In this document: positions 1 through 30,316 of the stretch, piece by piece | How the letters are laid out: each line of letters starts with the position of its first letter | Numbering within the stretch: position 1 is the first letter of the stretch | Virus record (IMG/VR): IMGVR_UViG_3300006999_000004 | Span: 1-30,316 of that record | Direction: 5' to 3' (one strand) | Length of the DNA stretch: 30,316 nt | DNA from: a virus | Notes under the pieces: model-generated | Database searches by the model: none | Seen by the model: only the letters and a program-made list of their open reading frames with translations | Told to the model about the DNA's origin: nothing | Made by a program: the position numbers and the translations under genes

Positions 1-171
1 GGTGGCTACCCACAGATCGGATCGCCGTGGATTGGCTACCCACAGATCGGCCTCTTGCAGATCGGCCTCTTGCAGATCGACCTCTTGCGGATCGACCTCT
101 TGCGGATCGGCTCGTCGCTCTGTTGTAAATTGTATTTCGCCGGTAAATCTGTTTAAAATGTTAAATTTCAT
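1..171 (-). CDS. Pentapeptide-repeat protein, N-terminal part
   Basis: Leftward gene whose C-terminus lies beyond the window edge; 57 residues are visible. It begins MKFNILNRFTGEIQFT, which resembles the usual opening of a common family of phage and bacterial pentapeptide-repeat proteins, and then continues with five-residue units of the type (A/V)D(L/P)QE and ADLWV/SDLWV. Pentapeptide repeats fold as a right-handed quadrilateral beta helix; some mimic DNA, but most have no known function. The start ATG has GGGGGAT about 5 bases upstream on the minus strand. The 15-bp DNA repeats are in register with the repeated peptide, so the repeat reflects unit duplication within this gene. The start and strand are well supported; the function is unknown. 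Confidence 0.7.
   Translation of the reverse strand, partial: MKFNILNRFTGEIQFTTERRADPQEVDPQEVDLQEADLQEADLWVANPRRSDLWVAT
3..110. repeat. 15-bp tandem repeats and an 18-bp direct repeat
   Basis: Four head-to-tail copies of a 15-bp unit (CCTCTTGCRGATCGR) run from 51 to 110. An 18-bp direct repeat (TGGCTACCCACAGATCGG) occurs at 3-20 and 33-50. The unit length is a multiple of three and encodes the pentapeptide repeats of the minus-strand gene, which explains the array without invoking a mobile element. Confidence 0.85.
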
Positions 172-192
172 TTTAATCCCCCTTTGTTGGTT

Positions 193-212
193 CCCCGGCC
201 TCCAGGCCGGGG
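193..212. other. Perfect GC-rich inverted repeat between leftward genes
   Basis: Two perfect 9-bp arms (CCCCGGCCT and AGGCCGGGG) flank a 2-base centre. It lies between the stop of the leftward gene at 222 and the start of the pentapeptide gene at 171. No T-run follows on either strand, so it is not a typical intrinsic terminator. It may act as an mRNA stabilising or processing hairpin, or as a protein-binding site. Confidence 0.6.
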
Positions 213-221
213 TGGTTAGGG

Positions 222-458
222 TTATTCATCATCGGTTGATAAAATATTATCAAGATTATCTTCTCCCCACCAAAAATCAGCGCCATCAAGCAAGCCGTTC
301 ATCGTGACTCGCTCCCAAATAGCAATGATTTCTTCAGGGGTAGGATCCTCCCAAATTTGCTGTTTTTCGCTGCTATCGTCTGTCAAGTTCCAGATCGCCT
401 CGGCAACTTCAATTGATGTATTCCGGCTTTCAGCCCATTTTTCTAAATTTTTTTCCAT
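222..458 (-). CDS. Small acidic phage protein of unknown function
   Basis: A 78-residue leftward protein, strongly acidic (for example TDDSSEKQQIWEDPTPEE) with many Trp residues and no membrane segment. The start is supported by GGGAGAAAGGAAATG on the minus strand. I do not recognise the family. It sits between a membrane micro-peptide (483-563) and the pentapeptide gene, all leftward and so probably one transcript divergent from the rest of the window. Small acidic proteins in such positions are sometimes DNA mimics or inhibitors of host enzymes, but nothing here shows that. Confidence 0.65.
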   Translation of the reverse strand: MEKNLEKWAESRNTSIEVAEAIWNLTDDSSEKQQIWEDPTPEEIIAIWERVTMNGLLDGADFWWGEDNLDNILSTDDE

Positions 459-482
459 TTCCTTTCTCCCTTTTTTTTAAAT

Positions 483-563
483 TTAAATTACTGCTATAGC
501 TATCATTATTGTTATAGCAAACCCTACTATTACCCCATTCAGAACCCGTTTTGCGCTCTCCAT
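483..563 (-). CDS. 26-residue membrane micro-protein
   Basis: A leftward ORF of 26 codons: a short basic N-terminus (MESAKRVLNG) followed by a hydrophobic stretch VIVGFAITIMIAIAV that could span a membrane. An AGGAGG ribosome binding site lies 6 bases before the ATG, stronger than chance would give. It is the first gene of the leftward group. A holin-like or membrane-regulator role is possible, but there is no motif to decide. Confidence 0.55.
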   Translation of the reverse strand: MESAKRVLNGVIVGFAITIMIAIAVI

Positions 564-610
564 TTTTTCCTCCTGTTTTTTAAGTTTCGTTTTATTAACT
601 CTTAGCCAAT

Positions 611-638
611 ATCTTACCAGATTTGATAGATTCCGCAA
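611..638 (-). promoter_or_regulatory. Possible leftward promoter
   Basis: On the minus strand a TTGCGG box (638-633) is followed after 16 bases by TAAGAT (616-611), with an extended TG one base before the -10. It would drive the 26-residue peptide and the genes to its left. The match is moderate (4 of 6 at -10, weak -35). Confidence 0.35.
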
Positions 639-953
639 CCCCAAAATGCATTTTTTTTATTTTTTTTATACTATACTAATTTAATATAGATTGCACTTTA
701 AGTGCGGAGTGTGAAGATTAAGCCGGGTCAACGTGAATCTATATCAATGTACTATAGATAAATAAGCTATAGTTTCAGCCGTCAATCTCAGGCCACTAAA
801 GAGCAAAATATAGTAAATAAATATAGATTAAATAACTATAGATTAAAATGGGGCCCGGGAAGGTTTTTATATTAAATAATAAATTGTAAATTTCAGCCAA
901 TAAAAGTATATCAACTTAATATAGATTATAAGATTGTATAGTAGTGGAGTATG

Positions 954-1067
954 TTTTATCAACCTTGCTTTTGTATTATGTTTTATTATGTTTGTGTATT
1001 TTATTTTATTATATTTTATCAACCTTGTGTTTTATCAACCTTGTGTTTTGTTTTATTATGTTTGTGT
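954..1067. repeat. T-rich compound direct repeats
   Basis: Two interleaved repeat types. TTTTATCAACCTTG occurs at 954-967, 1014-1027 and 1030-1043. TGTTTTATTATGTTTGTGT occurs at 979-997 and 1049-1067. One strand is almost all T with a little A and G, as in duplex-unwinding stretches next to origins. The repeats create long false reading frames of low-complexity sequence, which I do not call genes. Confidence 0.75.
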
Positions 1068-1093
1068 TATATATTATACTTATTTAATATATA

Positions 1094-1109
1094 TGTTCCA
1101 CGTGGAACG
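1094..1109. promoter_or_regulatory. parS-like centromere palindrome
   Basis: TGTTCCACGTGGAACG contains a perfect 14-bp palindrome, GTTCCACGTGGAAC. Chromosomal ParB proteins recognise parS, consensus TGTTNCACGTGNAACA; this site matches all but the last base. It lies directly after the T-rich repeats and 28 bp before an operator pair. No parA or parB gene is present in the window, so the site would be read by host ParB or by a gene elsewhere on the phage. One copy was found. Confidence 0.7.
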
Positions 1110-1191
1110 TACTGGCACACGCCATTCTATATCTATCTAATATAGATTAAATTACTATAGTTAAGAGTCAATTTAGCATTTTGTCGCTTTC

Positions 1192-1250
1192 CGCTGGCCC
1201 CAGTAACCAGCGCATACCCACTCAAGTGGATAACTTTATTTTATAAAGTT
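1192..1250. other. Cluster of three inverted repeats
   Basis: CGCTGG (1192-1197) pairs with CCAGCG (1207-1212) around a 9-base loop. CCACTCAAGTGG (1218-1229) is a near-palindrome. AACTTTAT (1232-1239) pairs with ATAAAGTT (1243-1250). They are close enough to form consecutive cruciforms or RNA hairpins. None has the T-tract of a terminator. Their place between the operator pairs and the G-rich array suggests a structural role in replication or transcription insulation. Confidence 0.45.
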
Positions 1251-1315
1251 TATCATTTCCGTTTAACCTATATTAATTCACTATAGATTAACTCGCTCTT
1301 TCACGCAGCATAAAA

Positions 1316-1395
1316 TAGGGGTATGAGCCTTCTAAAAGGGGATATGAGGTATAGTAGGGGGATAGAGACTATTCTAGGGGGCATAGGGGGTATAG
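1316..1395 (+). repeat. Five-copy G-rich iteron-like array
   Basis: Five direct copies of a motif close to (T/A)AGGGG(G)NATAG have G-runs starting at 1318, 1338, 1357, 1377 and 1386. The first four are spaced 19-20 bp, near two helical turns, so a bound protein would meet them on one face of the DNA. The array ends about 20 bp before the promoter of the ribbon-helix-helix gene. It could be iterons for an initiator, operators, or a G-quadruplex-prone stretch. Confidence 0.6.
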
Positions 1396-1411
1396 AAATT
1401 ATAAAATAAGG

Positions 1412-1439
1412 TTGATTTCTGGTTAAAATGTGTTATATT
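1412..1439 (+). promoter_or_regulatory. Promoter of the ribbon-helix-helix gene
   Basis: TTGATT (1412-1417), a 16-base spacer and TATATT (1434-1439) with an extended TG upstream of the -10. It reads towards the gene at 1528 after a leader of about 80 bases. The hexamers match host sigma-70 consensus at 4 and 5 of 6 positions. Confidence 0.6.
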
Positions 1440-1441
1440 GT

Positions 1442-1490
1442 AGTGAGTGGTGACTAAGCTCTCCGAGAGAGAAAAAAACCACAAATCACT
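1442..1490 (+). promoter_or_regulatory. Structured 5' leader
   Basis: AGTGAGTGGT (1442-1451) can pair with ACCAC (1478-1482) and TCACT (1486-1490), leaving a 3-base bulge, and encloses a hairpin CTCTC-C-GAGAG (1459-1469). The structure begins within a few bases of the expected transcription start and ends before the ribosome binding site, so it could stabilise the mRNA or regulate its translation. It matches no riboswitch class I know. Confidence 0.4.
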
Positions 1491-1527
1491 ATATATATCT
1501 TGGAATTATTGAAAAAGAGGAATATTT

Positions 1528-1833
1528 ATGAGAAAGGAAAATTGGCATGTAAGAGGGATAAATCAAGATACAGTAGACCAATTAAAGGAGGAAGCACGGG
1601 CAGCCAATATGTCTATAGGGCAATGGTTGGATTATTTGTACAATAACTACTACGAACAGGATGCAGTTAAAATTATTAGGTTGAAAATAAATGCAAAGAT
1701 TTTAGCTAAACTGCAAAAGAAAGCTAGGGGAAAGGAAATGTCTCTGGCTCATTATCTTAATTATTTAATGGAAGTTGATAAAAATTATGAGGAGAAGATA
1801 AAAAGATTAAAGAAAACCTTGGAGGATAGTTAA
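1528..1833 (+). CDS. Tandem ribbon-helix-helix DNA-binding protein
   Basis: A 101-residue protein with two successive ribbon-helix-helix (RHH) units. The first has a strand WHVRGI (6-11), helix 13-26 and a helix starting MSIGQWLDYLYN (28-39). The second repeats the pattern: strand IIRLKI (49-54), helix 55-69 and MSLAHYLNYLM (71-81). A basic coiled tail follows. RHH proteins (Arc, omega, ParG, CopG families) normally dimerise to form one DNA-binding unit; here one chain may supply both halves. It is the first rightward gene after the repeat-rich locus, so it is the obvious candidate to bind those sites and act as repressor or partition/copy-control factor. The fold is inferred from sequence pattern only. 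Confidence 0.65.
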   Translation: MRKENWHVRGINQDTVDQLKEEARAANMSIGQWLDYLYNNYYEQDAVKIIRLKINAKILAKLQKKARGKEMSLAHYLNYLMEVDKNYEEKIKRLKKTLEDS

Positions 1834-1931
1834 TGAGAAATTGTAAAGAAAAAAGGGATGTTGTTGGGGATTTGATTATTGCGTCAAATAAGGTTAAAGA
1901 TAGATTAAAGGAAATGCTATGGGGTTTATAG
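1833..1931 (+). CDS. 32-residue micro-protein
   Basis: A short ORF (MRNCKEKRDVVGDLIIAS...) whose ATG overlaps the stop of the previous gene and has GGAGG 7 bases upstream. It is amphipathic and basic, with no recognised motif. The coupled start and strong ribosome site support expression. Function unknown. Confidence 0.45.
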   Translation: MRNCKEKRDVVGDLIIASNKVKDRLKEMLWGL

Positions 1932-2080
1932 ATATTGTAATGTTTGTTTTTAGTGTAATTTTGGTTGTGTGGGTGATGGCTGTTTTAGTAGGTTTATTTT
2001 TGTTAGTCCGGCCTATTTTACAGAAGGATAGAGAAATTACCCAAATGGCTTTTAAGGCTGGGTTTAGAAAAGGAGATTAA
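1919..2080 (+). CDS. Single-pass membrane micro-protein
   Basis: A 53-residue protein with one long hydrophobic stretch (roughly residues 6-31, rich in V, L, F) followed by a charged tail ending FKAGFRKGD. It overlaps the end of the preceding ORF by 13 bases, and AGGA sits 7 bases before its ATG. The layout of a single membrane span with a short charged cytoplasmic tail fits many phage early membrane proteins. No family was recognised. Confidence 0.5.
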   Translation: MGFIDIVMFVFSVILVVWVMAVLVGLFLLVRPILQKDREITQMAFKAGFRKGD

Positions 2081-2084
2081 TGTT

Positions 2085-2264
2085 ATGTGGTATAAAATAA
2101 AAAATATTGAGGTTAATGAAGAAAAAGGATTCCGCTTTGGTGTAAGTGATGGTTACGTTCTAGTGCTAATAAAGACAGATGATAAAGAAACTTATCTAAC
2201 TAAAGAAGAGGCTTGGCAATTAGGGGATGCTCTTATGACTTGGAGTGAACAGATACCCTATTAA
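2085..2264 (+). CDS. Small hypothetical protein
   Basis: A 59-residue soluble protein (MWYKIKNIEVNEEKGFRFGV...) with a predicted beta-rich first half and a helical end (TKEEAWQLGDALMTWSEQI). AGGAGA lies 8 bases before the ATG, inside the end of the previous gene, indicating translational coupling. It resembles small phage proteins that carry one beta sheet and one helix; function unknown. Confidence 0.5.
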   Translation: MWYKIKNIEVNEEKGFRFGVSDGYVLVLIKTDDKETYLTKEEAWQLGDALMTWSEQIPY

Positions 2265-2274
2265 TAAAATTTTC

Positions 2275-2303
2275 TTGACTTATAGATCGAAGTATAGTAA
2301 ACT
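2275..2303 (+). promoter_or_regulatory. Promoter with operator-like spacer
   Basis: TTGACT (2275-2280), a 17-base spacer and TAAACT (2298-2303). The spacer itself holds two TATAG pentamers (2281-2285 and 2293-2297), the half-site found repeatedly in the 564-1527 locus, here 12 bp apart. A protein bound there would block RNA polymerase. It would drive the gene at 2335. Confidence 0.5.
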
Positions 2304-2334
2304 GTATTTAAAGCTCAGAATAAGGAGGTGAAAA

Positions 2335-2505
2335 ATGGCGGGGAGAATGAGTAAATGTATTTTACACAAATGGAACACAGAAAAAGATACTTCTTTTACC
2401 AAGTACCAAAGATGCTTAAAATGCGGTCAAAAAAGAATAATTCAAGGAATTGGCGGTTATCAGCCTATTGATAGAAGTTATTTAAAAAGGGAATCACATG
2501 AGTAA
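2335..2505 (+). CDS. Small CxxH/CxxC zinc-finger-like protein
   Basis: A 56-residue basic protein with C8-x2-H11 and C27-x2-C30, enough ligands for one zinc site. A strong AAGGAGG precedes the ATG. It is first behind the promoter at 2275-2303 and its end overlaps the next start by 8 bases. One of about nine cysteine-pair micro-proteins in this window. Function unknown; DNA, RNA or host-protein binding is plausible. Confidence 0.55.
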   Translation: MAGRMSKCILHKWNTEKDTSFTKYQRCLKCGQKRIIQGIGGYQPIDRSYLKRESHE

Positions 2506-2785
2506 ACCTTTTGATAAATTTAATTGGGGAGGGCGGGACGAATCTAAACCTAAAGAAGAATTTAAGCAATTTTTAAAGGATAATGAGGCTTACGATAGGT
2601 TCATAGATAATTTTTATTATCATTTACCTCCCGAAGTACAATCACTAGAAGGTTTTCTGGATGGTATGCCTAAGAATTTGTGGATATTAAATGCCTTTGT
2701 TTTAGGTAGTACATTTGAAGGTTTGGATTATTGGGCTTATATTAGTACAAAATGGCAACAAAAACTTGACAGCATAGGTCATTAA
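2498..2785 (+). CDS. Hypothetical early protein
   Basis: A 95-residue protein with acidic and aromatic character (FDKFNWGGRDE near the N-terminus; YDRFIDNFYYHLPPEVQ centrally). No membrane segment or known motif. Its ATG overlaps the end of the previous gene, implying coupling. Its 3' end carries the near-consensus promoter for the next gene. Confidence 0.6.
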   Translation: MSKPFDKFNWGGRDESKPKEEFKQFLKDNEAYDRFIDNFYYHLPPEVQSLEGFLDGMPKNLWILNAFVLGSTFEGLDYWAYISTKWQQKLDSIGH

Positions 2786-2794
2786 TGGTATAAT
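2766..2794 (+). promoter_or_regulatory. Consensus sigma-70 promoter
   Basis: TTGACA (2766-2771), 17-base spacer, TATAAT (2789-2794), with an extended TG one base before the -10. Both hexamers match consensus perfectly. The -35 lies inside the upstream coding sequence. It should be a very strong host-polymerase promoter driving the genes from 2819 through the CCA-adding enzyme and RlaP. Confidence 0.8.
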
Positions 2795-2818
2795 TAGTAA
2801 AAAATAAAGGAGGATGTT

Positions 2819-3091
2819 ATGGGTAAAAATGGCAGAGAAGTTGGTAAGATAAAGTTTGCCTTAGATTATGAAAATGGGACTATTAGAGAAAATTATAAGT
2901 ATTACAAAAATCAAGATGAACATATATTAATTAGGTATCTAGTTAGAGTTTTAGGAGGTCAGGGAACAGACAAATGGTGTACTTATTTTTATATAAAAGG
3001 GAAAGATATGACTATTAGGGAAGCTCTTGACGAGGCCGAACAAAGAATAGATAAAGATAGCTATATTTCTTTAATAGAAAAAGTTGATTAA
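2819..3091 (+). CDS. Hypothetical early protein
   Basis: A 90-residue soluble protein, first behind the consensus promoter, with AAAGGAGG 5 bases before the ATG, so probably made abundantly early. Alternating charged and aromatic residues (YENGTIRENYKYYKNQDEH) suggest a small mixed fold; the end (TIREALDEAEQRIDKDSYIS) looks helical. High expression and small size fit a host-takeover protein, but there is no homology I recognise. Confidence 0.6.
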   Translation: MGKNGREVGKIKFALDYENGTIRENYKYYKNQDEHILIRYLVRVLGGQGTDKWCTYFYIKGKDMTIREALDEAEQRIDKDSYISLIEKVD

Positions 3092-3115
3092 AGGGAGAGA
3101 AAATAGCGAAAAACA

Positions 3116-3313
3116 ATGGTTAGGTTTACTCTCGTTACTATATTTGTTATTGTATCAGGGTTGCCCCTTACTTTTGTTTGCCAATTTCTTCATAAAGAGG
3201 CTCTGAGGCAGGGATGTGAGAATAAGGGTGGTATGTGGATTAATTTGGAAGAAAAAGATTTTTGCCTTAAAGGTCTTAATCAATTAGAATTGGAAAAGAA
3301 ATGGAAGAAATAA
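3116..3313 (+). CDS. Small signal-anchored protein
   Basis: A 65-residue protein with an N-terminal hydrophobic segment (about residues 4-24) followed by a short domain with two cysteines (C34 and C51) that could form a disulfide outside the cytoplasm. Small phage membrane proteins of this shape (GCxxKGGxWxNxxxxxFCL) are common near early modules. No ribosome site lies at good distance (GGGAGAG is 17 bases upstream), so the exact start is uncertain. It overlaps the CCA-adding gene by 13 bases. Confidence 0.5.
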   Translation: MVRFTLVTIFVIVSGLPLTFVCQFLHKEALRQGCENKGGMWINLEEKDFCLKGLNQLELEKKWKK

Positions 3314-4608
3314 TAAATATATTATGCGATGAAGGGTTCTCTACCTTTATTGTCGGTGGGGCTGTTAGAGATATGCTTTTAGGCCAAAACCCTGAAGATA
3401 TAGATATTGCAACTAAAGCTACCCCTAATGATATTCAGAAGTTATTCTCAAATGTAAAGTTAGTGGGAGAATCTTTCGGGGTTGCTTTAGTAAATGGTGT
3501 AGAGGTGACTACGTTTAGGGCTGATAGACATTTTGGTATAGGAGACGAGAATTGTGTAGTAGATTTTGCCGATACTATAGAAGATGATCTTTCCAGGAGA
3601 GATTTTACTATAAATGCTATGGCCTTGTGCCACTTTTCGGGAGAGATAATTGATCCTTATAATGGTAAACAAGATTTACAAAATAGTTTAATTAAATTTG
3701 TCGGCAACCCTGAGCAGAGGATTTTGGAAGACCCTAATAGAATAATCAGGGCTTGTCGATTTCTAGCTAAGATTGATGGGGAATTTGAGTCTTACACTTT
3801 AAGTGCTTTGCAAGAATTTTCTTTTATGATCGAATCCGCCGTGGCCCCTGAGAGGGTAAGGAAGGAGATAATAAAAGCAATGGCGCTTCCTAATGCTTCA
3901 GCGTTCTTCTCAGCCCTTAAATTAATCGGGGCTTTAAGATATATTTTCCCCTCTTTGGATAAAACATGGAATTTAGATCACGGAAATTATCATAAAGAAA
4001 CTATTTATGACCATAATATGCTTGTAGGAGATAGTATAAGCCCTAAATTTCCACTTGTAAAACTGTCAGGTTATCTTCATGATGTAGGAAAGCCCGTGGC
4101 CGCAATCAAAAATAACTATAATAATTTTGCAAGACACGAAGTTGATTCCGAGGAATTAGCGAGAAAAGAATTGACTTTTATGAAATTCTCTAACTATGAA
4201 GTGGGCTATATATGTGGTCTTATTAGGTCGCACATGTATTCTTTTAATGATTTGAAGCCGAAAACGGCCAGAAAAATTCTAAGTAAAATAAACGATAGAG
4301 GAGTCAGCCTTAAATACTTGTTTAGACTAAAAATTGCTGATAGAAAGGGGAATTTAATGAAAAATCCCTTTACCTTTAGTGAAATTAGGGGTAAAATAGA
4401 GCAATTCCAAGTTGAAGAAGAAACCCCGTTTACAGTTAAAAGTCTAGCAGTAACCGGAGGGGACTTGATAAATCATTTTAATTTAACCCCTTCTCCTTTA
4501 GTCGGGGAAATACAAAGATACTTGTTAGAATATGTTATAGAGGAAGGGGGAAACGAGAGAGAAACCTTATTGAAAAAAGCGGAGGAATATTTATGTCAAG
4601 TAGATTAG
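3301..4608 (+). CDS. cca: CCA-adding tRNA nucleotidyltransferase
   Basis: A 435-residue class II nucleotidyltransferase with HD domain. The head domain has the signature VGGAVRDMLLG (18-28) and the metal-binding pair D33/D35 in PEDIDIAT; RRDFTINAMA (99-108) and DPNRIIRACRFLAK (144-157) are the other family motifs. An HD hydrolase-type domain follows (H238, H260-D261 in YLHDVGKP). The enzyme adds or repairs the 3' CCA end of tRNAs from CTP and ATP. Length and motif order match bacterial CCA enzymes, and the key residues look intact. The next gene, overlapping by 16 bases, is an RNA-repair nucleotidyltransferase and an RNA ligase follows 1.5 kb on, which points to tRNA repair. A poly(A) polymerase relative is the alternative. 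Confidence 0.85.
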   Translation: MEEIINILCDEGFSTFIVGGAVRDMLLGQNPEDIDIATKATPNDIQKLFSNVKLVGESFGVALVNGVEVTTFRADRHFGIGDENCVVDFADTIEDDLSRRDFTINAMALCHFSGEIIDPYNGKQDLQNSLIKFVGNPEQRILEDPNRIIRACRFLAKIDGEFESYTLSALQEFSFMIESAVAPERVRKEIIKAMALPNASAFFSALKLIGALRYIFPSLDKTWNLDHGNYHKETIYDHNMLVGDSISPKFPLVKLSGYLHDVGKPVAAIKNNYNNFARHEVDSEELARKELTFMKFSNYEVGYICGLIRSHMYSFNDLKPKTARKILSKINDRGVSLKYLFRLKIADRKGNLMKNPFTFSEIRGKIEQFQVEEETPFTVKSLAVTGGDLINHFNLTPSPLVGEIQRYLLEYVIEEGGNERETLLKKAEEYLCQVD

Positions 4609-5486
4609 AAAGAGTATATAGGCAAGGTCTGATTACCCCGCCTAAATTTTTAATATCAAATATGCACTATGAAGTACAGATGGGTTCTGTAGCTTACGGC
4701 GTTTCCAACGATAACTCTGACATGGATATTCATGGGTTTGCCATACCTCCTAAGCATATAGTGTTCCCTCACCATGATGGAGTTATTTTTGGCTTTGATA
4801 AGAATTATGAGAAATTTGACCAGTTTCAACAGCACCATATTAAGGACGATGATATAGAATACGATTTTTCTATTTATAATATAGTTAAATTTTTTAGATT
4901 GGTTAGTGATAATAACCCTAATATGTTGGATGCGTTATTTGTTCCTAGAAGGTGCGTTCTGTACTCTTCCGAGATAGGGGAAATGGTTAGAGAAAGAAGA
5001 AAAATATTCCTGCACAAAGGTTCTTTTCATAAACTTAAAGGTTATGCGTACAGTCAACTTCATAAGATGAAGACTAAGAAACCTGACCCCGGAAGTAAAC
5101 GGTATGAAGGTGTTAAGAAAATAGGCTATGATGTTAAATTTGCCTATCATATAGTAAGGCTGATTAATCAGGCCGAGCAGATATTGATGGAAGGAGATTT
5201 GGATTTAGAAAGAAGCAGAGAACAGCTTAAATCTATTAGGAGAGGAGATTGGACAAAAGAGCAAATAATTGACTATTTTGAAAGAAAGGAAAGACAATTG
5301 GAAGATTTGTATCATAAAAGCGATGCTGTGCCGCACAGCCCAAGTGAACAAAGAATTAAACAATTACTTGTAGACTGTTTGGAGCATCATTATGGTAACT
5401 TAAATAACTTAGTAAAAAAGAATGATAGCGTGTACGAAGAAGTGCTTAGAGAAATAGAAGGTATAATCTCTAAGACAATAAAATAA
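4593..5486 (+). CDS. rlaP: RlaP-type RNA-repair nucleotidyltransferase
   Basis: A 297-residue polymerase-beta-fold nucleotidyltransferase. The active-site signature GSVAYGVSNDNSDMDIHG (31-48) contains the GS pair and the two metal-binding aspartates D43 and D45, as in the family named RlaP (PF10127, RNA repair pathway DNA polymerase beta family). The rest is mostly helical. In bacteria such genes are found with RNA ligases and end-healing enzymes; the exact reaction is not settled. Here it overlaps the CCA-adding gene by 16 bases, with its ribosome site (GCGGAGG) inside that gene, so the two are co-translated. The catalytic residues are present. A general nucleotidyltransferase acting on another substrate remains possible. 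Confidence 0.7.
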   Translation: MSSRLERVYRQGLITPPKFLISNMHYEVQMGSVAYGVSNDNSDMDIHGFAIPPKHIVFPHHDGVIFGFDKNYEKFDQFQQHHIKDDDIEYDFSIYNIVKFFRLVSDNNPNMLDALFVPRRCVLYSSEIGEMVRERRKIFLHKGSFHKLKGYAYSQLHKMKTKKPDPGSKRYEGVKKIGYDVKFAYHIVRLINQAEQILMEGDLDLERSREQLKSIRRGDWTKEQIIDYFERKERQLEDLYHKSDAVPHSPSEQRIKQLLVDCLEHHYGNLNNLVKKNDSVYEEVLREIEGIISKTIK

Positions 5487-5489
5487 TTA

Positions 5490-5517
5490 TTGCATTTTAG
5501 TAATTTTATGGTATAAT
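5490..5517 (+). promoter_or_regulatory. Extended -10 promoter with very short leader
   Basis: TTGCAT (5490-5495), 16-base spacer, perfect TATAAT (5512-5517) with TG one base upstream. Initiation about 7 bases downstream would put the transcript start 4 bases before the ATG at 5528, giving a nearly leaderless first gene. It would also feed the RNA ligase gene. Confidence 0.7.
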
Positions 5518-5527
5518 AAGAGAAATA

Positions 5528-5689
5528 ATGAAATTTAGTATAACGAAGCTATGTAAAATGTGCCGAAAGGAGGAAGTTCAAGAAGAATGTATTAAATGCA
5601 AATTTACCCATGCCAAGGATATGTCTCAGTTGCTGAGGTATTTTGTGCAGAAAATCGGTTGGATTGCGGCTAGTAATATAAGTAAATAA
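5528..5689 (+). CDS. Small CxxC...CxxC protein
   Basis: A 53-residue basic protein with C9-x2-C12 and C21-x2-C24, a compact zinc ribbon. There is almost no leader if the promoter at 5490-5517 is used, and no clear ribosome site. An in-frame internal ATG at 5558 is a poorer alternative because it cuts off the first cysteines. No function is known. Confidence 0.5.
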   Translation: MKFSITKLCKMCRKEEVQEECIKCKFTHAKDMSQLLRYFVQKIGWIAASNISK

Positions 5690-5717
5690 CTAAGAACTTT
5701 AAGTACAGGAGGTAAAA

Positions 5718-6023
5718 ATGAAAATATGTCAAGAGAAATACTGTGTGTATCATAATTCACGGCTTTCACTAAATAAGTGTCTTCAATATTATGATATAGA
5801 GAATTGTTCTATTGTTTCCTCTAAAAATAATCCAATGAATAAAATTAGGAAGTCTCGTAAAGAATTGGAAAATAAAATAAGGGAAGCCTGCAAAGATTTT
5901 ACAGAGGAAACCGGGGCCGCTATAACTAATGTCGATGTTGATTTGACGGAAGTAACCTCGGTAGGAGGCGGCCCTATGGAAACTGTGATTAACTATGTTA
6001 AAGTAGAAATAGGAGATAAATAA
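5718..6023 (+). CDS. Cysteine-rich small protein
   Basis: A 101-residue protein. The first 30 residues carry four cysteines (C4, C9, C21, C30) with a Tyr/His-rich spacer, probably a metal site. The second part (from about MNKIRKSRKELENKIREACK) is helical then beta, ending in TVINYVKVEIG. ACAGGAGG precedes the ATG by 6 bases. An internal start at residue 40 would give the second domain alone. Function unknown; it sits between the two RNA-repair genes. Confidence 0.55.
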   Translation: MKICQEKYCVYHNSRLSLNKCLQYYDIENCSIVSSKNNPMNKIRKSRKELENKIREACKDFTEETGAAITNVDVDLTEVTSVGGGPMETVINYVKVEIGDK

Positions 6024-6025
6024 TA

Positions 6026-6169
6026 ATGCTAAGCAAAATGGCACGTCAATTAACTAAAAGGGATAGGAAAATAGAAGAAATTAGTGAGGGGTTGAAAGAA
6101 GATAGAGTTTATAAAGTACCATCGTATGTGAAAAATTTATTAAAGATTATGGGAGGGAGTAATGTTTAA
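6026..6169 (+). CDS. 47-residue basic protein
   Basis: A small basic helical protein (MLSKMARQLTKRDRKIEEIS...) with AGGAGA 9 bases before the start. Its stop overlaps the RNA ligase start by 8 bases, so it is translationally coupled to the ligase. It has no recognised motif; basic charge and position would suit an RNA-binding accessory, which is speculation. Confidence 0.5.
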   Translation: MLSKMARQLTKRDRKIEEISEGLKEDRVYKVPSYVKNLLKIMGGSNV

Positions 6170-7082
6170 GAAATACCCGAAAATAAATAATACTTACCGT
6201 AGCAAAGAACTTAGTTGGTGGCTCGAATGGTCCCCTGAGTTGGCTAATAAGGCTTATGTATCTCAGGAAAAGCTACATGGTAGTAATCTTCAAATAGCAG
6301 TAGGGCCGGATGGTAGCTGGGTTATTGGCTCTCGAAATCAAAAATTAAATGAAGATGCTAATTTTCAGAAAATAAAAGTATATAATTTCATAGAGAGCGA
6401 ATATAGACAACTTCTTAACTATCTTAAATTTTTAGCTAAAACTAGAGATGCTATAATTAGGGTATATGGGGAGCTTTGTGGCCCGCACATCCAAAAGGGA
6501 GTTGATTATGGAGAAAATACTTTTTTTAAAATATTTGATATGATGATTAACGATGAGTTTTTCTCACAAAGACATTTACAGGAACTTTTAAACATTAATT
6601 TGTTAGTTCCTATTATTTCTTATCATAATAATATTTGGGATGCTTTTAATCAAGATATTAATATTATTTCTATGTTAAACCCAACGGGAAAAGATATTAT
6701 CAAAGGTATAGTAATAAAACCATTTGATGGTGTTTATATTTCTTCTTCAGGCCAACCTTTTTATTGGAAGAAAAAGAATGAGTCTTTCTCTGAAAAAGCA
6801 AAAGCCTCCAAACCAAAAATAACTGATACTGAAATCATAAGGCTTAATAAGGAATTTAAATCTTACCTTACTTATAACAGACTTCAAAATATATTTTCTA
6901 AATACGGGGAGATAGACTCTCCTAAGCAGCTTGGTGAGTACATTAAGTATATGATGATTGATGCTAAGGATGGTTTCAATACAGACTTCAGCGAAGAAAT
7001 TAGTGGCTATGAAGGTAAAGAAAGAAAGGAAATATACAAAGACCACGGAACAATAGCTAAAATGCTTAAAGAATATTTGTAA
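6162..7082 (+). CDS. Rnl2-type RNA ligase
   Basis: A 306-residue ATP-dependent RNA ligase resembling T4 Rnl2. Motif I is EKLHGSN with the nucleotidyl lysine K37; SRN (57-59) and VYGELCGPHIQKGVDYG (101-117) match the regions around motif III, with E104; FKIFD (122-126) is motif IIIa; IIKGIVIKP (179-187) aligns with motif IV; and YWKKKNESFSEK (201-212) is motif V. The last 90 residues fit the C-terminal domain of this family. Rnl2 enzymes seal 3'-OH/5'-phosphate nicks in RNA. Odd point: motif IV normally has a catalytic Glu before Gly (EG), and here it is Lys181. GGGAGGG precedes the ATG. With the CCA enzyme and RlaP it makes an RNA-repair group. Confidence 0.8.
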   Translation: MFKKYPKINNTYRSKELSWWLEWSPELANKAYVSQEKLHGSNLQIAVGPDGSWVIGSRNQKLNEDANFQKIKVYNFIESEYRQLLNYLKFLAKTRDAIIRVYGELCGPHIQKGVDYGENTFFKIFDMMINDEFFSQRHLQELLNINLLVPIISYHNNIWDAFNQDINIISMLNPTGKDIIKGIVIKPFDGVYISSSGQPFYWKKKNESFSEKAKASKPKITDTEIIRLNKEFKSYLTYNRLQNIFSKYGEIDSPKQLGEYIKYMMIDAKDGFNTDFSEEISGYEGKERKEIYKDHGTIAKMLKEYL

Positions 7083-7087
7083 AAATT

Positions 7088-7246
7088 ATGAATTATGAAA
7101 TAAATATATGGACAAGATGCTCTAATTGTGGTATATTGGTAGAAATACATTTAATGACAGAAAGATGCCCAAATTGTGGGAAGTATACACCAATACCAAA
7201 GAAATATGGTATTTTTGTCGAGTTAGAAGGAGGACTAAATAATTGA
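7088..7246 (+). CDS. Zinc-ribbon micro-protein
   Basis: A 52-residue protein with C11-x2-C14 and C27-x2-C30 (CSNCG...CPNCG), a textbook zinc ribbon, followed by a short tail. It lies 5 bases after the ligase gene and directly before the recombinase. No good Shine-Dalgarno is seen, so it may depend on coupling to the ligase. Function unknown. Confidence 0.5.
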   Translation: MNYEINIWTRCSNCGILVEIHLMTERCPNCGKYTPIPKKYGIFVELEGGLNN

Positions 7247-7255
7247 GGATAAACT

Positions 7256-7804
7256 ATGAGAGGATGTAGACCGTTAAATAAGGAGGAAATACGGGCTGTA
7301 CTTAGTCAAGTAAAAGACCAGAGAGAGAAGGTTTTAGTTTTGACTTCTCTTTATTTTGGGGTGCGAATTAGTGAGGCATTAAAATTAAAATTTACCGATT
7401 TTGAAAATAATGATTATGTTAGAATACAGCGTAGCAAAAATTCTAATGTTACTAGTCTGAAGATTCCTCAAGATTTCAAAGATGAACTTAAAGTTCTGAA
7501 AGATTATTATAAAAATAATGGTCGGCCTATTACTGATGAAACTCCTTTGTTTATTGGATACAAAGGGCATCTTTCTCGTCAATATGCTACTAAGTTAGTT
7601 AAAAATCTTATGAATAGGTCGGGTCTTAGAGGAAATTTAGGCTTTCATAGCTTTCGTAAGTCTTATATTACTAAAATTTATGAGCTAACCGGCAAAGATA
7701 TAGTGCAAACTCAAGCCTATTCCGGCCATAAGAATTTAAATTCACTTATTGCATATATTGAAACAACTCAATACAATGATTTAACAGACGAACTAAACTA
7801 CTAA
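7256..7804 (+). CDS. Compact tyrosine recombinase (catalytic domain only)
   Basis: A 182-residue protein with the full catalytic set of the tyrosine recombinase/integrase family: R37 in FGVRISEALKL, K61 in the beta hairpin, H131-x2-R134 in FHSFRKSY, H158 in YSGHKN and nucleophile Y167. The usual N-terminal core-binding (SAM-like) domain is absent, so it is half the size of XerC/XerD or lambda Int. Such short recombinases occur in phages and plasmids. Possible roles are dimer resolution or integration; no attachment site was recognised nearby. GAGG precedes the ATG by 8 bases. Confidence 0.75.
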   Translation: MRGCRPLNKEEIRAVLSQVKDQREKVLVLTSLYFGVRISEALKLKFTDFENNDYVRIQRSKNSNVTSLKIPQDFKDELKVLKDYYKNNGRPITDETPLFIGYKGHLSRQYATKLVKNLMNRSGLRGNLGFHSFRKSYITKIYELTGKDIVQTQAYSGHKNLNSLIAYIETTQYNDLTDELNY

Positions 7805-7814
7805 GGAGAACGCC

Positions 7815-7994
7815 TTGACTTGTGAAATTTGTGATAAAACGGCTGAGATCAGGTTTTGCCCTGATTGTAATAAGATAGTATCAATGCTATTTGAAATGTA
7901 TGAGACAGAAGAAGTAGTAAGGATGACTTCCATTGTACTAGGAGAAAAAATGGTTTATGATGTTATGGATAATTTGTTAGAAGAGGATAATTAA
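7815..7994 (+). CDS. Small CxxC zinc protein before the terminase
   Basis: Starts at TTG (7815) 6 bases after AAGGAGA. The 59-residue product has C3-x2-C6 and C15-x2-C18, then a helical acidic tail. The stop TAA shares its last A with the terminase ATG, so the two are coupled. Its position before terL is where a small terminase subunit is often found, but the size and zinc ribbon do not match known small subunits, so I leave it unnamed. Confidence 0.5.
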   Translation: MTCEICDKTAEIRFCPDCNKIVSMLFEMYETEEVVRMTSIVLGEKMVYDVMDNLLEEDN

Positions 7995-10006
7995 TGCGTA
8001 AATTCACTTCGGTTGAGGTAGCACAAAAATATATAGAAGAAATATGCAATAAATACAGTATGTCGGAGGCTTTCAAGGCTTCTTGCTTTATCCAGGTAAA
8101 AAAACTTGGGGAAATTTATGGGGAGAATGAAATACCTAAAGAGGATTTTCTCACTGTATTTAGTAGATCTTTCAACTCTTTAAGAACAGGATACAAAAGA
8201 ACCCCTGTCGATATAGAAGAATTTATTCTTGGGGTTGAGTACCTTAATCTTGAGCAGTCTATCCGGCCACAAATTAAAGAAGAACTCATAAATCTTTTTA
8301 CTGATTATAATTATTGTTATGAAGCCTTGCTCTGTGGCAGCGTCCGTTGGGGCAAGACGTATTTTTCTTGTGTAGGTATGGCTTATCAGGCTTATAAATT
8401 AAGCTGTCTATACGATCCTCAGGCACATTATAGTTTATCCCCAGGCTCAGAAATTGTTTTCTCTTTTCAATCTATTAATGAGACGAAAGCTAAGAGAAAC
8501 TTTAGAGAATTTGCTTCTATGGTTTATTCCTCTAAATATTTTAAAGAGAATTTCCCCCCTCAAGGAAAGTCAAAAAATTATATGGTTTTCCCTAATAATA
8601 TCCTTGTAAAGCCAGTTGCCTCTAATAATACGGCTGTAATGTCTGAAAACATATTTTCAGCTTTTATAGACGAAGCTAACTTTATGAAAGTAATGAAAGG
8701 GTCTAGGCATCAAGGTTTAGATGAAGATTATTACGACCAAGCTACCAAACTATATACGACCGTTAAGGATAGGATTCAGAACCAGTTTAAAGATTTTTCC
8801 ACAGGGGAATGGCCGGGGAAGCTATACCTCGCATCTTCAGCCAATCACACTGAGGATTTTATTCAGGTTAAAAAGGAAGAAGCTCAAAAACTAAAGGACA
8901 AGGGAGAACATTGTCCTATTTATGTAATGGACTATCCTTTGTGGGAAGTTAAGCCTAATATGAATCCATCGGATAAAAAGTTTTGGGTAGAAATGCCCGG
9001 CGAGGATCACGCTGGAAAAATACTAAAAGAAAACCCTGAAAAAGTTACAGAAAATATAATTGAAGTGCCTGTTGAACTTAAAGATCAATTTGAGAATGAT
9101 CTTCATGGTTCCATTAGAAATGTGGCCGGGCGACCACTCAAGCAGGAAAGTAAGTTCATACCTGTAGCTAAAGTATTAGACAATACTAAGTTGTATCATG
9201 AACATTACGGTAGCCAGCAAATATTTTCCACGCAAGAGGTTAGTATAAATGAAGTTATTAATATTCCAAGTCTTTTAAATATCCCTTTTATAGAGGCTAT
9301 TAATAATTTTGGGCGATTTCATGCTCATTTAGATATGTCTTATAAAGAAGATTCCGCTGGCCTTGGTATCGGATGTGTAATGGGGGCTAAACAAATGGAA
9401 GCTCGCCAGATTTATAATGAGGAGACGGAGGATTATGAATTTACAGATGAATATATGGCCCCTATATATGTGATTTTTGGTCTACTAAGAATAAATCCAC
9501 CTGAGAATGGTGAAATTGACTTTACTAAAGTTACCAAGCTATTCCATGCAATACTACAGTATCTTGGAAATTTGAAGTCATTCACGGCTGACAGAGCCTA
9601 CTCAGCACCTTTTTTCCAATATTTAAGAGAACAGAATGTATCTACCAATAGTCTTTCCGTAGAAAGGAATATTGAGCCTTATTATGAAGCCAAGCATGGG
9701 ATAATAGAAGATAGGCTCTGGACCCCTGAACACGAAAAGTATAAAGAAGAAATAAAAAACTTGCAATTAGATGCAAAATCTGGTAAAGTCGACCATAATT
9801 TTTATTCAAGCAACGACCTGACTGATTGTGTAGCCGGAATAGTTTATACATTGTCCAAGAGGAAGATGACTTGGAAAAAGAAAGACTACCCTGTTACATT
9901 TTCAGAAATGAAAAAACTTAGCGAAACAAAGAAGGGGCCGAAAATATCGGGTAGACCGGAATCAAAGAATAGATCGGATGTTTTAAATAGAAGAAAAAGG
10001 AGGTGA
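7994..10006 (+). CDS. terL: Terminase large subunit
   Basis: A 670-residue packaging motor. The ATPase part has Walker A GSVRWGKT (115-122, K121) and Walker B FSAFIDEAN (221-229, D226-E227). The RNase H-like nuclease part shows candidate metal ligands D447 (HLDMS), D533 (FTADRAYS) and D611 (NDLTDCVAG). It cleaves concatemeric DNA and pumps it into the prohead through the portal. It is longer than the usual 450-550 residues because of about 105 extra N-terminal residues. Unusually, the head genes do not follow: 6.5 kb of small and replication genes lie between, and no portal is seen. Confidence 0.88.
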   Translation: MRKFTSVEVAQKYIEEICNKYSMSEAFKASCFIQVKKLGEIYGENEIPKEDFLTVFSRSFNSLRTGYKRTPVDIEEFILGVEYLNLEQSIRPQIKEELINLFTDYNYCYEALLCGSVRWGKTYFSCVGMAYQAYKLSCLYDPQAHYSLSPGSEIVFSFQSINETKAKRNFREFASMVYSSKYFKENFPPQGKSKNYMVFPNNILVKPVASNNTAVMSENIFSAFIDEANFMKVMKGSRHQGLDEDYYDQATKLYTTVKDRIQNQFKDFSTGEWPGKLYLASSANHTEDFIQVKKEEAQKLKDKGEHCPIYVMDYPLWEVKPNMNPSDKKFWVEMPGEDHAGKILKENPEKVTENIIEVPVELKDQFENDLHGSIRNVAGRPLKQESKFIPVAKVLDNTKLYHEHYGSQQIFSTQEVSINEVINIPSLLNIPFIEAINNFGRFHAHLDMSYKEDSAGLGIGCVMGAKQMEARQIYNEETEDYEFTDEYMAPIYVIFGLLRINPPENGEIDFTKVTKLFHAILQYLGNLKSFTADRAYSAPFFQYLREQNVSTNSLSVERNIEPYYEAKHGIIEDRLWTPEHEKYKEEIKNLQLDAKSGKVDHNFYSSNDLTDCVAGIVYTLSKRKMTWKKKDYPVTFSEMKKLSETKKGPKISGRPESKNRSDVLNRRKRR

Positions 10007-10007
10007 A

Positions 10008-10304
10008 ATGAAGTGTGTTAATTGCTATGCCGTCATTGATGAGGAATGGAAAGTATGTCAGGAATATTTTGAAGATTCTTTAGAAGAAAATGAGCGAGTA
10101 ACTAGAGTTATACAGAGGTTTCTCTATGCTTGGCAAAATTATGAAAATCAACCTTCAATGCCTCTAAGAAGTCAAGTAGAGGGGTTTAAAGAAGCTGAAA
10201 AAGAATATGAAGATGCTTTACTAAAACTTAAATATGAAGCTGGTGAAGATTGGGCTACATTAGATATGACGGGGAATATAGTAGATAAGGAGGTGGTTTC
10301 TTGA
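10008..10304 (+). CDS. Small protein with N-terminal CxxC
   Basis: A 98-residue acidic helical protein beginning MKCVNCYAVIDEEWKVC (C3, C6, C17). The ribosome site AGGAGG is inside the end of terL, whose stop is 1 base before this ATG. The helical second part contains KEAEKEYEDALLKLK. No family was recognised. Coupling to terL is seen; a packaging role is only a possibility. Confidence 0.55.
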   Translation: MKCVNCYAVIDEEWKVCQEYFEDSLEENERVTRVIQRFLYAWQNYENQPSMPLRSQVEGFKEAEKEYEDALLKLKYEAGEDWATLDMTGNIVDKEVVS

Positions 10305-10480
10305 GAGTTCAGATAGAACGTAGAATATGTAATTACTGTAATTATACAGTAAATAAGAACAAGGATACTTTTGGAGGCAATCCTTTTGCATGTTGGTTAT
10401 CAGTATTTTATAGAAAGCAATTAGATTTTTGTTGCGAAGAATGTTTAACTAATTGGTTACAAGAAGGAGGTAAGCTATGA
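10301..10480 (+). CDS. Cysteine-rich micro-protein
   Basis: TTG start with AAGGAGG 7 bases upstream; 59 residues. Cysteines C10-x2-C13, C31, and CCxxC (44, 45, 48) could bind one zinc as in treble-clef-like fingers. The stop TGA overlaps the next ATG (ATGA). Function unknown. Confidence 0.5.
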   Translation: MRVQIERRICNYCNYTVNKNKDTFGGNPFACWLSVFYRKQLDFCCEECLTNWLQEGGKL

Positions 10481-10632
10481 TAAGAACAATTTTACGCAGG
10501 GTAATAATCTTCCCTGTACTTGCTATAGGAAGTCCTTTACTATATGTTATAGGTATTTTAATGACTGACCGTGAAGAGACTAATGAAATATTAAATATTA
10601 TGTTTAAAGAAGCATGGAATGGAATAAAATAG
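10477..10632 (+). CDS. Single-span membrane micro-protein
   Basis: A 51-residue protein with a basic N-terminus (MIRTILRR) then a hydrophobic helix (about 9-29) and an acidic tail. AAGGAGG precedes the ATG, which overlaps the previous stop. The orientation rule predicts a cytoplasmic N-terminus. Function unknown. Confidence 0.5.
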   Translation: MIRTILRRVIIFPVLAIGSPLLYVIGILMTDREETNEILNIMFKEAWNGIK

Positions 10633-10642
10633 AAGGAGGCAA

Positions 10643-10831
10643 ATGATGGATGCAATAACAATTTTTTCAATTTTTGTGGGACTGATAGTTCTTCCGGCTT
10701 ACGTTTATATTTTGTGTAGAATGACTGTGAAAGGATTTTTAGATGGAGTAGTATCTACAGCAATTACCTATCTAGACACACGTAAGGAGTTGACGGATGC
10801 TGAAAAACGCAATTCAGAAAGCGAAAAGTAA
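10643..10831 (+). CDS. Small N-terminally anchored membrane protein
   Basis: A 62-residue protein with a hydrophobic N-terminal helix (IFSIFVGLIVLPAYVYIL) and a charged C-terminus (RKELTDAEKRNSESEK). AAGGAGG lies 6 bases before the first of two consecutive ATGs. The last 35 bases overlap the next gene in another frame. No known motif. Confidence 0.5.
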   Translation: MMDAITIFSIFVGLIVLPAYVYILCRMTVKGFLDGVVSTAITYLDTRKELTDAEKRNSESEK

Positions 10832-11240
10832 ACACGAAAATAGTAAAGAAGAGGACAGACGTAAGAGGTTGTCCCGGCCAGTTACAGCCGGAGGGATCAT
10901 TAACTTTTTTCACGATCTGTACTTTAAGTACGATATAAAAGGGTATGTACCTCTTAAAAAAGATGACTACAATAAAGTAAATGGTTTTATAAAACTTCTG
11001 AGGAATAACCATTATTCTGACGAGGAAATTTATGCGGTCATCGAAGAAATATTTTCTCAATGGGATCAGATAAAAGAGGCGGATATAAAAACGGACAACA
11101 GAAAGTCTTATATCCTAAATGACAACCCTGATTTATTGGATATTGTTAAATGTAAAAATGATATTTTCAGGGAAATAACTAAAGAAAACGAGCCGGAAGA
11201 CGAAAATAAATCTTTACTTGAAATATGGAGAGAATCTTGA
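10797..11240 (+). CDS. Hypothetical protein upstream of replication genes
   Basis: A 147-residue protein: a basic N-terminus (to about 29), then PVTAGGIINFFHDLYFKY and a helical stretch KLLRNNHYSDEEIYAVIEEIF resembling a small helix-turn-helix or winged-helix domain, then an acidic tail. AGGAG precedes the ATG. It overlaps the next gene by 16 bases, and that gene may be a degenerate helicase loader, so a replication-accessory or DNA-binding role is a reasonable guess. No family identified. Confidence 0.5.
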   Translation: MLKNAIQKAKSKHENSKEEDRRKRLSRPVTAGGIINFFHDLYFKYDIKGYVPLKKDDYNKVNGFIKLLRNNHYSDEEIYAVIEEIFSQWDQIKEADIKTDNRKSYILNDNPDLLDIVKCKNDIFREITKENEPEDENKSLLEIWRES

Positions 11241-11824
11241 AATGCCCGTGGGATGAAATTAACGGTGAACCTCGAATAGAAAAAGAAGAAAATAGCTGGG
11301 TAATAAAGTATTTGTCTGACAAAGGAATACCTTTGTCTTATACTAATAAACCGGATAAAGAAGAACAGGTTGTGAAAATAGCTCGTTATTTATTTGGATC
11401 ACGAAACTTTATTCTTTTGGTTTCCAACGATTCTGCGTATATAAAGTCAATTTATTATTGGTTGGCCGCAATATGGGTTACAGAAACGGAAACAGGTTTT
11501 GAGATTTGTGATCCGGCTAAGATAAATTCTTTTGATAATGACTATAAGGAGGTGTTAAATAGATTAGAACATGCCAGTCTGCTAATGATACCCTATACTG
11601 ATCCTTCTGATTATTCTTTAAGAAGAATAAAAAATGCTTTAGGAGGTATTCTTTCAAAGAGGAAGGCCGCTAATAGGCCGACCATTACTGACGTTTTTAG
11701 TAAAAAGGAAATAAACACTAAAGAAATAGCCAATCTTGTAGGTTCTCTTTCTCCTGTTTTTGGAGAGCAATGTGTTCCTATGTTTTTGACTGAAAATACT
11801 AACTCTAAAATAATAAAAGTTTGA
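11225..11824 (+). CDS. Possible degenerate AAA+ (DnaC-like) protein
   Basis: A 199-residue protein laid out like a helicase loader: YLFGSRNFILLVSNDSAYIKS (57-77) sits where a P-loop strand and Walker A should be, ASLLMIPYTDPSDYSLRRIKNALGGIL where Walker B and the following helix should be, and KRKAANRPTITDVFSKKEI resembles the R...RPTIITSN segment of DnaC/IstB proteins. Glycines and lysine of a working P-loop are missing, so if the alignment is right it cannot bind ATP normally. A DnaB-type helicase lies 2 kb downstream. Low confidence in the family; the reading frame itself is secure. Confidence 0.4.
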   Translation: MERILKCPWDEINGEPRIEKEENSWVIKYLSDKGIPLSYTNKPDKEEQVVKIARYLFGSRNFILLVSNDSAYIKSIYYWLAAIWVTETETGFEICDPAKINSFDNDYKEVLNRLEHASLLMIPYTDPSDYSLRRIKNALGGILSKRKAANRPTITDVFSKKEINTKEIANLVGSLSPVFGEQCVPMFLTENTNSKIIKV

Positions 11825-11828
11825 CACC

Positions 11829-12065
11829 ATGGATTTTTACTGTTATAATTGTAATCAAGAATCTTTAACTGAGATTTGTAAATGTGGGGACATAGCCGAA
11901 TGGCTTATGGACTATGCTGATTTGGAAGACGATTGTAATCATGAGGCTACCTTTGACTTCGGCGATGGCGTTTATTGTGGAGACTGCGGTCAAATGATTA
12001 CTGATACTCTATTAATAGGAGGGCAAAAAATAAATTTAGAAAATAACAGAGAGGAGACGGAATGA
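11829..12065 (+). CDS. Small protein with two zinc-finger-like sites
   Basis: A 78-residue acidic protein: C5-x2-C8 with C17-x-C19 (YCYNCN...CKCG), and C36-x-H38 with C50-x2-C53 (DCNHE...YCGDCG). The sites read as two separate zinc ribbons. It begins 5 bases after the preceding gene without a clear ribosome site, and overlaps the next gene by 4 bases. Function unknown. Confidence 0.55.
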   Translation: MDFYCYNCNQESLTEICKCGDIAEWLMDYADLEDDCNHEATFDFGDGVYCGDCGQMITDTLLIGGQKINLENNREETE

Positions 12066-12274
12066 AAAATTGCTCCACTTGCGATTATTTTGTGAAAACT
12101 AAGGATAGGGACAAAGATATTCATGGTAATTCGGTACACAAAATAGGTTATTGTGATTACCCTGTCCCTCAATCAGTTAAAAAAGAAAAAATAAATATCT
12201 TTTATAATGAAATGGTTTATATAAACGGTGAAGTAATTACTGAATGCAGATTTTGGAGAAAAATTTTTACTTGA
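12062..12274 (+). CDS. Small four-cysteine protein
   Basis: A 70-residue protein with C4-x2-C7, C31 and C62 (CSTCDYF ... GYCDYP ... ECRFW). This spacing recurs in small phage proteins and could bind zinc or an iron-sulfur cluster. GAGGAGACGGA precedes the ATG, which overlaps the previous stop (ATGA). Its own stop TGA lies 1 base before the ATG-TAA of the glycosylase region. Confidence 0.55.
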   Translation: MKNCSTCDYFVKTKDRDKDIHGNSVHKIGYCDYPVPQSVKKEKINIFYNEMVYINGEVITECRFWRKIFT

Positions 12275-12323
12275 AATGTAAACTTTCTTACCTTATAGTG
12301 ATTATACACTAATAGCCAAGTGC

Positions 12324-12749
12324 TTGGATAGAAAAAGGCTCAATAAACAAATTCTTGAGGCTGATACTCTTATAGATTTAATAGAAGGTCATAAAGATAA
12401 TTTTTGGAAGAACCACCCGGCCTATAAAATGTGGAAAGATTATCCTCATAACTTAGAGTTCTATAGAGATACTATGCTAAAAGAATGGGTTTTTGACAGG
12501 AAATTTAATAACACACGAGATTTCTATGGAGTATCTGAGCCGGAGTCAAAGCCTTGGTTTGTATACGATGAAAAAGTAATTATTTCTCATAGATCTAATT
12601 TAGTAAGAAAGCTACCTGAACATTATGGGAATTTCGGGTGGAAAGATTTTGGTATAGAAGGCTATTTTTGGCCTTGTGAAGTTAAGACTAAAAGAAGTAT
12701 ATTAATTAATGAACAATGGAAAAAGGAGTTAAGTAATGGAAAAAACTGA
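12324..12749 (+). CDS. Endonuclease-V-like (MSMEG_6728-type) protein, N-terminus interrupted
   Basis: The 141-residue frame from TTG at 12324 matches a family annotated as pyrimidine-dimer glycosylase / MSMEG_6728: LDRKRLNKQILEA, FWKNHPAYKMWKDYP, EWVFDRKFN, HRSNLVRKLPEHYG and GYFWP. Members are thought to act on damaged DNA or RNA bases; the activity is not proven for this branch. The family normally begins M(Q)TFLPYxDF. Here that segment, TFLPYSDYTLIAKC, is encoded in frame from 12282 but is preceded directly by ATG-TAA (12276-12281). So codon 2 is a stop where Gln is usual, and a TTG start would lose conserved residues. Explanations: nonsense mutation, sequencing error, or an unusual start. 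Confidence 0.65.
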   Translation: MDRKRLNKQILEADTLIDLIEGHKDNFWKNHPAYKMWKDYPHNLEFYRDTMLKEWVFDRKFNNTRDFYGVSEPESKPWFVYDEKVIISHRSNLVRKLPEHYGNFGWKDFGIEGYFWPCEVKTKRSILINEQWKKELSNGKN

Positions 12750-12975
12750 AGTAAACGAATGTCTAACTAAGCTGGAAGCAGGAATTTCTGATCTGGAAAA
12801 TGCTAAAGAGGATTATAATATGTTGAAGGAACAGCTTTTTGCTAACCACGGCATAACAGATAAAGTTGACCAAAAGAACCTTGAAAAAATAGCTAAAGCT
12901 AATGTGGCCGATAAAAAAGATAAATACAAGGAAGAAATTAACTCGGCCCATGATCTGCTTTCAATAACTGAATAA
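12736..12975 (+). CDS. Small helical protein
   Basis: A 79-residue, highly charged, all-helical protein with coiled-coil pattern (CLTKLEAGISDLENAKEDYN; later KIAKANVADKKDKYKEEI). AAAAGGAG precedes the ATG inside the previous gene, overlapping it by 14 bases. Small acidic/basic coiled coils are common among phage replication accessory proteins. No family recognised. Confidence 0.55.
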   Translation: MEKTEVNECLTKLEAGISDLENAKEDYNMLKEQLFANHGITDKVDQKNLEKIAKANVADKKDKYKEEINSAHDLLSITE

Positions 12976-12990
12976 TAAAAGGGGGATATT

Positions 12991-13380
12991 ATGGATGTAG
13001 GAGATAAAGTTTACATAGTTAGTAATCAGAAAAATGATACAGGTATACATGGGGCACTCTATAATTCCGTAGATTACTATTGTTTATTGTTGTATTCTAT
13101 AATATTAGATAATGATCAGATCATAAGGGTTCCAGAATGGAATGTGAGAAAGAAAGAAAAGACCTATAGTATAGGTACTAAAGTTAGAATACAGCCCGGT
13201 CTGCTCAGAGAAGATCATTATGTAATAAGCAAAACAGGTCATTGCATGGAAGTGAATTTAATAAACCCCAATTCAGGTAATGTTTGGGATCAGCCTATAA
13301 AAGTAAAAAGCTGCTCAAAAATTACTGAAACAGAAATAAACAAACTTGTTTCCGGTTATGATTGGGAGGTGGTTGAATGA
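12991..13380 (+). CDS. Hypothetical protein with SH3/KOW-like start
   Basis: A 129-residue beta-rich protein. The start DVGDKVYIVS and the later IGTKVRIQPGLLREDHYV each look like the first strand of an SH3/KOW-type barrel, so it may hold two small barrels. AAGGGGG precedes the ATG. It overlaps the following gene (ATGA). Function unknown. Confidence 0.5.
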   Translation: MDVGDKVYIVSNQKNDTGIHGALYNSVDYYCLLLYSIILDNDQIIRVPEWNVRKKEKTYSIGTKVRIQPGLLREDHYVISKTGHCMEVNLINPNSGNVWDQPIKVKSCSKITETEINKLVSGYDWEVVE

Positions 13381-13775
13381 AACCTATAGTCTATCTCGCT
13401 TTACCTTATAGTGCTAACATGGATAAATCTCAGGAGCTTAGTTCGACTAAGCCTGATTATGATACCACAAAAGTAAAAGAAGAAAGGTTTAAGAAAGCTA
13501 ATGAAGTAGCGGCCAAACTCTTTAAAGCAGGGTTTTGGGTGATAAGCCCAATATCTATGACCCATCCTATAGCTATAGAGGGTAACATAAAAGGCACATT
13601 TTCAGAATGGGAAAAATTTAATTATTTTCAAATATCAACATGCCACATGGTTTTTATTCTTTGTATAAATGGATGGGATACTTCAGAAGGTGTTGCTAAG
13701 GAAGCCACTTTCGCTCAAGATAACGGTATCCCTGTTATAAAAATAGACGAAAATCTTCAAATTTTAGGAGACTGA
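13377..13775 (+). CDS. DUF1937 / nucleoside deoxyribosyltransferase-like protein
   Basis: A 132-residue Rossmann-like protein: VYLALPYSA at the N-terminus, RFKKANEVAAKLFKAGFWVI, SPISMTHPIA, FEWEKFNYFQISTCHMVFIL-type strand and GWDTSEGVAKEATFAQDNGI near the end. This is the layout of DUF1937, related to nucleoside 2-deoxyribosyltransferases; a catalytic Glu is likely in GVAKEATFA. Such proteins may salvage or modify nucleotides during replication. It is placed just upstream of the helicase. Family assignment good, reaction unproven. Confidence 0.65.
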   Translation: MKPIVYLALPYSANMDKSQELSSTKPDYDTTKVKEERFKKANEVAAKLFKAGFWVISPISMTHPIAIEGNIKGTFSEWEKFNYFQISTCHMVFILCINGWDTSEGVAKEATFAQDNGIPVIKIDENLQILGD

Positions 13776-13776
13776 A

Positions 13777-13926
13777 ATGGATTTTATTGATATGGAAAAA
13801 GAATTTGAAGAACAAATTCAAGAGATAATGAAAATCGAAGGAAAAACCAGAGAGCAGGTAATGAAAGAATTGGATGATATGGAAGATATGAGTGATCTAA
13901 TGAAGCACGTTAATGGTGAAGATTAA
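13777..13926 (+). CDS. 49-residue acidic helical protein
   Basis: Very acidic and Met-rich (KELDDMEDMSDLMKHVNGED). AGGAG lies 8 bases before the ATG. Its stop shares a base with the helicase start (TAATG), so the two are translationally coupled, suggesting a helicase partner. No known family. Confidence 0.5.
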   Translation: MDFIDMEKEFEEQIQEIMKIEGKTREQVMKELDDMEDMSDLMKHVNGED

Positions 13927-15233
13927 TGAGCGTAGGGTTTGCGGTTTTAAAGTCAGTCATAATTAATGAGATTCCGTTTTCTACCTTAATGGAGCATGGG
14001 ATTGATGATACATTTCTGGAAGGATCTGAAGTATCAGCATACCATTTTATCAAGAACTTTAAGTACAAGCATGGCAAATACCCTGAAATAAGGACTATTG
14101 AGGCCGAAATAGGGCAAAAGGGGGCATTCGATAACATATCCCCTGAGCCTGTAGAATACTATGCGGTCAATCTAAGGGAAAGGAAAAAATTCTGGATATG
14201 TAGTAAAACAGTCGAAGAAGTAACAGAAAACTTGCATAATAACAATATAGATGTTACTGTGCAAAAATTACGTGACTGTATTACTAAACTTAATTCTACG
14301 GAAGAAGGTTATGCCCTTAAAGACTTAGAAGATATTCAAAGGGAAGTAATTGATAATCACAACCAAGTACAGCTAACTCCGGGCATTACTGGAATACCTT
14401 TTGGCTTTCCTTCGTTAGATGAACTAACTTTCGGCCAACAACCGGGTGATTTCAATGTTACCGTAGGTGTAACTGGTGCTTGCAAGAGTTATATTTGTCT
14501 ACAGACCGCTTTAAAAGCCTATGAGAAAGGGTATAATGTAATGTTCATATCTCCTGAAATGCCTGAAATGCAAGTAGGACGAAGGGTTTTGGCCTTACAG
14601 ACAAGTTTACAGGATAAGGGGTTTAGAAAAGGTACTTTATCTTACTATGAGATTAAGAAAGCCTTGGAAATTATTAACGGCCCTATTATAGTGGATGGGC
14701 AGGAAGTAGATAATTGGTTTAAAATACTTCCAAGTGGGCTGTATTCTGATGTAAATAGTATTATATCCATAAGTGATGAATATCAGCCCGATTTGCTTTG
14801 TGTAGATGGTTTCTATCTATTAAATAATCATAAAGTAAAGTCAAGCAGTCCGGGAAAGGAAGATGAAAGTGTTATCTTTTCTCTAAAGAACTTTGCTATA
14901 CATTCTCAAACCCCTATATTCGCCACTACACAGTACAATAGGTCGAAGCCTGGAAAAATAGAAGGGGCCAGAGGAAGTATGAGTGTTGAACAGATAGCAA
15001 GTAATTTCTTATCCCTAGACTTTAAAAACCCCGAAGATCGGGAAACGGTCAAGCCAGTGCAATATAGAATTTTAAGCACCAAGAAAACAAGGGACGGCGA
15101 TTCAATGTCCTTAGAGCTTAAATTAAATTTTAAGAGAATGGAAATTAAGGAAAATAAAGTAATCAGTGGTAAAGAAGGGTTGCGACAACAAGAACCTGAA
15201 TTTATAGATAACGAATTTATAACGGAAGTTTAA
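13926..15233 (+). CDS. DnaB-type replicative helicase
   Basis: A 435-residue RecA-fold hexameric helicase. The first 145 residues resemble a DnaB N-terminal helical domain. The motor begins at GITGIPFGFPSLDELT. Walker A is GVTGACKS (181-188, K187), the catalytic Glu region is FISPEMP (E211), Walker B is LLCVDGF (D294), and QYNRSKPG plus ARGSMSVEQIASN (348-360) match the DNA-binding loop and motif 4 regions. It would unwind the replication fork 5' to 3'. Odd points: Cys186 replaces Gly in the P-loop (GxCKS) and Walker B has VDG instead of the common IDY. Expected length; start coupled to the preceding gene. Confidence 0.78.
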   Translation: MSVGFAVLKSVIINEIPFSTLMEHGIDDTFLEGSEVSAYHFIKNFKYKHGKYPEIRTIEAEIGQKGAFDNISPEPVEYYAVNLRERKKFWICSKTVEEVTENLHNNNIDVTVQKLRDCITKLNSTEEGYALKDLEDIQREVIDNHNQVQLTPGITGIPFGFPSLDELTFGQQPGDFNVTVGVTGACKSYICLQTALKAYEKGYNVMFISPEMPEMQVGRRVLALQTSLQDKGFRKGTLSYYEIKKALEIINGPIIVDGQEVDNWFKILPSGLYSDVNSIISISDEYQPDLLCVDGFYLLNNHKVKSSSPGKEDESVIFSLKNFAIHSQTPIFATTQYNRSKPGKIEGARGSMSVEQIASNFLSLDFKNPEDRETVKPVQYRILSTKKTRDGDSMSLELKLNFKRMEIKENKVISGKEGLRQQEPEFIDNEFITEV

Positions 15234-15251
15234 AAAGATAAGGAGATAATA

Positions 15252-15608
15252 GTGGAACGGGTTAAAAGAGCTAATGAAAAAATTAATTACTTAGAGGAGC
15301 TAAATAGTAATTGGGATTCGTATGGTGCGGTCCCCCCTAATTCAACTGCAATAGAAAACGCTAAAGATGTTGTTTGGAGACTAGGAATAAAACCCTCTGT
15401 AATCGCACCTCATCCCGATGAAGGTATAACTTTAACTTTCGTGCAAAAGCCTACTAAGTCGGTGTCAGTCGAATGTGAAAATACGGGAGAAATTATAGGG
15501 ATTACACACAAGGAAACAAATGAATCAGATATATGGGAGTTAAACATAAAAGATATGGATAAAGATGTTAAAAAAATAAGAGAATATCTTTTAACAGAAA
15601 AACCATAG
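15252..15608 (+). CDS. NWDSYGA-family hypothetical protein
   Basis: GTG start with AGGAGA 6 bases upstream; 118 residues. LNSNWDSYGAVPPNSTAI (16-33), PSVIAPHPDEGITLTF and the beta pattern after it recall a widespread family of small bacterial and phage proteins with an NWD(S/G)YGA motif and no settled function. Mixed alpha/beta, cytoplasmic. It follows the helicase by 18 bases. Confidence 0.55.
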   Translation: MERVKRANEKINYLEELNSNWDSYGAVPPNSTAIENAKDVVWRLGIKPSVIAPHPDEGITLTFVQKPTKSVSVECENTGEIIGITHKETNESDIWELNIKDMDKDVKKIREYLLTEKP

Positions 15609-15658
15609 CCTTATAAAAGTCAGTTATTTAATGAATTTGAAAAACATAGGAGGAGGTA

Positions 15659-15907
15659 ATGGTTAATTTAGGAGATGAAGTAAAAGATGTGGTCACTGAA
15701 TTTCAGGGGATAGTAGTGGCTAAAACAAAGTATTTGCATGGATGCTCAAGGGTAGGCGTACAACCGAAAATCAAAAAAGATGGAACATTACCGGAACATG
15801 AGAGCTTTGACGAACCATCATTAGTAGTTGTATTTCACCACGCAGTACCAGAAGGGAATCATTCGACAGGAGGGCCAGAAAAGTACAAGGATAAAAAAGA
15901 AATGTAA
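15659..15907 (+). CDS. SH3/KOW-like small phage protein
   Basis: An 82-residue protein with LGDEVKDVVTEFQGIVVAKT, YLHGCSRVGVQP and the FDEPSLVVV ending; this order is typical of a common small phage family with an SH3-like barrel whose role is unknown. AGGAGG precedes the ATG by 4 bases. Confidence 0.6.
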   Translation: MVNLGDEVKDVVTEFQGIVVAKTKYLHGCSRVGVQPKIKKDGTLPEHESFDEPSLVVVFHHAVPEGNHSTGGPEKYKDKKEM

Positions 15908-15952
15908 TTTTGTACCGATATTATTATAATAATTTAATAAAAGGAGAAAAAT

Positions 15953-16306
15953 ATGATAATTATAATTCCACTTGCTGTTTTAACAATATTAGGGCTTATT
16001 ATTTTTAATCTATCTGATTGTTATGAAGGTCTTGGTTTTTTTATGACGGGGCTAGGTATTTGTAGTTTATTTATGTGTCTAATTACAATACCCATTAACC
16101 ACTTAGGCGTAAAAGACAATATAGTAGAATATCAATCGGTTAAAGAGACTTTGAAAGAATCTCGCAAAAACGAGTCAATCGAAAATGCGGCATTCTCAGT
16201 GAAAATAGCTGAGATGAACCAATGGAAATCGTCAGCAGTATATTACAATGGGATTTTTGATCTTTGGATTCCTGATGAAGTCGAAAATCTCAAACCAATA
16301 AAATAA
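15953..16306 (+). CDS. Two-span membrane protein with phage C-terminal motif
   Basis: A 117-residue protein with two hydrophobic helices (about 2-19 and 28-48), then a helical cytoplasmic part ending FDLWIPDEVENLKPI. That ending, following EMNQWKSSAVYYN, is typical of small phage membrane proteins found near replication modules. AAGGAG precedes the ATG. It is the last gene before the terminator. Function unknown. Confidence 0.55.
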   Translation: MIIIIPLAVLTILGLIIFNLSDCYEGLGFFMTGLGICSLFMCLITIPINHLGVKDNIVEYQSVKETLKESRKNESIENAAFSVKIAEMNQWKSSAVYYNGIFDLWIPDEVENLKPIK

Positions 16307-16339
16307 TTTTAAAATAGAACTTTAAGCTCATCCTCTCCC

Positions 16340-16374
16340 AAGCCTCGGTCTTTAGCTAGATCGGGGCTTTTTTA
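16340..16374 (+). terminator. Intrinsic terminator ending the early/middle operon
   Basis: AAGCCTCGGTC (16340-16350) pairs with GATCGGGGCTT (16359-16369), allowing two G-U pairs, around an 8-base loop and followed by TTTTTT (16368-16373). It lies 33 bases after the last early-region gene and before the late promoter. Confidence 0.8.
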
Positions 16375-16429
16375 TTACCTTCCTACTTAAATAATTTTAG
16401 TAATTATAAACTTTTTTAATAGTAAAGCC

Positions 16430-16458
16430 TTGACATTACTTTACTATGTGCTTACAGT
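16430..16458 (+). promoter_or_regulatory. Late (structural operon) promoter
   Basis: TTGACA (16430-16435), a 17-base spacer and TACAGT (16453-16458). It is the only good promoter before the head genes and lies just after the terminator. An operator-like pair begins 8 bases after the -10, covering the expected start site. Confidence 0.6.
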
Positions 16459-16466
16459 TTATATTG

Positions 16467-16492
16467 AATCTATAGTAATTTAATCTATATTA
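16467..16492. promoter_or_regulatory. Operator-like paired TATAG site at the late promoter
   Basis: On the minus strand 16492-16470 reads TAATATAG-N7-TACTATAG, identical in all 23 positions to 1138-1160. The two half-sites are 15 bp apart. It overlaps the expected transcription start of the late promoter, the position of a repressor operator. Confidence 0.65.
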
Positions 16493-16512
16493 AAATAATA
16501 GGAGATAAATAA

Positions 16513-17250
16513 TTGCCTACGCCTCAACCTTCGCAGGAGGATGTGGATACATGGATGGACAGATGTATTCCTGAAGTCTTAGAAGACGGTACTGCCGAAG
16601 ATCAAGATCAGGCTTACGCAATTTGTCAAGATATGTGGAATGAAGCTACCCAAAAAGAAGAAAATTACGTAGAAATTCAGAAGCAAGACTCTGAAAATAA
16701 AGTTGTCAAAGGCGTGGTTTACGAAGCCGGAAACGTGGATACTGACGGCGAAACTATGACTGCTGACATGGTTAGGAAGGCTGCTTGGGATTTCTTGGCC
16801 GAAAGACGAGAAAAGAACATTGATATTAGCCATAATTGGCAACAGTCCGGTTGCTATGTTGTGGAATCTTACTATACAAGTAAAGAAGGCCACGATGGTT
16901 TTCCTCCTAATTCATGGGTAATGTCAATTAAATGTTCGGATGAAATTTGGGAAAAAGTAGAGAAGGGCGAGTTAAACGGGTTTAGCTTTGGTGGTACTTC
17001 TACTAAATTTGCCGCCCGTGTTCTTTTAGAAGTAGCCAGAGAAGTCATAGGTAACACTGAGCCTAACCTTAATAAAGATGTAATTCCCGAACACGACCAT
17101 TCCTTTGTAATTTATTTCGATAAAGAAGGTAATATTGTTAAAGGAACTACGGATATTAACCAAGATCATTACCACGTTATAGTTAGTGGTACGGCCACTG
17201 GTACTTCAGTCGGCCATTCCCATAGAGTAGATATTTCAGAGAGTAACTAA
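16513..17250 (+). CDS. XkdF-like prohead protease with C-terminal His-pair domain
   Basis: TTG start, AGGAGA 7 bases upstream; 245 residues. The N-terminus (TWMDRCIPEVLEDGTAEDQD) is a short motif found on phage proteases and related head proteins. The protease core, VVKGVVYEAGNVDTDGETMT through GFSFGG, matches Peptidase_S78_2/XkdF; likely catalytic residues are H107 (DISHNW) and S158 (GFSFGG). It should cut the scaffold and capsid precursors inside the prohead. After about residue 190 come three spaced HxH pairs (194/196, 219/221, 235/237), probably a metal-binding module. Next gene carries the sequence that follows the protease in some single-chain XkdF proteins. Confidence 0.75.
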   Translation: MPTPQPSQEDVDTWMDRCIPEVLEDGTAEDQDQAYAICQDMWNEATQKEENYVEIQKQDSENKVVKGVVYEAGNVDTDGETMTADMVRKAAWDFLAERREKNIDISHNWQQSGCYVVESYYTSKEGHDGFPPNSWVMSIKCSDEIWEKVEKGELNGFSFGGTSTKFAARVLLEVAREVIGNTEPNLNKDVIPEHDHSFVIYFDKEGNIVKGTTDINQDHYHVIVSGTATGTSVGHSHRVDISESN

Positions 17251-17252
17251 TA

Positions 17253-18263
17253 ATGGCTAAAGCGAAAAGTTTCGTGATAGAGGACGAGGTTGTTTTTATG
17301 GACGATGTTAAGGTTGAATTTGTCAGCCTCGTAGGTCATGCGGCCAATAGACAACCTTTTCAAGTTATCAAAGGAGATAAAGATATGAAAAAAGTAATTG
17401 ATAGTGTCCTCGTACCTAAAGAAATGGACGAGGAAAAGATTAAAGAACTATCAAAGAAGCATCAGTTTTCTCTGGATGAGAAACAGGAAGATGTTCTTGA
17501 TGGTTTTGACCTGTATAAGCAGGTAAGTGATGAAGATATTGATGAGGATACTAAAAATGTAGCCGTCATTGAAAAAGAAGATGGTATTTACGGAATCTTG
17601 GCCGACCCTAAGGATAAACGTAAGGGTACTGAGAAGCAGTTTGATGAGGCTGATATAGATAGCATAATTGATGGCATGTTTGCTGTGTCTGATATTGTTA
17701 TTGGCACTCTTCGTCAGCCACAGGCCAGTGATGCTAACCGTAAAAATAATATTCTTCAGGCTATTGATAATTTCAGGAAACATGCAGAAGCCGTCCTTAG
17801 TAATACTAAGGAAGACGATGTAATTGATCTTGAAAATTATGAAGTCAAAGGCGAGAATCTTGAACCTCTTTTCAAGACTGAACAGCCTTCCGAACCAGTA
17901 GGAGACGATAAAGAAGAAGATTCTAAAAAAGTAGACACTAAAATTTCTGAGGCTATTGAAGCCCTGAAATCTGAACTTGAATTGCAGGTTGATGAAAAAC
18001 TGGAAACTAAATTTAAAGAAGCCAGTGATAAAATAGATAGCCTTGGGTCTGAAATAGATACTAATTTGAATAAAGAATTTGAAACTGTAGCTTCCAAGGA
18101 GGAAAAAGAGGCAATAGAAGGCGAAGTTAAAGAACTTAAAGATTCTATTGAAGAGCTAAAAAATAAAACACAACAGAGACATAGTGAGCCTGAAGAAGAT
18201 GTTCACAAAAAAATAGAAAAGAAAGATTTTTCTAAAAAAAGAAATTTCGTAACTTTTGCATAA
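17253..18263 (+). CDS. Head scaffold-like protein
   Basis: A 336-residue acidic protein. Near the N-terminus VKVEFVSLVGHAANRQPFQVIK (approx 19-40) is the segment seen in XkdF-type protease/scaffold proteins. The last 130 residues are a predicted coiled coil (LKSELELQVDEKLETKFKEA onward), ending in a basic tail with KKRNFVTFA, as scaffolds often have to touch the capsid. Position between protease and major capsid supports a scaffold. A separate polypeptide rather than a protease fusion. Confidence 0.65.
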   Translation: MAKAKSFVIEDEVVFMDDVKVEFVSLVGHAANRQPFQVIKGDKDMKKVIDSVLVPKEMDEEKIKELSKKHQFSLDEKQEDVLDGFDLYKQVSDEDIDEDTKNVAVIEKEDGIYGILADPKDKRKGTEKQFDEADIDSIIDGMFAVSDIVIGTLRQPQASDANRKNNILQAIDNFRKHAEAVLSNTKEDDVIDLENYEVKGENLEPLFKTEQPSEPVGDDKEEDSKKVDTKISEAIEALKSELELQVDEKLETKFKEASDKIDSLGSEIDTNLNKEFETVASKEEKEAIEGEVKELKDSIEELKNKTQQRHSEPEEDVHKKIEKKDFSKKRNFVTFA

Positions 18264-18279
18264 TTAAGGAGAATATAAT

Positions 18280-19191
18280 ATGAGTTCAAACGTAAGAGAA
18301 ATTCTAGCTAAGGCTGATACTTCAGTTAGCGATCTGCTTGATGGCGGAAAGCTGAATGCTACCCAGTCCGATAAGTTTTATGAAAGTGTAATTGAACAGG
18401 CTGTCTTGCTTAATGAAGTAAGGACTGTCCGGATGCCTTCTGATAAGTACAATATTGATAAGATTGCATTTGGTTCCCGTATGTGGCGAGCCGCACCTAA
18501 CTCCGGTAATCCGCTCTCAGCAGAGGACAGGTATAGGCCGACTTACGATCAGATACAGCTTGATGTAAATGAGGTCATAGCGGAATTTCGTATTCCTTAT
18601 GACGTACTTGAAGATAATATTGAAAGGGATCAGCTTCAGGATACTTTCATGAGCATGGCTTCTAGGCGTACTGCGGCTGACCTTGAGGAATTGCTGATTC
18701 AGGGTAATACTAGTTCTGATGATCCGTTTCTTGCTCTGTCTGATGGTGCTTTGGCTTTGGCTGAAAATACTTATGATGGTTCAAGTCTATCTGCTATTGA
18801 TAAAGAAGTCTTTAAGGCCGCTATGGATAATATGCCAGCCAAGTATTTCAGGAATCTCAATGAAATGAAGTTCTATATGAGTCCGCATAATACTGTGGAA
18901 TATAGATATTCATTGGCAGGACGTGGTACTGATCTTGGTGATGAGAGTTATATAAATCGCCCCGGTCTTAGTGCTTTTGGCGTCCCTGTTTCTTCTGCTG
19001 ATTTTATGCCCGGTGCTAATATCCTGTTTACCTTCCCTCAGAACCTTATCCTTGGTATTCATAGGGATATTATGATAGAAACTGAGAGAGATATTAGGAA
19101 TAGGGAACTAGTAGTTGTTATGACTGCTAGGGTTGATGTTAAGATGGAAGAGCCGGAAGCCGCAGTTAATGCAAGCAACCTTAGCTGGTAA
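18280..19191 (+). CDS. Major capsid protein (HK97 fold)
   Basis: A 303-residue protein with the features of small HK97-type capsid proteins: N-terminal helix, EQAVLLNEVRTVRMPSDK, an E-loop-like region (AFGSRMWRAAPNSGNPLS), AEFRIPYDVLEDNIERDQLQ as the spine region, RRTAADLEELLIQGNT, MSPHNTVEYRYSLAGR, and a C-terminal beta segment RDIRNRELVVVMTARVDVK. AAGGAG precedes the ATG. It follows the scaffold directly, and codon use is slightly more C/G-rich than in early genes, as expected for a highly expressed gene. Confidence 0.8.
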   Translation: MSSNVREILAKADTSVSDLLDGGKLNATQSDKFYESVIEQAVLLNEVRTVRMPSDKYNIDKIAFGSRMWRAAPNSGNPLSAEDRYRPTYDQIQLDVNEVIAEFRIPYDVLEDNIERDQLQDTFMSMASRRTAADLEELLIQGNTSSDDPFLALSDGALALAENTYDGSSLSAIDKEVFKAAMDNMPAKYFRNLNEMKFYMSPHNTVEYRYSLAGRGTDLGDESYINRPGLSAFGVPVSSADFMPGANILFTFPQNLILGIHRDIMIETERDIRNRELVVVMTARVDVKMEEPEAAVNASNLSW

Positions 19192-19217
19192 TTATAAATA
19201 AATAAGGAGTAAATGAT

Positions 19218-19727
19218 ATGAAAAATTATAGTGAACAGACTAGAATTACTCCGGTCGCTTCTGGAGGTCATTCTCAGACCACAGTTACTTCCGGTAATTC
19301 TGATCTAAAGATTAAGAGTGAGAAGGTATATGATACCAGTTCTTCTCAGGATCTCTTTACCAGTCTTTCTGCTGGTGATGTCATCCTGATGAGTGGTTGG
19401 GATTATTCTGAGAATAACAGAGTATTTGTCGTAACTGACGTGGAATCAGGCGGGTACTGGATTAAGGTGGATAAACAGCTTATAAATGAAGGGGCTGCTC
19501 CCGGCAGTATTACTATTGAGAAATCCCCGGAGTCTCTGACTATAAGCGGGGTTACTACTTATGATGTTATTGTAGACGTAATCAATGCTAATTCCACCTC
19601 TTCTTCTGCCGAGGAAGCCGATGCTAGTAAAGCTCGAATTACTGCTGCCGATACTGTATCTAGTTTTATTGTCGCAGATACAGGAGATGATCTTAGGGTT
19701 GTTTGGGCAAAACTTTCTGCTGGTTAA
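19218..19727 (+). CDS. Head decoration or capsid-associated protein
   Basis: A 169-residue beta-rich, Ser/Thr-rich protein directly after the capsid gene, with AAGGAG 10 bases before the ATG. The middle, LSAGDVILMSGWDYSENNRVFVVTDVES, reads as a small barrel. The position and composition suit a decoration protein on the capsid surface, but no family signature is visible, so this is inference. Confidence 0.5.
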   Translation: MKNYSEQTRITPVASGGHSQTTVTSGNSDLKIKSEKVYDTSSSQDLFTSLSAGDVILMSGWDYSENNRVFVVTDVESGGYWIKVDKQLINEGAAPGSITIEKSPESLTISGVTTYDVIVDVINANSTSSSAEEADASKARITAADTVSSFIVADTGDDLRVVWAKLSAG

Positions 19728-19733
19728 TCTTAA

Positions 19734-19754
19734 AGGGGGGCGTTCCAGCCCCCT
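19734..19754 (+). terminator. GC-rich hairpin after the capsid genes
   Basis: AGGGGGGC (19734-19741) can pair with GCCCCCT (19748-19754) around a short loop. The following AATTCTTAAAATTTT is A/T-rich but not a clean T-run, so it may be a partial terminator or an mRNA-stabilising hairpin that sets capsid against downstream expression. Confidence 0.5.
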
Positions 19755-19782
19755 AATTCTTAAAATTTTACAGAGATAACTA

Positions 19783-20051
19783 ATGAGTGATAGCATTTCT
19801 ATATACAGAGGGATAATGAAACCCTGAATCTTACTTTCACTGATAGTGATGGTAATGTTATAGATATTACGGATTGAGTTATTTTCTTTACTATTAAGTT
19901 AGAAGGTGATACTGCTGATAACGATGATAACGCTGTTATAAAAAAGGATGTTACCACACATGATGATCCTCTTAATGGAAAAACTAGTATTGATCTTTCC
20001 AAAGTGGATACTGATATAAAAATAGGGAATTATGAGTACGATATACAGTAA
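19783..20051 (+). pseudogene. Broken BppU-like small structural gene
   Basis: The conceptual product starts MSDSISIYRG in one frame, then continues DNETLNLTFTDSDGNVIDIT in the -1 frame (shift at 19810-19812), meets TGA at 19875-19877, and goes on VIFFTIKLEGD ... IGNYEYDIQ to TAA at 20049-20051. Joined, it looks like the small N-terminal domain found on many phage baseplate/fibre proteins (IYRGD-type start, ...DITG-x-x-I-x-F-T-V-K). The TGA is where Trp or Gly is usual. Two independent lesions point to a decayed gene or read errors; programmed recoding is less likely, since TGA ends many other genes here. Confidence 0.55.
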
Positions 20052-20430
20052 TGAACTTAGAGAAGGTTCAATGCTTGTGCTTCATTTAATGGGGGTTTAT
20101 TCTAACGCATCTACATCCGATGATTGGGCAATTCGGATGAAACTCGGAGGCACCACCTATGAAACTATCGCCCGTACTGGAGGTAATGCCACTAGCAGGG
20201 GATGGAAGGCATCTTTCACCTTAACTTTCAGGGCAGTAGGTAGTTCGGGGGAAGTTTATGACCATGCCACATTGGTGGATGGATCTAACACATACTCTGC
20301 GGATATTGGCAGTTCTCATACAGTTGATATGACCGTGGCAGAAGATATAGAAGCAACCCTCCAATGGGATAATGCAAAAACTGATAACGTATTTCAATGC
20401 ACACAGGCTTATTTAGAGAGGATAGGGTAG
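20032..20430 (+). CDS. Small virion surface (jelly-roll-like) protein
   Basis: A 132-residue protein overlapping the end of the broken gene in another frame. LGGTTYETIARTGGNATSRG, WKASFTLTFRAVGSSGEVYD and AEDIEATLQWDN read as successive beta strands of a jelly-roll like those on head fibres or tail appendages. No good ribosome site is at the ATG, so it may depend on coupling to the broken gene or start at the ATG of GSMLVLHL. Function inferred from pattern only. Confidence 0.5.
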   Translation: MSTIYSNELREGSMLVLHLMGVYSNASTSDDWAIRMKLGGTTYETIARTGGNATSRGWKASFTLTFRAVGSSGEVYDHATLVDGSNTYSADIGSSHTVDMTVAEDIEATLQWDNAKTDNVFQCTQAYLERIG

Positions 20431-20439
20431 ACTTAAAAT

Positions 20440-21267
20440 ATGGAATTGAAAACAACTCCGGCAAGGCATGATTCTAATAGCTATATTTCTCTGACTAATA
20501 CAGAGTCTTACTTTTCTTCTTATAATAGACTTGCTAAAAGTGAAACTTGGCCTGTTCTTACAGAAGCTCAGAAAAAATTTGCTTTGTTCTTGGCCGCAAG
20601 AGCCTTGGATACTTTCAAATTTAGAGGACGTAAAATAACCTATTCTCAAAATAGAGCCTTCCCAAGATTTTCTTGGTATCAGTTAAATGTAGAAAAGGAA
20701 ACTCCGTGGGAAAGTTTTTTCAAAGCTACAAGGGCTAATAACCTAACTAGTATTATCAGTAATGGTGATATTGAAGTAAGTAATAATAAATTAGTCGATA
20801 AAAGCTCAAGTGGAGATGCTTTCTATTATCATTACTATTACGAAAGAATAGATATAAACCAAGTTATAAAAGTGGCGGGCCTTTCTACTGATGAATACTT
20901 GACTATCAAGGATATAGCTTTTGACGGGTCTTTCATTGAAATAAAAGAAGATATTACTGATGAAGCTGTTCCTTCCGGCGGTGTAGATATACATGCTACG
21001 CCTTTGTTTGGGTTCTCAGAAGATATAGGCTATGCACAGGCCGAACTTGCTTTTCAATATGTAGATACCAGCGTATTTCAAGCTAATATAAATGAAATTC
21101 CTGAGCCAGCTTTAAAGTCATGGACAATGGGTAATAATATAGAAGTTACTTACCAAAACAATTTTTGGGGATTCAGTAAGTTCTCCCCTGAAAGAGTTAC
21201 GTCATTAGATATTGTCTATATGCTTCTTGGAGATTGGATAACTTCAATAGGTGGTGGAGTTGTTTAA
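20440..21267 (+). CDS. Head-tail connector (DnaT_2-like) with insertion
   Basis: A 275-residue protein. Residues 14-75 (YISLTNTESYFSSYNR ... LAARALDTFKFRGRK ... AFPRFSW) resemble the helical adaptor family named DnaT_2 found at the head-tail junction, and AQAELAFQYVD with ...YQNNFWGFSKFSPE is its C-terminal half. Between them, about residues 85-185, lies an extra beta-containing block not usual in the family. It should sit under the portal ring. Overlaps the next gene by 17 bases. Confidence 0.65.
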   Translation: MELKTTPARHDSNSYISLTNTESYFSSYNRLAKSETWPVLTEAQKKFALFLAARALDTFKFRGRKITYSQNRAFPRFSWYQLNVEKETPWESFFKATRANNLTSIISNGDIEVSNNKLVDKSSSGDAFYYHYYYERIDINQVIKVAGLSTDEYLTIKDIAFDGSFIEIKEDITDEAVPSGGVDIHATPLFGFSEDIGYAQAELAFQYVDTSVFQANINEIPEPALKSWTMGNNIEVTYQNNFWGFSKFSPERVTSLDIVYMLLGDWITSIGGGVV

Positions 21268-21655
21268 TATAAATTTTTCTAGCATAGAAAAAAGAGTTAA
21301 GACTTTTTTAGATAGTGCTTTTAATAGCTCTATGATTAATAAAGTTACTTATAAAAAATTTGAGTCCTTTACTTACGACGAGTCAACTGGAAAAACCGTC
21401 ACTAGTTATTCAGAATACGAATTAGACGTAATAAGAAGCGATACCGCTCTGGAAGCCCAAAAAGCAAGTACGATTTTATCGGCAGTAGGTTTTTCCGGCG
21501 GGGAAATGTTGATGATAGCTAAATATGAGGATGTTCCTCGTGATCCTTACTCAAAAGATATTATGAAGGATTTCCTTATAGATGGAAATAATGAGGAATA
21601 TACGATAAAAAAAGCAGTACCATTGTTTACTTCATTTATAATTATTCAAATATAA
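21251..21655 (+). CDS. Head-tail joining protein
   Basis: A 134-residue protein starting at GTG 21251. The text around VTYKKFESFTYDESTGKTVTSY, and the beta-rich end (FLIDGNNEEYTIKKAVPL) fit phage neck/stopper proteins in this genome position. Overlaps both neighbours (17 bases and 1 base), so translation is coupled. Family assigned mainly by order. Confidence 0.55.
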   Translation: MVELFNINFSSIEKRVKTFLDSAFNSSMINKVTYKKFESFTYDESTGKTVTSYSEYELDVIRSDTALEAQKASTILSAVGFSGGEMLMIAKYEDVPRDPYSKDIMKDFLIDGNNEEYTIKKAVPLFTSFIIIQI

Positions 21656-22137
21656 TGAAACAAAATTTCGGCGATCAAATAAAACAATTTAGAGAAAAGG
21701 TAGACAGGCAAACTACCACAGCCTTTCAAGAAGGTTGCCGCAGAATATCTTATGCTATTGCTGAGGATTCCCCTTGCTCTACTGGTAAATTGATAGGCCA
21801 ATGGTCGCCTTCAGTCGGAACTCCTGTAGAGCATAATTTTCAAGGAGGCCAAAGTGCTTGGTATAAGAGTGTAGAAGGATGGGAAAAAGATGAAGGTATA
21901 GCGGATATTAACAGAACACATGCTATGGCTAATTTAGTTCCTAGGATAGAATCTACTGTTATGGCTTTGGATAAGGAATCTCCTTACTATTTTACCAACC
22001 ATACTTCTTACGTGAGATTGGCTGAATATCATGGCTGGAAATCTGTAGGAGGAAAACAAGGCCCGTATTTCATGGTAACCAAAAATGCTGGGCAATTTAA
22101 GATGATGATAGACGAAATAGTGGCTACGCTTAAATAA
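21655..22137 (+). CDS. Tail completion / neck protein (HK97 gp10-like)
   Basis: A 160-residue protein: an N-terminal helix, EDSPCSTGKLIGQWSPSVG (the TP.DTG..R..W-like stretch of HK97 gp10 proteins), a middle helix, and YVRLAEYHGWKSVGGKQGPYFM near the end where members have YA..lE.G. It should form a ring between head and tail. Starts on the last base of the preceding gene. Confidence 0.7.
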   Translation: MKQNFGDQIKQFREKVDRQTTTAFQEGCRRISYAIAEDSPCSTGKLIGQWSPSVGTPVEHNFQGGQSAWYKSVEGWEKDEGIADINRTHAMANLVPRIESTVMALDKESPYYFTNHTSYVRLAEYHGWKSVGGKQGPYFMVTKNAGQFKMMIDEIVATLK

Positions 22138-22553
22138 TGTCAAACTACGCTGAAATACAAGCCCTATTAAATGGCAGATTAAGAGAAATAACTGATCTTC
22201 CACTATGGAGTAGAGAAAATTTCTATATAGAACCTTCAGAAGATGAGATGTATGTAGAGTCTTTTTTGGTTCCTAGTATATCTGAAAATAGATATTTAGG
22301 AGATACCCCTACTTATGAATCAGGTGTTTTTGCAGTAAATGTGGCCGGAGTGCGAGGAAGAAGTTGGGGGTATATCTACGAATTGGTAGATAAAATAATA
22401 GAAAAATTTAAGAAGAATACAAGATTGATAGATTCAAGTGAATCTTTGACAGTAAATATGAAAAAAGCATACCCAATTCCGGGGTTTCAAAATGATACAG
22501 GCCGGTTCGTGGTTCCTGTTCATTGTGAATATTTTGCTTTTGTTGACAATTAA
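22137..22553 (+). CDS. Tail terminator protein (DUF4128-like)
   Basis: A 138-residue protein: ALLNGRLREITDLPLWSREN, a strand PTYESGVFAVNVAGVRGRSWG, a helix YELVDKIIEKFKKNTR, and a C-terminal strand RFVVPVHCEYFAFV. This alternation is the DUF4128/tail terminator pattern. It caps the tail tube at the head end. It overlaps the preceding gene by one base. Confidence 0.7.
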   Translation: MSNYAEIQALLNGRLREITDLPLWSRENFYIEPSEDEMYVESFLVPSISENRYLGDTPTYESGVFAVNVAGVRGRSWGYIYELVDKIIEKFKKNTRLIDSSESLTVNMKKAYPIPGFQNDTGRFVVPVHCEYFAFVDN

Positions 22554-22567
22554 TTGGAGGATATAAA

Positions 22568-23485
22568 ATGGCTGAACAATCAGTAGCATTAGGATCAAGA
22601 CTAGAAATAGCCTATGCAATGGAAGATTCTTGGAGCGCTCTACCAAGTTCTTATAATGTCTATGACTTTAGGGTGACAGGATTTGGAGTACAACTTGAAA
22701 AGGATTCCTTTGAAAGTGAGGAAATTAGATCGGATAGACAGACTTCTGATCTTAGGCACGGGATGTATAATGTTTCCGGTGATATTCCTGTAGAGCTTTC
22801 TTATGGTGCTTTTGATGACATTATTGAAAGTGCGATGTTTAATACTTGGCAATCCGACGATACTATAGAGATAGGTACAACTCAGAAAAGTTTTAGAGTA
22901 CAGAGAGCTTTTACTGATATAATGGAATATCATGAATTTCCGGGGTGTGTAGTTAGTTCTTGGAGTCTCTCAGTAGAGCCTAATTCCATTATCACAAGCA
23001 CTTTTTCTGTGATGGGTAAGACGATGGAAACTAGTCAGACTTTAACAGGGTCTACTACTAAAGCATCTAATGCCCCGTTTGATTCTTTTTCAGGTTATAT
23101 TTATGAAGGCGGCAATACTTCTTCTGATGCCATTGCGGTTGTAACCGGAGTTGATTTTACAGTTGAAAATAATCTTGAAGCATTACAGGTTGTCGCAGAT
23201 AATAAACCAACAGGATTGGCCGAAGGTCGAAGCACGGTTTCCGGTACTTTAAGTGCTTATTTTGGAAGTTCTTCTTTACTGGATAAGTTTTTGAATGAAA
23301 CTGAATCTGCCATAGAGTTCCAGTTGTTAGATACTAGCGGCAATAGCTATACCTTTTACATGCCAAGGATTAAGTACAGTGGCGGAAGTATTGAGATAAG
23401 CGGAGAGTCCCCTATAGGCATCTCTATGCCTTTTACTGCTCTCAAAGATTCAGGGATTGGCAACACTCTTAAAATAACCAGATAA
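22568..23485 (+). CDS. Major tail tube protein
   Basis: A 305-residue beta-rich protein with the hallmarks of the Phage_tube_2 family: GSRLEIAYAMEDSWSALP at the start, a region like ESEEIRSDRQTSDLRHG, GDIPVELSYGAFDDIIESAM, SVEPNSIITSTFSVMGKTM, SGTLSAYFGSSSLLDKFLNE and a C-terminal SPIGISMPFTALKD. It polymerises into the tail tube around the tape measure. GGAGG precedes the ATG. An abundant virion protein. Confidence 0.82.
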   Translation: MAEQSVALGSRLEIAYAMEDSWSALPSSYNVYDFRVTGFGVQLEKDSFESEEIRSDRQTSDLRHGMYNVSGDIPVELSYGAFDDIIESAMFNTWQSDDTIEIGTTQKSFRVQRAFTDIMEYHEFPGCVVSSWSLSVEPNSIITSTFSVMGKTMETSQTLTGSTTKASNAPFDSFSGYIYEGGNTSSDAIAVVTGVDFTVENNLEALQVVADNKPTGLAEGRSTVSGTLSAYFGSSSLLDKFLNETESAIEFQLLDTSGNSYTFYMPRIKYSGGSIEISGESPIGISMPFTALKDSGIGNTLKITR

Positions 23486-23507
23486 TAAAAACAAGGAGTA
23501 ACAAATT

Positions 23508-23894
23508 ATGACAGTTGATCTTTCGCAATTCGATACCAAAAAAACCTCAGAAGAGGGTGTTTGGGTTGAGATTGAAAACCCTATAGACGGCGAACCTTTG
23601 GGTATTCATTTTAAGATTCTTGGTTCTGATTCAGAAGTGTATAATAAACAGATTCGCAAGAATAAAGATAAAATGATGAAACAAGGAATGAGGAATATTA
23701 AATCTGAAAACCTCGAAGTAGAGGAGATTGAACTTCTTGTCGCCTGTACTGTTGATTGGGATAATATTGTAGATAACGGCGAAAAGCTGGAATGTACTAA
23801 GGAAAATGTGCGCTATGTCTATAAAAATTACCCTTGGATAAAAGATCAGGTTGACGATTTCATTGGAGATCGTTCCAATTTTTTGTCTCAGTAA
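23508..23894 (+). CDS. Tail assembly chaperone G
   Basis: A 128-residue acidic protein between tail tube and tape measure. IHFKILGSDSEVYNKQIRKN and ELLVACTVDWDN, YKNYPWIKDQVDDFIGDRSNFL are the usual elements of siphophage chaperones. It coats the tape measure during tube assembly. A slippery heptamer near its end makes a minority of ribosomes shift into the downstream frame. AAGGAG precedes the ATG. Confidence 0.75.
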   Translation: MTVDLSQFDTKKTSEEGVWVEIENPIDGEPLGIHFKILGSDSEVYNKQIRKNKDKMMKQGMRNIKSENLEVEEIELLVACTVDWDNIVDNGEKLECTKENVRYVYKNYPWIKDQVDDFIGDRSNFLSQ

Positions 23895-24274
23895 CCGAGG
23901 ATCTTATAGAGTATTTTAAGATTTCCTTGGAGTATGAAACGCCTGATGACACAGGATATTCAAAAAGGGCAAGACTTCAACACGCTATAGATGCCGCCCC
24001 TGAATTTAGTCAAGGGGCGCAAGCTGAACTTGATTCTTTACCATACCCACCCGCTTGCTTAGATCATTTAGTAATTTGGTTTTGGGGTCTTCATGGTGGT
24101 AGAACACAGAACATGAACGGCCCTAATCCCATAACTTTTCAAGATATAATGGCTTGGAAAAACCTTCACAAAATAGAAATATACGGATATGAGATAGATA
24201 TAATAAAAAGACTTGACCGAGCCTATTTATCTTATGTTGCTAAACAGCAAGCCAAAAAGAATAAGAAAAAATAA
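23508..24274 (+). CDS. Tail assembly chaperone GT (-1 frameshift product)
   Basis: Read 23508-23885, slip back one base, and continue 23885-24274: a product of 255 residues. The -1 frame is open from before the shift: VSVTEDLIEYFKISLEYETP joins to the T domain (PPACLDHLVIWFWGLHGG ... DIMAWKNLHKIEIYG). No good ribosome site precedes an internal start of the T part, which supports translation only by the shift. The two-product arrangement is conserved in long-tailed phages. T binds the tail tube subunits while G binds the tape measure. Confidence 0.75.
23879..23885 (+). promoter_or_regulatory. -1 frameshift slippery site TTTTTTG
   Basis: T TTT TTG in the zero frame, so both tRNAs can re-pair after slipping back one base. 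It lies 9 bases before the G stop codon, in the overlap with the open T frame. This is a canonical X-XXY-YYZ heptamer. Confidence 0.8.
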
Positions 24275-24600
24275 TGTTTATATACACTTTAACACATAAA
24301 GACCTAAGAAAAACTTATGTCGGTATTTCTGAAAAAGTGCCTGAAGAGGATGTGTACGAATTACCAAGCAATACAAGAATAAGCAGGGCTATAAGCAATT
24401 TCGGTATTGATAAGTTTTATATAACTAAAATAGGAGAACTTAACAACAGAGAAAAAGCTATTGATAAAGCAAACTTTCTTATAGAAAAATTTGAAGATGT
24501 CTATAATGAAAAGTTTTATGAACTTAAAGTTCAGAATGAAGATATATTTAAGACCATGCCGGGCGGGTTACACTTCATTCTTCCTAATTATAATGGGTAA
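24274..24600 (+). CDS. GIY-YIG-like protein between chaperone and tape measure
   Basis: A 108-residue protein with MFIYTLT and, 10 residues on, TYVGIS, like the GIY and YIG strands of that nuclease fold; RISRAISNFGIDKFYITKI is like the RAI+KYG..NF..+I segment that follows, and ELNNREKAID resembles LNEREIYWI with candidate Glu60. The loop with the usual catalytic Arg is different, so activity is doubtful. GIY-YIG genes often move into phage genomes as homing endonucleases. It starts on the last base of the T frame. Confidence 0.5.
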   Translation: MFIYTLTHKDLRKTYVGISEKVPEEDVYELPSNTRISRAISNFGIDKFYITKIGELNNREKAIDKANFLIEKFEDVYNEKFYELKVQNEDIFKTMPGGLHFILPNYNG

Positions 24601-24607
24601 GTAACTA

Positions 24608-27600
24608 ATGGCTGATTTAGCGCAGTTAGGTATAAGAGTTAAATACGATGACCCTCGGGATGCTAAAAAGAAGCTGAAGGGTATAGAAACTCAGGCTCGT
24701 AGGACTGAAACCGCTACCAATAAACTTAGTAAAACTACTAAGAAAAAAGGGACTGATGCGTTACGATCTCAAGCTAAGGCCACTAATAAATTAAGGAATA
24801 ATTACGCTGGTTTAATGGGAAACCTTAATAAGGTAGGGACTAAATTTGAGAGAATAGGTCAAACCTCCAAGGGAATACAAGATTTACGAGGAGAATTAAA
24901 CAGTGTTAATAAGACTATACGTAAATCAGACAAATTATCTTTAGAAGGGTATAATAGATTAGCTCAAAAGTCAAGCGAAATTAGATCTAATTTACGCAAA
25001 CAAAATAAAGCCTTAACTGAAAATGCTAATATACAAAAATCCACCAACAAAACACACTTAACTGCTAAAGATACCTTAGATAAACAATTAAGTTCTATCG
25101 ACCAATTACAACAAACTAAAGGATTTTGGAAGTCTAATGCTTCTCAGGTTAAAACTTACAGAACACAACTTACAGCCGCCCAAAGAAATCTTAATAATTT
25201 ACAAGGTACTTTAAGTAAACAAGATTTTAGTAGATATTCAAAACAATTAGCCCAAGCCGGGCATAATTTAGATTATGTAGGTAAGCGAGCTAATTTTGCC
25301 CATTCTCGTTTGAGGGAATTTTGGGAAAGGTTTGGTCAAGTTGGTCTTGGTTTTGGTGCTATTTATGGGGCCATAAGAGCAGTAGGAGCGGCTTTTATGA
25401 AGCTTTTTTCCATCCTTAAAAATGGTATCCAGTTAAGTGGTGAGATAGCCGGGTTACAGGCTAAGTTAGCCGCCTATCATACTATTACAGAAGGGTTGGC
25501 CGAATCTACTGAAAATTTTGCTAGTAAGATGAACAAAGCCGAAGGAAATATTATGGCTTTGGCTCGTGCTTCTCTTGATTCAGCTTCTTCTTTTGATGAC
25601 CTTCAAACTGCAATGGATGAGTTTGCACAGCATAGTATATTCGTAAGAAAAGAATGGATGGGAGCTTTTACTGCCTTTACTGACTTTGTTTCTCTTATCG
25701 CCCAAACTACTGGTAACACGGCTCGGCAGATTCGTTCAGAAATTTCCGGATTAATGGAAGGTCTTGCCCGCCCTCAGAACGTGGTCATAAGAATGCTCAT
25801 GAGGACTGGTATGCTTACTGAAGAAGTATTGAAAAAGATCAGGGAAGCTGAAAATGCCGGGGATGATATAAAAGACTTGATTGTAAGCCTAGAACCTGTT
25901 CTCAGTAAACTACAAGAAAGAGTACTTGAAGCTGACATAGGGACTCTTTTTAATAAATGGAAAGATGCTATGTCTCAAGCCATTGCTGAATCTATCAGAT
26001 TAGCTTCTAGTATGGAAGGTGTAACCAATATTTTCGGTGAAATGCTTAACAAACATCGTAAGTGGGCTATTAGATTAATAGAAAATAAGGAAGAAATGAG
26101 AGATTTTACAGATGGTATGAAATTTATCCGTTCTGTATTAGATCTTGTAATGTCTGGTTTTGAAAGACTATTTTTAGTCACTATGAAGTTTTTTGCTTTT
26201 TTGGAACGGTATAAGAGAATCATAGGAATTTTAGCCACCTCTTTTATAGCTTATAATACTGTAGTAAAAGATTTAATTGGTGTTTTAAGTAAAATAGGTG
26301 GAATTTTAAAATTTATACTTTCTCCAATAAATAAAGTTGCCTTAGCTTTTAGGGGACTCCACAAAACTATACGTGCTAATTTTATAGGGATTGACACTAT
26401 GGTAAGAGGGGGTATTATTCCTAAATTTGCTAAGGGATTTAACATTTTAAAAAGTGCCGTAGGAAGCCTTAACCTTAAAATGCTGACTATACCAGCACTA
26501 ATCTATTCTATTTCTGTAATATATAGAGTATTAGCTGAAAGAATATCTAAGACAAAAGCATGGAAGACTTTGGGTAACGTCGCTCAATCAGTAATATCTG
26601 CTATAGGGGATGCTTTTCAGTGGGTAATGAATAATGCCATTACTCCATATCTTGAAATGCTTCAGGATACTTATAATTTTTGGGGTAAATTTATAAATCT
26701 TTCTAAATGGACTCAAGATTTATCTAAATTAGGCGGAAAAATAAAGAAAGAAATAAAGGGTATTTTTACCGGAATTAAAGATTTAGGGGAAGAACTAGAC
26801 TTAGGCTCTTTTATATCTGATCTAACAGAAATTGTAAAGAAAGATGCAGGACGAATAGGTAGCTTTATTTCTGCTATAAAAGACCAATTCAGTGGTTTAT
26901 TTGACTATACCTTAGATAGAGGTCAAGATGGAGAATATTCTCCATTGGGAGGGGTTATAACCCCCATGAAAACTGATTTAATGAATTTTAGGGATTTAAC
27001 AAAGGAAATAGCAGGAATTAAAATAGGAAAACCATTTGATGAGGCTTGGGCTAAAACACGTACTAAACAACTTCAAGATGTTATAGATAAAACTAAAGGA
27101 TTAGAAGAATCCTTAAAAGGACTCAAAGATGTTACTTTAGATTTTCAAAATCGCCTTGAAGATGCAGTTGAAGCTGGTAAAGTTGCAAAAGTAGAAGAAT
27201 TGATGCCTTTTGCAAGTCGTGAAATTCAATTACAAATTGAAAAAACTGCACAAAAAATTAAAGATATAGAAAATGCTCGTTCTGGTCTTCAAAAAACCTT
27301 AGAAAAAGAAGGTATTGAAACAGAAAAAGGAAAAGGTATAGTAGGAGATTTTTTCGGTGAAAAACAACGCTTAAAAGTAGAGGCTCTAAGGAGAAAACTT
27401 GAAGATTTAAGAGAAACACAAGCTAAAATTGGCGATAAGGACACCTTAGCCAAAATAAATAATTGGTCTAAAACTTTTACTAATAAATTAGATAAAATAG
27501 GGCTGAAGTTTGAGGTGGGATCTAGTAAATGGGAAGGATCAGTTAAAAAACTTATTGCCAATACTAAAGATAAGTTAAATAATCTTCCTGATTCTGTTTC

Positions 27601-28333
27601 TAAGTCATCTCAAAAAGCTCTTCAAGATTTAAAACAAAAAATAAAAGATGCAGGAATTGACTTAAAAGGTTCATCGCAAAAATGGTTTGATGATTTATCT
27701 GATGCCTTTGTTGATTGGACTAAAGATTTTGGCAATACCTTAAATGAAATGGTTTGGGGCGCCGAGACTTCGTTTGATGAGATCGCCAAGTCATTTGGTA
27801 AGATGATCACTAAAATGATTATTAAGAAGCAGATGATAGAGCCAATGGCTGAAGCGGTAGGAGGTATGGATTGGGGTAGTGTTGGATCGAGTATTATTGG
27901 AGCTTTCGGCGGTGGCGGCGGCGACGGCGGCGGTGGTGCCAGCGGTAGCGGCGGCGGTGGTGCCAGCGGTGCTATTAAGGTTCACGATGGTGGTATTGTA
28001 GGGATGGGCGGATCACCCGTGTCTGTACCCCCTGGGGCTTTTGCTGGCGCACCTAAATTGCATAACGGGATTGCATCTGACGAGTACCCGGCAATTCTGC
28101 AAAGAGGAGAGGGCGTCTTTACCCAAGATCAGATGAAAGCCCTCGGTGGCCGTTCTTCCCAGCCCAGTGTAGAAGTCAATATCACCAATGAGTCAGGGGA
28201 GCCGATGGAAGCCCGTGAAGAAGGACGGCAGATGAGAGGTGATAAAATGATTCTTAATGTTGTTCTTGATGCAGCGAATCGGAATAAGGGCGGCTTTGGC
28301 AAGAATTTAAAAGCAGCGATAAGCAAGGCTTAA
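24608..28333 (+). CDS. Tape measure protein
   Basis: A 1241-residue protein that sets tail length; by the usual relation (about 1.5 angstrom per residue) the tail is near 190 nm. The first 240 residues are coiled coil, with ARRTETATNKLSKTTKKKGT. A Gly/Ala-rich hydrophobic segment (QVGLGFGAIYGAIRAVGAAF) may help DNA cross the inner membrane. A long helical middle follows (EGLARPQNVVIRMLMRTGML is typical). Near residue 1100 there is a Gly/Ser low-complexity linker, and the end, with VSVPPGAFAGAPKLHNG ... EGVFTQDQMKALGG, is the conserved tape measure C-terminus common to lambda-H-type proteins. Confidence 0.85.
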   Translation: MADLAQLGIRVKYDDPRDAKKKLKGIETQARRTETATNKLSKTTKKKGTDALRSQAKATNKLRNNYAGLMGNLNKVGTKFERIGQTSKGIQDLRGELNSVNKTIRKSDKLSLEGYNRLAQKSSEIRSNLRKQNKALTENANIQKSTNKTHLTAKDTLDKQLSSIDQLQQTKGFWKSNASQVKTYRTQLTAAQRNLNNLQGTLSKQDFSRYSKQLAQAGHNLDYVGKRANFAHSRLREFWERFGQVGLGFGAIYGAIRAVGAAFMKLFSILKNGIQLSGEIAGLQAKLAAYHTITEGLAESTENFASKMNKAEGNIMALARASLDSASSFDDLQTAMDEFAQHSIFVRKEWMGAFTAFTDFVSLIAQTTGNTARQIRSEISGLMEGLARPQNVVIRMLMRTGMLTEEVLKKIREAENAGDDIKDLIVSLEPVLSKLQERVLEADIGTLFNKWKDAMSQAIAESIRLASSMEGVTNIFGEMLNKHRKWAIRLIENKEEMRDFTDGMKFIRSVLDLVMSGFERLFLVTMKFFAFLERYKRIIGILATSFIAYNTVVKDLIGVLSKIGGILKFILSPINKVALAFRGLHKTIRANFIGIDTMVRGGIIPKFAKGFNILKSAVGSLNLKMLTIPALIYSISVIYRVLAERISKTKAWKTLGNVAQSVISAIGDAFQWVMNNAITPYLEMLQDTYNFWGKFINLSKWTQDLSKLGGKIKKEIKGIFTGIKDLGEELDLGSFISDLTEIVKKDAGRIGSFISAIKDQFSGLFDYTLDRGQDGEYSPLGGVITPMKTDLMNFRDLTKEIAGIKIGKPFDEAWAKTRTKQLQDVIDKTKGLEESLKGLKDVTLDFQNRLEDAVEAGKVAKVEELMPFASREIQLQIEKTAQKIKDIENARSGLQKTLEKEGIETEKGKGIVGDFFGEKQRLKVEALRRKLEDLRETQAKIGDKDTLAKINNWSKTFTNKLDKIGLKFEVGSSKWEGSVKKLIANTKDKLNNLPDSVSKSSQKALQDLKQKIKDAGIDLKGSSQKWFDDLSDAFVDWTKDFGNTLNEMVWGAETSFDEIAKSFGKMITKMIIKKQMIEPMAEAVGGMDWGSVGSSIIGAFGGGGGDGGGGASGSGGGGASGAIKVHDGGIVGMGGSPVSVPPGAFAGAPKLHNGIASDEYPAILQRGEGVFTQDQMKALGGRSSQPSVEVNITNESGEPMEAREEGRQMRGDKMILNVVLDAANRNKGGFGKNLKAAISKA

Positions 28334-28334
28334 T

Positions 28335-28673
28335 ATGGCATTTCCTGATATAAAAAATCCAAGCAAAATATCCGAGTCCAATAACCGGGAGAAACTCCGG
28401 TCAAAATTCGAAGCTGGATATGTTCATCAACGGCCTAAATGGACACGCAGTCGTAGAAAATTTAGTCTTGATTGGAAGTTGTTGTCGGCGGCCGACCTTG
28501 ATACATTGCTTAGTCATTTTGACAATAACCAAGGATCTTCTTTTAATTGGACTCATCCCACTCGTGGAACCACTTACACAGTCATGTACTCCGGCGATAA
28601 GATTGAATATGATCTAAGGTCAGGAACAGCCGGAAAATACTATTCCGCTAGTGTAACTTTGGAGGAGATATAA
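28335..28673 (+). CDS. Minor tail protein M
   Basis: A 112-residue protein like lambda gpM: FEAGYVHQRPKWTRSRRKFS, a helix LSAADLDTLLSHFDNNQGSS, FNWTHPTRGTTYTVMYSGD and a final strand SASVTLEEI. It forms part of the tail tip hub. It starts one base after the tape measure stop and is followed by L and the NlpC/P60 protein in lambda order. Confidence 0.75.
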   Translation: MAFPDIKNPSKISESNNREKLRSKFEAGYVHQRPKWTRSRRKFSLDWKLLSAADLDTLLSHFDNNQGSSFNWTHPTRGTTYTVMYSGDKIEYDLRSGTAGKYYSASVTLEEI

Positions 28674-29287
28674 TGCCACTTTCAATCAGTACCACTGCTA
28701 TAGAAGAAAAAAATAAACTTGTATCTGATCCGTGGATATTGCTATTAGAAATAATATATCCCGGAGAACCTTCCATCAGGCTTGCTTGGAGCACCGAAGA
28801 TGTATTTTGGGATGGGGAGACGTGGAAGGGGGCTTCTTTCGATCTCAGCGACGTTGACCAGTCCAAAGATGCAGAGATATCCACGGTCGATTTATCTGTA
28901 TCTGATATTGAGCGCAATATTATTCCTTTGTTGGATGATTATAACGGAGGCGTAGGGGCTGAGGCGTGGGTTAGATTGGTTCATTCTTCTTATCTAAATG
29001 AGACTGTTCCTGAGATTGAGGAGAAGTATGAAATTGTGGATGTTGCCATTGATTACCAGTCAAACATTAAATTCACTTTAGGGGCTGAGAACCTCTCTAA
29101 TTATCAATCGCCCCCTCACAGGTTTATTAAAAGTCATTGTCGTTATCAAGAATTTAAAGACTCTCTATGCGGATATTCTGGTACGGAAACAGAGTGCAGC
29201 CGTACTTTTGAAAGATGCCGAGAACTAAATAATCAATCACGATTCGGGGGCTTTCCCGGTGTCGGATCCCTTGGGTATTGGGCATGA
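28673..29287 (+). CDS. Minor tail protein L (iron-sulfur)
   Basis: A 204-residue tail tip protein like lambda gpL: LLEIIYPGEPSIRLAWSTED, DVFWDGETWKGASFDL and a C-terminal domain with four cysteines C156, C166, C175, C182 (HC...LCGY...EC...RC) followed by FGGFPGVGSLGYW. Lambda gpL binds an iron-sulfur cluster through four equivalent cysteines. It starts on the last base of M, and GGAGG precedes the ATG. Confidence 0.8.
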   Translation: MPLSISTTAIEEKNKLVSDPWILLLEIIYPGEPSIRLAWSTEDVFWDGETWKGASFDLSDVDQSKDAEISTVDLSVSDIERNIIPLLDDYNGGVGAEAWVRLVHSSYLNETVPEIEEKYEIVDVAIDYQSNIKFTLGAENLSNYQSPPHRFIKSHCRYQEFKDSLCGYSGTETECSRTFERCRELNNQSRFGGFPGVGSLGYWA

Positions 29288-29673
29288 TAGATACTAATGA
29301 CATGATAGGGCAACCTTGGGAATATCCACCTAATCCGCCTCATACTTATGATTGCTGGGCAGCAATTCGAGAAGTATATCGCCGAGCAGGGATGGAATTA
29401 CCTAACTATACGGTAGCCGAGCATACTGCCAAAAAAATAAGCGGGGCGATAGAAAATGCTAAAACAGAAGATTGTTGGCAGAAAATCCATGAATTGGAAA
29501 TCCCCTGTATAATTGAAATAAAAGGTCACCCTGGGTTTCACCAGCATGTAGGGGTCTATATCGGCGATAACAAATTTCTCCATTCCCGACGGGATACCGG
29601 AGTAGTTATAGAAAGGCTTGATGCACCTAATTGGAAGATGAAAATAAGGAATTATTGGCAATATGTTGGATAA
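29284..29673 (+). CDS. NlpC/P60 tail hydrolase (lambda K-like)
   Basis: A 129-residue peptidoglycan hydrolase from ATG 29284, which overlaps the L stop (ATGA); a TTG at 29278 is less likely. YDCWAAIREVYRRAGMELP carries the catalytic Cys24, and HQHVGVYIGDNKFLHS the catalytic His88. It opens the cell wall during entry. Unlike lambda K it lacks the N-terminal JAB/Mov34 domain. It overlaps the next gene by 11 bases. Confidence 0.78.
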   Translation: MIDTNDMIGQPWEYPPNPPHTYDCWAAIREVYRRAGMELPNYTVAEHTAKKISGAIENAKTEDCWQKIHELEIPCIIEIKGHPGFHQHVGVYIGDNKFLHSRRDTGVVIERLDAPNWKMKIRNYWQYVG

Positions 29674-30316
29674 CTTGACTATATATCTATTCCCCAATCC
29701 GTTTGATACGGAGCAAAGGGAAATCCTGAACTTTGAGTACGACCCCGATTGTACCGTACAAGGATACCTGGGCGACCATCTACCCGTCAAGGAAGGTGTG
29801 GGTTTTGTTTGCGCTATTAATGGAACTTTGGTCAGTCTTGATATTATCCCTAACAGTGATGATAAGATCGTTGTTACTGCACAGACCCAGGTTAGCGGAA
29901 CAATCGGAGGTTGGCTTGCTGGTTCTGTATTTGGCTTAACTGCTGGAACGGCTGCTTATACCGTTGTAGGGCTTGCGCTTAACTTTGCCATAACCTATGG
30001 GATAAATCAACTAATATCATCTCTGGGGCTCGGTCCCGATAGACCCGATCCCGGTAGCGTAGGCGATAGCTCTCCTAACTACGGCTGGGGGGCGTTGCGG
30101 CAGACCGAAACTGAAAGCAATCCCATTCCGATAATATTCGGCAAGCACAAAATCGCCGGTCAGGTTATTAATCAATACATCAAAGTTGAGAACGACAACA
30201 AAGAATATCTATATATGCTTCTGGCTGTTAATGACGGGCTTGTCGATGACATATCTAATATAAGAATCAATGATCAGCCTGTCGACAATTATCGAGGTGT
30301 TGAGACTTATACAAGA
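29663..30316 (+). CDS. Tail tip attachment protein J-like, N-terminal part
   Basis: 218 residues before the window ends. The N-terminus (MLDNLTIYLFPNPFDTEQRE) is followed by a Gly/Ala-rich hydrophobic segment (TIGGWLAGSVFGLTAGTAAY and IGINQ-like end), as in I/J tail proteins, and from about residue 140 by the J hub region: NYGWGALRQTETESNPIP, FGKHKIAGQVINQYIKVEN, EYLYMLLAVNDGLVDDISN, IRINDQPVDNY. J recognises the receptor. The gene seems to combine a lambda I-like hydrophobic part with J. Start ATG 29663 has AAGGA 12 bases upstream. Confidence 0.75.
   Translation, partial: MLDNLTIYLFPNPFDTEQREILNFEYDPDCTVQGYLGDHLPVKEGVGFVCAINGTLVSLDIIPNSDDKIVVTAQTQVSGTIGGWLAGSVFGLTAGTAAYTVVGLALNFAITYGINQLISSLGLGPDRPDPGSVGDSSPNYGWGALRQTETESNPIPIIFGKHKIAGQVINQYIKVENDNKEYLYMLLAVNDGLVDDISNIRINDQPVDNYRGVETYTR

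Follow-up and report, generated by a model that had tools for sequence, protein, structure and literature searches.

Phage-encoded repair of nuclease-cut tRNA, the function modelled here, is known from T4, whose Pnkp and Rnl1 act in repair against PrrC. To our knowledge, neither a CCA-adding enzyme nor RlaP is part of that system. Published surveys have placed RlaP, CCA-adding enzymes and ligases among phage RNA-repair genes, with RlaP described as a ligase-associated family and predicted to restore nucleotides to damaged RNA (Iyer et al. 2021, PMC7824862). The jumbo-phage sets of those surveys hold the same three families as the locus studied here, with Rnl1, Rnl2 or RtcB as ligase, and the same restore-and-seal logic was proposed for them, but they consist of separate genes of large phages in which RlaP is tied to ligases (PMC7824862). 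In bacterial rtcBA operons the sealing of 3'-phosphate or cyclic ends is carried out by RtcB. In E. coli and M. tuberculosis, CCA enzymes of the HD type consist of a nucleotidyltransferase head, an RNA-binding region and an HD domain whose metal residues are intact, and phosphohydrolase activity has been shown for the enzyme of M. tuberculosis and is cited for that of E. coli (PMC10673834).

The window, which is the whole stretch of DNA analysed, comes from a virus of bacteria with a siphovirus-like genome, of which it is a fragment of 30,316 bp, so that the absence of genes from it carries little weight. The original prediction was that three genes in it, for a CCA-adding enzyme, RlaP and an Rnl2-type ligase, together form a tRNA-repair cassette. 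The features of this region are the following.

2766..2794, + strand: promoter-like site TTGACA-17-TATAAT with extended -10 TG, 12/12 to consensus, a consensus match only
2819..3091, + strand: 90-aa ORF, the first gene past the promoter-like site, with no Pfam match over cut-off and no PHROG
3116..3313, + strand: 65-aa ORF that runs into the start of the CCA gene (ORF list, Pfam and PHROG scans)
3301..4608, + strand: predicted class II CCA-adding enzyme (tRNA nucleotidyltransferase) with C-terminal HD domain, 435 aa (Pfam, PHROGs, motifs, model)
4593..5486, + strand: RlaP-family (PF10127) nucleotidyltransferase, 297 aa (Pfam, PHROGs, motifs, model)
5528..5689 (end approximate), + strand: possible small Cys-rich ORF with CxxC pairs between RlaP and ligase, read by eye from the sequence
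5718..6023, + strand: 101-aa ORF with a weak match to PHROG 1707
6162..7082, + strand: Rnl2-type RNA ligase with C-terminal domain, 306 aa (Pfam, motif alignment)

All three named ORFs are open and lie on the + strand, with Pfam scores above curated cut-offs and agreeing PHROG matches, and their identification was thereby confirmed, as was the 16-base overlap in which the RlaP start lies inside the CCA gene. Clear Shine-Dalgarno-like sequences precede RlaP and the ligase, the latter gene lying 0.7 kb downstream of RlaP with at least one small gene in between (5718-6023) and perhaps a second. The promoter-like site may drive the gene run 2819-5486, the total of such sites found being not above that in shuffles. 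No Rfam family match and no tRNA gene were found within the window.

The CCA protein matches PolyA_pol (109 bits) together with PolyA_pol_RNAbd, HD and tRNA_NucTran2_2, all above curated cut-offs. A single-protein search with this gene gave no close viral relatives, and an alignment was used instead. The active-site motifs GG..RD, DxD, RRD and ERxxxE are intact, and each of the residues G19, G20, R23, D24, D33, D35, R99, R100, D101, E184, R185 and E189 is conserved in at least 99/102 proteins. The AlphaFold model agreed with the assignment, matching solved CCA-adding enzymes over the whole length (Z 31.2 to 6qxn, 363 residues, rmsd 4.5). It also scored high against the bacterial poly(A) polymerase 3aql (Z 28), from which fold alone separates CCA-adding enzymes poorly; by sequence, the solved protein nearest to the phage enzyme is 6ibp, also CCA-adding. 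The candidate identity of poly(A) polymerase was rejected for the absence of its signature, searched as a regular expression, which occurs in 0/102 proteins of the CCA set, that of the window included. The HD metal residues H238, H260, D261, H279 and H311 are identical in all 102 proteins, and D347 in 101. By motifs and model, gene 3301..4608 is thus predicted to encode a CCA-adding enzyme of class II whose HD phosphohydrolase site is intact. It resembles the E. coli and M. tuberculosis enzymes in architecture and differs in being phage-encoded and in that its HD activity is predicted.

The HD site bears on the statement, made originally, that the locus has no end-healing enzyme. This overlooked the HD domain. 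Neither a 5' kinase nor a polynucleotide kinase-phosphatase was found among the scanned ORFs of the window, itself a fragment. In two other phages, L304 and L150, an HD domain is fused to a P-loop, polynucleotide-kinase-like domain beside CCA and RlaP, which suggests that CCA enzymes carry in their HD domain a module for healing RNA ends. If so, the view that a phage with a ligase but no Pnkp depends on ready-made ends would need revision.

RlaP scored 67 bits against PF10127 (curated cut-off 23), and matches to it occur in hundreds of phage records and many bacteria. Its catalytic GS..YG..SDxD signature and third carboxylate are intact (G31, S32, Y35, G36, S42, D43, D45 and D91), these residues being 93-100% conserved in 216 proteins. 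The model consists of a nucleotidyltransferase domain and a HEPN-like helical domain, the C-terminal part resembling HEPN bundles. Among solved structures the model comes nearest to HalB of the Hailong system (Z 9.2, 171 residues, rmsd 4.6) and to aminoglycoside nucleotidyltransferases. No report of an activity or substrate of RlaP was found in the literature.

Across other genomes it is the CCA-RlaP pair, and not the trio, that is the conserved unit. CCA and RlaP share a strand and are at most 3.5 kb apart in 14/83 RlaP-anchored viral loci and in 56/80 CCA-anchored ones, the latter a biased sample with inflated counts, as RlaP loci supplied the nine seed CCA proteins other than that of the window and near-copies are present among the loci. 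Gaps below 100 nt separate 26 of these 56 linked pairs, and 17 of the 26 overlap. Among large contigs carrying both genes, the two are within 3 kb in 6/22 where 0.4 would be expected under uniform placement (P ~2e-6). Both gene orders occur, the starred branches of the RlaP tree require at least nine gains or losses of the linkage, and in one locus (L016) the two are fused into a single RlaP-CCA protein of 747 aa. In viruses and bacteria alike, the majority of RlaP loci lack a nearby CCA gene. The cultivated Caulobacter phage CcrSC carries both genes, unlinked. Neighbours of the CCA-RlaP relatives include RNA ligases (OB-Rnl among them), RtcB/RtcA, a Pnkp-like kinase-phosphatase, Thg1 and Pth2. 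In Gammaproteobacteria, RtcB-RtcA-CCA-RlaP runs occur, in which the pair is grouped with rtcB and rtcA and sealing is by RtcB, in contrast to the ATP-dependent Rnl2-type ligase present here. A class II CCA enzyme had been called uncommon in such a setting; it is present on 22 of the 50 phage contigs that bear RlaP.

The third gene does not behave as a fixed member. Linked viral pairs have a ligase nearby no more often (12/50) than the viral loci compared with them (10/60, p = 0.35), and the trio as a unit was therefore not borne out; at bacterial loci the linked pairs do have more ligases nearby (5/10 vs 5/56, p = 0.005), mostly RtcB. Co-occurrence of CCA and ligase on whole contigs of RlaP phages was considered and set aside as support, being at chance (16/50, expected 13.6, p = 0.14). 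CCA, RlaP and ligase stand in one run in seven loci (L014, L070, L102, L104, L150, L153 and L304), and the ligase, which may be Rnl2, OB-Rnl or RtcB, is an exchangeable addition. No Pnkp or Rnl1 was found in the window, a fragment, in difference from T4; the relative L304 has Rnl2, an Rnl1-type ligase, a kinase domain, a CCA head and RlaP together.

The trio is of a known kind, because CCA, RlaP and ligases in phages have been described before (Iyer et al. 2021, PMC7824862). What sets this locus apart from the jumbo-phage sets is the overlap of CCA and RlaP in a probably smaller, siphovirus-like genome, together with the recurrence of the pair or its fusion elsewhere. This tight coupling is the newer part, and an earlier mention of the linkage is possible, for instance in the 2016 paper of Burroughs and Aravind which reportedly named RlaP. 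To judge from gene arrangement, the recurrent side-by-side placement and single fusion point to a shared repair job, and the CCA partner, overlaps and fusion together offer tRNA 3' ends as a concrete substrate class for RlaP, and one protein on which assays can be made.

The original interpretation is borne out in part. Its reading of RNA or tRNA repair is supported by the repair-gene neighbours and the published surveys; the trio as unit and the supposed rarity of the CCA enzyme are not supported, and the ligase itself may be impaired. We put at about an even chance that the core consists of two enzymes which restore tRNA ends as a pair, CCA and RlaP from overlapping genes, with a separate ligase downstream. 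For this pair we infer a substrate, an order of steps, a chemistry of RlaP and a counter-defence purpose as follows. During infection tRNAs would be cut or trimmed by host nucleases; the HD domain of the CCA enzyme would clear blocking 2',3'-cyclic or 2'/3'-phosphates off the 3' end; RlaP would next refill the nucleotides missing at the break or in the 3' strand of the acceptor; the CCA enzyme would use its nucleotidyltransferase domain to restore CCA; and internal breaks would be sealed by the RNA ligase. A bolder and quite tentative proposal is that CCA and RlaP are an undescribed, widespread, at times single-chain machine for rebuilding tRNA 3' ends by HD healing, RlaP refilling and CCA completion, coupled in phages and bacteria to whichever ligase is present; were it true, the natural substrate of RlaP would be tRNA that has lost 3' nucleotides.

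The sealing step is the doubtful one. The ligase exceeds Pfam cut-offs for RNA_ligase (55.4 bits) and T4_Rnl2_C (48.9 bits) and scores 78 bits against the NCBIfam equivalog TIGR02307, below its cut-off of 197, and is a distant member of the family. Motifs I (K37, KxxG), IIIa (E104), III (F125-D126) and V (K203 and K205) are intact. The Glu of motif IV (E204 of T4 Rnl2) is Lys181 here, codon AAA at 6702-6704; at this position an alignment of 78 rows has 76 Glu, the Lys of the window and one gap. Sealing by the phage's own ligase is doubtful because of this replacement. It is possible, though we lean against it, that the gene encodes a pseudo-enzyme or that its Lys181 codon is a sequencing error, and either would leave it silent on sealing here. 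The change from GAA to AAA is of a single base, Glu is kept in 76 of the 77 aligned relatives, and the same phage from another metagenome (L348), found by a capsid search, has no coverage at the site; against this, the reading frame is unbroken and every other nucleotidyltransferase motif is preserved. No near-identical phage was found among 50,697 records, and a terminase search gave no sister phage covering codon 181. This explanation touches the ligase alone and is compatible with the other readings. T4-like Rnl2 sequences are about 27% identical to the phage ligase, and closer relatives (35-38%) are in six loci (L268-L273) in which no CCA or RlaP match was found; the ligase of L268 is an example with motif IV intact.

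Acceptor-end maintenance only, in which CCA and RlaP rebuild 3' acceptor ends damaged by exonucleases or end-modifying toxins without internal sealing, the ligase being separate and possibly decaying, is unlikely, yet agrees with several of the results above. Nearby ligases are no richer at linked viral pairs, that of the window is set apart from RlaP and has no motif IV Glu, and no ligase was detected beside the fusion of L016; opposed to it are the published description of RlaP as ligase-associated (PMC7824862), the loci with all three genes in a single run and the bacterial enrichment for nearby ligases, mostly RtcB. Ordinary tRNA maturation, with the CCA enzyme completing tRNAs of phage or host that are synthesised without CCA, while RlaP and ligase serve other RNA processing in the absence of damage, has a precedent in the CCA enzyme of phage RaK2, proposed to mature phage tRNAs (PMC3622015), but is improbable, as it leaves the RlaP linkage, the HD conservation and the repair-type neighbours unexplained and there is no tRNA gene in the window, though a fragment. 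That RlaP is instead a signalling or antitoxin-type nucleotidyltransferase, HalB- or MNT-like, next to CCA because tRNA ends are signals or targets, is the least probable reading, since the structural matches and HEPN-like part on which it draws indicate at Z 9 a shared fold and not function, and RNA-repair enzymes are among the recurrent neighbours to which a name could be given, with no toxin or channel recognised there.

Two minor observations play no part as evidence here. A phosphoesterase-like gene lies near RlaP in 14 loci, and an NAD-dependent DNA ligase is present in L009.

The CCA-adding enzyme and RlaP belong together. The three genes reported in the original prediction were confirmed with intact open reading frames, clear ribosome-binding-like sequences being present ahead of RlaP and the ligase, and are arranged as follows:

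2766-2794, promoter-like site of sigma-70 type, a perfect consensus match ahead of a gene run whose last gene is RlaP (called from consensus only; the total of such sites in the window does not exceed that in shuffles)
3301-4608, + strand, CCA-adding enzyme
4593-5486, + strand, RlaP
6162-7082, + strand, Rnl2-type ligase

Of 83 viral loci anchored on RlaP, 14 have a same-strand CCA gene at most 3.5 kb away. RlaP was found within 3.5 kb in 56 of 80 CCA-anchored viral loci, always on the same strand, a set biased by nine seed proteins (all but the window's own) drawn from RlaP loci; both sets contain some near-copies. Gaps below 100 nt were seen in 26 of these 56 close pairs, 17 of the 26 overlapping. 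Of the large RlaP contigs, 22 also carry a CCA gene; in 6 of these 22 the gene sits no more than 3 kb from RlaP and on its strand, against 0.4 expected at that distance under uniform placement (P about 2e-6). Both gene orders occur, and starred branches in a tree of 177 RlaP proteins force at least nine linkage changes. A relative's locus, L016:9980-12223, holds a natural RlaP-CCA fusion in a single 747-aa chain, which is a good assay target; a DNA-polymerase-like gene adjoins it. The product of L090:8347-9339, which lies upstream of the CCA gene in another relative, contains an extended low-complexity repeat region of Ala, Tyr and Asn.

The unit is this CCA-RlaP pair, with the ligase as an optional partner of freely chosen type. 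The proposal that all three genes form one unit was not borne out in viral RlaP loci, where a nearby ligase was not enriched (12/50 linked versus 10/60 unlinked, p = 0.35), and co-occurrence of CCA and ligase on RlaP contigs was not above chance (p = 0.14). In bacterial RlaP loci a nearby ligase was enriched (5/10 linked versus 5/56 unlinked, p = 0.005).

Neighbours of RlaP or the pair in relatives include OB-fold Rnl ligases, RtcB, RtcA, a Pnkp-like kinase-phosphatase, Thg1 and Pth2. Gammaproteobacteria have the pair together with rtcB and rtcA (loci L170, L171, L174, L176, L197 and L242), and in some such genomes the linked copy is, judged from coordinates, the sole CCA gene besides a PcnB-like one. 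These rtcB-rtcA-CCA-RlaP runs often have a second rtcB downstream. In the relative L304, two ligases (Rnl2 and an Rnl1-type one), RlaP and a separate CCA head share about 7 kb with an HD-kinase fusion whose kinase part is a P-loop domain. In the relative L150 the order of these two domains is reversed. The RNA-repair island of L304 as a whole (L304:7989-18760) contains two RlaP paralogues in all, and a metallophosphatase-like gene as well. A radical SAM gene lies downstream of RlaP on the same strand in L091, L096, L101, L110, L114 and 13 more loci.

Pfam clearly assigns RlaP to PF10127, and its catalytic carboxylates (D43, D45 and D91) are conserved. Its predicted model, a nucleotidyltransferase domain plus a HEPN-like helical domain, matched HalB of the Hailong system best (Z 9.2), followed by aminoglycoside nucleotidyltransferases, which fits a nucleotidyltransferase; the modelled fold does not indicate the substrate.

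In the CCA-adding enzyme Pfam recognises tRNA_NucTran2_2 and an HD domain in addition to the nucleotidyltransferase head and the RNA-binding region. The predicted model (mean pLDDT 90) aligned along its entire length with CCA enzymes of solved structure (Z 31). The enzyme carries ERxxxE as well as the active-site motifs and, like all the others in the set of 102 proteins tested, lacks the poly(A)-polymerase signature. HD residues H238, H260-D261, H279 and H311 are invariant in 102/102 CCA proteins and D347 is kept in 101. Since the HD domain confers phosphohydrolase activity on the M. tuberculosis CCA enzyme, and the E. coli enzyme is cited as having such activity too (PMC10673834), this conservation makes 3'-end healing by the window enzyme plausible by analogy, contrary to the earlier view, which saw no end-healing enzyme.

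Two Pfam domains and similarity to T4 Rnl2 place the ligase in the Rnl2 group, and it retains motifs I, IIIa, III and V. Motif IV is Lys181 (codon AAA), where the alignment has Glu in 76 of 77 relatives and a gap in the other. T4 Rnl2 requires Glu204 for ligation. In its relative TbREL1 the motif IV Glu contributes to a network of charges that surrounds the phosphates of ATP (PMC2100368). With both roles in mind, sealing by the window ligase is doubtful, or a base of the AAA codon may be an error. The tRNA-repair reading is reasonable when based on the CCA-RlaP pair and HD domain, and should not rest on this ligase. Adjoining the ligase, 7256-7804 encodes only a tyrosine recombinase catalytic domain (182 aa), the usual N-terminal DNA-binding part apparently missing. 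Reading by eye, a small zinc-ribbon-like ORF lies 3' of the ligase (approximately 7088-7250), and there is a similar Cys-rich ORF near 5528.

The trio is already known as a kind, since the parts of Iyer et al. 2021 (PMC7824862) compared here list RlaP, CCA and Rnl1/Rnl2/RtcB ligases as jumbo-phage RNA-repair genes; there RlaP is predicted to restore nucleotides ahead of ligation. Those parts describe no CCA-RlaP pair or fusion, and with the RlaP-naming paper outside the comparison, priority is uncertain.

Although the window is an entire IMG/VR record (30,316 bp), it probably covers only around one third of a genome, because the proteins closest to its large terminase and its major capsid protein come from siphophages about 80-100 kb in size. 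The same phage was found in a second metagenome as L348, a 10.9-kb contig with 99.7% identity to 15626-26537. Elsewhere in the window, 12324-12749 matched Pyr_excise (pyrimidine dimer DNA glycosylase) and 13377-13775 encodes a DUF1937/nucleoside 2-deoxyribosyltransferase-like protein.
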